Assembly: GCA_023014365.1 (NCBI GenBank)
Contig: JAEBUN010000011.1
Coordinates: forward strand, 310,001 to 374,000
Direction: 5' to 3'
Source: Lepiota brunneoincarnata
Taxonomy: Eukaryota; Basidiomycota; Agaricomycetes; Agaricales; Agaricaceae
DNA: 64,000 bases
Both the position numbers and the translations under genes were made by a program. Of this stretch, positions 1 through 64,000 are shown piece after piece (positions within the stretch are counted from its first letter, which is position 1; every line of letters starts with the position of its first letter). Under the pieces are notes generated by a model. It was not told the DNA's origin, searched no databases, and saw only the letters and a program-made list of their open reading frames with translations.

Positions 1-750
1 CACTGCTTCCTGACTCATGGAGACGATCTGTGACCCGCTATCTAGCAAGGCCTCTTCCTGCCGAATCCCATTTATCAGAGTTGGCACTACTCTCAATGGC
101 TCGCATTCTTTCGCAATAAACACTTGTCGTCCCCTGTCTCTTCAGGGTAGTGACTCCAAGTACTGCATGATTGGATCCTGAGCTACCCAGGCTTGGGTTG
201 CCGAGCCTTCTCGGAGCACCGTATCATACTTCCAAGGACCGTCTGCTAGCTCCGTTATCATGACTTGTACTGGCCCACTATTAATCTCTATATTTTCTGT
301 ATCATTGTCCCCGGGCCCTACTCCTGCTATTAAGCTTTGACTCATGGGTACCCATTTTCTCATAATGCGCTCTCTATAAGCATTCCTGTATATTGGTGAC
401 AATGCCAAGAGTTCTCCATGCGATACTGAGGCTTCTCGCTTCAATACCCTGCTGAGTACTTCCTCAACATCAACATTCCTCTCTATAGGGGCCTGGTGCT
501 TATATGCAGGCTCCTTCTTGGATGATTCCATCCTTCTGACAGGCAGCGGTGGTACCTCAACGACTGGGCGCAGTGGTTTCACATTCTTATATGGTAATTC
601 TCCTGCTGCGGCACGCATTGGTTTCTCCGTTGTCTGCCCTATTTCCTCATTTTCTGATTCTTCTGATCGCTCAGAATCTGATGCATCCTCAGGAGTCTGT
701 CCTCTGGCAAAGGCGACCTTCTTCTTCAGAGCCAGCTCCTTCCTCAAACC
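1..750 (-). pseudogene. G1 gypsy pol N-terminus: linker plus start of aspartic protease (partial)
   Basis: The frame is open from about 750 down to a TGA at 142-144. It continues in the same frame to the window edge, where LLDSGSQ appears at about 30-45. DSGS is the catalytic triplet of retropepsin-type proteases, which cleave Gag-Pol. The first 200 residues are an acidic and basic linker without a recognised fold. The frame is -1 relative to the gag ORF that ends at 753, and the only ATG-like start is a TTG, so it is probably expressed as a Gag-Pol fusion. The in-frame TGA before the protease suggests decay. RT and later domains lie outside the window. Confidence 0.75.
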
Positions 751-752
751 CT

Positions 753-2768
753 TTAGAAACCCAACTCCAAGTTCCTAGTCTTTGTGCTACTTCTGGTGTC
801 CAAATACTGGCTTGCCAAGGGTGTACCATCCGTCAAACTGCTAAGCTTAGCCTGTATCTGGGCCAATTGCTTGGCCAAAGACTGTATTTCGACGTTATCC
901 TCCTTCCTGGTCATAAGCTTAACCTTTGGGGCACTACCGGCGTGGATGGCAGCTGTCTCCAACATTTCCATGTGCTGCTTCAGATGGCGGACTTCTTCTT
1001 CTGCTGGTGACCTTTGGTTTTCTGACCTCGGGAATGCTCTCTGTGCAAACACCACTGACGTTGGCACTTGCGGTAACTCAGGCTCAACCTCCGGCAGTTC
1101 TGGTATCTGAACAAAGAGTTGTCCCTTTGTCGCATAGTACTTTGCCACTTTCTCTTTAATAGGCCCTTCTCCTCGAGGGATACTTGAGCCATCTCCCATA
1201 TATATTTTGTTCCCTTCGACTCTAATTCGGCCAGCTTGTTTATCCGCCTCCATGTCCAGGCAGAATAACCAACTATGCCCTAATAACCAGCAGTAGAAAC
1301 ACTTGCAGTCGGAAAGCGACCCTGCCGACCCACTTCTGGTATTCCTCTGAGCGTGATTATAACTGGCATGATTATGTCCGTCTTTTGCCAAGCTCTCTAA
1401 GTATGATTTTAAGGTATGCCCCTGGATATTCATGAGGTCCTTAAGCTCAGCGAGGCCACCTGCCATCTGCGAGACTTCATCCTGAAATTTCTGCTTTAAG
1501 CTTTGCAGCTCTTGCTTTACTACTGGGTCATAAGTCCCTGTTCTGGACGTTGCGGGTGGATGGCTCATCGATGCCAAGTTTACCGGCCTCAAATCCTGAT
1601 GAAGGGATTGCATAAGTGTTTTGCCAATCGAAATTTCGACGGCTTTATCCACGACAATCCTCCAATCATAGGGGTTCTCTTTACGTAAATCCTTTGCAGT
1701 CAGTGCCAACCCATTGCTTGCAGTTCTACGCGCCCCAGTGATCGCTAATCTTGCATTGAGTACATCCTGGAACACTGAGTCCAGTGCGTTCGTAAATAAC
1801 TCAACTAGTTCTTGGTTTGAGACTACCGCCGGCGACTTCAGACACTTCTCTGCTTCGAGAATGAATCGCCTTTTAAAGTCCAAGACTTTATGCTCCTCAT
1901 TCATTGCAATGCCTCTACTCTCTGCACAGAGTTCCCTCAATCGTCGCACTGAGCCCTGCTCGGCTGCCACAGTCTCGGGATACTCTTTCTTCAATCTCTC
2001 CACGAAGCCTGTCCAGCTTCCTGCTGGGAACTCCGCAAAACTCATCCACTCTTCACGGATATCCTGGTCCACATATGACACTGCCCAATTTATCCTTTCT
2101 GCATCGTCCATCGTCTTCATTATTGTGAAGAGCCGTTCAAGCATCCAGAGATAATTTCTCAATGTCTGTGGTTTTGATGCATCCCATCTGGGAGCATTAT
2201 TGCTAAACGGAATTGGCATACGCTCGTGTCCCATTTTACTAGCTGTAGTCGTCGTAGACAGCGTGGTTTGGTTTGTCTGTACAGTCGGAGTTGACTGTGA
2301 TATCTGTGGTACCATAGAGGCACCAGGAGGGTTCGTATGAAACGAGTTTTGGTTTGTAAACGCTAAGCTTAGCGTAGGAACGGTCTGACCATTCTGGCTT
2401 TCGGTGTGCAGAATATGCGCTATGTTGCAAGCTGAGGCTGGAAGCCTTATAGTAATTCTGGGAACAGTAGAGGTCGACGGTGCGACTTCTCTCGATACTG
2501 CAACTGCTGAACCACTTGCTGTGTTCGCAGCTAAAGAGTTAACGGGATCTTTTCGCTTTCGAGAGGTACTAGCAGTGATGAGGCCTTCGGAACATTCTGG
2601 ACGATTGGAATTCTGAGTAGTTCTCTGTTTTGGGGGGTTGACCTTCCTGAGACTGTTCTCGAAGGACGTGTTGGGTGACTTTACGGTCTTTGCTTGAACC
2701 TTTTTCTGCTTCGCAGGTGAAAGGCGGGCCAGTGTCCAAGTCTTTTGGTGTTTGTCTCGTGAAATTCA
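753..2768 (-). CDS. G1 gypsy Gag polyprotein
   Basis: The frame is open from about 2766 to 753. The first ATG is at 2315 (520 codons), but the reading continues upstream for about 150 codons in a Ser/Thr-rich N-terminus without ATG, so the true start is unclear. Gag packages the element RNA into virus-like particles. A CX2CX4HX4C zinc knuckle (CFYC...GHSWLFC) lies at about 1258-1313, after a helical capsid-like region. The C-terminus has heptad-like stretches around LAQIQAKL. The stop overlaps the pol frame (-1). It is the first gene after the LTR ending at 2800, which fixes its identity as gag. Confidence 0.8.
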
Positions 2769-2769
2769 A

Positions 2770-2799
2770 CTGAAAACCCCCCTCGTGGTGGGCTCCAGA
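2770..2799 (-). promoter_or_regulatory. Putative primer binding site of G1
   Basis: Directly inside the LTR (minus strand) the sequence reads TCTGGAGCCCACCACGAGG. A TGG one or two bases from the LTR end is the usual start of a tRNA-primed PBS. The tRNA was not identified. Confidence 0.45.
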
Positions 2800-4103
2800 T
2801 GAAAAGGTGGAGAAACTTTTGTTGGTTTTAATATAGATAGTGGGCTTGTTTTCACTAAGCTTAGCTGCAATTCGATAAGCTTAAGCTAATACAAGTGGAA
2901 TGAGATAGATAATGAACAGTTTCGTCTTTTAGGGTGTTCTGGGGGTGCGTTCTGACAGTGAAATTCAAGAGAGTAGTGTTTTTAGAGGTTAACAAACAGC
3001 CGTTGAAGTTATCTTAGCCGTACAGTGCAACAATGAAAGGACAATCCCTGCCAATTCAAAGTGCTGGGTCTCTGGTCTCTGGTCTCTGGTCTCTGAACTC
3101 TGGTCTCTGTCTCTGTCTCTGTCTCTAGCACTCTGGAACTCTAAACTCTAAACTCTGGTCTCTGTCTCTGTCTCTGGGTTGGCCGACGACTGAAGAAATC
3201 ACACTTAACGACGCACACTAAATAGCCCTCTGAAACCGTGCTTGATCACGGCTCGCAGACTTGCATGTGGAAGCGGGGGTGAGACCTCTTGCTTCTTCAC
3301 AAACAAGTGCAACCATATTTATATTGTTTAGATACATACGAGAGATAGTAAATATGAAATAGAAAACAATAAGCTTAATTGTTACAGGCACTGTAGAACA
3401 TTTTGGAAGGTTCGGCAGCATTTCTACCTCACCCTGGGTTATGGGTTTTTCTCTGATTAACGAATGGCAATCCAGCCAGACGTGTTCCGTGCTCGTCTGC
3501 ATTATTCTGTGTCCACACAAGCGCGTTAAGTTTCCAGATCAATTATGATTGGAATGTATAGCGGATGGACAATCCCTTGATCCGTTGTAATTAATCTCAG
3601 TTAAGCAGTATGCCAAAGTGCTGGGACCCACAAAGCACTTGTTAATTAGGAGTCTTTGATATTTCTAGGGTTTTGGGCATCGGGTATTGCCTCCTGAACG
3701 TTGGACGTTCCGTTCCGTGGTCCGGTCATCATTATTGAACTTGCTATAGACATAATACGCCTGCGACAGCCGCTAGGTACATTCTTTTATGTTCAAACGC
3801 ATTCGGGTTCATCAGAAAACTGCTTGTAAGGTCCCTTGATGCGACCGGGGTATACTCGATAGGCTATGTAGAGCCCTGAATCCCTCTGGAGAGCGTTCTG
3901 ATAGCTTGGTTCACTAAGCTTAGTGATAATGAGCTGGTTTTGAACACTTCCGAGGCTTGAATATCCTCAGTTCGGTCAAACTGGCTACTACAGGATATAG
4001 TACCAATCCTCTATAGAGTTCTTTAATGATATAGCCAATGATTCTATGTAGAGAATCGTTCCGGAGTACAGAATTCATGTATAGGTGTGAAATCGGTGTA
4101 TCA
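2800..4103 (-). mobile_element. 5' LTR of gypsy G1 (1304 bp)
   Basis: The segment aligns over its whole length with the solo LTR at 60542-61834. On the plus strand both start TG (TGAAAAGG) and end in TCA. The LTR carries a GTCTCTG-rich stretch and two copies of the palindrome CTAAGCTTAG, also present in the solo copy. The right end at 4103 abuts host-like exon sequence, so this is the insertion boundary. The partner LTR lies left of the window. Confidence 0.88.
3066..3180. repeat. GTCTCTG / TCTCTG simple repeat inside LTR G1
   Basis: Irregular tandem GTCTCTG and TCTCTG units, interrupted by AACTCTAAACTCTG variants. The same tract, with different unit numbers, is in the solo LTR at about 60808-60910, so it belongs to the LTR and varies in length. 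Confidence 0.8.
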
Positions 4104-4804
4104 GTGGCATTGGGCTTGTACCTATTTGACCTGGTGCCAGTCGCAGCATTTCTTGTGCTGGCTTGCATTGGCCAATGGGAATATAACCAGCACCACCCAT
4201 GGTGCTACCCTGACTCTCCATCTCATGTTTGGTAAGTTGAGGTTGCTTTTGTCCTTGGCCATTCCTCAATGCCAGTGTTATGTTTGCCAGCGGTGGCAGG
4301 TGTTTAACAGTTGGCAGCAAGTCCGTAGCTGTCATTCCAGTAACTGCACCTTGTTTGCTCATGTATGCCCCCTATAAAAAATTAGTTAGTTGCCTACCAC
4401 ACAAAAACAGTTTGCTGGATCACCCACCAATTTATGGACATTCTTTTTCACTTGTTTTTGCTCATATTTTTCCAATGCTGCCAATTGGGTCATGGCAAAT
4501 GAGGGTTCACTGCCATGTTCACACCATTCTGCTAGGAACCTTATGAGGAACTTATGTGCTTTGAATGCTGCATGAATTTCCGGGTCTTGACTGCTTGTAT
4601 GGGCAAATGTCCTCTGCTGCAAGTGGTAATATATATATCAATGGGGGGTTGGCAATGAAATGACAACCATGAGGGAATTCTTACCATTTCTTCTCTATGT
4701 TTTTCCATCAATTCTTGTATTGTGCCGCTTTGCAATCCAAGCTGCACAATACCCTCATACTTTTCCAGGGCAGCCAATATTTCTCTTTTGCTGATTGTGG
4801 ACAT
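4104..4804 (-). pseudogene. Host-like spliced gene cut by the G1 LTR
   Basis: Exon 1 runs from ATG 4804 to 4685 (40 codons, start MSTISKREIL). It is followed by a GTAAGA...TTGCAG intron at 4617-4684 (68 bp, phase 0). Exon 2 (4616 to about 4412) reads RTFAHTSSQD and is helical and charged. A further exon-like frame from about 4371 begins GAYMSKQG and runs into the LTR at 4103. The second junction would need a 26-nt intron, so it is unsure. I do not recognise the family. The 3' end is lost to the retrotransposon, so the gene is broken. Confidence 0.5.
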
Positions 4805-4978
4805 CTCACAAAGATCTTTTTCTTATTTGCCAAAATGAAGATGAGATGTTTGTCATTGATGGGAGGAATACAGAAAGCAGGAATGTAATGTTGGAAGCAC
4901 AAGAAAATTTTTCAACACAAGCCATGTGATCAAATCACAAATTGCTTAATAATCAGTCTTCAATACAATTTGCCTTAA

Positions 4979-5816
4979 GTGCCACCCTTAACACCTTCAT
5001 TCCCTCTCCAAAATCCACCCATGTACCATCCATCCATCATGAACACTGCAGCACCCCTCAACATGGAATCACTGGGGGATACATCCGAATCCACTGCTTT
5101 GGGAATTAGGTTGCCTCCAGACTCCATGCCTGGATATTTAGTCAATGCTGACGAGCTTCGCTGCCAAAATGCCAAAATGAAACAATTATTCAATGTTCAA
5201 AACATCAAAGTCACAGTATGTTCCGCTTCCAACATTCAACCCTTTGTTCCCCACATTGCTGCAGCAATCGGCATTTTGCCAGTGATTTTAACAAACCTGC
5301 CACTTGGGTAATGTATCCATCCACTCACTCATGCCTTCATTGTTGGATACTACTAATCATTCATTTATTATGCTATTTTGCTCACCATCCATTTCATATT
5401 TTAGCCAACTTTGATGGAGGATCTCCCTCACACCATCATTGGCTGTGGCAAAATCATGGTTTCCACCCTTCTAGTACAGCCATCCACATTGTATATCATA
5501 TTAAAATGCCAGGCCCTTATTTGATCCATTTGCCCAGAGTCTCACTGAGCATGAACTCCTTGCTGCTCATGCCAAGATTAAGGCATTGCAGCAACATCAA
5601 GGCCTGAGCTACAAGGATGCAGCTCACCAATTGTACCACTCTGAAACCCTAAAGCTTGCTGTCCAAGACAATGCCCATGGCAAACTCATCAAATTACAGC
5701 AAGCTGTTGACAAACTTATTGAAGAGGATATCACAAAATGCCTTCTCACCATTGATGGCATCAACACTCATACTACTCACATTGTCCCTAACCTCCCCAT
5801 CTTGCCAAACATTTGA
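4979..5816 (+). pseudogene. Host-like exon remnants, unknown protein
   Basis: Two coding-looking pieces lie on the plus strand. One runs 4979-5311 and contains NADELRCQNAKMKQLFNVQ. The other runs about 5517-5816 and contains TEHELLAAHAKIKALQQHQ followed by a long helical, probably coiled-coil segment. Between them is a GTAATG...TTTTAG intron-like stretch at about 5308-5404. Reading through all junctions in one frame fails, so the model is incomplete or the gene is decayed. It points away from the minus-strand gene at 4804, with about 170 bp between starts. No function can be assigned. Confidence 0.4.
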
Positions 5817-6472
5817 ATCATTGTGTATATACCATACATAACAATCACTTATGGTTTTGAAGGCATCCCTGACCCCCATTGTTCAAAACTTTGCCTGCCC
5901 TCATTTCAGGCTATCCAGTACAATGCCGCCCCATCTTGTGTAATATCTTCTAATACATGCCCACGAAAATGGTCTTCTAGTTTTATCACACCATCTTGAT
6001 TCTTCTCAAAAGTGCCGCAATACGCTTGCCACTCATGCTGCCCACCCCCCATACCATTCAGCAATGTTCATTCTGTGCCACCTGCTGCCCCATGCCAGCT
6101 TTTTTCTTACTATTGCTTTCCTCAACTTGTTGTTGCCTTATCCATCACTCATTGATTAGATGCCCCCCTCTTTCTTTTTCCAACCAGACTGATTCACCTC
6201 ACTCATGCTGCCCCAAAATTGCCACCCATGCCACCTAACCCAATACCATTTGGCATTTCCATTATGTCAAATATCTATTATCACTTAATTTTTGTCAAGC
6301 AATCAATCCATGGACATGTTCTTATTTAGTCTCATGCCATGCCACTGCTCTGCAATTGCTTGCTATCCACTTCCAAGCCCAGCATTCTATGCTTCTGTGA
6401 TCCTTGGATCCTAAGGGCCCCTCTGACATGCTTCCCAAATACATAAGCGGAGCTATATAGGATGATGGACCA
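5817..6472. other. No recognisable feature
   Basis: AT-rich, many short C-runs, no long frame, no terminal repeats. A plus-strand frame of 80 codons at 5996-6238 has low-complexity composition and no support. Confidence 0.5.
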
Positions 6473-6551
6473 ACCCAGCAGACCCACTGAGTCCCACTCA
6501 CTCAATACAATGTATGTCTCAGCAGGCCCACTGAGCCCCACTCACTTGATA
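6473..6551. repeat. Two tandem units of about 39 bp
   Basis: CAGCAGACCCACTGAGTCCC and CAGCAGGCCCACTGAGCCCC each begin a unit that ends in TACA(A/C)TGTA. The pair directly precedes the broken end of the LTR at 6565. Confidence 0.7.
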
Positions 6552-6564
6552 CACTGTAGGTTGA

Positions 6565-7221
6565 CTACCTGCAGGAGACCACAGACCAGCTATAAGCACA
6601 GGAATATGAAGATGAGGAGGGAGAGTACTATAACACCATGCAGGACCTGGCAAGAGATGCAGGGATGGAGATAACCTTGGAGGATATTCTGGAATACCCT
6701 GAGGATGAAGGAGATAGCTATGGATTGACCAATCCAACCTCTGGCATGGATGGAAGCACCAAGAGAGTGGAGAGCAAGAATGGAGAAGGATCCATGGAGA
6801 TAGGATCAAGAGAAGAGAATTATGAGTCAGAGGAAAGTAATGGAACATCACACAGCAGTGGAATGGAGAATGAGGACAGTGACTCATTGTAAGATTGAAA
6901 TAGCAGTGGGATGCCATCAGCTAGGATGCACATCATGGTCAAGGCTGCACAGGACAAGTAGAATAGCCTAATAACCTATAATGAGTATATGGTATCTCAT
7001 AGGTATATAAACCCTTGTACAAGTAGAGATTAAAGCCTTAAGCTTTAATCTTGTCAACAGCAGTCATTAACCTCTCTGCCTTAACTTGGCATGTTCCCTT
7101 GTTATCTCATTAAGCACAATCCACTAAGCTCTGCAAAGCTAACTGTCCCAGACACCTTATAGAGTGATTGAAGGCCTTCTCCAGTTATCTTTGGATACAG
7201 AAGGAGCAAGGATCATAACAT
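6565..7221 (+). mobile_element. Solo LTR of family A, 5' truncated
   Basis: Matches the family A LTR from the ACAGGAGACTACAGACC region to the terminal ATCATAACA; the first ~80 bp are missing. It still carries most of the U3 ORF (6638-6892, MQDLARDAGM), ending SDSL as in the intact copy. It lies directly left of the surviving RT piece of element I. Confidence 0.85.
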
Positions 7222-7600
7222 GAATCACTTAAACCCAAACACAACCTCAGAATGGAAAAAGTACCTCCTGACAAAGGAAAACAAAAGGTGACTCACCTTG
7301 CTGAAGATGATATACCATTACTACACAAAAAACAGATACACAATTACCAAGATATCATGAATGGACCACCACCATGCTTACCACTACTACAAGATGTGAA
7401 CCATGAGATTAACCTAATAGATGAAATTAAACATTATCAATATTACTTACCTAGATGTCCTAATTCTATGCAAGATCAATTTCAAGAAAGTGAAAACCAC
7501 TATGTAAATGTTGGATGGTGGAAACCATGATCTGTGAACCAAGCAGCCCTACTGTTATACATTACAAAGAAGGATAACACTAATACACCAAAATTTTGAA
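7222..7600 (+). pseudogene. Element I reverse transcriptase, N-terminal piece
   Basis: The frame 7252-7530 contains VNHEINLIDEIKHY and LPRCPNS...VGWWKP. This resembles the start of RT in a common basidiomycete gypsy group, where it precedes the KDG and VTPLPDQ motifs. The latter occur at about 51820, on the far side of C1, in the same orientation. After the TGA at 7528 the frame continues SVNQAALLLYITKKD before decaying. This is the leftmost piece of the old host element. Confidence 0.65.
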
Positions 7601-8773
7601 TATATCTGAACAATCAAATTTATTCAACTTATACCCTCTGAATTGAGGTAGAAACTCTTGATAACCCTTAGCTATAGGAAATAAGAGGGCCAGAATGAGT
7701 CTTGAGTTGCTGGCCAGGCAAGAAAATACCTAGGATGTGACCCAAGGCCCTAATATGTCAACCCATTGGCAGAGGGATAATTAATGATTAATGGTATGTT
7801 ATTGGTATACAAACATTTCTAGCTATGTTTGTCTGAAGCCACAAACCAAGGGAAAATAGAGTGAAACTCAATGGTTTATGATCTGAGGGGTCACCTGGAG
7901 AAAGAACAAGGCTGCCTGATTTATTCACTAAAGTTTAGATGTCTGGAGGAGATTCAGGGAACTCCAGGAGACTAACATGAAAGGAGCCAACCCAATTATG
8001 GTACCAAAACAGTCAGATAACATAGTTGGGAAATGGGCTCCAATCATGAAACATAGGGAGAACCACTGATGGGGCAAGTAGGAGAACACATCAGCCATAT
8101 GATATTACTTAGAATAGAAAAGCTAGAAAAGAAAAGGACACATAAGCTGTTCTTAAATATGTATGAAGCATTGCATGTATTAGTAGTATAAAATAAGGCC
8201 ATCGAGGGGGGGGCAGGGCAAGCATTCTGCTGGGATTCTTTCTCCCTATCAATTACAGTATTTAACATCTCATTTGACTGTCTGAACATGCCTGTTTGTC
8301 TGTGGAGTGATTGCTTCCAAGCTAAGACATTCATGAATGCCCAAGATTGATTACTAGCTTGAGGACCACTTGTCTTGGTGACGTCTAGGATCCTAAGTGG
8401 TAGTTATACCTTCTTAGCTAGCCTGCCAGCTTGAGAACCATTCATCCAGGGGATGCTTAGGATTCTAAGTGGTAGACTTAATTAGTGATTGAGGACCATT
8501 GTCCAAATACATTAGGCTCCTAATTGCAACTTGTTTGAACTTTTGGGTTAGCTACAAGTAAAGTTATTTGTGCACTATTCTTGTTGACTTGAGAGCCATC
8601 CATGAAACAAATTAGGTCTCTAAGTTAATGAACTCTTTATCCTTGAACTATTAGCAAGTAAAGTTACTTGCTCACTAGTTCACAATTTGTTGAGTACTTA
8701 CTATTGTCAAGTGATGATAGAACAGAACTTGACTTTTGCACTGTCACTCTCTGAGTTTGATAACTTTCCAAGC
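7601..8773. other. Decayed sequence without a gene
   Basis: I find no coding frame with recognisable motifs. The stretch contains a G-run at about 8207 and the degenerate palindromic repeats listed separately. It could be remains of element I or of an unrecognised insertion in it. Confidence 0.45.
8351..8640. repeat. Four degenerate repeats with a palindromic core
   Basis: TTGAGGACCA/TTGAGAACCA-like starts are each followed 25-30 bp later by a palindrome of the type CTAGGATCCTAAG, CTTAGGATTCTAAG, ATTAGGCTCCTAAT or ATTAGGTCTCTAAG. The units occur near 8351, 8430, 8488 and 8591. Function unknown. Confidence 0.55.
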
Positions 8774-8904
8774 CCCACTATTATCAGAAATCCATATCAG
8801 AAGGACGGTTATATTTAGCTTAAATTCCCATGTCACTATGAAATGATCAGTAGTGTATGTACATCAGAAGGACTATTCTTAGTTTTTATGACTCATTTCT
8901 TATC

Positions 8905-9222
8905 TGTAAGGGGACTGACAAGTTTGCCCCCCTTACACAAGGTATGTCTAGAGGTCTGTGGTAAGGCATCTGGGTTTGGCCACCCTAGCTGATGCCCAAT
9001 GTCAAGCCTGGCCTCATCCTTTGGCCACTCCCATCCCTGAGCCTGACCCTGTATACAATTCTAGTTGTTGTATATTGTTTGCACATGATATTTCTGGTAG
9101 TCTATGTAGTGTTTGGTTACCTGGTCTGTGTGCAGACCATTGCTGTACTTAAGTAGCATGCATGCCGATTACAATCGGCACTTGAATATTAAATTGGTTC
9201 TGGCCTATTCACTCCCCTAACA
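8905..9222 (+). mobile_element. Solo LTR family D (318 bp)
   Basis: Starts TGTAAGGGG, ends CCCCTAACA, and is flanked by the perfect 5-bp duplication TTATC (8900-8904, 9223-9227). A second copy, inverted and split by a Tc1, lies at 53548-55480. Confidence 0.92.
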
Positions 9223-9599
9223 TTATCTATGACTCATAATTACTTGGGTCCAGACACTTATAGTAGGAGCACAGCCACACTCAGGAGTATATAAGGATAT
9301 AGTACATCTCTATGTATCCTTATCTTAGTGTTATACAGCCTCCCATACCTCTTTGCCCTTAAACTGGCTGGACTTACAGTGGGTCAAAAAACTGTCCCAA
9401 TGTTTTCACTATTTGGAAAGATCAGCTAATAGTGGACCAAGGTGATTATGTAAATACTTGGGAAAATAGACAATGATAATATAGCATATTGGGATCCTTA
9501 ATCCGTTTAAATCACGTGATTTGTTCAAGAGGTAATGGATCAATTAATCATTTAAAATATCAACTCATTGGGACAGTTTTTTGACTCTCTATCATTTTC

Positions 9600-10490
9600 C
9601 TAATTAATACATTGTATAGTCTCCTTTTGCATTTATAACTGCCTTAAGCCTTCTGGTCATACTTTCAATAAGTTTTTTGACACCTTTCTGCAGCAATCCT
9701 TATTCCACTTTACCACCAACCTGTCCCATAATTCATGTACTTCCTCAGGTGGTTTCTCATATCCCTTCAACTAGTCCATCAGGTACACTAATTTAAAAAG
9801 TTAAAAGTAGTTAAGCAATGATTTTTACATCCATTTTAATTTTAATATATCCAGAGGGGTTCAATGGAATTGGGGTCAGGGGATTGGGCAGGATATAGTA
9901 GAATTTGCATATTCTTATCTTCAAACCACTCCATTGCCCTTTTAGACTTGTATTTTGGGTCATTGTTCTACTGGAATACCTACTCCTCCTCCTCTATCTG
10001 CAAAGTTTCAAAGCTGTTTACCACCCTATACTCCAAAATCTCACAGTACTGCTCTACATCTATGATCCTCTCAACCTCCACTAGCATTCCTACTCCTTTC
10101 CACCCCATAGCCTGCCATACCATAATATTACCACCACCTTCATGCTTAACAATAGGAATGATAGTCATGTCTGAGAGTCCTTCCCCCCTTATACACCTTT
10201 TTATATGACCCAAGCTTGTTGATTTTTGTTCCATCTGTCCATAATATCCATTTCCAATCTTCCACTGTCCAATCCTTGTGCTTGTGGGCAAATTGAGGTG
10301 AGTAGTTCAGTAGTGCTTCTTAAGAAGCAGTCATTTGGTCTTAACAACAGATCAGAAATTGTTCTTCTTGAACATATTTCAGATTGTTTGAAGTGTGACA
10401 GGAGTAGGGAGGATAGAGTGGATGAATTGGGTAGCTTGAACAGCATTGTCCAGCTTCCCAGTAGTGATTTAGTAAATTATTGATTGTTTA
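9600..10490 (-). pseudogene. Tc1-B transposase remnant
   Basis: Minus-strand frames keep GGGNIMV, GKGVGMLVEVE-like text and EQYCEIL (9980-10291), plus a C-terminal region near 9640-9900. These are typical of DD34E transposases, which cut and paste the element at TA dinucleotides. Several frameshifts and stops are present and the N-terminus is beyond the Tc1-A insertion. Not functional. Confidence 0.7.
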
Positions 10491-10852
10491 TCCTGAGAAG
10501 ATACAGTGACCCACAAAACCGTTCCAATGTTTTGTACTTTTGACTTAAAGTAGTAATAGCTCAGTAAATAAAATAGCTAAATTTGTGAATATATCTATAA
10601 GCATAGCCGAATATGTCATATCTGACCCTGCAAAGTCGCGTTATGTAATACTTCTAAATGAGGCAATTATGAATTTTGTAAGCATTTTAAGTCATTGGAA
10701 CAGTTTTGTCAATGGTAATTTTTAATACTAATCCAAGCAATCACATGACTCCATTGATTGTCAATCAATAAGATCATGTGACCACGTGTCTTTGACATAT
10801 AAATAGATGTGCTGACAGCTATGTCCCATCATTCTCAACCCCCCTACCTACC

Positions 10853-12577
10853 ATGAAGCCATTATCTTCTACTCTAAAGCAAACCATCCTCTCTTTGCTA
10901 AATTCTCATCATTCCTATACTAAAATTGAGGCAATTACTGGTGTTGGGCGCAGTACCATATCCAGGCTAGCCTCTAAAAATTGTTCCAGCCTTACTAAAT
11001 CACTTGGAGGATGTCCTTTAAAACTCTCTACCTGTTATGATCTGTGCTCCTTCTGTATCTGAGGATAACTGGAGACAGCCTTCAATCACTCTACAAGGTG
11101 TCCAAGACAGTTGGCCTTGTAGAGCTTAGTGGATCGTGCTCAATGAGATAACAAGGGAACATGCCAAGTTAAGGCAGAGAGGGTTAATGACCGCTATTAA
11201 CAAGATTAAAGCTTAGGGCTTTAATCTCTACTTGTACAGGCCTTATATACCTATGAGACACTATATACTCGTTATAGGTAGTTGGGCTGTTCTACTGGTC
11301 GTCTGCAGTCTTGACCATGATGCGCATCCTAGCTGATGGCATCCTACCGTTATTTATATTACAATGAGTCAGTGTCCTCATTCTTACTACTGTGCGACGT
11401 TCCATCGCTTTCCTCTGACTCATAATCTCCTTCTCCCGATTCTATCTCCATGGAGTCTCCTCCATTCTCGCTCTCCACTCTCTTGGTACTTCCATCTACA
11501 TCAGAGGTTGGATTGGTTGATCCATGCCTGTCCTCTTCGTCCTTGGGGTATTCCAGAATATCCTCCAGAGTTATCTCCATTCCCACTTCTCTTTCCAGGT
11601 CCTGCATGGCATTATAATATTCCCCTTCTTTGTCTTCATACTCCTGTGCTCATAACTGGTCTGTGGTCTCCTGTACCCATCTTGTAAAGTTGAATAGTTG
11701 TTCCTGTTCCTCTCAATCTGGACTATTCATAACACTACCACTAATATTTGGCATGCTATCCATCTTATCTCTGCTGGCAAGGCTGAAACTGCTGTAGATA
11801 TAGCCAAATCTCTTGCTCCCATCATTGGGGACATCAGTCTCTTCACAGACTGTATCAAGGCATCTCAAACAGGCAGGAATGAAGGCTGTAGTCAAGCAAA
11901 AAAAGCCTTTACTCTCTGACAAGCATAGGAGGGCTAGGCTGGATTTTGCTCTGACACACCAGCATTGGACTGTGGAGGACTGGAAGCTGGTTGTATGGTC
12001 TGATGAGACCAAAATTAATCATTTGGGGTCAGATGGGAGGAAGTGGGGATGGAAAAAGAAGGGAGAGGGGCTTAGTGAAAGATTGGTCAAGGGAACTCTG
12101 AAGTATGGAGGAGGATCAGTGATGGTTTGGGGCTGTATGCTGTGGGATGGCCCAAGCTATGCAGTGAGGATTGATGGAAGGATGAATGCAGAGTTGTTTG
12201 TGCAAATTTTGGAGGAAGATTTGAAGAAGAGTCTCTGGTGGTACAAGCTTAAACCCCAAGATATTATCTTCCAGCAAGATAATGACCCCAAACACAAGAG
12301 TACACTGGCCAAAGAATGGTTTCAAAAAAATCATTTTAGGCTCCTAACCTGGCCAGCACAGTCACCTGACCTCAATCCCATTGAACACTTATGGGAATAT
12401 GTGAAGAGAAAGTTGGGAGAGTATGAATCTCCTCCCAAGGGTATGGAGGAGTTGTGGCAGAGGGTAGAAAAGGAGTGGGATGCTATTCCAGCTTCTGAGT
12501 GTCAGAAGTTAATTGAAAGTATGCCTAGAAAAGTAGCAGCTGTACTCAAAGCCAGGGAGGGCTACTCTAAGTACTAG
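10853..12577 (+). pseudogene. Tc1-A transposase, split by an LTR and one frameshift
   Basis: The N-terminal helix-turn-helix domain (MKPLSSTLKQ..., TGVGRSTISR) starts at 10853 and is cut at 11032. It resumes at 11740 (TTNIWHAIHL). One extra G near 11825 shifts the frame, and the catalytic part then runs open to 12577. It has the DDE core: VVWSDETK, QQDNDPKHKS and SPDLNPIEHLW, with 34 residues between the second Asp and the Glu (DD34E). With LTR and shift removed the length would be about 340 residues, normal for Tc1. It ends GYSKY. Confidence 0.9.
11033..11734 (-). mobile_element. Solo LTR family A (702 bp)
   Basis: On the plus strand it starts TGTTATGATC and ends TTCATAACA; duplication CTACC on both sides (11028-11032, 11735-11739). 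The U3 ORF is present at 11359-11607 (minus) with several changes. It breaks the Tc1-A transposase. Confidence 0.95.
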
Positions 12578-13466
12578 AAATAATAGGATAGCCTAGTATA
12601 ATATGTCATTGACAAAACTGTTCCAATGACTTAAAATGATTACAAAATTCATAATTGCCTAATTTGGAAGTATTACATGACGCAACTTTGCAGAGTCAGA
12701 TATGACATATTTGGCTATGTTTATAAATATATTCACAAATATGGCTATTTTATTTACTGAGCTATTACTACTTTAAGTCAAAAGTACAAAACATTGGAAT
12801 GGTTTTGTGGGTCACTGTAGCATTGGGAGTTGTCCTCCTTTATTGTTTTCCTCATCTTGATCAACTTCTTTCATGATGTGCTCAATAGTACTCTTGCCTA
12901 GACCAGTTTGGACTGAGTTTGTTGCAGGGAATAGCCATTCTGAAGAAGCAAAATGACTTGAGAGCACAGGATAAAAGATATAGCTTTTATGATGTAATGG
13001 TAAGAAGAAAAGATGGTTGAAGTGATTTCAATATGATCATGTGATATAGAAGAGGTCACATGACAATTTTTGTTATCCCCACACTCGATTTGGTATTGAT
13101 TTGGCCTGTCCAACACCAGATTTTAGGAAAATGACAGAGGGTCAAAAAACTGTCCTAGTGAGTAAATATTTTAAATGATTAATTGATCCATTACTTCTCG
13201 GACGAATCACGTGATTTAAACGGAGTCAGGATCTCAATATGCTATATTATCATTGTCTATGTATTTTCCCAAGTATTGACATAATCACCTTGGTCCACTA
13301 TTAGCTGATCTTTCCAAATAGTGAGAAACATTGGGACAGTTTTTCGACCCACTGTATAGTGCTCTGTTGTCTCCAAGTCATGCCTAGTAGGACAAGACCA
13401 AGTCTGTATAGACATCTTGTCTCAAACACCATGCTACTTAAGAGCAAACCCCTAACCCAGGTAACA

Positions 13467-14297
13467 AAACACTAAGATACTCTGCTGCTTATCTCTTGCT
13501 CACCCTCTACTCTGCTCTACTCTGCTCTGCTGATGTACTGAACATGTTGAGGTACTCTGGTCATTCAAAATGACATACAAAAGAAAACTACTCCTCTGTG
13601 TAGCCATTGCTACATCCCTCAACCTCTCCCTGCCAGAAGATCTGGCTTATGTTAGGGCAACCTGGAGGGTTTGGACAACTCAGGGAGCTGAAACGTTACT
13701 GCAGGGAAATCCTAAGTATTATTAATCTGTGAGCTAAGTAGGGAGTCCATACCTGCAGGGAAATTCTAAGAGAATAGGATAAGGGAACCCCTGCGGGCAA
13801 AAACTATGTATATACTTGACTTATATAATCAATATAAATTGAACAAGGCTTGACAGTGGTGTCTGGGTGTTGCACAAGGCCAGGTGTGATTAAAACAAGT
13901 GTGGGGAGTGAAGATAACAGTCTGAAGTCTATGGGAAATGGGAGGAAGCAGGTGAGGGTTAAGAAGGGTGTAGTGGGTGAAGGGAGGGGTTTAACTGGGC
14001 AGTGAGGGGACCTCTGGTGCATTCTGGTTATGTTTGGGGTGTAAGCGTTTGAAAGGGGGGATGTACAGTGTGCTGGGAGGCTTAGGGGTGTTTGTGGATT
14101 GTCCCCTTACAGCTTACCTACTCATATTCATCTTCACCTCCACCACCACCCTCATCTCCTACCAGATAATCACCTTAGAACTTGAATGCATCATGTGCCC
14201 TTGTCACTGTTGTGTTGTCAGATCATGAAACCTGTACTCAGGAATATCCATCATCACCACCCAATTTTTCATCCTTCTAGCAATAATCGATCCCTAG
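13467..14297 (+). pseudogene. C1 leader and membrane-type uORF, split by LTR-E
   Basis: After the LTR comes ACACTAAGATA (self-priming PBS, 12 of 13 bases conserved). The uORF reads from ATG 13570 (TYKRKLLLCVAIATS) to 13649, then after LTR-E from 14112 (AYLLIFIFTST). It carries the Cys cluster CPCHCC, then a TGA (14226) where C2 and C3 have Trp, then a second hydrophobic segment (YSGISII...FFILLAIID) and a TAG at 14295. Gag starts in the same frame at ATG 14310. The protein would have two membrane helices; its function is unknown. Confidence 0.6.
13650..14111 (+). mobile_element. Solo LTR family E (462 bp)
   Basis: Starts TGTTAGGGCAAC, ends CCCCTTACA, duplication GCTTA on both sides (13645-13649, 14112-14116). 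Orientation is arbitrary. A second copy lies at 62636-63070. Confidence 0.93.
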
Positions 14298-14309
14298 ACA
14301 ACCTTCACC

Positions 14310-15470
14310 ATGCCTCCCAAGAAGTTCTCAGCCCAAGAAACTCCATCACCCCCTCCTCCCAAATTGAGAAGCAGAATCTCAGGACCAGGAATCCAAACCC
14401 CTGATCCAAGAAGAAATCCCATACCCATACAAACACCATCACTGTTTTATCCTCCATCCCCATTTGATTAACCCACTCCACAAGCATCAACATCTACTCA
14501 GATCATCTCAACATCATCAAGTGTCTCCACTGCACTAGCTGAAAGACAAAGACAATGTGAAGAACAAGAAAAACGCGATATCATTGCAAACCAACTCACT
14601 GAATATGAACTCAAAAGACTCCAACATGCAGTACAACAACCAAGAGAATTCACAGGTTCTGAAGAAAACCTCCATACAAGACATGAAGCCTTTGTTGAAT
14701 TGAACCTAGGAAAAATCCCAGCAGATGACAACTCAGATGTCTACATCACAGATTACAACAAATCAGAACCCAATACACACCCCTTAGCTGTAAGGGCAAC
14801 CTGGTTGCTACATTGCATCGGCTGAGCAGGGAGAAACCTTAGAGAATCAAGTAAGGTTTCTCCAAGCTTACCTACACTACTTATACTACCTGCTGTAAGG
14901 TCCAAGTTGAGTAATCTACTCTACATAAATGGCTGTGAGGTGTCAGGGATACCTAAAGTAAGTATAGTCAGGAATGGGCTCGGGTTAGGGTTGCACACAC
15001 CAGTGAGGGTTTGCCTCTGCATCAGAGGGGTGTAGGAGGGAATTCTGAGTGCTGGGGTGCAGGGGAATAGACTTCCAGGCCCAGGAAGGCTGGAAATTGT
15101 ATTTCCGAGTGCAGGAGGGCTGGACATTGGATTTCCAAGCATTGGGAGGCTGGGAATCGCATTTCTGAGTGCAGGGAGGTTGGGGATTAAATTTCCGAAG
15201 GTAGGGAGTCTGGGGATCAGAATTCCAAATTTGTGGTTGTGGGCATTGACCCAGAGTTCCCCTTACATTAGCCCTACCAGCACCCCCCACTCCACCTCCA
15301 CAATCACCACTGCCTGGACAAATACAAATGGCTGCACAAACCCTAAAAGAATTAGGACTCCTTAAACCCATTGCCTTCAATGGAACCAGAAGACTATTTA
15401 AAGACTGGATCTTCCAATGTGAAGTTTATGTGCTCACCAATGCAACCACTTACAACACTGACCTCACCAG
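14310..15470 (+). pseudogene. C1 gag, first piece
   Basis: ATG 14310 begins MPPKKFSAQE and a Pro-rich N-terminus. A TGA follows where C2 has Ser, then charged helices (ERQRQCEEQE) up to LTR-F at 14789. After LTR-F the capsid part reads ELGLLKPIAFNGTRRLFKDW to the copia insertion at 15471. The same region is intact in C2 and C3, which identifies it. Confidence 0.75.
14789..15267 (-). mobile_element. Solo LTR family F (479 bp)
   Basis: Starts TGTAAGGGCAACC, ends CCCCTTACA, duplication TTAGC on both sides (14784-14788, 15268-15272). The sense strand is taken as minus because the copy at 63071-63333 precedes a gag gene in the opposite orientation. Confidence 0.9.
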
Positions 15471-15847
15471 TGTTGGATTCTTACAAGCCAGCAGACAGTC
15501 AACATGACATCGGCTGCATTTTTGTTAGTACTTTATTTGCATATGGACTCTTTTTGTGCAAATTGCAATCTTGTGATTTGTTTACTACCTCATTTCTATT
15601 GCTATTCAGTAAAACTTTGGCTACCTGGTTTACAGATACATAGCTAGGCTTTCCTCAGTACTTGTGCATACTGACAAGTGACTGAGGTGAGCATTTATGT
15701 CTATACTCACTATACTCATGCTTAACTTATGTCCATTAGACTTATATTCCTACAGGTAGCTTAATCCATAGTACTTATGCATATGACAAGTGACTGAGAC
15801 TTATATTCCTACAGGTTATGGGCCCCAACTGTTGTTAAATCTACACA

Positions 15848-17320
15848 ATGAGTTCCGCAACATCAGACATCCTCCCTTCCTCCATTCCAAAACTCAACCT
15901 GGCAGGATCGAACTGGGCTATCTTCATGCTCAGGTTCAAAGCAGCCATCCAGGGCAAGGGGCTCTGGGGCCATTTTGATGGTACTGAGATGCTGCCCCCT
16001 GTTATCAGAAGTCTTATCAGAAGGACTGGTTATTTTTAGCTATATTCCCATGTCACTATGAAACTATCAGTAGTGTACATCAGAAGGACTATTCTTACCA
16101 TATGCCTCATGTTCCTTATCCCTGACTCATAGTTACTCTGGTCCAGACTATTATAGTAGGAGTACAGCCACACTTAGAAGTATATAAGGATACCGTACAA
16201 TACCTTGTATCCTTATCTTAGTGTTATAAAGTTCTTGCCTCCTATACCTCTTTGCCATAACTGGCTGGACTTATAGTGCTCCGTCATCTCCAAGTCATGC
16301 TTAGTAGGACAGGACCAAGTCTGTATAGACATCCTGTGTCAAACCCCATGCTACTCAAGAGCAAACCCCTAACCTGGGTAACACCCCCAGCTGCCAGACA
16401 TAACAGCTGCTGCCATGACCACACAGGGACAGACACCCACCACAACCCCATCTCCTATCACAGCCAAAATGGTTGAGAAGTGGGACTGTGATGTATGTGT
16501 TGCATGTGCCCTACTCATCCAGTGGTTGCCCAACTCCACCCTTATGATTGTTGCCTGCATGATCACTGTCAAAAACATGTAGGACCAGGTGAAACAGGAA
16601 TATACCTACAAGGGTGCCTTCTCACAGGCATGACTGCAATGCAAGTTCATGGCAGTACAGTGCCCTGAACATGGAGATGTCCAAGCCTTCCTACATGATT
16701 TACGTGCAAAATGTGTCGAAGCTGTCAACAGTCAGAGTCACCATCAGTGATGATGACTACAGAAGCACAGTCATTGGTTCCCTACCTTGCTGGTTGGCAT
16801 CATATGCCTCAGCACAACTATCTTTTGCTCATGTCCATGATGCCCCTTCCTTCACAATAGATCCTGAAATCTTGATCATCCTGATCTGTGATGAGTGGGA
16901 CCAATGTTGAAGCAATAAACCAATGGGTCCTACCAAAAATGATGGTGATGAAGCCATGAATGTTGAGGGAGGCAGCCAGAAGAGTTCAGGAAAGAGGAAC
17001 TTCAAAAAGGGGAAGTGCCACAACTGTGGAATCCCAGGCCATTACGCCTACAAGTGTCGCAAACCAAAGAAAGAAGGGGGAGCAGAAAAGTCAGCACCTG
17101 AAGCTTCAAAAAAGGAAGCACCCAAACCTAAACCATTGAGCATAAATGCAGTCATGGATGACTTCAAGGATGAAGCCCTGATGGTGGAAATGGATGATGA
17201 GATTGAGATCATGGATGATGATGCCGACTGGGGCATCCTGATTGTTGCTACAATAGAAGTAAGCAAATTAGAAGATCTCCCCAATTTCAAAGAGACAGAC
17301 CTACTAGAAGGGGTCTACGC
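15848..17320 (+). pseudogene. Copia gag, split by a solo LTR-C
   Basis: ATG 15848 begins MSSATSDILP and reads LNLAGSNWAIFMLRFKAAIQGK, the usual start of fungal copia Gag. It is cut at 16000 by LTR-C and resumes at 16389. The middle part has several stops. A CCHC zinc knuckle CHNCGIPGHYAYKC lies at about 17017-17060 in the frame that leads on into pol. Confidence 0.85.
16000..16383 (+). mobile_element. Solo LTR family C in copia gag
   Basis: Starts TGTTATCAGAAG, ends GGGTAACA, duplication CCCCC on both sides (15995-15999, 16384-16388). This C-family insertion is younger than the copia element, which is itself inserted in C1. Confidence 0.93.
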
Positions 17321-17339
17321 CACCTCCAAAGACAACGAA

Positions 17340-20300
17340 GTCTTCACAGGGCAGGTCCAAGAGCAGAACCTCCATACGCACATTGAATTATTCGATTCAG
17401 GGACATCCAGGCATATCTCACCATATTGAGATGCCTTTGTAAAACTGCAGAGCATCCCCCCTCGACCCCTTAAGGCTGCCAACAAACAGAGTTTCAGTGC
17501 AATTGGGATCGGCAATATAATCCTTGACTTACCAAATGGCAGTTCCACCTCAAAACTGCATTTATCCAATGTCCTGTACTCACCTGAGGCTGGGTACACC
17601 CTCATATCCATTGGATGACTTGACAAAGCTGGATATATGGTCACATTTGCAAATGGCAGATGTATTATTTGTGAACTGGGTGGAAACAAAATAGCCAAGA
17701 TCCCATGAACCCAAGCAGCCCTGTACAAACATGTCAGGGAAGGAGAAATTGAGGTGAACACTGTCTGTGAGACACTCACTCTCGACAAGATGCATTGATG
17801 GCTTGGCCACATTGCACCAGCAGCCATGAAAAGACTTTTACACAAAGGAATAGTGATCAGTTTACAACTAGACTCCAATGGAGACACAAACCTGTCCTGC
17901 GATTCATGTATATTTGCAAAATCAACACAGCAGCCAATTGCAAAGGCTTGGCAAGGCACAGGGGCAACTAGCTTTGTCCAGGAAATATACTCCGATGTGT
18001 GGGGGCTTGCCAAAACAGAGTCATGAAGGGAATGTAAATACTACATTACCTTCACTGATGACTATTCTCGATGGATACATGTGGACTTCCTATCAAATAA
18101 ATCTGACACCTTTGATGCATACAAATGGTTTGAGGCATGGTGCAAGATGCAGTTCCAAGCTCATGTGAAGGCCCTACATTCAGACAGAGGTGGAGAGTAC
18201 ACTGGGAATAATTTTCAGCAGTATCTCAGATCGCAAGGCACAGAGATCAAGCTCACCATGCATGATACTCCCCAGCACAACAGAATAGCTGAACATCATA
18301 ATTGCACCATCATGGAACGATTCCAAGCCATGAACTACATTGCTCATCTCCCAGAATACCTGTGGCCTGAAGGAGTTTGCCACATTGTGTGGCTAATGAA
18401 CAGAACAGGGACAAAAGCAATTGCAGGGACAATGCCCTACAAGGTCCTGTACAGCAAGAAACCAGATCTTTGAGCAGTACACGAATGGGGAGAGGAATGC
18501 TGGGTGCATGAGCCAGGGGTAAGTAAAATGGCTGATCATGCTAAAAAGGGCTGGTGGCTGGGTTTTGACCCAGAAAGCAATGGCATATGAGTCTGGATAC
18601 CTGCCACAGGTGCTGTGAGGGTAGAACAAAACATCCGTTTCAGAAAGGAGGCAAATCTTGAGGGGGAGAATATGCCAATCAGTGAGATTCACAGTGAGCA
18701 ACCACTCACTATGCACCAGACCACCATACAACCCTCAAGCCAGCCACAAATAAGTGCTGAAACCCCTAGCAAGCCACTAGAGGTCCCAACAAACCCCCCA
18801 GAGTCAGTGGTACAACTGCCAACAAAGGCAGACAACCAGGACCTACCCCCGAACAACTGTCCACAACGTATCTGCATGCCAAGCCAAAAAGCTTGCAAAA
18901 TCCTTGAGGGAACAGCCATAACAATGGCTGAGGAGCTAGATTGGGAGGATGTGCATGCCCTAGCAGCTGAAATGGAGTCTGTTGAGGCATTGGAACCAGG
19001 AAGCCTCAAAGAGGCTAGAGAACAAGTGGACTGGCCACTATGGGAGAGTGCAATAAAGGAGGAGTTAGCTACCCTCAAAGCTGCAGGGACGTGGGAACTA
19101 GTGGATGCACCACCTGGTGTGAATCGAGTTGGCTCAAAGTGGGTATTTTGAGCCAAGAAGAACCCAGCTGGCAATGTTGTCAAGTACAAGGCTAGGCTCA
19201 TCACGCAGGGATTTTCGCAGGTGCCTGGAGTAGATTACTTTGATACATTTGCTCCAGTAGCATGTCTGGCATTGATTCAGGCAGTGCTGGCCATTGCAGT
19301 GGAAAGGGATGTGGAGTTGCACCAGATAGACATAAAGGGTGCTTACCTAAATGGTCAGCTGAATGACAACAAAGTCATTTACATATCACAGCCTCCTGGT
19401 TACTGCAACCCCCTACATCCTCACAAGCTCTGCTGCCTCCAAAAAACTCTCTATGGACTCAAACAGTCTGGCCAACAATGGTATCAAAAATTATGTGAGA
19501 TCCTGGTGGACAATCTTGGCTTCACAAGATGTGAAGTTGATCAGAGTGTGTTTTTTAAAGATACACCTCCCGATCTCACCATCATTCTAGTACATGTTGA
19601 TGACTGCACACTGGCAGCCACTACCATTGCTCTAGTTGCCTGGACAAAGTCCAGAATATCCGGCTTTGTTGAAATTTTGGACTTAGGAGAGCTGTACTGG
19701 CTCTTAGGCATTGAGATCAAACAAGACCATGCAAACTGAAAAATTTTCATGTCCCAGTGATCCTACATTGGCACCTCACTTCATTGCTGTGGTTTGGAGG
19801 ATGCTAAACCACTCAGTGTGCCAATGAACCCATCCACCCACATTACTGTCAATGCAGCACTGAAATCAACAGCCGAAATCGCTTGAATAGCCCAAGTTCC
19901 TTATCAGGAAGCTGTGGGCACTCTCATGTATGCTGCCCTAGGCACTCATCCCAACATTGCATATGCCATTCAACACTTTTCCCGCTATTTGAAGAACCTG
20001 GGTGAGGCCCACTGGGATGCTGTCAAGTGTGTTTTTTGCTACCTCAAGGGTACTCACAATTTTTGGCTCACTTATGGAGGCCACAGCCAAGATCTTGCAG
20101 GGTACAGCGATGCAGATAGCAACATGGCTGAGGACCATTGCGCTACATCTGGCTATGTGCTCATTATCAATGGAGGGGCTGTTTCCTGGAGTGCAAAACA
20201 GCAGGAGATAGTCACTCTATCAACAATGGAATCTGAGTACATAGCAGCAACCCATGCAGCTAAAGAGATTCTTTGGCTGTGCTCCCTTATTTCACAGGTT

Positions 20301-20558
20301 TTCAGCACCCCCCTCCCCACCACCACTCTCTTTTCAGACAACCAGTCTGCAATTATGCTCATGAAGGACCATCAATATCACATGAGAACAAAATACATCA
20401 ACATATGATACCACTTTATTCAATGGGTTGTTGACAAGGGCAAATTATGGCTAATTTATTGCCCTACCAAAGAAATGATCGCTGATGTCTTTATGAAAGC
20501 TCTTGCATTGCCAAAAGTCAAGCACTTTGCTCAAGAACTTGGCCTGTCCTTGGCTTGA
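17340..20558 (+). pseudogene. Copia pol: protease, integrase, RT, RNase H
   Basis: One continuous frame (with 16923-17429) to the TGA at 20556, broken only by about ten TGA codons. Protease: LFDSGTSRH (about 17390). Integrase: GHI zinc region near 17800, DDYSRWIHVDF (18056), HSDRGGEYTG (18178), E in the NRIAEHHN block. RT: GSKWVF (19133), DIKGAYLNG, YGLKQSGQQWY, VHVDDCT (19590). RNase H: YSDADSNMAEDH, GGAVSWSAKQQ, ESEYIAATHA, DNQSAI. The stops sit where CGA (Arg) is expected, e.g. before WLGHI and before AKKNPAG. Not functional as it stands. Confidence 0.93.
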
Positions 20559-20848
20559 GGGGGAGTGTTGGATTCTTACAAGCCAGCAGACAGTCAATGT
20601 GACATCGGCTGCATTTTTGTTAGTACTTTATTTGCATATGGACTCTATTTGTGCAAATCATGATCTTGTGATTTGTTTACTACCTCATTTCTATTGCTAT
20701 TCAGTAAAACTTTGGCTACCTGGTTTATGGACACATAGCTAGGCTTTTCTCAGTACTCATGCATATGATGAGTGACTGAGGTGAGCATTTATGTCTATAC
20801 TCACTATACTCATGCTTAACTTATGTTCATTAGACTTATATTCCTACA

Positions 20849-21303
20849 GCCAGAACCTTATTTGTCTTATTGACCATGCAATCAGGAGATGCCCAAGCCT
20901 GGGCCAGACAATACCTCCACAAGAGAAATGCCCAAACCCAAGCAGAACAACCCATAGCCATGGAGACTTGGGATAACTTCACCACCCAACTCAGAACCAA
21001 CTTCACCCTGGCAGACAAACATGCATACATGCATACCAAGCTCCAAACCCTGCACCAAGCAGGTAAACTGATGACTGAGTTCAATGCTCAGTTCAAGGAA
21101 CTTGTCCGCCAGTCCAGACTCACTGAAGATCATGCCCTGATCAATCTATACTGTAAGGCAATTGATTGTTGCATTGCCATGAAGATCAACAAATTGGAGA
21201 ACCCTCCAACAACTATCACCACTTGGTATATCTGAGCCAATAAACTCGATGACAACTTCTGCTGCATTAACACCCTATATGGCACACCCAGGAATATATT
21301 CCC
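20849..21303 (+). pseudogene. C1 gag, second piece (capsid-like)
   Basis: Resumes after the copia with SGDAQAWARQYLHKRNAQ and runs through LQTLHQAGKLMTEFNAQFKE, a helical retrotransposon Gag core, to NTLYGTPRNIFP. A TGA follows TTWYI where CGA is expected. Cut at 21303 by C3; the frame goes on at 39942. Confidence 0.85.
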
Positions 21304-21688
21304 TGTTACCTGGGTTAGGGGTTCACTCTTGAGTAGCACAGAGTTCGACACAGGATGTCTATACAGACTTGGTCCTATCCTACTAAGCATGACTTGGAGA
21401 CGACAGAGCACTATAGTCCAGCTGGTTTAGGGGCAAAGAGATATAGGAGGGAAGAACTGTATAACACTAAGATAAGGATACAAGGTATTGTACTGTATCC
21501 TTATATACTTCTAAGTGTGGTTGTACTCCTACTATAATAATCTGGACCAGAGTAACTATGAGTCAGAGATAAGGAACATGAGGTGTATACTAAGAATAGT
21601 CCTTCTGATGTACACTACTGATGGTTTCATAGTGACATGGGAATGTAGATTAAAAATAACTGTCCTTCTGATAGAACTTCTGATAACA
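21304..21688 (-). mobile_element. C3 3' LTR
   Basis: Plus strand starts TGTTACCTGGG and ends TGATAACA, 385 bp. It follows directly after the beta stop (21727-21729). Confidence 0.93.
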
Positions 21689-21726
21689 TTAGGTCTGTTT
21701 CTAGAGTTGTTTTCCATTACAACTTG

Positions 21727-22457
21727 TTAGTTTTCTTCCTCTGGGTATTCAGCTAGGTAATTTGGCTCATAGTAGTCAACTTGGGGTTGGTCGGTGGAGT
21801 CTGGTCAAGGGGGAATGATGGGGGAGAAAGTGGGAGTGGGAGTTCTGTAGAGATTGAGTACAGCGGTGGTTTCTGGGGATGGAGGTTGTCCTGGATAGGA
21901 GATGTTGTATAAGAGGTGTCTGAAATGAAGACTTTCTATCCTTTCTTCTGGTGGGGTAGTTGGTTTTTCTTCAGAAGGAACCGCATGGTTCTCCTGTGAT
22001 GTTTGATTCAGTGATGTCATCGTAATATTCCTCGTAGTAATCGTTGTTGGTGAGATCAATGTATCGATGGTGAGTTGTGGGAGTGGTTGAGGGACAGGTT
22101 GTTGGATTTCTGGAATAGGGGGCATGTCGAGTCTTTCAATTTGGACACTTGGTCCATTTATGACAGGGTTGGAAGACTGCACAATGGGGGTATCAATATT
22201 TGATGCAGTCATAGGAGTAGTGCCCTGGGGCATATTGTTTGCATCCAAGGCATGCGAATTGGGGGCAGTCCATGGCCCAGTGTCCAGTATGTCTACATTG
22301 GATGCAGACTGATCTGTCAGTGGTTTGGGGGTTGGTTCATGTGTGAATGGGGTTGGGGGAGTTCCAAATTGGGATGTTGTTATTGGTGATGGTGTGGGTG
22401 GTGCTCTTGGTGGGGGTGAGAAGTCTGAAGGGATTTCTGACATTGGCGGGCTTCTTT
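21727..22457 (-). pseudogene. C3 alpha/beta overlapping ORFs, 3' half
   Basis: Beta frame: open from 22457 to 21805 (SEIPSDFSPPP..., ...PHFRH-like text), then one TGA (ancestral codon lost), then VDYYEPNYLAEYPEEEN and TAA at 21729-21727. Alpha frame, shifted by one: zinc knuckles CIQCRHTGHWAMDC and CLGCKQYAPGHYSYDC, then YIDLTN. In this copy the Ser/Pro region upstream reads into the knuckles in one frame (FRLLTPTK), which shows the ancestral alpha frame that is shifted in C2. The 5' half lies at 30440-31340. Confidence 0.75.
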
Positions 22458-22844
22458 TGTTATCAGAAACCACATCAGAAGGACGGTTATTTTTAGTTCA
22501 CATTCACATGTCACTATGAAACTATCAGTAGTGTACATCAGAAGGACTATTCTAGTATACGCCTCATGTTTTCTTATCTCTGACTCATAATTACCCCTGG
22601 TCTGGACCATTATAGTAGGAGTACAGCCACACTTAGAAGTATATAAGGATACAGTACAGTACCTTGTATCCTTATCTTAGTGTTATACAGTTCTTGCCTC
22701 CTATACCTCTTTGCCCTTAAACCGGCTGGACTATAGTGCTCCGTCATCTCTAAGTCACGCCTAGTAGGACAAGACCAAGTCTGTATAGACATCTTGCCAC
22801 GAACGCCGTGCTACTCAAGAGCGAACCCCTAACCCAGGGTAATA
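22458..22844 (+). mobile_element. C2 5' LTR
   Basis: 387 bp, TGTTATCAG to GGGTAATA (GGGTAACA in the 3' LTR). An extra A inside the CCCGGG site at 22836 and an extra C in ATTACCCC distinguish it from the 3' copy. Confidence 0.95.
22640..22684 (+). promoter_or_regulatory. C-family LTR promoter: TATA box and predicted transcript start
   Basis: TATATAA at 22640-22646; 32 bp downstream of its start lies TTATCTTAGTGTT (22672-22684). That 13-mer is the exact reverse complement of the PBS at 22846-22858, so it is predicted to be the mRNA 5' end used as primer. The arrangement is kept in the other C LTRs. Confidence 0.7.
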
Positions 22845-22845
22845 A

Positions 22846-22858
22846 AACACTAAGATAA
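22846..22858 (+). promoter_or_regulatory. C2 self-complementary primer binding site
   Basis: AACACTAAGATAA, one base inside the LTR. No TGG start as in tRNA-primed elements; instead 13/13 bases pair with the LTR segment at 22672-22684. Known precedent: Tf1/sushi chromoviruses prime reverse transcription with the 5' end of their own mRNA. Confidence 0.75.
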
Positions 22859-23204
22859 TCTGCTGCTTATCTCTTGCTCACCCTCTACTCTGCTCTACTC
22901 TGCCGACAGTACTGAACGCGTCGAGGTACCCTGGTCGTTCAAAACGACGTACGAAAGAAAACCACCTCTCTGTGTAGCCATCGCTACGTCTCTCAACCTC
23001 TCCCCGCCAGAAGATCTGGCTTACCTACTCATTTTCGTTTTTACCTCTACCGCCACCCTTATCACCTATCGAATCATCACTCTAGAACTCGAATGTATCA
23101 CGTGCCCCTGTCACTGTTGCATCGTCAGATCGTGGAACCTATATTCAGGAATATCCATAATCGCCACCCAATTCTTCATACTTCTAGCAATAATTGATCG
23201 CTAG
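22854..23204 (+). CDS. C2 uORF: two-helix Cys-rich membrane protein ending in TAG before gag
   Basis: The frame opens after the PBS TAA (22851) and closes at TAG 23202-23204. The conserved part reads ERKPPLCVAIATSLN, then hydrophobic segment 1 (LAYLLIFVFTSTATLITY), a Cys cluster CITCPCHCCIV, then segment 2 (SGISIIATQFFILLAIID). There is no ATG in this copy (C1 has one at the T-Y-K/E-R site); a near-cognate CTG or an upstream exon is possible. The gag N-terminus follows in the same frame, so amber readthrough would make a membrane-anchored Gag. The hydrophobic pattern is shared by C1 and C3. No homolog recognised. Confidence 0.6.
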   Translation, partial: DNLLLISCSPSTLLYSADSTERVEVPWSFKTTYERKPPLCVAIATSLNLSPPEDLAYLLIFVFTSTATLITYRIITLELECITCPCHCCIVRSWNLYSGISIIATQFFILLAIIDR

Positions 23205-25028
23205 ACAAACATCACCACGCCTCCAAAGAAATTCTCGGCCCGAGAATCCCCATCACCTCCCCCTCCTCCCAAATCGAGAAACAGAATCTCAGGATCAGGA
23301 ACCCAAAATCCAGATCCCAGAAGAAACCCTATCCCCACTCAGACACCATCCCCATTCTATCCCCCATCTCCATTCGACTCACCCACTCCAAGTACATCAA
23401 CACGTACAAGAACAAGCTTTGCTGATGAACTAGCAGAATGACAAAGACTACAACAAGAAAAAGAATTAAAAGAACACTACAAACAAGAAGAAAGAAGACG
23501 CAAACAAGCTGAAGAATACCGTGCTAAAGTAGACCCATTAAACGACTACGAACTCCAAAGACTTAAAAACGTCCTCAAACAACCCAGAGGACTTTCCACA
23601 TCAGAAGAAAACTTACTCACACTGCCACGAATACGCCGTAAATCAAGGAAGAACTCCCCAAACAGATAACGACTCCGACATCTATATAACAGACGACAAC
23701 CAATCAAATCCCAATCCACAACCACCCGCATTACCCGCACCAACTGTACCCTTAGCCCTACCGGCTCCACCGTTGCGACCAACACAACCTCCATCACCAC
23801 CATCGCCGCCTGCCACCCGGACAATTACAAATAATGGCCGCAGCAGCTACCCCAAAGGAGTTAGGACTCCTCAAACCCATCGCCTTCGATGGAACTAGAA
23901 GACTATTCGAAGATTGGATCTTCCAATGTGAAGTTTACGTGCTCGCTAATGCGACCACCTACAACACCGACCTCGCTAGGACCCTATTCGTCCTTTCGAC
24001 AATGCAATCAGGAGATGCCCGAGTATGGGCTAGACAATACCTCCACGAGAGAAACGCCCAAACTCCACAAGGACAACCCATAGTCATGGAATCATGGGAC
24101 AACTTCACCTGCCCGACTTAGGGCCGACTTCACCCCAGCAGACGAACATGCGTACGCACATACCAGACTTCAAACCCTGCATCAAGCAGGCAAACCGATG
24201 ACCGAGTTCAACGCTCAGTTCAAAGAACTCGTCCGACAATCCGGATTAAACGAAGATCGCACTCTAATCGATCTATACCACAAAGCAATCGATCACCGCA
24301 TTGCCATGAAGATCGACAAATCGGAAAACCCTCCGACAACTATCACCTGCTTGGTATACCCGAGCAAATAAACTCGACGACAATTTCCGCCGAATCAATG
24401 CCCTCTACGGCACCCCCAGAAACACGTTTCCCCAAAGAAACCAATACCAACCTAACCGCTGGACCAAGCCGTCCAAACAATAATGTACCTTACGCACAAT
24501 TCTATCAAAGGAGCAACGCTCCACGATTCACCCCACGCGACCCACACGCCATGGAAGTAGACCATGTCATGATAGAAGAAGGATTTGAAGATCCCTATCC
24601 CGAAATCCCACAACCAGAATATACCGAAGAAAACTCCGCACAAGAACCATTGGAGTTAGATGCCGTTGTCACCGGACAACAAATGAAATCATACCAAAAC
24701 CAGGAATGCTTCCGATGTGGAGCCAAAGATCATTGGGTCAGCAAATGCCCTCAACCGCCGCCAGCTAGACACTTCCCAGGAATGCGCACCAATCCCCCGC
24801 GTCCTGCAAGAAACCCCAATCGTCCCTTTCCTGGACAACAAAACACTTGTCCCGGATTTCCAAATCGGAACACCCAACAATCACCTGCAACGCAAGTATT
24901 CCCTTGCAGTCGCAGAAGTCGCATCTCAGATGCGCCAAATGGTCGATGACCTCAATCCTGAACTCCAACAAGAACTCCACTCCGCGCTAGCCGAGGACCC
25001 GGAGATGCGTCCATTCCAGGATTTTTAA
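23205..25028 (+). pseudogene. C2 gag
   Basis: N-terminus: Pro-rich PPKKFSARE (ATG changed to ACG at 23217), a TGA at the CGA of ELAERQR, then a charged helix (EERRRKQAEEYRAK). Capsid-like core from 23834 (MAAAATPKELGLLKP) and a nucleocapsid part with the zinc knuckle CFRCGAKDHWVSKC (about 24712). It ends SQMRQMVDDLNPELQQE...FQDF at 25026. Four one-base insertions at 23623, 24110, 24348 and 24886 break the frame; each is a T between C and G. Gag would form the particle and bind RNA. Confidence 0.85.
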
Positions 25029-25204
25029 AAAGGAACGCTGTCGACAGATGTGCCCCTGCACGTTCCAGAACTCAGAAGGACATTTCATACTCTCACTCCC
25101 AGAAGGACATTTTCTCGATAAACTCTGTACAATTACGACTATCCCCAAATAAACGATCCCTTTTTCTACCCATCGAGATTTGGAGTGAACAAACATCAAA
25201 ACCC

Positions 25205-28200
25205 GTGGCCATCACCGCCCTGATAGACTCAGGAGCCCAAGGGAACTTCATCTCCCACAAAGTCGTTGAACGACATGGTTATCAAACCAAATGGCTGGAC
25301 CAACCAATTCCACTCAGTAACGTTGACGGAACTGATAATCAACATCGAACTCAACTCCATCGCCATGGACATAATGGCTGGAAAAACCTCTCAACCCGAG
25401 GAAAATCCCGAAGAATACGTCAACCTGTCAAATGTTGACCTCGACACCTTCTCTCTAGAAAGAGAAATGAACCCCATGCTTCTAACCCCATTAGAAGTAA
25501 ACGCCAAAGCGACACACGCTACAACGCTCCACAATGAGCAACATAACCCGACAAGATCGGCAAACCAAAAAGGAAAACAACCGGAATCAAACAAGGAACC
25601 ACCCGAGATCCCTCGGAGATTTGCCCGATGGGCAAAAATATTCAACAAGAAAGCCTCCGAAAGATTCCCACCATCAAGAACATTCGATCATGAAATCGAA
25701 CTAAAACCGACGTTTGAAGCGAAATCAATGAAACCTTATCAAGTGGCACCTGCCGAGGAAAAAGCATTGAAGGAATTCATAGACTGAAAACCTCCGAAAA
25801 GGCTACATCTGCCCCTCAAAATCCCCTATGGCATCACCCTTCTTCTTCGTTGCCAAGAAAGGAGGAGACCTCCGACCTTGCCAAGACTATCGTTATCTAA
25901 ACGATCACACTGTCAAAAACGCCTACCCAATCCCCATGATTTCCTCTATCATGGATAAACTCAAAGGAGCTAAGTACTTCACTAAGCTCGACGTCCGCCT
26001 AGGATACAACAACGTCAGAATCAAAGATGGCGATCAATGGAAAGCAGCGTTCAAGACTCCTATGGGTCTTTTCGAACCAACTGTTATGTTTTTCGGACTT
26101 TGCAACAGTCCCGCAACGTTCCAACACATGATGGACACACTATTCTCCGAAATAATGGAGAAAGGAGGAATTATCATCTACATGGATGATATCCTGATAT
26201 ACGGTAAAACCCAGGAAGAAACCAACCGACTTACAGAAAAAGTACTACAAATCCTGCAGGAGAATGACCTCTACCTCAAAACGGAGAAAGGCGAGTTCAA
26301 CAAACAACGACTCGAATACCTAGGCATGATCATCACGCCAGACGAGATCAAAATGGCTCCCGGAAAACTCAAAGGAATAGAAGACTGGCCAGTGCCAAAA
26401 ACAGTCCGACACGTCCGAAAATTCATCGGATTCTGTAACTTCTACCGGAAGTTCATCTGCAGCTACTCCCACCACACCAAACCCCTGAACCAACTCCTTT
26501 CCAAATCAAATAAATTCGAATGGAAAGAAGAACAACAGAAAGCGTTCGAAACGCTCAAGAACGAATTCTTAAAGGAACCGGTACTCCTCATGCCCGACTC
26601 CACAAAACCCTTCGAAATAGAAGCCGATGCTTCTAAATTTGCATCAGGAGCTGTCCTGTATCAATATGACATCAACGGAATACGGAAACCCGTATCATTC
26701 TATTCAAAGACGTTCGGACCAGCGGAACATAATTACGACATCTATGACAGGGAACTCCTCGCTATCATCTGAGCCCTTGAAGAATGGCGCCACTTCCTCC
26801 TTGGCAGCCCCCATACTATCCGTATCAGAACAGACCACCAAAACCTCACATACTGGCGTAAACCCCAGAAAATCAACCGCTGACAAGCACGATGGGTCCA
26901 GACCCTCGCCGACTACAACTTCAAATTAGAACACGTCCCAGGATCAAAGATCCCTGCACCAGACGCCCTATCAAGACATCCAGACCATATCCCTGATGAA
27001 GATAATGACAACGAAGATGTCACCATGCTCCCAAACAACCTCTTTGTCACTACTGCCGACATAGAAAACCAAAACCTGATCACAATACTTCCAGAACACC
27101 TCTTTATCGCCACTGTCAATATGAAACTCCAAGAAAGAATCACGGAATCACCCAAATACGATGCTAGAACCACCGAAGCGTTCAAACTCCTAAAGGAAAC
27201 CCACCCTAACGCTGCCGATAAGGACTTCGGAACAGTTCCAACCTCAAATGGTTCACTCCTCACGTTCCAAGAACGTGTCATTATTCCAGAAGACCTCCAA
27301 CTCAGACGCGATGTCATCGCAAGATACCACGACCACCCTACACATGGCCATCCTGGAGAACAGGAAACATACCGCCTTGCCAAGAAAGAAGTATATTGGC
27401 CAGGAATGTCAACGTTCATAAAGAACTACGTCAAAGGCTGTCCAGAGTGTCAGCAACATAAAATCATACGCAGACCGGATCGCGCACCGACTCAACCGAT
27501 CCCTCCACCAGCATCTAAACGCCCATTTGCCCAGATCTCATGGGATCTTATCACCGGTCTACCGCCTAGTGCCAGCCATAATGCGATATTGTCCGTGGTG
27601 GACCACGGCCTTACGAAGGGGGTAATTTTCATCCCAACCTCAGATCGATCAAACGCCGATGACATCGGACGACTATTAATAGAAAAAGTCTTCACCAGGT
27701 TCGGACTACCCGGCAAAATCATATCAGATCGAGACCCCAGATTCGCCGCCAACTCCCTCCGACAGCTAGCCAAACGCCTTAACATCCAACAGGCATTCTC
27801 AACCGCATACCATCCCCAGACAGATGGTTCCACAGAACGATACAATCAAGAAATCGAGACCTATCTCGCCATATACTGCACCAGGAATCCCCTTGACTGG
27901 TCAGAAACCCTCCCTATCGCCGAATTCGCACACAACTCCAAAGTACATGCCTCGAGGCAGAAATCCCCATTCGAACTAATCATGGGATACAACCCTCCAC
28001 CGATACCCATGGTAATGGAAACATCGAACTTTCCATCAGTAGACGAACGCATCAGACTCCTTGATGATGCCAGAAAAGAAGCACACGCGGCACATCAACT
28101 CTCTGCCAACATTATGAAACAAAGAACCAGAAGAACTGTCAAACCCCTTGAAACACATCAAAAAGTATGGCTAGAAGCCAAGAACCTCAAACTTCCCCTC

Positions 28201-28641
28201 ATTTCCAACAAAATATCTCCAAAACGACTAGGACCCTTCCTTATCACAGAAGTCCTATCACCGCTCACCTACAAACTAAAACTTCCGATCAAATGGAAGA
28301 TACATCCAATATTCCACAGAAACCTTCTAACTCCATACACCGAAACAGAAGCATACGGATCTCATCCGACTCCACCACCACCAGACATCATCAATGAAGA
28401 AGAGGAATACGAAATAGAAGCCATTCTAAATCACCGACAACATCGTGGAAAACTCCAATACTACGTCAAATGGAAAGGATACTCCCACACGGAGAACGAA
28501 TGGATCACTGACGAAACACTTCATGAAAACGCCAAAGAATACTTGACCGAGTATAAAGAAGCTCATGGAATTCTCCAGAAAGAACAGGAACCCACCAGAA
28601 CCACCCAAAGACAACTTCGCTCCCACACCAAACGTACTTAA
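25205..28641 (+). pseudogene. C2 pol: protease, RT, RNase H, integrase, chromodomain
   Basis: Protease: ALIDSGAQGNF at 25217, then about 260 bp missing relative to C3. A T insertion at 25785 shifts the frame before RT. From 25828 to 28641 one frame holds RT ([28 protein letters not shown] at about 26180), RNase H ([15 protein letters not shown]), an integrase zinc domain (HGHPGEQETY...CPECQQHK), the core (SWDLITGLPP, IISDRDPRF, HPQTDGSTERYNQE) and a chromodomain (EYEIEAILNH...YYVKWKGY...W) near 28400-28530. TGA stops at 26770 and 26881 interrupt RNase H. The chromodomain class targets integration to modified histones. Confidence 0.93.
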
Positions 28642-28643
28642 AG

Positions 28644-29769
28644 ATGCCCATGAACCTCGACCTCACTCGCCCCAAAACTACTCCCCTGTTTTCAACAACA
28701 CCTTCACCAACCTCCTCATCATCCTCCATAGTCATTATAAACAATGCAAGCGTCGAACATAATACACTTCAAACAACTCCCGTTCCGGCCCCGTCTCCCT
28801 ACACCCCCTCTCACACCTTCGCCGCAACATACACCTCCCCCAGGGATGAGACCCCCGACCCCAACGACACCCCAGAACCAACAGCCGCCCCAGCCGCCTC
28901 CCTTAGATACCATACAGCTGGAGTACGATCATATGGACCAGATCACCCTTCTGACGGAGATCTGTGCGAGGCTGCCACCGACGGAGCCTTTACGACTAAA
29001 TTGGAACACACTCCAATTTCAGAATACGACCGACAACTCTGGTACGACTATACCCACCACGTACGACAGACTAAGGCTCTCGCTACTGCGTACAATACGC
29101 AACGTACCTGGGCAGAATCACTCGAGCAACTTCTCCGCTCAAGATCGGGCCTCATGTCCGAGGTGTCAAAGAACCTACCCAAACGAGATGAGGTACATAC
29201 CTCGCAGCCCCCCACCACAACCATCCCCACCACTACCACGACGACCACTGCCGCTATCATCACCACCGTCCCCAGTAAGGGAAGAAAGCCCGCCAGTATC
29301 AGAAATCCCTTCAGACTTCTCACCCCCACCAAGGACACCACCCACACCGTCGCCAGTAACGACGTCCCTGATTCGGAACTCCCCCAATCCCGTTCACCCA
29401 CGAACCAACCCCCGAACCACCGACAGATCAGTCTGCATCCAATGTAGACACACAGGACACTGGGCCATGGATTGCCCCCAATTTGCCTGCCTCGGATGCA
29501 AGCAATATGCCCCAGGGCACTACTCATACGACTGCATCAAATATAGATGCCCCCACTGCGCTGTCTTCCAACCACGCCACAAACGGACCGAATGCCCAAG
29601 TCGAAAGACTCGACACGCCCCCTACTCCAGAAATCCGACAACCCGTCCCTCGACCACTCCCACAACTCACCATCGATACATCGATCTCACCCACGACGAT
29701 TATTACGAGGAATGCTACGATGACGTGGCCGAATCAAACATCACAGGAGAACCATGCGGTTCCTTCTGA
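28644..29769 (+). CDS. C2 ORF alpha: triple zinc-knuckle protein downstream of pol
   Basis: ATG 28644 is two bases after the pol stop (MPMNLDLTRP). The frame runs to 29447 (267 codons) with a helical middle part (EYDRQLWYDYTHHVRQTKAL). A T inserted in a CpG at 29369 moves the ancestral frame, which then continues to 29769 with knuckles CIQCRHTGHWAMDC (CX2CX4HX4C), CLGCKQYAPGHYSYDC and CPHCAVFQPRHKRTEC (both CX2CX6HX4C), and YIDLTHDD. C3 shows both halves in one frame. The knuckles suggest nucleic-acid binding. Position matches env or accessory genes; no envelope features are seen. It overlaps ORF beta almost entirely. Confidence 0.65.
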
Positions 29770-30012
29770 AACAAACCAAATCACCCCACCAGAAGAAAGA
29801 ATCGAAAGTCCCCATTTCAGACGCCTTCTATACGACATCTTTTACCCAGGACAACCCCCGTCCCCAGAAACCGCCACCATACTCGATCTTCACAGAACCC
29901 CTACTCCTACCTTCTCCCCCGTCATTCCCCCAGGCCAGACTCCACCGACCTACCACAGATCGACTACTACGAACCAAACTACCTAGCCGAGTACCCGGAA
30001 GAAGGAAACTAA
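28744..30012 (+). CDS. C2 ORF beta: Pro-rich protein in the +1 frame of alpha
   Basis: ATG 28744 begins MQASNIIHFK, then Pro-rich stretches, a folded-looking part (LEYDHMDQITLLTEICARLP...YDRLRLSLL) and CPRCQRTYPN. The frame is open to the CpG insertion at 29369. The ancestral frame then continues as the one open over 29483-29986 (SNIDAPTALSS..., PHFRRLLYDIFYPGQ). After a second shift near 29935 it ends DYYEPNYLAEYPEEGN at TAA 30010. C3 and C1 keep the same order. Function unknown; whether it is expressed by reinitiation, leaky scanning or frameshift is not visible. Confidence 0.55.
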
Positions 30013-30049
30013 CGAGTTGTATGGAAAACAACTCTAGAAACGGACCTAA

Positions 30050-30434
30050 TGTTATCAGAAACCACATCAGAAGGACGGTTATTTTTAGTTCACATTCACA
30101 TGTCACTATGAAACTATCAGTAGTGTACATCAGAAGGACTATTCTAGTATACGCCTCATGTTTTCTTATCTCTGACTCATAATTACCCTGGTCTGGACCA
30201 TTATAGTAGGAGTACAGCCACACTTAGAAGTATATAAGGATACAGTACAGTACCTTGTATCCTTATCTTAGTGTTATACAGTTCTTGCCTCCTATACCTC
30301 TTTGCCCTTAAACCGGCTGGACTATAGTGCTCCGTCATCTCTAAGTCACGCCTAGTAGGACAAGACCAAGTCTGTATAGACATCTTGCCACGAACGCCGT
30401 GCTACTCAAGAGCGAACCCCTAACCCGGGTAACA
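30050..30434 (+). mobile_element. C2 3' LTR
   Basis: 385 bp, TGTTATCAG to GGGTAACA, TATA box at 30231-30237. Followed by the duplication TCTTT and C3 alpha/beta sequence. Confidence 0.95.
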
Positions 30435-30439
30435 TCTTT

Positions 30440-31340
30440 CCCTTGCTGGGGACGGTGGCAATGATTGTGGCAGTGTCACTTACCTGGGTCCAGACATATA
30501 TAGTAGGAGCACAGCCACACATAGTAGTATATAAGGATACTGTACCATACCCTTGTATCCTTATCTTAGTGTTATACAGTTCTTGCCTCCTATACCTCTT
30601 TGCCCTTAAACCGGCTGGACTATAGTGCTCCGTCGTCTCTAAGTCACGCCTAGTAGGACAAGACCAAGTCTGTATAGACATCTTGCCACGAACGCCGTGC
30701 TACTCAAGAGCGAACCCCTAACCCGGGTAACAGTGGTCATCATGGTAGTGGTGGGGGAGACAGTTGTGGTGGGGGGCTGTGAGGTATGTACCTCATCTCG
30801 TTTGGGTAAGTTCTTCGACACCTCAGACATGAGGCTTGATCTTGAGCGGAGAAGTTGCTTGAGTGCTTCTGCCCAGGCATGTTGCATATTGTATGCAGTA
30901 GCGAGAGCCTGAGTCTGTCGTACATGGTGGATATAGTCATACCAGAGTTGTCTGTTGTATTCTGAAATTGAAGTGTGTTCCAATTTAGTGGTAAAGGCTC
31001 CGTTGGTGGCAGCCTTGTGCAGATCTCTGTCAGAAGGGTGATCTGGTCCATGTGGTCGTACTCCAGCTGTATGGTATCTAAGGGAGGTGGCTGGGGCAAT
31101 TGTTGGTTCTGGGGTGGCATTGGGGTCAGGGGTCTCATCTCTGAGGGAGGTGTATGTGGCAGCAAAGGTGTGAGAGGGGGTGTTGGGAGATGGGGCTGGA
31201 ATGGGAGTTGTCTGAAGTGTAGTATGTTCAATGCTTGCATTGTTGACGATGATGATAGAGAACAATGAGGAAGTTGGGGAGGGTGTTGTTGAGAAAGGGG
31301 GAGTGGTTTGGGGGCGAGTGAGGTCAAGGTTCATGGGCAT
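30440..31340 (-). pseudogene. C3 alpha/beta overlapping ORFs, 5' half
   Basis: Alpha starts ATG 31340 (MPMNLDLTRPQ), directly after the pol stop, and stays open to the truncated LTR at 30731. Beta is open over 31327-30740 in the +1 frame, with HLPTPPLTPLLPH, LEYDHMDQITLLTEIC and CLRCRRTYPN. Both frames are free of stops for about 590 bp here, as in C2. The rest continues at 30479-30440 and 22457-21727. Confidence 0.75.
30480..30731 (+). mobile_element. 5'-truncated LTR-C inside C3 alpha/beta
   Basis: Matches the LTR from the TATA-proximal part (ATATATAGTAGGAGCAC) to GGGTAACA; the first ~130 bp are absent. C3 coding sequence flanks both sides (30440-30479 and 30732 onward). No clear target duplication. 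The right two thirds are almost identical to the C2 LTR. Confidence 0.8.
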
Positions 31341-31344
31341 CTTT

Positions 31345-34300
31345 TAAGTGCATTTGGTGTGGGAGCAGAGTTGTCTTTGGTAGGTTCTGGTGGGTTCCTG
31401 ACCTTTCTGGAGAATTCCATGAGCTTCTTTATACTTGGTTAAGTATTCTTCGGCATTTGTGCAGAGTGTTTCATTGGTGATCCATTTGTTCTCTGTGTGG
31501 GAGTATCCTTCCCATTTGACATAGTATTGGAGTTTTCCGTGATATCAGCAGTGATTAAGAATAGTTTCTATCTTGTATTCTTCTTCTTCATTAATGATGC
31601 CTGGTGGTGGTGGAGTCGGATGAGATCCATATGCTTCTGTTTTGGTATATGGGGTTACAAGATTTTGGTGGAACACCAGATGTATCTTCCATTTGATCGG
31701 AAGTTTTAGTTTGTATGTGAGTGGTGATAAGACTTCTGAGATAAGGAAGGGTCCTAGTCTTTTTGGGGATATTTTGTTGGAGATGAAGGGGAGTTTGAGG
31801 TTCTTGGCTTCTAGCCATACTTTTTGATGTGTTTCAAGGGGTTTGACAGTTCTTCTGGTTCTTTGTTTCATAATATCAGCAGAGAGTTGATGTGTGGCAT
31901 GTGCTTCTTTTCTGGCATCATCGAGGAGTCTGATGTGTTCATCTACTGATGGAAAGTTTGAAGTTTCCATTACCATGGGTATCAGTGGAGGGTTGTATCC
32001 CATGATTAGTTCGAATGGGGATTTCTGCCTCAAGGCATGTATTTTGGAGTTGTGTGTGAATTTGGCGATAGGGAGGGTTTCTGACCAGTCAAGGGGATTC
32101 CTGGTGCAGTATATGGCAAGATAGGTCTTGATTTCTTGGTGTATCATTCAGTGGAACCATCTGTCTGGGGATGGTATGCAGTTGAGAATGCTTGTTGGAT
32201 GTTTAGGCATTTGGCTAGCTCTCGGAGGGAGTTGGTGGCAAATCTGGGGTCTCAATCTGATATGATTTTATCAGATAATCTGAATCTGGTGAATACTTTT
32301 TCTATTAATAGTCGTCCGATGTCGTCAGTGTATGATCGATCTGAGGTTGGGATGAAAATAACCCCCTTATAAGGCCATGGTCCACCATGGACAATATCAC
32401 ATTATGACTGGCACTAGGCGGTAGACCAGTGATAAGATCCCATGAGATCTGAGCAAATGGGCATTTGGAAGATGATGGTGGGATTGGTTGAGTCGGTGCA
32501 TGATCCAGTCTGCATATGATTTTGTGTTGCTGACACTCTGGACAGCCTTTGACATAGTTCTTTATGAACATCGACATTCCTGGCCAATATACTTCTTTCT
32601 TGGTGAGATGGTATGTTTCCTGTTCTCCAGGGTGAGTATGTGTAGGGTGGTTGTGGTATCTTGCAATGATATTGCGTCTGAGTTGGAGGTCTTCTGGAAT
32701 GATGACATGTTCTTGGAACATGAGGAGTAGACCATTCAAGGTTGGGACTGTTCCGAAGTCTTTATCGGCAGCGTTAGGGTAGGTTTCCTTTAGGAGTTTG
32801 AATGCTTTGGTGGTTCTAGCATCGTATTTGGGTGATTCTGTGATTTTTCTTGGAGCTTCATATCAACAGTGGCAATAAAGAGGTGTTCTGGGAGTACTGT
32901 GATCAGGTTTGATCTTCTATGTTGGTGGTGGCAACAAAGAGGTTATTTGGAAGCATGGTGATGTCTTCATTATCATTATCCTCATCAGGGATGTGGTCTG
33001 GATGTCTTGATAGAGCATCTGGTGCAGGGATCTTTGATCCTGGGACATGTTCCAGTTTGAAGTTGTAGTCAGCGAGGGTCTGGACCCATCATGCTTGCCA
33101 GCAGTTGATTTTCTGGGGTTTACACCAGTATGTGAGGTTTTGATGATCCATTCTGATGCAGACTGTATGGGGGCTGCCAAGGAGGTAGTGGCGCCATTCT
33201 TTGAGGGCTTGGATAATAGTGAGGAGTTCCCTATTGTAGATATTGTAATTGTGTTCCGCTGGTCTGAATGTCTTTGAACAGAATGATACGGGTTTCCATA
33301 TTCCATTGATGTCATGTTGGTACAGGATGGCTCCTGATGCAAATTTGGAAGCATCAGCTTCTATTTCAAAGGGTTTTGTGGAGTCGGGCATGAGGAGTAC
33401 TGGTTCCTTTAAGAATTCATTTTTGTGCGTTCGAACACTTTTTGTTGTTCTTCTTTCCATTCAAATTTGTTCAATTTGGATAGGAGTTGGTTAAGGGGTT
33501 TGGTGTGGTGGGAGTAGCTGTGGATGAACTTCCAGTAGAAGTTACAGAATCTGATGAATTTCCAAATGTGTCAGACTGTTTTTGGCACTGGCCAGTCTTC
33601 TATTCCTTTGAGCTTTCTGGGATCCATTTTGATCTTGTCTGGTGTGATGATCATGCCAAGATATTTGAGTTGTTGTTTGTTGAACTTGCATTTCTCCGTT
33701 TTGAGGTAGAGGTCATTTTCCTGCAGGATTTGCAGTACTTTTTCCATAAGTCAGTCAGTTTCTTCCTGGGTTTTACCATAGATTAGGATATCATCCATGT
33801 AGATGATGATTCCTCCTTTCTCCATTATTTCAGAGAATAACATGTCCATCATGTGTTGGAACATCGCGGGACTGTTGCAAAGTCCGAAAAACATTACAGT
33901 CAGTTTGAAAAGACCCTTGGGAGTCTTGATTTGATTCTGATGTTATTGTATCCTAGGCAGATGTTGAGCTTAGTGAAATACTTAGCTCCTTTGAGTTTAT
34001 CCATGATAGAGGAAATCATGGGGATTGGGTAGGCATTTTTGATGGTGTGATCGTTTAGATAATGATAGTCTTGGCAGGGTTGGAGGTCTCCTCCTTTCTT
34101 GGCAACGAAGAAGAAGGGTGATGCCATAGGGGATTTTGAGGGGCAGTTGTACCCTTTTCGAAGGTTTTCATCTATAAATTCCTTTAGTGCTTTTCTTTGG
34201 CAGGTGCCACTTGATAAGGTTTCATCAATTTTGCGTCAAATGTTGGTTTTAGTTCAATTTCATGATCAAATGTTCTTGATGGTGGGAATCGTTTGGATGC

Positions 34301-34972
34301 TTTTTTGTTGAATATTTTAGCCCATTGGGTGAATCTCCGAGGGATCTTGGGTGGTTCCTTGTTTGATTCTGGTTGTTTTCCTTTTTGGTTTGCTGATCTT
34401 ATCGGGTTATGTTGCTCATTGTGGAGTGTTGTGGCATGTGTTGCTTTGGCATTTACTTCTAATGGGGTTAGAAGCATCAGGTTCATTTCTCTTTCTAAAG
34501 AGAAGGTGTCAAGGTCAACATTTAACAAGTTGATGTATTCTTCAGGGTCTTCCTCAGGTTGGGAGGTTTTTCCAGCCATTATGTCCATGGTGATGGAGTT
34601 GAGTTTGACGGGTTGTCATAGGGTTCTGAGGAGTTTGGAGAAGTCTTGATGATTGATTTGGGGTTTCCAAGAGAATGTCTTGGTCTTCCAGTTGATGTCA
34701 GGATTGTATTGTTCCAAGGGAAATCTGATGATGAGGTCCTTCTCACCAGCATTTGTGACATATGCTTCTAGCATGCAATCTCTTCCATCAATGATGGTCC
34801 TGATTTTGATATATTCATGGATCTTGCCATATTGATTGTCAGTTCCGTCAACGTTACTGAGAGGGATTGGTTGGTCCAGCCATTTGGTTTGATAACCATG
34901 TCGTTCAAAGACTTTGTGGGAAATAAAGTTTCCTTGGGCTCCTGAGTCTATCAGGGTGGTGATGGCCACAGG
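31345..34972 (-). pseudogene. C3 pol, decayed
   Basis: Protease TLIDSGAQGNF at 34960 with the full C-terminal part that C2 lacks. [12 protein letters not shown], then a loss near 33900 in the FKTPMG region; the YMDDIL block at about 33790-33810. RNase [11 protein letters not shown] (about 33360). Integrase zinc domain HTHPGEQETY...CPECQQHK and core 32739-32150. Chromodomain near 31560. At least four frameshifts and several TGA stops. Used here as reference for C2. Confidence 0.88.
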
Positions 34973-35145
34973 TTTTGATGTCCATTCACTCCAAATCTTG
35001 ATGGGTAAGAAAAGGGATCGTTTATTTGGGGATAGTCATAATTGTACAGAGTTTATGGAGAAAATGTCCTTCTGGGAGTGACAGTGAGAAATGTCCTTCT
35101 GAGTTCTGGAACGTGCAGGGGCACATTGGTCAACAGCGTTCCTTT

Positions 35146-36872
35146 TTAAAAATCCTGGAATGGACGCATCTCTGGATCTTCAGCTAGCACGGAGTGGAGT
35201 TCTTGTTGGAGTTCAGGATCAAGGTCATCAACCATTTGGCGCATCTGAGATGCGACTTCTGCGACGGCAAGGGAGTACTTGCATTGTGGTGATTGTTGGG
35301 TGTTCCAGTTTGGAAATCCAGGATGAGTGTTTTGTTGTCCAGGGAAAGGACGATTGGGGTTTCTTGCAGGGCGAGGGGGATTGGTCCGCATTCCTGGGAA
35401 GTGTCTGGCTGGCAGTGGTTGTGGGCATTTACTGACCCAGTAGTCCTTAGCTCCACATCGGAAGCATTCCTGGTTCTGATATGATTTCATTTGTTGTCCA
35501 GTGACAACGGCATCTAACTCCAATGGTTCTTGAGTGGAGTCTCCTTCAGCATATTCTGGTTGTGGAATTTCAGGATAAGGATCTTCGAATCCTTCTTCTA
35601 CTGCAGCATAGTCTATTTCCATGGCGTGTGGGTCTTGTAGGGAAAAACACGGAGCATTACTTCTTTGGTAGAATTGTGCATAGGGCATGTTGTTGTTTGG
35701 ATGGTTCAGTCCACGGTTGGGTTGGTATTGGTTTCTTTGAGGAAATGTGTTTCTGGGTGTGCTATATAGGGTGTTGATTCTGCAGAAGTTGTCATCAAGT
35801 TTGTTAGCTCAGGTATACCAAGTGGTGATGGTTGTTGGAGGGTTTTCCAATTTGTTGATCTTCATTGTGATGCAGCGATTGATTGCTTTGTGATAAAGAT
35901 TGATCAGGGTGCGATCTTCATTCAGTCCAGACTGACGGATGAGTTCTTTGAACTGAACATTGAACTCAGTCATCGGTTTACCTGCTTGGTGCAGGGTTTG
36001 AAGTCTGGTATGCACATATGCATGTTCATCTGCTGGGGTGAAGTCAGCTCTAAGCTGTGCAGTGAAGTCATCCCATGACTCCATGGCTATGGGTTGTCCT
36101 TGTTGGGTTTGGGCATTCCTCTCATGGAGGTATTGTCTGGCCCAAGCTCAGGCATCTCCTGATTGCATTGTCGAGAGAATGAATAGGGTTCTGGCAAGGT
36201 TGGTGTTGTAGGTAGTCGCGTTAGTGAGTATGTAAACTTCACATTGGAAGATCCAATCTTCAAAGAGTCTTCTAGTTCCATCGAAGGTGATGGGTTTGAG
36301 TAGTCCTAACTCCTTTGGGGTATGTGCAGCAGCCATTATTTGTAACTGTCTGGGTGGCAGTGGCGGTGGTCTTGGTGGTTGCAGCAGTTGTACAGGTGGT
36401 GCCAGTAGGGCTAAAGCTTGTACTGGTGCAGGTAATGCGAGTGGTTGAGGATCAGGGTCCAATTGGTTGTCATCGGTGATGTAGACGTCTGAGAAGTTCT
36501 CTCAGTTGTTTGAGGGCGTATTCAAGCTTTTGAAGTTCAAAGTTGTTTAATGGGTCTACTTTGGCACAATATTCTTCAGCTTGTTTGCATTTTCTTTCTT
36601 CTTGTTTGTAGTGTTCTTTTAATTCTCTTTCATGTTGTATTCTTTGTCATTCTGCTAGTTCTTCAGCAAAACTTGTTCGAGTGCAGTGTGGATGTTGATG
36701 CACTTGGAGCGGGCAAGTCAAATGGAGATGGGGGGTAGAATGGGGACAGTGTTTGAGTGGGGATGGGGTTTCTTCTGGGATCTGGATTTTGGGTTCCTGA
36801 TCCGGAGATTCTACTTCTCAATTTGGGAGGAGGTGGTGGAGTTTCTTGGGCTGAGAACTTCTTTGGAGGCAT
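35146..36872 (-). pseudogene. C3 gag
   Basis: ATG 36872 (MPPKKFSAQE) opens 69 codons, then a TGA. One shift before 36462, then a single frame to 35146 with only TGA stops: capsid part ELGLLKPITFDGTRRLFEDW, nucleocapsid CFRCGAKDYWVSKC (35470-35430), C-terminus SQMRQMVDDLDPELQQE. Same architecture as C2. Confidence 0.85.
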
Positions 36873-36884
36873 GGTGGCAGTTGT

Positions 36885-37178
36885 CTAGCAATCAATTATC
36901 ACTAGAAGGATGAAAAATTGGGTTGCGATGATGGAGATTCCTGAATACAGGTTCCACAATCTGATGACACAGCAGTGGCAGGGGCACATGATGCATTTGA
37001 GTTCTAAGGTCATTATTCAGTAGGCGATGAGGGTGGTGGTGGAGGTAAAGACAAATATGAGTAGGTAAGCCAGGTCTTCTGGCAGGGAGAGGTTGAGGGA
37101 TGTAGTGATGGCTACACAGAGGGGTGGTTTTCTTTCGCATATTGTTTTGAATGACCAGAGTACCTCGATGTGTTCAGT
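36885..37178 (-). pseudogene. C3 uORF: membrane-type peptide before gag
   Basis: Reads ERKPPLCVAITTSLN, hydrophobic segment 1 (LAYLLIFVFTSTTTL), one TGA at 37019-37017 (CGA expected), Cys cluster CIMCPCHCCVI, hydrophobic segment 2, and TAG at 36887-36885, 12 bases before the gag ATG and in its frame. Left part cut by Tc1-G. Confidence 0.6.
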
Positions 37179-37179
37179 A

Positions 37180-38783
37180 CAGTGGCATCCAAAAGTATCA
37201 CACCGTCACATGACCAATGGATCAACTCTCTCTCGTTCTTCAAGATCATTGTTGTTTCATCCATAAATTATATTGACAGAGAGCTAAGCATGTAGGGAAT
37301 CAATATATAGTAGTAGAGAGACATAATATACAGAATTTAAATCAAAAAATGAGGAGGAGTGCGAAAAGGATGGTGCAATACTTTTGGACATCACCTATTA
37401 AGAGATAAGATTAGAGCATTGTGGGATGAAAACAAAACCATTCACCTCGAAACAAGTTAGTACTTGGTGTTTCCACCCTGGGCCTTAATTACTGCCTCAA
37501 CACGATGAGGCATACTCTCAAAAAGGGTGTCCAAATTTTCTTGAGATATATTACCCCATTCCTCCTGAAGAGCAGCCTACATCTCATCCTGGTTGCGAGG
37601 AAGAGGGTCATGGGCATGCACAAGATGATCCAATTGGTCCCATGCATGCTCTATAATGTTCATATCAGGGCTTGAGGGTGGCCAGTCCAAGCAGCAAATT
37701 TTTTTCTTCTTGAAAAATTCCTTGGCAACTTTACTCCTGTGTTTCAGGATCGTTATCCTGCTGGAAAATCAGTGCACTTTGACCTGTGGATCTCAGATTA
37801 AGATCCTTGAGAGTCCCTAGATAAGACTTTTCAAGGATCTTGACATAATCCGGACCACACATGATGCCGGATATCTGATGTAACCTCCCTACCCCCTGAC
37901 TAGTGATGCACCCCCAAACCATAATATTCCCCCTCCCATGTTTGATGTTCTTCTTGGTAAATCGAGGGTCCAGGGCCTGTCCAGGCTTCATCCAAGCATA
38001 TTGACGGCCATCTGACTTGAAAAGGAGGAATTTAGATTCATCGGAGAAAATTACCTCCTTCCAGTCATCAACCATCCAATCAGAATGCTGGTGTGCCCAT
38101 GCAAGTCACTTCTTCTGATTGATTGGAGAAATGTAGGGATGGGGCCTCCTGACTCAGCATATCAATCCTTTCTCCTTTTAGGGAGTGTGCTACTGTTTGG
38201 CGTGATACACCCAGGAAGGTGGTTTTAGCCAATTCAGTTGCATTGGATACCTCCGTTCAGGCAAGAAGCTGGGCCCCAACTTGCACTTGGTGCTCATCCA
38301 GCTTTTGAGGGCAACCAGATTTGGGCCTGACATAATATGGATCTTCAGTTTTGGAGAATCTGTCAAGTACACGGCTGACAGTAGAGTGATGGATACTGAT
38401 CCTTGACCCGATCTGTCTATGGGTCATCCTGGAAGACTGGAGTTCAACAATGCAAGCAACTTTAGATGTGGAAGTATAGACCATAGTGTAATGAGGCTGA
38501 ATGATGCAAAAAACTTGAGGTTTGTTCACTCTGGCTTCGCCTATATAGCTTCAAAGGTGATTGAACTTAGATGTCCAAAAGAAATGCACCATAGGTGTGG
38601 CACTAAAACATGAATTTTATTCCTAGAATACATTATACAGCAAAGTTTCATTGCCTATGATGATTCCTTGTGTCCTGGAGCACGAAACAGCATACTTTGT
38701 TTCACCTCAAGTGTTACATGAAATAGATAAGTGAGATCAAGAGATCAGGTCACATGATGGTGCAATACTTTTGGATGCCACTG
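37180..38783 (-). mobile_element. Tc1/mariner family G
   Basis: Inverted ends CAGTGGCATCCAAAAGTAT, flanked by TA (37178-37179, 38784-38785). Inserted in the C3 leader. A second, inverted copy of the end motif (TACTTTTGGACATCAC) lies inside the left end at about 37380-37395. Confidence 0.88.
37460..38490 (-). pseudogene. Tc1-G transposase, frameshifted
   Basis: N-terminal DNA-binding part 38529-38257 (MTHRQIGSRISIHHSTVSRV). The catalytic part in another frame (38075-37731) has VIFSDESKF, GNIMVWGC and IFQQDNDP. The C-terminus in a third frame has PPSSPDMNIIEHAWD and ESMPHRVEAVIKAQGG. All parts of a Tc1-like DDE transposase are present but spread over three frames with stops. Confidence 0.8.
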
Positions 38784-38800
38784 TATGTTGGCAGAGCAGA

Positions 38801-39502
38801 TGTTATGAACAGTCCAGACCGGGAGGAACAAGAATTATTGTTTGACTTTACAAGATGGGTACAGGAGACTACAGACCAACTACGGGCACAAGAATACGAA
38901 GACGAGGAAGGGGAATATTACACTGCCATGCAGGACCTGGCAAGAGAAGCAGGAATGGAGATAACTTTGGAGGATATATTGGAATACCCCGAGGACGAGG
39001 AAGATAACCATGGATCAACCGACCCAACCTCCGATACGGATGGAAGCACTGAGAGAATGGAGAGCAAGAACGAGAGAGGACTCCATGGAGATACAATCGG
39101 GAGAAGAAGATTATGAGTCAGAGGAAAGCGATGGAACATCGCACAGCAGTAGCGAGAGTACTGACTCATTGTAATATAAATAACGCTAGGATGCCATCAG
39201 CCAGGATGTGCATCATGGTCAAGGACTGCGCACGACCAGTAGAACAGCCAAGTAACCTATAACGAGTATATAGCACCTCATAGGTATATAAGGCCTGTAC
39301 AAGTAGAGATTAAAGCCTCAAGCTTTAATCTTGTTAACAGCGGTCAGTTTACCTCTCTGCCTTAACTTGGCGTCTTCCCTCGTTATCTCATTGAGCGCGA
39401 TCCACTAAGCTCTATAAGGCCAACCGTCTCGGACACCTTGTAGAGTGATTGAAGGCCAGTCTCCAGTTATCCTTGGATACAGAAGGAGCACGGATCATAA
39501 CA
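38801..39502 (+). mobile_element. Solo LTR family A (702 bp) with U3 ORF
   Basis: TGTTATGAACAG to ATCATAACA; duplication GCAGA (38796-38800, 39503-39507). The U3 ORF starts at the ATG in the first bases (NSPDREEQELL) and is frameshifted near 39065. TATATAA at 39285-39291; AAGCTTTAATCT at 39320-39331 is the self-priming segment. Confidence 0.95.
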
Positions 39503-39556
39503 GCAGAGCAGAGTAGAGGGCAAGCAAGAGATAAGCAGCAGAGTATCTTAGTGTTT

Positions 39557-39941
39557 TGTTACCTGGGTTAGGGGTTCACTCTTGAGTAGCATGGAGTTCA
39601 ACACAGGATGTCTATACAGACTTGGTCCTGTCCTACTAAGCATAACTTGGAGACAACAGAGCACTATAGTCCAGCCAGTTTAGGAGCAAAGAGATATAGG
39701 AGGCAAGAACTGTATAACACTAAGATAAGGATACAAGGTATTGTACTGTATCCTTATATGCTTCTAAGTGTGGCTGTACTCCTACCATAATAATCTGGAC
39801 CAGAGTAACTATGAGTCAGAGATAAGGAACATGAGGTGTATACTGAGAATAGTCCTTCTGATGTACACTACTGATGGTTTCATAGTGACATGGGAATGTA
39901 GATTAAAAATAACCATCCTTCTGATAGAACTTCTGATAACA
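39557..39941 (-). mobile_element. C3 5' L­TR
   Basis: 385 bp, on the plus strand TGTTACCTGGG to TGATAACA. The adjacent leader (AACACTAAGATACTC on the minus strand) keeps 12 bases of the self-priming PBS. Confidence 0.92.
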
Positions 39942-40255
39942 TTCCCTCAAAGGAACCAATACCAACCAAATTGAGGACCAAATTGCCCCAACAACAATGT
40001 GCTATACACACAATTCTACCAAAGGAGCAATGCTCCATGTTTCACACCCCTGAGACCCACATGCCATAGAAATAGACCATGCCGTAGTAGAAGAAGGATA
40101 TGAAGATCCTTACTTTGAAATCCCACAACCAGAATACACCAAAGAAGACTCCACACAAGAACCATTGGAGATAGATGCAATTGTCATGGAACAACAAATG
40201 AAAGCTTACCAAAAACAAGAATGCTTCTGATGTGGAGTAAATGATCATTGTGTAG
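39942..40255 (+). pseudogene. C1 gag, third piece
   Basis: Continues from 21303 after the TTCCC duplication: QRNQYQPN, YTQFYQRSNAPC, then FRAME changes, and the knuckle start QECF-C-GVNDHCV near 40215-40255 with a TGA in it. After 40255 similarity to C elements ends abruptly. Confidence 0.8.
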
Positions 40256-40731
40256 AGGTTGGCATGTGGCTGCATGCACAACAGCTGCCCCATGCCATCT
40301 CTTGTAGTTTCAGAAGCCAAACTCGGAACAGAGTCAAACTTGGAACCCAAACCCAGATTGAACCCCAGATCATGACTTTTGGAGTGCTTGCACAAAAGAA
40401 ACAGCTATCATTCATCAGCATATCCATCCTGTTGATAGCCTCATATGCTCAAGGGCAAACAATTTTCCTTATTCATTTCTCCATTCTGTTTCATGAGCTT
40501 GATTGTAGAGTAAAATTTTCTCCCTCTTATAGTTTTCTCTGTGCTTCGCATATCACCCCTTTTATCCTATTGTTTTCTGTTCCCAAATCTTTGGCTAACC
40601 TAGCTGAGAAAAACTTTGCAACTCTCCTGTTTCACATTCCCTACATCCCAGATATGACCTAGCTTAAGTAGCCAACATTTTCCTTGCCATTTTGGTGCAG
40701 GAAAAATTTAATTACTTGTAGTTTTCATGTA
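40256..40731 (+). other. Unknown sequence, left flank of the MITE
   Basis: No similarity to other parts of the window. A 132-codon plus-strand frame (40264-40662) is rich in hydrophobic residues but has no motif; I cannot support it as a gene. Confidence 0.4.
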
Positions 40732-40733
40732 TA

Positions 40734-41310
40734 CAGTAAGGGATAAAACCCTTCCAATGATTTTTATACTTCAACAAATATGTTAATAACTGCCCACCTA
40801 CTAAAGGTGAAACCTTCATATTTTAATTGGGAATACCTATATGGCTCATGTATCATCCTGCCAAATATCATTATGTCATATGTCATTTTGGGAAGTCAGT
40901 GAATTAAACAATCATGTAAGGTCATTGGAAGGGTTTTGTCCATCTTTACTCTAATCACATGATTTTGTTTATTACAGCCAAATAAGTGCAAGTAAATGTC
41001 ATGTGACTGGTTGGAATAATGTATAAATATAGCTGCTCACTTCCCTAGCTCACACCACCCCCCCAACCTCAAAAAGTGTAATATTGGTAATTTATTAGAG
41101 ATGGACAAAACCCTTCCAATGACCTTAAATAATTATTTAATTCACTGACTTCCCAAAATGGCATATGACATAATGATATTTGGCAGGATGATACATGAGC
41201 CATATAGGTATTCCCAATTAAAATATGAAGGTTTCACCTTTAGTAGGTGGGCAGTTATTAACATATTTGTTGAAGTATAAAAATCATTGAAAGGGGTTTG
41301 TCCCTTACTG
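40734..41310. mobile_element. MITE derived from Tc1-H (577 bp)
   Basis: Ends CAGTAAGGGATAAAACCC, flanked by TA (40732-40733, 41311-41312). The left ~360 bp match the left end of Tc1-H up to CTCACACCACCCC, the right ~220 bp match its right end from AAAAGTGTAAT. The transposase gene is precisely absent. It would depend on a Tc1-H-type transposase such as 59154-60155. Confidence 0.88.
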
Positions 41311-41312
41311 TA

Positions 41313-41458
41313 TATGAGCTTATGCTTGTGTGCCTTCGGCACACCTATTTGGGCAACTTTAGCATTATAGAAAGATTTGAGTGAAAACAAAGTTTTTTGG
41401 AAGTCACATGACTTTGTTTACTAATGTTTGGTCTTTACTGAATGGATCACATGATCTT
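41313..41458. other. Unknown sequence between MITE and element A
   Basis: Contains a small hairpin GTGTGCCTTCGGCACAC at about 41328-41344. No coding frame. Its right edge is the break in the A 3' LTR. Confidence 0.4.
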
Positions 41459-42934
41459 GTTTTCGTTCTCGCTCTCCATTCTCTCAGTGCTTCCATCCGT
41501 ATCGGAGGTTGGGTCGGTTGATCCATGGTTATCTTCCTCGTCCTCGGGGTATTCCAATATATCCTCCAAGGTTATCTCCATTCCTGCTTCTCTTGCCAGG
41601 TCCTGCATGGCGGTATAATATTCCCCTTCCTTGTCTTCGTATTCTTGTGCCCGTAGTTGGTCTGTAGTCTCCTGTACCCATCTTGTAAAGTCGAACAATA
41701 ATTCTTGTTCCTCCCGGTCTGGACTGTTCATAACATTATCCCCTTCGTAAGGTCTGATGTCCTCATCAGACATATCCTCAGTATAATCCGACAGGCTCTC
41801 CTGTAATGTTTGATTTGGCGATGGGGTCCCAGTCGAAGTATGGGTCGGGTTCTGGGGAGTCGCTTCGGTAGCTTGGTGGTCTGGGGATGGCGGGTCTTGG
41901 GTGAGGTCGATGACGATGGGTTCTCTGGAGTGAATGGTGGCGGGTGCGCCGAAGGATCGGTTCAGGAAGTCGGTGGCTTCCGCTAGCAGATGTGGTGGTG
42001 GCGTTGGTGGTCGGAATGACGACGGGGGCATTTTGAATTCGGGTGCGGAGGGGTCTGGCTGAAGCGGGGCGCTGCTCGGTGCTTGCAACAATGTGTCGAA
42101 TATTGTTGTTTGTGGTTTCGCGTGTGAGGGATCGAGCTCTGCTTGGTATTCCTCATGGGCGGCGATACAGGCCAGGTACCATACTTGCGGGTTGATGCTG
42201 GTAAGGGTTTCTCTCGCAGTGCTTCTCGTAATGGCCTGGGGCAATCTTTCGACAATATCGACATTGGTAGCGCGGGCATCCTGCTTTGATATGGCCAAAT
42301 CGACGGCAGCAATTGCAGCGAGTTTGGGTGGTGGATAAGTGAGTGGTGGTAGTCCTGATGGGGGCGTCATTAGAAGTAGATATAGCTTGTACAACACTTG
42401 ATGGTTGGTTACTCGTATCCACCATGGGAGGGTTGGAAGGTTGGGTGGTGGTCCCGATAGGTAGGATAGGGCGGTCCTGACTTCCGCTTCCATTGCTCGG
42501 GCTTGGGATCGGACTCTCAAACGGGAATTCGGTGAGAGCGGTTGATAACATGGCAGAAATGGTATCGCGGTCCTGTTCCTCTGTTGCGCTAGAAAGAATA
42601 GTGGCGCATAGTTTTTCGAATTCTGTTGTTCGGTCGTGGACGAGGCGCTTGTGATACAGAAGAGCAGTAAATGTCTTCCAGCAGGTGTCGACCAGGGGTA
42701 CCATCGCTGGACTGCATTTAAGACGGGTTCCGGTAATATGAAAGGGAACTTCGTGTAAAAGGATGGATCGTATCTCGGGTTGGTTGGAGGGAAGGAAGGT
42801 ATGCCGGATGATATAAGGACTGTTGGTCCTGTCTGGTTGGTCGTCAGCGGTATCGGTGGCAGGGTTAGGTTGGCTATCTCCTGTGACGCGGTTCGCCAGG
42901 GATATGATTCTTTCCCGGATGAGAAGGCGTCCAT
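41447..42934 (-). CDS. A ORF beta: 495-codon protein running into the 3' LTR
   Basis: Open from ATG 42934 (MDAFSSGKES) to 41447, in the +1 frame of alpha. The first 780 bp overlap alpha; this part reads like protein (LPWWIRVTNHQVLYKLYLLLM cut short, VDIVERLPQA, WYLACIAAHEEYQAEL). After alpha ends: Pro-rich, a VIDLTQD motif, an acidic tail (SDEDIRPYEGDN), then without a stop into the LTR (NSPDREEQELL...). In this copy the ORF ends seven codons before the intact U3 ORF would diverge, because the LTR is broken. In a complete element it would gain about 40 more residues ending TDSL. Function unknown. Confidence 0.6.
   Translation of the reverse strand: MDAFSSGKESYPWRTASQEIANLTLPPIPLTTNQTGPTVLISSGIPSFPPTNPRYDPSFYTKFPFILPEPVLNAVQRWYPWSTPAGRHLLLFCITSASSTTEQQNSKNYAPLFFLAQQRNRTAIPFLPCYQPLSPNSRLRVRSQARAMEAEVRTALSYLSGPPPNLPTLPWWIRVTNHQVLYKLYLLLMTPPSGLPPLTYPPPKLAAIAAVDLAISKQDARATNVDIVERLPQAITRSTARETLTSINPQVWYLACIAAHEEYQAELDPSHAKPQTTIFDTLLQAPSSAPLQPDPSAPEFKMPPSSFRPPTPPPHLLAEATDFLNRSFGAPATIHSREPIVIDLTQDPPSPDHQATEATPQNPTHTSTGTPSPNQTLQESLSDYTEDMSDEDIRPYEGDNVMNSPDREEQELLFDFTRWVQETTDQLRAQEYEDKEGEYYTAMQDLAREAGMEITLEDILEYPEDEEDNHGSTDPTSDTDGSTERMESENENKIM
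41459..41735 (-). mobile_element. A 3' LTR, partial
   Basis: 277 bp, from TGTTATGAACAG (minus strand start at 41735) to a break at 41459 inside the U3 ORF. The TATA box and R-U5 part are missing. Confidence 0.9.
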
Positions 42935-42992
42935 CGTTGTCTGGCTCTGGGAGGTCTGGAGTGGTTGCTCGAGTGTTGGGTGGTTGGGTCAT
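42153..42992 (-). CDS. A ORF alpha: zinc-knuckle protein overlapping the pol end
   Basis: ATG 42992 (MTQPPNTRAT) lies inside the last 119 bp of pol, in another frame; 279 codons to 42153. Helical middle (TTEFEKLCATILSSATEEQD), Ser/Thr/Pro linker, then CNCCRRFGHIKAGC (CX2CX4HX4C) and CRYCRKIAPGHYEKHC (CX2CX6HX4C). The knuckles resemble those of C alpha, including APGHY. It differs from Gag, which has its own knuckle at 46750. A nucleic-acid-binding accessory protein is inferred. Confidence 0.7.
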   Translation of the reverse strand: MTQPPNTRATTPDLPEPDNDGRLLIRERIISLANRVTGDSQPNPATDTADDQPDRTNSPYIIRHTFLPSNQPEIRSILLHEVPFHITGTRLKCSPAMVPLVDTCWKTFTALLYHKRLVHDRTTEFEKLCATILSSATEEQDRDTISAMLSTALTEFPFESPIPSPSNGSGSQDRPILPIGTTTQPSNPPMVDTSNQPSSVVQAISTSNDAPIRTTTTHLSTTQTRCNCCRRFGHIKAGCPRYQCRYCRKIAPGHYEKHCERNPYQHQPASMVPGLYRRP

Positions 42993-45900
42993 TGGTGGGG
43001 TTGTCTAATTTGTGGGCCTTTTTATATTCTTCAATGACTTCCTTGGCGTTCTCCAGGTTTGCTTCTGGCTCCCAGGAATCCTCAGTGGGAAGGTATCCTT
43101 TCCATCTGACTAGGAATTGATACTTGTTCCGGAATTTTCTGTGGCGCAGTATTGACTCGACCTCGTATTCTTCTTCTCCATTTACAAGGTTGGGTGGTGG
43201 GGCTGTGTTGTATTCCCCATGTGTATCGTTCTCTTCTGCAGGCATTAGGAGGCTTGCATGAAACTTGTTGTGGATCTTCCATTTGATGGGTAATTTTAGT
43301 TCATAGGTTACAGGTCCGAGTTTTCTTGTTATGGTGAAGGGACCTTCTCGGCGTTGGGCCAGTTTCTTTGAGGCGTACTGAATTGGGAGGTTGCGGTTGT
43401 CAAGCCAAACCTTCTGTCCAACTTTTAGATTGATATCTGGCTGGTTATATCTTGCAGCCATTTTTAGTCTGGCTTGTTCATGCGCAGCTTGGGCTTCTTG
43501 GCGTATCTTGGCGAGGTATTTAAACTTCTCTCCTATTGCTGGAATGTTCGTTGGCTCCTCGGAGGTCGGGAATCCTTTGGGGCTTGATCCATAGAGGAGT
43601 TCAAATGGGGTATGTTGGTGTTCAGCGTGTGTTTTCGAGTTGTGGACATATTCCAGGAGTGGGAGTGCTTTTACCCATTTGTTCGGGTTCGATGAGCAAT
43701 AGATGCCAAGGTAGAGTTCTATTTCTTGATTGAATTGCTCTGTTTGTCCGTCTGTCTGGGGGTGGTAGGCGGTAGAGAGTGCTTGTTCGATTCCGAGTTG
43801 TTTGTAGAATTCTTTCATGGATTTGGCAGCAAATCTGGGGTCGCGATCACTGAGAACTTTCTCGGGAAGGCCAAATCTAGAGAATAGCCGTTTGATAAGA
43901 ATTTCGGCGATCTTGTCCGCGTTGGCGGTTTTCACAGTAGGTTCTAGAATTATCCCCTTCGTAAGCTGGTCAACCACGACCAGTATAGAATCATGGGGTC
44001 CATCCGGGGGTAGGTCTGTGATAAGATCCATCGAGATGTTCGAGAATGGACGGGTAGAACGGGGTCCAGGGATGGGTTGAAGCGGTGGTTTTAGGGGGTG
44101 GCGATTGATCTTGTATTGTTGGCAAGCACCACATCCTTTGACGTAGTTTTTGACAAATGATCGCATCCCGGGCCAGTAGGCGTATTCCTGGAGTTTTCTA
44201 GTTGTTTCTGCGATTCCAGGGTGTCCTGCGGTGGGTGAGTCGTGTACTCTTTGCAGTAAGCGGCGTCTGAGGTGTAAATCTTGTGGTATAAATAGTTTTC
44301 CTTGAACACGTGGGTGTCCTGAGTCATCTTCTTGGGCGATGTCGGTCTGTTTCTTTTTCTTCCACAGCTCTTTTATTTCTTGTTTAGTATTTTCGTCGAT
44401 AATATGGATATGTTGTGGCTGTTCTGAGGTGAAGAATTTGTCAGGGAGTGCAACGACCTGTTTGTTGTCTCTTGTCTTGGGTTCATGATCGGGTCGTCTG
44501 GAAAGGGCATCTGCTGGTCCATTTTTCTTTCCAGGGATATGTCGGATTTCGATGTCAAATCGTTGCATGTAGGCAATCCATCGGGCTTGTCTTCTGCTGA
44601 GGTCTTCAGGTTTTCTCCAGCGGCGAAGGTTGTCGTGATCTGACCATACGATGGTCTTGTGTGATGATCCTTCTATGTGGTGACGCCATTCTTTGAGTGC
44701 TCGGATAATGGCGAAGAGTTCCTGTTCGGAGCAATGATAGTTGCGTTCGGCTGGTGAGAATCCTTTCGAGAAGTATGCGACTGGGTGTTTAACTCCATTG
44801 TTGTCGCGTTGGAGTAGGACTGCTCCTGATGCAAATAGTGATGCGTCGCATTCAATTTCGAAGGGTTTGTCTCGGTCGGGGACCATTAATACCGCTTCGC
44901 TTTGGAATTTTCTCTTGAGAGTATCGAAGGCGTTCTGGCATTCTTCTGTCCATTCGAATTTCTTGGTTTTGGACATTAGGGCATTAAGAGGTTTTGCCCA
45001 TGTGGCGTATTGGTGTATGAATTTTCGATAGAAGTTGCAAAATCCTATGAATTTTCGTACGTCGCGCGGGGTAGTTGGTGTTGGCCATTCAGCGATGCCT
45101 TTGAGCTTTGCTGGGTCCATCGAAACTGAGTCGGGAGTGATAATAACTCCTAGATATTCGAGTCGTTGTCGTTCGAATTCGCATTTCTCGGTTTTGAGGT
45201 ATAGATCGTTGTCCTTGAGTATCTTGAGTACTTCTCTTGTGAGGCGTCGAAGTTCTTGTTTTGTTTTTGCGTGAATGAGGATGTCGTCCATGTAAACGAT
45301 TACTCCTCCCTTGTCGATGAGTTTTCGGAATAATGAGTCCATCATGGTTTGGAATGTTGCTGGGGAGTTACACATTCCAAAGAACATAACCGTGGGTTCG
45401 AATAATCCTCGGGGTGTCCTGAAGGCTCCTTTCCATTCATCTCCTTTGCGTATGCGGATGTTGTTGTATCCTGCTTGTACGTCGAGTTTGGTAAAGTACT
45501 TTGATCCTCGGAGTTTGTCGAGAATATGAGAGATGAGGGGGAGGTTGTACGCATTTTTGACGGTATGCTCGTTGAGGTACCTGTAGTCTTGACAGGGGCG
45601 TAGTTTTCCATCTTTCTTTCCTACGAAGAAGAAAGGTGATGCCATTGGCGATTCGGATGGTCGAATGTATCCCTTTTGAAGGTTTTCTTCTAGGAACGTG
45701 TCGAGTTCCTTTTCTTCATTGAGGGAGAGTCGGTAGGACTTCATGGCAATTGGTTTGAATGATTCCTTGAGTTCAATTTTGTGATCCCATGGTCGTTGTG
45801 GGGGGAATCGTTCGGCTTGTTTCTTGCTAAATACTGGGAGGTATTCGTGGAATTCCGTGGGTACGACTTTTCTTGGGTCGTCGTTTTTCTTTTCTCCGTG

Positions 45901-46520
45901 TTGTACGGCGAGGAATTGTGATGCGGAGGCTTTGAAGTTGATTTCTTCGAAGCTTGTGGGCTCTAGTGTGGAGATGTGGTTGAGTTGGTCGTTGTAGATC
46001 CAATCGGGTTCCATGGATTGGATGAGTTCTCGGAATATAGTGTTGTCCCAACGTTCGTTTCTCCAGCGTAGTTGTTTGGCATCCCAGTCGATGTCTGGGT
46101 TGTGTTCTGCAAGCCAAGGGAATCCAAGGATGAGTCTTGGGCTTCCGAGGGAGACTACTTTTGGTTTGATCTCCATATTCTTCCCGTTAACCGTTAGGTT
46201 GAGGGTCGTGTAGTGGGTGGCTGTTCCATTTTCGTTAACAGATCCATCGGCATTTCGTACTTCGATGGGTCGATCGAGGGGTGTTGTTTTGAATGAATGT
46301 TGTTTGACCATTCCGGGGTCAATGAAGTTTCCTGCTGCTCCTGAGTCGAGTAGGGCGAGTAGTTCCACGCTTTCGGGTCCTTCCTTAGTGAACTTGTGTT
46401 TTCGGATTCGACAGGGTAGATGTATTACGCGTGCTGACGATTCCTGTAACTTTACAACATTAATATCATTTTGTGAATAGGAAAGGGAAGGAGGTCTTTG
46501 TGGAGGGCTAGACGTGGTGG
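42874..46520 (-). CDS. A pol: intact protease-RT-RNase H-integrase-chromodomain polyprotein
   Basis: 1164 codons from a GTG at 46368 to 42874, and open upstream to about 46540, where it overlaps the gag end in the -1 frame. Protease [54 protein letters not shown] (about 45290). RNase H IECDASLFASGAVLL, with HRNY-like ends. Integrase HPGIAETTRKL...CGACQQYK, SMDLITDLPP, VLSDRDPRFA, HPQTDGQTEQFNQE. Chromodomain EYEVESILRHRKFRNK...LVRWKGY...SWEP (about 43030-43180). All catalytic residues are present. Likely made as Gag-Pol. Confidence 0.95.
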
Positions 46521-46529
46521 CTAGTCTCC

Positions 46530-48391
46530 TTAGGCAAAATCCTTAACCAGAGGGGCATCTGGGTGGTTGGATTCATTTGCAAAATGTTCATAGATGTCCT
46601 CGACTTCTTCGTTGGTTGCATCTTCTAGTATGTTGTATAGCAAGTTCTTTTTCCTGTAGCTTGCTTGTCTTCTTCTGGATATCGCATTTGACCAATTTCT
46701 GGCATCCAAATTGCAGGGTAATTCGGATCGGCAATATATTGTCTTTTTGGTGGGGCATTCGCGGGCGAAGTGTCCAGTCTTGTGGCAGTTGAAGCATCTC
46801 TTTTCTTTGAGATCCTTTCTTTGGGCGTCCGTGAGGATTGCATTGAGGGCTTTGCGGGTGCGTTCTTGTACCAACTGGTGGAGTCTGTCTTCTTCGGTCT
46901 CCTCGTCTTCATCAGCTTCCTCGGCGAGTAGATCTGGCTCATCCTCAAAGTTGAGGTTGTAGACTGCTTCGGCGAGTTGGTCAATATCCATTGCGTTAGG
47001 GTCTGTTGCTTGATAGGGCAGTGGGACACGGCGCGTAAAAGCATTTCTTTTCCCTTTAAATGGGCGAGTGCGCGAAGTCGTTGAAAACGAGGGAGTTCCT
47101 CGAGTTTGCATATAGTCGTGTTGAGTTTGTAGTATTTGATATGCTGTTCAAGCTTGCTTGAACCAGTCGCTAAGTTTGTTTCCTGGATTGAGGCTAATTG
47201 TCTTGATTGCGACGGGGCGATCCAGCCCGTTCTTGAAATAGTTGACCGCCGCCACTCCATCTCCAAGGTCGGCCTGATAGGCAAGTATCTGGAACTGGGA
47301 TATGTAATCATCGATATATCGTCCATTCTGTTTGAGGTGGCGGATTCTGTCCATTGCGTTGGCGGGGACATTGTTTGGGGCGAAGGATGTATCGAGTCCT
47401 TCGAGAAATTTCTTCCATGTCGGAAGGGTCTGGCTTCCATCAAGTTCTTTGTTTGATTCCAAGAATGCTCCTCTCCATGTTGCGGCGGGGCCGGTGGACA
47501 TGTATGAAAGGGCAAATTGTATCTTGGTCTTGTCATCGGAAAAGGCTCCTGGCTTTGCATCGATGTATAGTTGTACTGCATCCTTCCAGAGGCGGAAGTA
47601 GTCGGTCTCTCCATTAAAGGTTGGGGGTGTGTTGATTTTTGCGGAGGAGGCCATATTGTTAATGTCAGAGGTTGTGGATTCCTCGTCGGAAGTGTGAATA
47701 GACCCGGTAGTGGGGCTAACTTCGGATGGTTCGGATTGTACAGGGGAACTGGATCGAGGCAGTGAGTGTACCGGTGATCCAAGTGGTGATGCGAGGGGTG
47801 AGAATGTTCTTGGGGGTTTCTGTTGCGAAGTGTTGTCGCTAGTTCTTGTACTTGTTGAGGGTTGAGGACCGGAGGATGGGGTAGATGTTCTATGAATCGG
47901 CTCCCCGAGCTTTGAGCGGGTAGAGGTGGCAGTTCTTTCAGGTGGTGGTTGTTTAGGTAGGGATTGAAGAACTGATGCTGGGGGTGCTGGGTATCCTGGG
48001 TCTTCTGTTCGACGTTGAACTCTCTCGGTAGGTTGTGTAGGGTACGGTGCGGAACCAGAGGGTGAACGAGTGAGGGGTATAGGTTTTGTTTTCTTTTTAG
48101 GGTCCGTGGTGGAGGGGGTGTGAAGTCGGGTTCGGAGTCGGTTGTCGACCAGTCAGAACTGTTGGATTCTTCGTAGTCGGTGGCAAGGGGGTCGTTTCGG
48201 TTTGTAGACAGGGTGAAGAGGGAAGAAGTCGAAGGTGAAGGTGAGGGTGAATAAACAACGCTTGCGGGTGCGTTATCCCAATCGACGCTTGAAGGTGCGG
48301 ATGACCTGTATACAACGCTTACGGGTGCGTTATCCCAATCAACACTTAAAGGTGTGGATGACCTATCAACACTTTCGGTGCGTCTGACCAA
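46530..48391 (-). pseudogene. A gag, one TGA and one frameshift
   Basis: N-terminus from 48391 (MVRRTESVDR) with a duplicated unit SVDWDNAP(V/A)SVVY. The frame changes by one base around 48070-48130. It then continues Ser/Pro-rich (SPLASPLGSPVHSL) into the capsid part at 47654 (FNGETDYFRLWKDAVQLY, DRIRHLKQNGRYIDDYISQF). A TGA at 47148-47150 (CGA expected) is followed in frame by the nucleocapsid part with the knuckle CFNCHKTGHFAREC at about 46750-46800, ending LVKDFA. Only two lesions separate it from an open gag. Confidence 0.85.
48256..48366. repeat. 57-bp tandem repeat in the A gag N-terminus
   Basis: Units 48256-48312 and 48313-48366, each with GGGTGCGTTATCCCAATC. It codes the duplicated SVDWDNAP unit, so unit number changes keep the frame (57 = 3 x 19). 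Confidence 0.85.
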
Positions 48392-48581
48392 GGGTGCAGA
48401 GGGTATGGTGGCCTGCTCTACGGGGGTGTATCACCGGACAGCGACAAGGCGTGTCGTCAGATACGGTTGGCACTCGGATAGCGATAAAGCGTATCGTCTG
48501 CCGGTGTGGAAGGGTAGCGACAAGGCGTACCGATACCACGGGGTGTACGATGGAGGTTGTCCAAAGGAAGCTTTAATCTAA
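48392..48581 (-). promoter_or_regulatory. A leader with three short repeats and self-complementary PBS
   Basis: PBS at 48579-48568 (minus AGATTAAAGCTT), two bases inside the LTR, pairs 12/12 with AAGCTTTAATCT at 48762-48751 in the 5' LTR. Further in, three imperfect copies of AGCGACAAGGCGT(G/A)(T/C)CG lie at about 48437, 48477 and 48515. Confidence 0.7.
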
Positions 48582-49279
48582 TGTTATGATCCGTGCTCCT
48601 TCTGTATCCGAGGATAACTGGAGACGGCCTTCAATCACTCTACAAGGTGTCCGAGACGGTTGGCCTTATAGAGCTTAGTGGATCGCGCTCAATGAGATAA
48701 CGAGGGAAGACGCCAAGTTAAGGCAGAGAGGTAAACGACCGCTGTTAACAAGATTAAAGCTTGAGGCTTTAATCTCTACTTGTACAGGCCTTATATACCT
48801 ATGAGGTGCTATATACTCGTTATAGGTTACTTGGCTGTTCTACTGGTCGTGCGCAGTCTTGACCATGATGCACATCCTGGCTGATGGCATCCTAGCGTTA
48901 TTTATATTACAATGAGTCAGTACTCTCGCTACTGCTGTGCGATGTTCCATCGCTTTCCTCTGACTCATAATCTTCTTCTCCCGATTGTATCTCCATGGAG
49001 TCTTCTTCGTTCTCGCTCTCCATTCTCTCAGTGCTTCCATCCGTATCGGAGGTTGGGTCGGTTGATCCATGGTTATCTTCCTCGCCCTCGGGGTATTCCA
49101 ATATATCCTCCAAGGTTATCTCCATTCCTGCTTCTCTTGCCAGGTCCTGCATGGCGGTATAATATTCCCCTTCCTCGTCTTCGTATTCTTGTGCCCGTAG
49201 TTGGTCTGTAGTCTCCTGTACCCATCTTGTAAAGTCGAACAATAATTCTTGTTCCTCCCGGTCTGGACTGTTCATAACA
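48582..49279 (-). mobile_element. A 5' LTR (698 bp)
   Basis: TGTTATGAACAG (minus strand) to ATCATAACA. U3 contains the ORF 49275-48907. TATATAA on the minus strand at 48797-48791, and the self-priming segment starts 35 bp further on. Four other copies or parts of this LTR are in the window. Confidence 0.95.
48907..49275 (-). CDS. U3 ORF of family A LTR (122 codons)
   Basis: Starts at the ATG four bases into the LTR (MNSPDREEQELLFDFTRW), then a helical acidic part (QEYEDEEGEYYTAMQDLARE), EDILEYPEGEEDNH, and a Ser/Glu/Asp tail ending SSSESTDSL. It is intact here. It lies upstream of the TATA box, so the genomic RNA would carry it only in the 3' LTR, where it forms the C-terminus of beta. Strongly acidic; function unknown. 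Confidence 0.6.
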   Translation of the reverse strand: MNSPDREEQELLFDFTRWVQETTDQLRAQEYEDEEGEYYTAMQDLAREAGMEITLEDILEYPEGEEDNHGSTDPTSDTDGSTERMESENEEDSMEIQSGEEDYESEESDGTSHSSSESTDSL

Positions 49280-49391
49280 TATAGTGCTCCATCGTCTCCA
49301 AGTCACGCTTAGTAGGACAGGACCAAGTTTGTATAGACATCCTGTGTCGAACCCTGTGCTACTCAAGAGCGAACCCCTAACCTGGGTAACA
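49280..49391 (+). mobile_element. LTR-C remnant (right 112 bp)
   Basis: Begins TATAGTGCTCC, the same TA-containing site used by Tc1-B in the C1 LTR, and ends GGGTAACA. It is the target into which element A jumped. It lies in front of C1 alpha/beta. Confidence 0.88.
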
Positions 49392-51265
49392 TCATCAATG
49401 ACCAGAATGTTGAACATACAACACTTCAGACAACTCCCATTCTGGCCCTGTCTCTCCACACCCCCTCTCACACCTTTGCTGCTGCTTACACCTCTGATAG
49501 AGATAAGACCCCCAACCCCAATGCCACCCCAGAACCCACAGTTGCCCCAGCTGCCTCCCTTAGATTCCACTCAGCTGGAGTATGACCACCGAGATCAGAT
49601 CACCCTTCTAACAGAGATCTGCACAAGGCTACCACCAGTCAAACCTTTACTAATAGATTGGAACAATCTCCGATTTCAGAATATGACTGACAACTCTGGG
49701 CAGATTATGCCCACCACGTATGACAGACTAAGGCTCTCACTGCTGTGTATGATATGCAATGAGCCTGGGCAGAATCACTCAAGGAACTTCTCCAAACACA
49801 ATTGGGTCTTATGTCCAAGGTGTCAAAGAATATACCCAAACAAAACAAGGTACATCCCTTGAAGCCCCCCACCACAACCATCTCCTCCAATGCCATGACT
49901 ACCCCTGCCCCTATGTTATGATACATCCTTACTTTGACTTACAACTTGGACTTATGATGCCAAAAGTCTTTAGTTGTAATATACTAAAGCATTATGAATA
50001 TCTTTTTCTTTTCTACTTTGTTTTGTTTCTTTATTATGTAACCATTTTCACTTTGATCTGTTACATAATATTTTCTCGATTTGTTATTGTTTCTCATACT
50101 CTTAACTATTAATAGATAACTATGTATAGATAGTTATACTTAGATAGTTAAACATAGTACATCCAGACTTCTTTTCTTCTTCCACTCTTCTTTTGATTCT
50201 TCCACACTTCTTGAACTTCTTTCATGCTTCTTTGATCATGTATTAATAGTATCTCTGAACAATATATAAGACCTCTGGTCAACCAAGAGAAACTCTTAAG
50301 TTTCTACTTGGTTATCTGGTGGAGATTTACCTACTTGCTTGATCTCTTGAGTCATCCTCTAAATATGTCTTATTCTCTAAGTTAGTGAGGAATACCTTGA
50401 GAGCTCGCAAAGAGTCTCTTAGAGTGATTGTTGACTTGGGTGAAGTTAACGATATGCTCAATGCTAGTCGCACTTTTGAGCACAAAGACCGGCATCACTA
50501 TAACACCCTATCACTACCACCACTCCCAATAAGGGAAAGAAATCCACCAATCCAAGAAACCCATTCAGACATCTCACCCCCACCAGAAACACCACCCACA
50601 CCATCACCAATAACAACATCCTGATTCAGAACTCCCCAATCCCATTCACACATGAACTGACCCCCAAACCACCAACAGATCAGTCTGCATTCAATGCAGA
50701 CACACCAGACATTGGGCTATGGACTGCCCACAATTCACCTGCATTGGATGCAAGCAGTATGCTCCCAGACATTACTCATATGATTGCATCAAATACCAAT
50801 GCCCCCATTGCACAGTTTTCCAACCCTGCCATAAACAGACCAAATGTCCAGCTCAAAAGACTCAACACACCCCCTACTCCAGAAATTCAACAACCTGACC
50901 CTTGATGACTCCCACCACTCATAATTGATACATTGACCTTGCCAATGACAACTACTACAAGGAATGCTATGATGAGGTCACCAAATCCAATATTACAGGA
51001 GAACCATGCGGTAACTTCTGAAGGAAACCAAACCACTCCCATAGAAGAAAGAATCAAAAGCCCCCAATTCAGACAACTCCTATATGATATCTTCGATCCA
51101 GGACAACCCCCATCCCCAAACACAGCAGTTGCCCTCAACCTGCACAGAACACCCACTCCAATCTTCTCCCCAGTCATTCCTCCTTGCCCAGACTCCACCA
51201 AAAACCCCCAAGTTGATTATTATGAGCCATACTACCTACTGGAATATCCTGAGGAAGGAAACTAA
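49392..51265 (+). pseudogene. C1 alpha/beta region, split by LTR-J
   Basis: Beta frame open from about 49420 to 49860 (LEYDHRDQITLLTEIC, CPRCQRIYPN). After LTR-J it continues ISPPPETPPTPSPITTS and, after small shifts, QENHAVTSEGNQTT...QLLYDIFDPGQ to VDYYEPYYLLEYPEEGN, TAA 51263-51265. The alpha frame has TGA at former CGA codons (e.g. before QLW and QTK) and knuckle remains near 50690-50800. Confidence 0.75.
49914..50505 (-). mobile_element. Solo LTR family J (592 bp)
   Basis: TGTTATGATAC to CACTATAACA, duplication CCCTA on both sides (49909-49913, 50506-50510). Sense strand not established. LTR plus duplication is 597 bp, a multiple of three. Confidence 0.93.
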
Positions 51266-51303
51266 CAAGTTGTAATGGAAAACAACTCTAGAAACAGACC
51301 TAA

Positions 51304-51688
51304 TGTTATCAGAAATCCATATCAGAAGGATGGTTATATTTAGCTTAAATTCCCATGTCACTATGAAATGATCAGTAGTGTACATTAGAAGGACTATTCT
51401 TAGTTTATGACTCATTTCTTATCTATGACTCATAATTACTCAGGTCCAGACACTTATAGTAGGAGCACAGCCATACTCAGGAGTATATAAGGATATAGTA
51501 CATCTCTATGTATCCTTATCTTAGTGTTATGCAGTTCTTGCCTCCTATACCTCTTTGCCCTTAAACTGGCTGGACTTATAGTGCTCCATTGTCTCCAAGT
51601 CACACCTAGTAGAACAAGACCAAGTCTGTATAAACATCTTGACTCAAACGCTGTGCTACTCAAGAGTGAACCCCTAACTTGGGTAACA
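51304..51688 (+). mobile_element. C1 3' LTR
   Basis: 385 bp, TGTTATCAGAAATCC to GGGTAACA, then CCCAC, matching the left flank of the 5' LTR 43 kb away. The first bases (ATCAGAAATCCATATCAG) are shared with the 5' LTR at 8779, not with C2. Confidence 0.93.
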
Positions 51689-51693
51689 CCCAC

Positions 51694-51956
51694 AAACTTA
51701 GCATTCATGAAAGGTGTACACTCCTTCTCACTAGCTTGAGTATTTTGAGTGTGCCTGTAACCTTACCTGGGAACAAAAACTGATTACCTTTTCAACTCAA
51801 AGCCATGCACTGTAATTAATGCTTTCCAATGGAATGATAATACCATAAAAGATGTAACACCCCTCCCAGACCAGGAGGCAATACCAAAGGACATAGCATG
51901 AGCAAAGTATAGATCAAAAATAGATCTATCAGATGCATATAAACAAGTATGCATTA
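51694..51956 (+). pseudogene. Element I RT, second piece
   Basis: Reads NSKPCTVINAFQWNDNTIKD, VTPLPDQEAIPKDIA, AKYRSKIDLSDAYKQV, the palm entry of RT with the first catalytic Asp (DLSDAY). Interrupted after TGCAT by LTR-D and Tc1-B. It joins in frame to 55481 (IIAWDIEKMAFATISGTY). Confidence 0.85.
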
Positions 51957-53545
51957 CAGTGGGTCAAAAAACTGTCCCAATGTTTTCACCATTTGGAAAG
52001 ATCAGCTAATAGTGGACCAAGGTGATGATGTCAATACTTAGGAAAATAGACAATGATAATATAGCATATTGAGATCCTGACTCCGTTTAAATCACGTGAT
52101 TCGTCCGAGAAGTAATGGATTAATTAATCATTTAAAATATTAACTCATTGGGACAGTTTTTTGACCCTCTGTCATTTTCCTAAAATCTAGTTTTGGACAG
52201 GCCAAATCAATACCAAATCAAATGTGGGGATAACACAAATTGTTATGTGACCTCTTCTATATCACATGATCATATTGAAATCACTTCAACCACCCTTTCT
52301 TCTTACTATTACATTATAGAAGCTATATCTTTTATCCTGTGCTCTCAAGTCATTTTTCTTCTTCAGAATGGCTATTCCCTGTAATGAACTCAGTCCAGAC
52401 TAGTCCAGGTAATAGTACTATTGAGTGGATCAAGAAAGAAGTTGATCAAGATAAGGAAAACAACAAAGGAGGACAATCCTCCATGCTTTCTTCTTAGAAT
52501 AAACAACCAATAATTTATTAGATCACTATTGGGAAGCTGGACAATGCTGTTCAAGCTACCCAATTCATCTCCTCTATCCTCCTCACTCCTGTCACACTTC
52601 AAACAATCTGAAATATGCTCAAGAAGAACAATTTCTGGTCTGCTATTAAGACCAAATGACCTCTTCTTAAGAAGTAACACTGAATTGCTCACTTCAAATT
52701 GCCCATGAGCACAAGGATTGGACTATGGAAGATTGAAAATGAATATTATGGACAGATGAAACAAAAATCAACAAGCTTGGGTCATATAGGAAGATGTATA
52801 AGGGGGAAGGACTCTTAGACAAAACCATTATTCCTACTGTTAAGCATGAATGCAGTGGTAACATTATGGTATGACAGGCTATGCAGTGGAAGGGAGTAGG
52901 AATGCTAATAGAAGTTGAGAGGATCATAGATATAGAGCAGTACTATGAGATTTTGGAGTGTGGGATGGTGAATAACTTTGAAACTTTAGAAATAGAGGAG
53001 GAGGAGAGGATATTCTAGTAGGACAATGACCCAAAATACAAGTCTAAAAGGGCAATAGAGTGGTTTTAAGATGACAATATGCAAATTCTACTATAGCTTG
53101 CACAATCCCCTGACCCCAATTCCATTGAACACCTCTGGATATACCTGAAGGACTGGTTGAAGGGATATAAGAAACCACCTGAAGGAATACATGAATTATG
53201 GAACAGGTTGGTGGTAAAGTAGGATAGGATTGCTGTAGAAAGGTGTCAAAAACCTATAGCAAGCATGACCAGAAGGCTCAAGATAGTTATCAAGGCAAAA
53301 GGAGGCTATACAATGTATCAATTAGGAAAATGATAGAGGGTCAAAAAACTGTCCCAATGAGTTAATATTTTAAATGATTAATTACTCGTTACCTCTCACA
53401 AATCACATGATTTAAACGGATTCAGGATCTCAATATGCTATATTACCATTTGCTATTTTCCCAAGTATGTACATAATCACCTTGGTCCACTATTAGCTGA
53501 CCTTTCCAAGTGGTGAAAACATTGGGACAGTTTTTTGACCCACTG
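51957..53545 (+). mobile_element. Tc1-B copy 2 with dead transposase
   Basis: Ends CAGTGGGTCAAAAAACTG; TA at 51955-51956 and 53546-53547. Transposase text on the plus strand (WTDETKINKLGSYRK, EIEEEERIF, DNDPKYKSKRAIEWF, SIEHLWIYLKDWLKGY) has more than ten stops. The insertion TA lies in the mutated target duplication (CATTA) of LTR-D. Confidence 0.9.
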
Positions 53546-53547
53546 TA

Positions 53548-55480
53548 TGTTAGGGGAGTAAAGAGGCCAGAACCAATTTAATATTCAAGTGCCAATCATG
53601 ATTAGCATGCACACTACTTAAATACAGCAATGGTCTGTGCACAGACCAGGCAGCCAAATACTGCATAGACTACCAGACCTAATGCATGCAAACAATATAC
53701 AATGATGATACAGTGACCCACAAAACTGTTCCAATGTTTTGTACTTTTGACTTAAAGTGGTAATAGCTCAATGAATAAAATGGCTAAATTTGTGAAAATA
53801 ATTTCAAAGATAGCCAAATATATTGTATCTGACCCTACAAAGTCGCGTTATGTAATATCTCCAACTTAGGTAATTATGAATTTTGTAAGCATTTTAAGTC
53901 ATTGGAACAGTTTTGTCAATGACATATTATACCAGGCTGTCCTATTATTTCTAGTACTTAGAGTAGCCCCCCTTGGATTTGAGAACAGCTGCTACTCTTC
54001 TAGGCATACTTTCAATTAACTTCTGACACTCAGAAGCTGGAATAGCATCCCACTCCTTTCTATCCTCTGCTACAACTCCTTTATACCCTTGGGAGGGGTT
54101 TTATACTCTCCCAGCTTTCTCTTCACATAATCCCATAAGTGTTCAATGGGTTTGTGGTCAGGTGACTGTGCTGGCCAGATTAGGAGCCTAAAATGATTTT
54201 TTTGAACCATTCTTTGGCCAATATACTCTTGTATTTGGGATCATTATCTTGCTGAAAGCTGATATCTCAGGGTCTCAGCTTATACCACCAGAGACTCTTC
54301 TTCAGATCCTCCTCCAAAATTTGCACAGATAACTCTGCATCCATCTTTCCATCAATCTTCACTGCATAGCCTGGGCCATCCCACAGCATACAGCCCCAAA
54401 CTATCACTGATCCTCCTCCATACTTCAGAATTTCCTTAACTAATCTTTCACTGAGTCCCTATCCCTTATTTTTCCATGCCCACTTCCTCCCATCTGACCC
54501 TAAACAATTAATTTTGGTCTCATCAGACCATACAACCAGCTTCCAGTCCTCCACAGTCCAATGCTGGTGTGTCAGAGCAAAATCCAGTCTGGCTCTTCTA
54601 TGCTTGTCAGAGAGTAAAGTTTTTTTTGCTTGACTACAGCCTTCATTCTTGCCTGTTTGAGGTGCCTTGCTATAGTCTGTGAAGAGACTGATGTCCCAAT
54701 GATGGGAGTAAGAGATTTGGCTATATCTACAGCAGTTTCAGCCTTGCTAGCAGAGATAAGATGGATAGCATGCCAGATATTGGTGGTAGAGAGTTTTGAA
54801 GAATGTCCTCCAAGTGATTTGGTAAGGCTGGAACAATTTTTAGAGGCTAGTCTGGATATGGTACTGCACCCAACACCAGTAATTGCCTGAATTTTAGTAT
54901 AGGAATAATGAGAATTTAGAATAGAGAGGATAGTTTTCTTTAGAGTAGAAGATAATGGCTTCATGATAAGTGGGGGGGTTGAGAATGATGGGACATGGCT
55001 GTCAGCACATCTATTTATATGTCAAAGACACATGGTCACATAACCTTGTTGATTCACAATCAATGGAGTTATGTAATTGCTTGGATTAGTATCAAAAATC
55101 ACCATTGACAAAGCTGTTCCAATGACTTAAAATGCTTACAAAATTTATAATTACCTCATTTGGAAGTATTACATAACGCGACTTTGCAGGGTCAGATATG
55201 ACATATTTGGCTATGTTTGTAAATACCTTCACAAATTTAGCCATTTTATTCATTGAGCTATTACTACTTTAAGTCAAAAATACAAAATATTGGAACAGTT
55301 TTGTCAGTCACTGTAGATAAATGATCATATGCAGGGGTGAACTCAGGGATGGGGGTGGCTGAAGGCTAAGGCCAGGCTTAGGCATTAGGCATCAGCTAGG
55401 GTGGCCAAGCCTAGACACCTTACCACAGACCCCTAGACATACCTTGCATAAGGGGGGCATATGATGCCAGTCCTCTTACA
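53548..55480 (-). mobile_element. LTR-D copy 2, split by Tc1-A
   Basis: TGTTAGGGGAG (left) to CCTCTTACA (right), inverted relative to 8905-9222. Target duplication CATTA (before Tc1-B) and CATCA (55481-55485), one change. Removing it restores element I RT in frame. Confidence 0.85.
53711..55313 (-). mobile_element. Tc1-A copy 2 with decayed transposase
   Basis: Ends CAGTGACCCACAAAAC, TA at 53709-53710 and 55314-55315. N-terminal domain open from ATG 54964 to 54572 (TGVGCSTISRLA); the catalytic part (54540-53950) has frameshifts and stops but keeps the SDETKIN, DNDPKYKS-like and PIEHLW-like blocks. Confidence 0.9.
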
Positions 55481-56762
55481 CATCATAGCTTGGGACATTG
55501 AGAAAATGGCATTTGCAACAATATCTGGGACTTATATTAGTCACATAATACAGCAAGGAGACTGCAACACACCAGCAACATTCCAATGACTCATGACACA
55601 CATATTCCATGATGTCATAGGCCTATACAGTACATCCATGTATACCTTGACAATGTTATTAGGATGTACAAATGACCCAGCACCACAACCACTAACTGGT
55701 AATATTCTACAACAAATAAAAGAGAGCTACATCAATGACTGATTATTTCAGACTGTATTAATAGCTCCCTTGGATCACATCAAGACATTCCAAATAACTG
55801 ATGGATTAGTATACACACCAAATACAAAAGGGGACCTCATACTATGATTTACCAGATATCTGGGCCTTGATAACCAACATCTTAGAATCTGCCCATAGCA
55901 TCATTGGACACTTTGGAGAACACAAGATGAGTGACTACATATGCCATTGGTATTGGTGACCAAAAATGGCCAAAGATATTCAGATGTTCTGTCAAACCTA
56001 CAACACATGTCAGACTACTAAAACATCCAATCAGAAATCTATGGGCAAGCTACACCAACTTCCAATACCAACCAAACCATAGGAATCCATAGGAATGGAC
56101 TTCATTGGCCCATTCCCTGAATCCCAGGGATATAACTACCTCTGGGTTATCATATGTCAAATGACCAGCATGGTACACCTCTTACCAATCAAAACATCTC
56201 AGACTGCATCAGAACTATCATGGATCTATGTTCAAGAGATTGTATGGCTGCATAGCCCACCCAACTCTATTATCAGTGACTAAGACCCCAAATTCACATC
56301 CCAGTGGTGGAAAGAGACTCACCAGATCCTCAGCACTAAATTACTCATGTCAACCTCATTTCATCCACAGACAGATGGCCAAACCAAATGGATGAACTGG
56401 AGTATTGGACAAATTTTCCAATCACTGATCCAACATGATCAAAAAAATTGGGTGAATAAAACACCACTAATGGAATTCACCATTAATATGAGTACATCAG
56501 AAACCACAGGATACATACTATTTGAACTAAATGCAGGATATGTGCCATCTATGATTAAAGAAATCTGCAGCAACAATAACAGACCTAGAGGAATCAAATA
56601 ATTTGCAGAAAACACTCTCAGCTACCTAGCAGAAGCACATAATGCAATAATATTAGCACACACCTTTCAAGCACTACAAGCCAATTGGAAATGAGGTAGC
56701 AAACCAAACATCACCATCAGGGACCTAGTATACCTTTCAACAAAAAACTTGAATTTACCACA
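55481..56762 (+). pseudogene. Element I RT end and integrase
   Basis: RT: TISGTYISHIIQQGDCNTPATFQ and YTLTMLLGC where YLDD is expected. RNase H seems lost. Integrase: zinc part IIGHFGEHKMSDYICHWYW...CQTYNTCQ, core GMDFIGPFPESQGYNYLWV (56095), IISD (56275), HPQTDGQTKWMN (56366), where the catalytic Glu of QTE is Lys. TGA and TAG stops throughout. It reads on to the Tc1-H insertion at TKNLNLP. Confidence 0.88.
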
Positions 56763-56786
56763 TACAGTAAGGGACAAAACCCTTCT

Positions 56787-57397
56787 TGTTATAGTGACGC
56801 TGGTCTTCATGCTCGAAAGCGCGACTAGTGTTGAGCGTATCGTTAACTTCACCCAAGTCAACAATCACTTGAAGAGACTCTTTGCGAGCTCTCAAGGTAT
56901 TCCTCACTAACTTAGAGAATAATACTTATAGGGAGGACGACTTAAGAGATCAAGCAAGTAGGTAAATCTCCACCGGATAACCAAGTAGAAACTTGAGGGT
57001 TTCTCTTGGTTGACCGGAGGTCTTATATATTGTTCAAAGTACTTATAAATACATGATCAAGGAAGTAAGGAAGAAGCTCAATAATCAAAGAAGTAAGGAA
57101 GAAGCACAAGAAGTTAAGAAGAAGCTTAAGAAGAAGTAAGAAACATGGAAGAACTATGTTTAACTACCTAAGTATAGCTATCTATACATAGCTATCTAAT
57201 AATAGTTAAGAGTATGAGAAATGATGACAAATCGAGAAAATATTATGTAACAGATCAAAGTAAAAATGGTTACATAATATAGGAATAAAACAAAGTAAAA
57301 GAGAAAAAGATATTCATAATGCTTTAGTATATTACAACTAAAGGCTTTTGGTGTAATAAGTCCAAGTCGTAAGTCAAAGTAAGGATGAATCATAACA
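56787..57397 (+). mobile_element. Solo LTR family J, copy 2 (611 bp)
   Basis: TGTTATAGTGACG to ATCATAACA, duplication CTTCT on both sides (56782-56786, 57398-57402). Inverted relative to 49914-50505. It lies within the terminal repeat of Tc1-H, 22 bp from its end. Confidence 0.94.
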
Positions 57398-57670
57398 CTT
57401 CTAATGATTTTTATACTTCAACAAATATGTTAATAACTTCCCACCTACTAAAGGTGAAACCTTCATATTTTAATTGGGAATACCTATATGGCTCATGTAT
57501 CATCTTGCCAAATATCATTATGTCATATGCCTTTTTGGGAAGTCAGTGAATTAAACAATTATTTAAGGTCATTGGAAGGGTTTTGTCCATCTCTACTCTA
57601 ATCACATGATTTTATTTATTACAGCCAAATAAGTGCAAATAAATGTCATGTGACTGGTTGGAATAATGTA

Positions 57671-59026
57671 CAGTGACCCACAAAACCATTCCAATGTTTT
57701 GTACTTTTGACTTAAAGTAGTAATAGCTCAGTAAATAAAATAGCCATATTTGTGAATATATTTATAAACATAGCCAAATATGTCATATCTGACTCTGCAA
57801 AGTTGCGTCATGTAATACTTCCAAATTAGGCAATTATGAATTTTGTAATTATTTTAAGTCATTGGAACAGTTTTGTCAATGACATATTATACCAGGCTGT
57901 CCTATTATTTCTAGTACTTAGAGTAGCCCCTCCTGGCTTTGAGTACAGCTGCTACTCTTCTAGGCATACTTTCAATTAACTTCTGACACTCAGAAGCTGG
58001 AATAGCATCCCACTCCTTTTCTACCCTCTGCCACAACTCCTCCATACCCTTGGGAGGAGATTCATACTCTCCCAACTTTCTCTTCACATATTCTCATAAG
58101 TGTTCAATGGGATTGAGGTCAGGTGACTGTGCTGGCCAGGTTAGGAGCCTAAAATGATTTTTTTGAAACCATTCTTTGGCCAGTGTACTCTTGTGTTTGG
58201 GGTCATTATCTTGCTGGAAGATAATATCTTGGGGTTTAAGCTTGTACCACCAGAGACTCTTCATCAAATCTTCCTCCAAAATTTGCACAAACAATTCTGC
58301 ATCCATCCTTCCATCAATCCTCACTGCATAGCCTGGGCCATCCCACAGCATACAGCCCCAAACCATTACTGATCCTCCTCCATACTTCAGAGTTCCCTTG
58401 ACCAATCTTTCACTAAGCCCCTCTCCCTTCTTTTTCCATCCCCACTTCCTCCCATCTGACCCCAAACGATTAATTTTGGTCTCATCAGACCATACAACCA
58501 GCTTCCAGTCCTCCACAGTCTAATGCTGGTGTGTCAGAGCAAAATTCAGCCTAGCCCTCCTATGCTTGTCAGAGAGTAAAGGCTTTTTTTGCTTGACTAC
58601 AGCCTTCATTCCTGCTTGTTTGAGATGCCTTGCTACATTCTGTGAAGAGACTGATGTCCCAATGATGGGAGCAAGAGATTTGGCTATATCTACAGCAGTT
58701 TCAGCCCCGCCAGCAGAGATAAGATGGATAGTATGCCGAATATTAGTGGTAGAGAGTTTTGAAGGACGTCCTCCAAGTGATTTAGTAAGGCTGGAACAAT
58801 TTTTAGAGGCTAGCCTGGATATGGTACTGCGCCCAACACCAGTAATTGCCTCAATTTTAGTATAGGAATGATGAGAATTTAGCAAAGAGAGGATGGTTTG
58901 CTTTAGAGTAGAAGATAATGGCTTCATGGTAGGTAAGGGGGTTGAGAATGATGGGACATGGCTGTCAGCACATCTATTTATATGTCAAAGACACATGGTC
59001 ACATGATCTTGTTGATTGACAATCAA
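57671..59026 (-). mobile_element. Tc1-A copy 3, one terminal repeat missing
   Basis: Left end CAGTGACCCACAAAACC after TA (57669-57670). The right side stops at about 59026 in GATTGACAATCAA without the ~240-bp inverted repeat. About 35 bp of Tc1-H flank (AGTGCAAATAAATGTCATGT) occurs on both sides, at about 57630 and 59040. Confidence 0.82.
57900..58927 (-). pseudogene. Tc1-A copy 3 transposase, two nonsense changes
   Basis: ATG 58927 (MKPLSSTLKQ) to about 57918 (GYSKY). Otherwise one frame: HTH TGVGRSTISR, VVWSDETK, QQDNDPKHKS, SPDLNPIEHL. Two Trp codons have become stops: TAG at about 58518 (before TVEDW) and TGA at about 58092 (after IEHL). It is the least decayed Tc1-A transposase here; DD34E spacing is intact. 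Confidence 0.9.
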
Positions 59027-59153
59027 CTATGATATACAGCAAGTGCAAATAAATGTCATGTGAATGGTTGGAATATAACATTAGCTGCGTCACTCCCCTA
59101 GCTCACACCACCCCACCCCACCTCAATTTTTGCTAATCATGTAATCTTTCTCT

Positions 59154-60155
59154 ATGACTCAATGCAACCATATTCTTTCTCTTTTAAACAAAGGCCACTC
59201 TGCTACCCATATTGCTTCTACCACTGGTCTTGGCCTCAGCACTATATCTTGTCTTCACTCCAAACATCATTCAACACTTTCAAAGTCACTTGGTGGTTGC
59301 CCAACCAAGCTTTCTGTTGGCAATATCAAATATGCCACTCATCTTATCACATCCTGCAAGGCTGAAAATGCCTCCCAAATCACCAGAACCCTTTGTATTA
59401 TCATTGACCAACCTCTATCCTCCAAAACAGTTTGCAGAGCACTCAAAAAAGCTGGAATGAAGGCTGTAGTCAAGCAGACAAGGCCTAAACTCTCTGTTAT
59501 ACACAAGAAAAAAAGATTGAAGTGGGCAGAGGCACATGCAGACTGGACCCTGGAAGACTGGAAGAGGGTGGTTTGGTCAGATGAGACCAAACTCAATTGC
59601 TTAGGGTCAGATGGCAGGGTTTGGGTCTGGAAAAGAGCAGGGGAGAGGCTTAGTGATAGGCTGGTACAGGGAACCACAAAGTTTGGAGGAGGTTCTATCA
59701 TGGTATGGGGCTGTATGCTGTGGGAGGGTCTAGGGTTGGCAGCCAAGATTAATGGTAAGATAGATGGTAATCTATTTGTCACCATTTTGGAGGATGAACT
59801 CAAGGGGAGCCTGGAGTGGTATGACAAAGAGGTGGAGGATATTGTCTTTCAACAAGATAATGATCCTGAATATAGGTACATCAAGGCTCAAAAATGGTTC
59901 AAAGCAGCTGAAATGGAGGTTATGGTGTGGCCCCCACAATCTCCAGACCTTAATCCAATTGAACATTTGTGGACTCACCTTAAAATCAAGTTAGGGGAGT
60001 ATGACACTCCACCTCAGGGGATGGAAGAATTATGGGAGAGGACACAAAAGGAATGGGGTCAGATTCCAGCAGAAGTGTGTCAGAATCTGATAGAGAGTAT
60101 GCCTGATAGGGTTCAGGCTGTCTTGGATGCCAGGGGAGGGTATACAAAGTACTAA
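59154..60155 (+). CDS. Tc1-H transposase, complete ORF
   Basis: 333 codons, ATG 59154 (MTQCNHILSL), TAA 60153. N-terminal HTH domain (TGLGLSTISCLHSKH, LSKSLGGCPTKL), second HTH with KAGMKAVVKQ. Catalytic core: VVWSDETKLN, GGGSIMVWGC, FQQDNDP, SPDLNPIEHLW, with exactly 34 residues between the second Asp and Glu. The usual KH after DNDP is EY, a possible weakening. Length and GGYTKY end are normal for Tc1. The terminal repeat is disrupted by LTR-J, but it could act in trans. Confidence 0.93.
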   Translation: MTQCNHILSLLNKGHSATHIASTTGLGLSTISCLHSKHHSTLSKSLGGCPTKLSVGNIKYATHLITSCKAENASQITRTLCIIIDQPLSSKTVCRALKKAGMKAVVKQTRPKLSVIHKKKRLKWAEAHADWTLEDWKRVVWSDETKLNCLGSDGRVWVWKRAGERLSDRLVQGTTKFGGGSIMVWGCMLWEGLGLAAKINGKIDGNLFVTILEDELKGSLEWYDKEVEDIVFQQDNDPEYRYIKAQKWFKAAEMEVMVWPPQSPDLNPIEHLWTHLKIKLGEYDTPPQGMEELWERTQKEWGQIPAEVCQNLIESMPDRVQAVLDARGGYTKY

Positions 60156-60395
60156 AAGTGTAATTATTGGTAATTTCTTAGAGATGGACAAAACCCTTCC
60201 AATGACCTTAAATGATTGTTTAATTCACTGACTTCCCAAAATGGCATATGATGTAATGATATTTGGTAGGATGATATATGAGTGATATAGGTATTCCCAA
60301 TTATAATATGAAGGTTTCATCTTTAGTAAGTGGGCAGTTATTAACATATTTGTTGAAGTATAAAAATTATTGGAAGGGTTTTGTCCCTTACTGTA

Positions 60396-60541
60396 ATAGA
60401 GCATGGAAGCTCTACCCTAAATACATTGGACCATATAGGGTCAGCAGAGCAAAACCAGAAACATTGACATACACTATAGAATTGCCAAATGCATTGCAAA
60501 CCCACAGTATCCACCCCACATTTCATGTTAGCCTGCTCCGG
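60396..60541 (+). pseudogene. Element I integrase C-terminal piece
   Basis: RAWKLYPKYIGPYRVSRAKP, IELPNALQTHSIHPTFHVSLLR: the post-core GPY domain typical of gypsy chromoviruses. Cut by the LTR after CTC CGG. Confidence 0.9.
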
Positions 60542-61834
60542 TGAAAAGGTGGAAACTTTTGTGGGTTTTAATATAGATAAATGGCTTGTTCCCACTAAGC
60601 TTAGTCGAAATTCGATAAGCTTAAGTTAATACAAGTAGTATTAGATAGATAATGAACAGTCTTGTCTTTTAGGGTGTTTGGGGGGTGCGTTCTGACAGCG
60701 AAATTCAAGAGAATAGTGTTTTTAGAGGTTAACGAACAGCCGTTGAAGTTATCTTAGCCATACAGTGCAACAATGAAAGGACAATCCCTGTCAATTCAAA
60801 GCGCGGGGTCTCTAGTCTCTGGTCTCTGAACTCTGTTCTCTGTCTCTGTCTCTGTCTCTAGCACTCTGGAACTCTAAACTCTGGACTCTGTTCTCTGTTT
60901 CTGTCTCTGGGTTGGTCGACAACCGAAGAAATCACACTTAACGACGCACACTAAATAGTCCTCTGAAACCGTTCTTGATCACGGCTTGCAGACTTGTGTG
61001 TGGAAGCAGGGGTGAGACCTCTTCCTCCTCCACAAACAAGCACAACCATATTTATATTGTTTAGATACATGCGAGAGATAGTAAATATGAAATAGAAAAC
61101 AATAAGCTTAATTGTTACAGGTACTGCAGAATATTTTGGAAGGTTTGGCAGCATTTCTACCTTGCCCTGGGTTATAGGTTGTTCTCTGATTGACGAATGA
61201 CAATCCAGCCAGACGTGTTCTGTGCTCGTCTGCATTATTCTGCATCCATGCGAGCATGTTAAACCTCCAGATCAATTATGATCGGAATGTATGGCATATG
61301 TACAATCCCTTGATCCATTGTAATTAATCTCAGCCAGGCAGTATGCCGAGGTGCCAGGACCCACAAAGCACTCATTAATTATGAGTCTTTGATATGTCTA
61401 GGGTTTTGGGCATCGAGTGTCACCTCCCGAACGTTGGACATTCCGTTCCGTGGTCCAGTCATCATTATTGGGCTCGCTATGGGCGTAATACCCCTGCGAC
61501 AGCTGCTATGTACATTTGTTAGGTTCCAACGAATCCAAGTTCATCAGAAAACTGCTTGTAAGGTCCCTTGATGCGACCGGAGTATACTCGATAGGCTATG
61601 TAAAGTCTGGAATCCCTCAGGAGAGCATTCTGATAGCTTGGTTCACTAAGCTTAGTGATAATGAGCTCATTTGAACACTTCCGAGGCTCAAATATCCTCA
61701 GTTCGGTCGAACTGGCTACTATGGGACATAGTACCAATCCTCTATAGGGTTCTTTAATAATATAGCCAATGATTCTATGTAGAGAATCGTTCCGGAGTAC
61801 GGAATTCTTGTATAGGCGTGAAATTGGCATATCA
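60542..61834 (-). mobile_element. Solo LTR G1 (1293 bp)
   Basis: TGAAAAGG to TATCA, colinear with 2800-4103. Target copies CCGG (60538-60541) and CTGG (61835-61838). Without LTR and one target copy the host frame reads LLR-PYQPNNND, so the insertion and solo formation are precise. Confidence 0.9.
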
Positions 61835-62102
61835 CTGGCCATATCAACCCAACAACAATGATATGTTTCCTAATCAAAAACACCCAGAACCATATGACTT
61901 TAGAGCTGATAATGACCAGGAATGGTTCATAGATGAGAATATAGGGCACAGAAGACAAGGGAAAGGCGGTATTGAATTTGAAGTCCATTGGAGCCTCAGG
62001 GACACAACTTGGGAACTGATGAATCACTGCAAAGACTTGGTACCTTTAGACTGGTACCTGGAGATGCACAGCATACAAAAAATTAGCCAACTACTGACAT
62101 GA
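61835..62102 (+). pseudogene. Element I chromodomain
   Basis: PYQPNNNDMFPNQKHPEP, then EWFIDENIGHRRQGKGG and FEVHWSLRDTTWELMNHCKD, a chromodomain (aromatic W and W-E positions visible), ending at TGA 62100. Frame continuous with 60396-60541 once the LTR is removed. Confidence 0.85.
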
Positions 62103-62635
62103 AAAGTAAACCACTGACCCAATAGTATAAAAGGCAGCACAAATGATGGAGCAGCAATCACAGATGATTACCCACCAATCCACACCACCAAACCTGCAAT
62201 ACCAGATCAGAATAACACCATAAACAACAGCATGGATGGTATAGACCAATCAAGCAACCACACTATTGGAAGGGGGGAGGGAAACATACAACAATACCTG
62301 GAACAAGAAGGAATCCCTGTTTCCATGGACCTCAATCAGAACAACCTAACAACAATAATCAAACTGCTGTTAAACAGGATCAACACATTAATATGTGACA
62401 ATGCATAGAACTCCAGACCACTCAAACATAGACACCTAAACAACAAGGACAAATATCCATGGCTAATCAGCTCCAACACAATTCCAAGACCAACTCTACT
62501 AGCCTGGATATTGAACAACAACTCCACCTACCAATATGGACAACCATCATGGCTCCAACCCAGTGAAAGGAAGGACCTAAACCCACTGACATCAACCAAC
62601 ACACATAATGACTCCAAACTTTGGGGAACATGAAC
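62103..62635 (+). pseudogene. Coding-like tail downstream of element I pol
   Basis: In the same frame, broken by a few TGA and TAG codons: DDYPPIHTTKPAIPDQNN, MDGIDQSSNHTIGRGEGN, YLEQEGIPVSMDLNQNN, KDKYPWLISSNTIPRP. Polar, no known domain. Either the pol C-terminus or a small downstream ORF. Confidence 0.45.
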
Positions 62636-63070
62636 TGTTAGGGCAATCTGAAGGACTTAAGCAACTCAGGGAGTCAAAATGTCACTGTAGGGAATTCCTA
62701 AGAGAATAGGATGAGGAAACCCCTGCAGGCAAAAACTATATATACTTCACTTATATAATCAATATAAGTTGAATAAGGCTTGGCTGTGGTGTCTGGGTAT
62801 TGCACAAGACCAGATATGATTAAAACAAGTGTAGGAGATGAAAATAATAGTCTGAGGTCTATGGGAAATGAGAAGGAACAGGAGAGGTTTAAGGAAGGTG
62901 TAGAGGGTGGGGGGAGGGGTTTAACTGGACAGTGAGGGGACCTCTGGTATATTCTGGTTATGCTTGGAGTGCAAGCATTTGAAGGGGGGATGTACAGTGT
63001 GCTGGGAAGCTTAGGGATGTTTATGGATTTAATGGAGGTGCTGTTTGGGTGTTTGGAGTGTCCCCTTACA
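62636..63070 (+). mobile_element. LTR-E copy 2 (435 bp)
   Basis: TGTTAGGGCAATC to CCCCTTACA, colinear with 13650-14111. Flanks TGAAC and CAAAC do not match well, so the right neighbour may be rearranged. Confidence 0.88.
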
Positions 63071-63333
63071 CAAACTATCAATAATCAAAATAAATATAAT
63101 ACATATACTTACTTTAGGCATCCCTGACACCTCACGGCCATTTATGTAGAGTAGATTACTCAACTTGGACCTTACGGCAGGTAGTATAAGTAGTGTAGGT
63201 GAGCTTGGAGAAACCTTACTCAATTCTCTAAGGTTTCTCCCTGCTCAGGTATGTACTTGGTAGAAGTCCAGAAATGACACTAAGGTTTCTCCCTGCTCAG
63301 CCGATGCAACATGGCGGCCAGGTCACCCTTACA
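63071..63333 (+). mobile_element. LTR-F copy 2, truncated 5' LTR of another gypsy
   Basis: From about 63100 to CCCTTACA at 63333 it is the reverse complement of 14789-14950. It contains a duplicated AAGGTTTCTCCCTGCTCAG (about 63231 and 63283). The gag downstream in the same orientation suggests it is the 5' LTR. Confidence 0.7.
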
Positions 63334-63445
63334 GAAGAATCAAGTCTATTCCCAGAGGACTGGCCATTGACAACACCTGGACAAGTTATACCACTTCTCC
63401 CATGCCAACTACATCCTTCCTCTACCTCCCAGTGCCCTTGCCATC

Positions 63446-63719
63446 ATGTCCCAAGAGCAGCAGCAGCAACCACCAACTCAAATGACCATTGAGCAGGCCA
63501 TAGGCTCACTTCTCACAGACATGGCAATGGTACAGGCCTGACAAGCTGAAGCTAAACAGAACATGATGGACATGGTGAATAACATATGTGACATGCTCCA
63601 AAACTCAATAGGACAACAGCACCCCAACACCCCCCCTTCCACCTCAGCTATACCCCTCAATAGAGTGGAGTATGAGTCCCAAGCTGCTGCCCATGAACCC
63701 CCCCCTCCTGCTCCACACC
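63446..63719 (+). pseudogene. Gag N-terminus of an F-type gypsy
   Basis: ATG 63446 (MSQEQQQQPPTQMTIEQAI), helical GSLLTDMAMVQA, a TGA where CGA is expected, QAEAKQNMMDMVNN, then Pro-rich text to the LTR-J insertion. Known Gag proteins of this kind start with a short coiled-coil. Confidence 0.65.
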
Positions 63720-64000
63720 TGTTATAGTGACGCCAGTCTTCGTGCTCAAAAGCGCGACTGGCGTTGAGTGTATCGTTAACTTCACCCAAGTCAACGATCA
63801 CTCAAAGAGACTCTTTGCAAGTTCTCAAGGTGTTCCTCACTAACTTAGAGAATAAGACTTATAAGAGAGGATGACTTAAGAGATCAAGCAAGTAGGTAAA
63901 TCTCCACCGGATAACCAAGTAGAAACTTAAGAGTTTCTCTTGGTTGACCAGAGGTCTTATGTATATATTGTTCAGAGGTACTATTAATACATAATCAAAG
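63720..64000 (+). mobile_element. LTR-J copy 3, cut by the window end
   Basis: TGTTATAGTGACGCCAG, colinear with 56787 onward over 280 bp. Breaks the gag at 63719. Confidence 0.9.

Follow-up and report, generated by a model that had tools for sequence, protein, structure and literature searches.

Additional sense-oriented ORFs located after pol are described for plant Ty3/gypsy elements (PMC7264820), and a survey of fungal Ty3/gypsy elements, most of which are described with one or two ORFs, likewise records an 'add. ORF ... unknown function' (PMC2864245); the excerpts of both sources agree with the initial annotation of the locus studied here, which had named gypsy elements with an extra ORF after pol as known. 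According to the excerpts, LTR retrotransposons of bdelloid rotifers carry a family-specific ORF3 after pol that is often not an env gene, with products including esterases, exonucleases and membrane proteins (PMC5408684), and the CERV accessory protein of Cer1 represents a non-env LTR-retrotransposon protein that acts on the RNA of its element (PMC10309623). The word 'overlap' is absent from the plant review, the rotifer paper and the Cer1 paper (PMC7264820, PMC5408684, PMC10309623), and the excerpts of the plant review and of the fungal survey (PMC2864245) describe no overlapping pair after pol. Searches of the open-licence PMC literature retrieved no account of a dual-coding pair after pol of an LTR retrotransposon.

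Here, we analysed a stretch of 64 kb (the window) from the 55.6 Mb genome of Lepiota brunneoincarnata, which contains many transposable elements, among them members of two chromodomain Ty3/gypsy families, A and C, that both carry two ORFs (ORF3 and ORF4) 3' of pol. The genome gave 35 hydrophobin matches, compared with none in 14 control genomes, which speaks for a fungal source. Whereas the post-pol ORFs in the plant and fungal excerpts are single extras, ORF3 and ORF4 share more than 1 kb in two selected frames; ORF3 differs from the rotifer ORF3 products in its zinc knuckles, and from CERV, which is without an overprinted partner in the Cer1 excerpt, in being accompanied by ORF4. The analysis confirmed that the overlapping ORF pair is real, with corrections to the first reading that are given below. 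We consider it probable that the two families possess a post-pol pair that overlaps by 1.0-1.15 kb, is under selection in both frames and is predicted to yield both proteins from one mRNA by leaky scanning.

The integrase-chromodomain regions of the two families share 52% identity across 443 aligned residues. Family C is represented in the window by the copy C2 and by a second, truncated copy on the minus strand, C3 (Table 1). The LTRs of C2 have the TG...CA ends and the 5-bp target duplication of chromoviruses, and the domain check of C pol covered its integrase-chromodomain part. The Pfam domains of A pol stand in chromovirus order; its LTR ends also read as TG...CA and form the inverted pair TGTTATG/CATAACA, and C2 is the copy in which the target duplication was read, the A copy being cut. 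LTRs of both families (41735 and 49279 in A; 30050 and 22458 in C) start with TGTTAT. Further A-family LTR copies at 38800-39502 (98% identity), 11033-11734 (87%) and 6572-7221 (83%) suggest a long-lasting activity of family A. At 49300-51688 and 21304-21840, the window contains older fragments of family C with 81-89% similarity to C2 or C3; the DNA motif for SNITGEP, a peptide at the ORF3 C-terminus discussed below, occurs at 50986-51005 and 21987-22006, within these fragments or close by. Other elements of the window comprise Tc1/mariner-type transposase ORFs at 59154-60155 (+) and 11813-12577 (+) (Pfam DDE_3, HTH_Tnp_Tc3_2), a zinc-knuckle ORF at 16923-17429 (+) that is perhaps a gag remnant (zf-CCHC E 0.00067, just below cut-off), and a 520-aa ORF at 753-2315 (-) whose best Pfam hit (E 0.09) is not a confident one.

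Table 1. Coordinates of the C2, C3 and A element features within the window.
Feature	Position	Strand	Remarks
C2 5' LTR	22458..22842	+	99.5% identical to 30050-30432; target duplication TCTTT at 22453-22457
C2 pol, integrase-chromodomain part	27025..28641	+	Pfam Integrase_H2C2, SH3_Tf2-1 and Chromo over cut-off; rve just below
C2 ORF3 (zinc-knuckle protein)	28644..29769	+	broken by 1-nt length change at 29369; knuckles in 3' part
C2 ORF4, +1 to ORF3	28744..30012	+	broken by the 29369 length change and one further length change
C2 3' LTR	30050..30434	+	target duplication TCTTT at 30435-30439
C3 ORF3	30639..31340	-	truncation of element precedes knuckles
C3 ORF4	30740..31240	-	ATG at 31240; both frames open; truncated
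A ORF4, +1 to ORF3	41447..42934	-	523 aa in L099; enters 3' LTR
A 3' LTR, 5' part only	41462..41735	-	copy cut at 41462; 99.3% identical to 49006-49280; encodes part of ORF4 C-terminus
A ORF3, two zinc knuckles	42153..42992	-	cut by premature stop in window copy; 404 aa in L099
A pol	42874..46368	-	RT, RNase H, integrase, chromodomain; 3' end overlaps ORF3 and ORF4 starts
A probable gag	46530..47654	-	two ORFs, 47654-47148 and 47111-46530; second with own CCHC knuckle (Pfam)
A 5' LTR	48582..49279	-	far end approximate; ends TGTTATG...CATAACA

In intact copies of family C, ORF3 encodes 374 aa with three zinc knuckles and ORF4 encodes 422 aa; the ORF4 ATG is located 100 nt downstream of the ORF3 start in the +1 frame, and the overlap amounts to 1,022 nt. 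In C2, three long ORFs are seen instead (28644-29447, 28744-29769 and 29483-29986), a staggered appearance that had been ascribed to a one-base change at 29369, and a 1-nt length change was found at exactly this position, intact copies showing two frames. Because of this change, the ORF at 28744-29769 is a chimaera of the ORF4 start and the ORF3 knuckles. The earlier description of a knuckle-bearing ORF with a partner in its +1 frame stands for ORF3 and ORF4 of intact copies, but the assignment of the C2 ORFs to these two roles had to be corrected. The ORF4 region of C2 stops 37 nt short of the 3' LTR. In C3, both frames are jointly open over 588 nt (31327-30740), in accordance with the approximately 590 bp reported before, and two long overlapping ORFs after pol were located in all three elements for which they had been proposed (C2, C3 and A).

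Four young copies of family A (L099-L102) have an identical open-frame layout, with an ORF3 of 404 aa (two knuckles), an ORF4 of 523 aa that begins 58 nt after ORF3, and an overlap of 1,154 nt. The start spacings initially given, 100 nt in C and 58 nt in A, were recovered in intact C copies as well as in the window and young copies of A. As for the overlap lengths, the value of about 1.0 kb holds for C, but the 0.78 kb given for A applies to the window copy only, in which the overlap is shorter because ORF3 contains a premature stop. Pol of A extends 118 nt into ORF3, and approximately 60 nt (42934-42874) are therefore open in three frames. A point absent from the first reading is that A ORF4 runs into the LTR: positions 1256-1700 of L099-L102, counted from the ORF3 ATG, match the 5' LTR of the window copy with 97% identity, so that the 3' LTR starts within ORF4 and about 123 of its 523 codons are LTR sequence.

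A genome search with the C2 chimaera returned 122 matches, the best-scoring of 1,126 candidates, and 90 loci (L001-L090) were analysed; counts involving the starts are based on 89 copies, since L017 is without the start region. Both starts are ATG in 85 of these 89 copies, ORF3 is full-length in 40, ORF4 in 48 and both in 30 (29 with both ATGs). Regular breakage of one frame in young copies, which the initial annotation had named as the observation that would speak against the pair, was absent, as the youngest C clade (n = 34) contains 26 full-length ORF3, 29 full-length ORF4 and 23 copies with both. For family A, ORF3 is stop-free in 118 of 139 matches to the 279-residue window query (best-scoring of 636 candidates) and ORF4 in 84 of 86 matches to a 495-residue query (best-scoring of 899 candidates), both being lists of top scorers and hence biased towards intact copies. 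Twelve A copies were compared, namely eight older ones (81-86% ORF3 identity) and the four young ones. Most of the tabulated stops in C copies are TGA, which, together with the large share of CpG transitions given below, is the type of decay expected of methylation or RIP. A third family was considered for six loci in which the SNITGEP pattern has a TCC variant, but was rejected, as their translations (three in full) resemble older C copies by eye.

Between the ORF3 and ORF4 starts, AUGs occur in the ORF3 frame only. In C, ORF3-frame AUGs are found at -100 and -94, i.e. with a second in-frame AUG 6 nt after the first, and are followed by the ORF4 AUG at 0; in A, the ORF3 AUG at 0 is followed by the ORF4 AUG at 58. 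No out-of-frame AUG lies between the starts in 87 of 89 C copies, and the two exceptions are in the ORF4 frame, 3 nt before its start. As the ORF4 AUG is the next one after that of ORF3, leaky scanning is suggested: a short mRNA starting near ORF3, either spliced or transcribed from an internal promoter, would be entered by ribosomes that start at the ORF3 AUG or move on to the ORF4 AUG. Pol contains AUGs further upstream, and the ORF3 AUG is the first only given this predicted mRNA start. For leaky scanning, a weak context at the first AUG is expected. In A, C occupies position -3 of the first AUG, and the second carries A at -3 plus G at +4. In C, A stands at -3 of either AUG, so that the first is not plainly weak, a point against leaky scanning, as is the second in-frame AUG of C. 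The frame relation of pol to ORF3 differs between A and C and that of ORF3 to ORF4 is identical, which led to the conclusion that the pair acts as a unit with its own initiation.

It is conceivable, though rather unlikely in our view, that the pair is real and that ORF4 is instead reached by reinitiation or by ribosomes that shift frame or read through from pol or ORF3. Consistent with such routes, C ORF4 is in the pol frame with the pol stop at -105 relative to the ORF4 start (L001, L006, L030), the A ORF4 frame is open for 54 nt upstream of its AUG, and seven of the eight older A copies (L091, L093-L098) have an extra AUG 57 nt upstream of ORF3, which is absent in the young and window copies. 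However, the frame relation of pol to ORF4 also differs between the families, and in C a stop directly precedes the ORF4 AUG, which is itself retained in 86 of 89 copies. Initiation at the AUG of ORF4 by leaky scanning is the preferred reading.

To assess whether the open frames could have arisen by chance, the codons of one ORF were shuffled or resampled among synonyms and stops were counted in the other frame. No stops were observed in any of the four frames, whereas 2.7-4.0 were expected in the C ORF4 frame (P 0.003-0.045), 10.2-10.9 in the C ORF3 frame (stop-free in 0 of 5000 shuffles) and 7.0-9.7 in the A frames (P 0.0006 or less). The third frame of C contained 13 stops against 13.2-13.6 expected and that of A 10 against 16-18, an unexplained deficit. 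With expectations of 2.7-10.9 stops against none observed, the earlier argument that the frame offset shared by C and A is not due to chance was upheld.

Selection was evaluated by classing shared substitutions according to their effect in each frame and comparing them with the number expected for that type of base change in that CpG context. The data comprised 90 copies of C, and eight older copies of A compared with one young copy, all from one genome. CpG transitions were excluded from the fits because they account for 135 of the 250 changes common to at least four C copies in the overlap. The two-frame fit for C, based on 221 changes found in at least two copies, gave omega values of 0.21 for ORF3 (P 1.6e-20) and 0.39 for ORF4 (P 1.3e-6); for A, with 72 changes in at least two of the eight copies, the values were 0.23 (P 2.5e-6) and 0.27 (P 2.3e-5). 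The third frame fitted beside ORF3 yielded 1.37 in C and 1.12 in A. Among these within-genome copies, purifying selection was thus found in both frames of the shared stretch in both families, which is the dual-frame constraint for which the initial annotation had proposed a test. A stricter fit that took six C copies and two A copies as references gave the same two-frame result.

These results argue against the explanation that only ORF3 is a gene and that the ORF4 frame is open because a C-rich sequence holds few stops. The strand does have a strong C bias (GC skew -0.39), and when ORF3 is held constant, 0.3% of codon shuffles and 4.5% of synonymous shuffles leave the ORF4 frame of C without a stop. 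However, for neither frame in either family did any of 200 one-frame-only simulations with uneven constraint along the gene give such low values across the entire overlap; the ORF4-only tails gave ORF4 omega values of 0.24 (C) and 0.19 (A) next to 1.31 and 1.19 for the ORF3 frame; and the part of A ORF4 inside the LTR was constrained as well (omega 0.15, P 1e-5, n = 48). Without CpG transitions, shared stop-creating changes in C ORF4 numbered 1 against 7.4 expected (P 0.005), those in C ORF3 showed a mild depletion (3 against 6.7, P 0.09; 13 against 16.6 with CpG transitions), and those in the third frame amounted to 13 against 7.9 expected. Taken together with the stop counts for A given above, these data make the explanation improbable.

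The strength of the constraint varies with the data and the fit. Changes present in a single copy indicated weaker constraint (omega 0.53 and 0.58 in C, 0.73 and 0.78 in A). When the A overlap was divided into halves, one frame in each half was reached by 3 of 200 and 5 of 200 one-frame simulations, and A ORF4 fitted beside the third frame without ORF3 gave 0.65 (P 0.098). In a strict joint fit of three frames, the non-coding frame was lowered too, to 0.38-0.77 across settings (P 0.3 to 0.005), and the absolute omega values are therefore soft; in the strict fit the short ORF3-only head gave a non-significant 0.39 (P 0.2, n = 27). Between positions 600 and 1000 of C, most changes (36 of 51 and 38 of 63) fall on codon position 2 of ORF4, the fastest of its positions, so that ORF3 is dominant there.

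The distribution of changes over codon positions bears on whether the sequence is conserved for an RNA element, such as one for packaging or priming, rather than for two proteins. Such an element could be seen in a 20-nt stretch at the ORF3 end that varies little: the degenerate DNA pattern for SNITGEP gave 449 raw pattern matches in the genome and 0 for the reversed pattern. In the overlap, however, where ORF4 position 2 coincides with ORF3 position 3, the C changes found in at least two copies are spread 31/118/72 over ORF4 codon positions 1/2/3 (76/74/71 expected); among changes in at least three copies, the ORF4-only tail shows 14/9/52 (23/26/26 expected) and the ORF3-only head 1/20/4 (7.5/9.1/8.4 expected). 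The substitution pattern tracks codon positions and shifts at the gene borders, that is at the ORF3 start and stop, with the ORF4-only pattern appearing beyond the ORF3 stop, which renders conservation as RNA very improbable.

ORF3 is basic (pI 8.7 and 9.5) and nucleocapsid-like. It contains a knuckle of the retroviral nucleocapsid type, CX2CX4HX4C, followed by CX2CX6HX4C with the APGHY sequence, which is present in ORF3 of both families as the initial annotation had stated, and a third knuckle in C. The C knuckle DNA pattern gave 205 genomic matches and its control none, and the C ORF3 knuckle weakly matched retroviral NCp10 in a PDB sequence search (E 0.004). As the probable Gag of A has a knuckle of its own, ORF3 represents a second knuckle protein of the element. 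In the protein database, A ORF3 retrieved one near-identical fragment (P0001, 99%), a joint ORF3 profile found P0001 only, and no relative was found in viral contigs. ORF4 is acidic (pI 5.8 and 4.4), with a net charge of -37 in the last quarter of A ORF4. A ORF4 had no match in the PDB by sequence and no relative among the 7,996 candidates scored in the protein database, and an AlphaFold2 model of the window A ORF4, the one protein predicted in this way, had a mean pLDDT of 41. The sequences VIDLT in the L099 ORF4 (341-345) and YIDLT in the L020 ORF3 (345-349) are what we take to be SUMO-interaction-like motifs.

The position between pol and the 3' LTR is that of env, but an env-like gene is highly unlikely: hydropathy analysis revealed no membrane-like segment in any of the four proteins (maximum 19-residue value 0.47-0.94), and Pfam gave nothing for A ORF3, A ORF4 and C ORF4 and a zf-CCHC match below threshold in C ORF3 (14.9 bits, cut-off 20.8 bits).

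A and C ORF3 are homologous over the knuckles and the C-terminus (E 2e-5), including the common C-terminal SNITGEP, and no sequence similarity was detected between the two ORF4 proteins (E 2.3; hhalign probability 0.1%), for which reason the homology of ORF4 between the families rests on frame and position. Since the knuckles and C-terminus of ORF3 are recognisable across the families and ORF4 is not, it is probable that ORF3 came first and that ORF4 was overprinted on it. Codon usage values of 0.036 (A) and 0.055 (C) for ORF3, -0.024 and -0.053 for ORF4, and -0.064 and -0.009 for the third frame hint in the same direction, a signal too weak to rely on. That only ORF4 is a gene, and ORF3 its by-product, would fit the greater length and clearly selected tail of ORF4 but is hardly credible, because the constraint on ORF3 is the stronger one, its two to three knuckles and C-terminus are common to both families and no ORF4-only simulation matched it, so that this explanation is refuted unless the alignments mislead.

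Judged from sequence, the element is likely to make and require both proteins. ORF3, likely RNA-binding, would be a second protein of nucleocapsid type that acts on the RNA of the element itself; ORF4 would be the accessory partner of ORF3, whose most likely role is to regulate the element RNA or to antagonise host silencing. If true, the pair would offer a naturally occurring model of how a gene is born de novo within a transposable element in which selection is measurable from genomic copies, and would open up the biology of accessory genes in fungal gypsy elements. Annotation that chooses one frame per locus would overlook such pairs.

Viruses provide the best-known cases of long overlapping genes, and the tombusvirus genes p22 and p19 are expressed by leaky scanning. 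The retroviral genes nef or sag extend into the 3' LTR; A ORF4 enters the LTR in the same way, whereas C ORF4 stops before it, and the likeness is one of position only. The excerpt on the tombusvirus p22/p19 genes describes a nested two-frame pair like ORF3/ORF4, but in an unrelated RNA virus (PMC11044054). We tentatively propose that A and C may represent 'complex' fungal retrotransposons, in which an ancient knuckle gene would have borne a second long protein in the +1 frame by overprinting, with the pair kept through wide divergence and one of the two extended into the LTR like nef, and in which ORF4 might be an orphan regulator or silencing antagonist comparable to the nested accessory genes of viruses.
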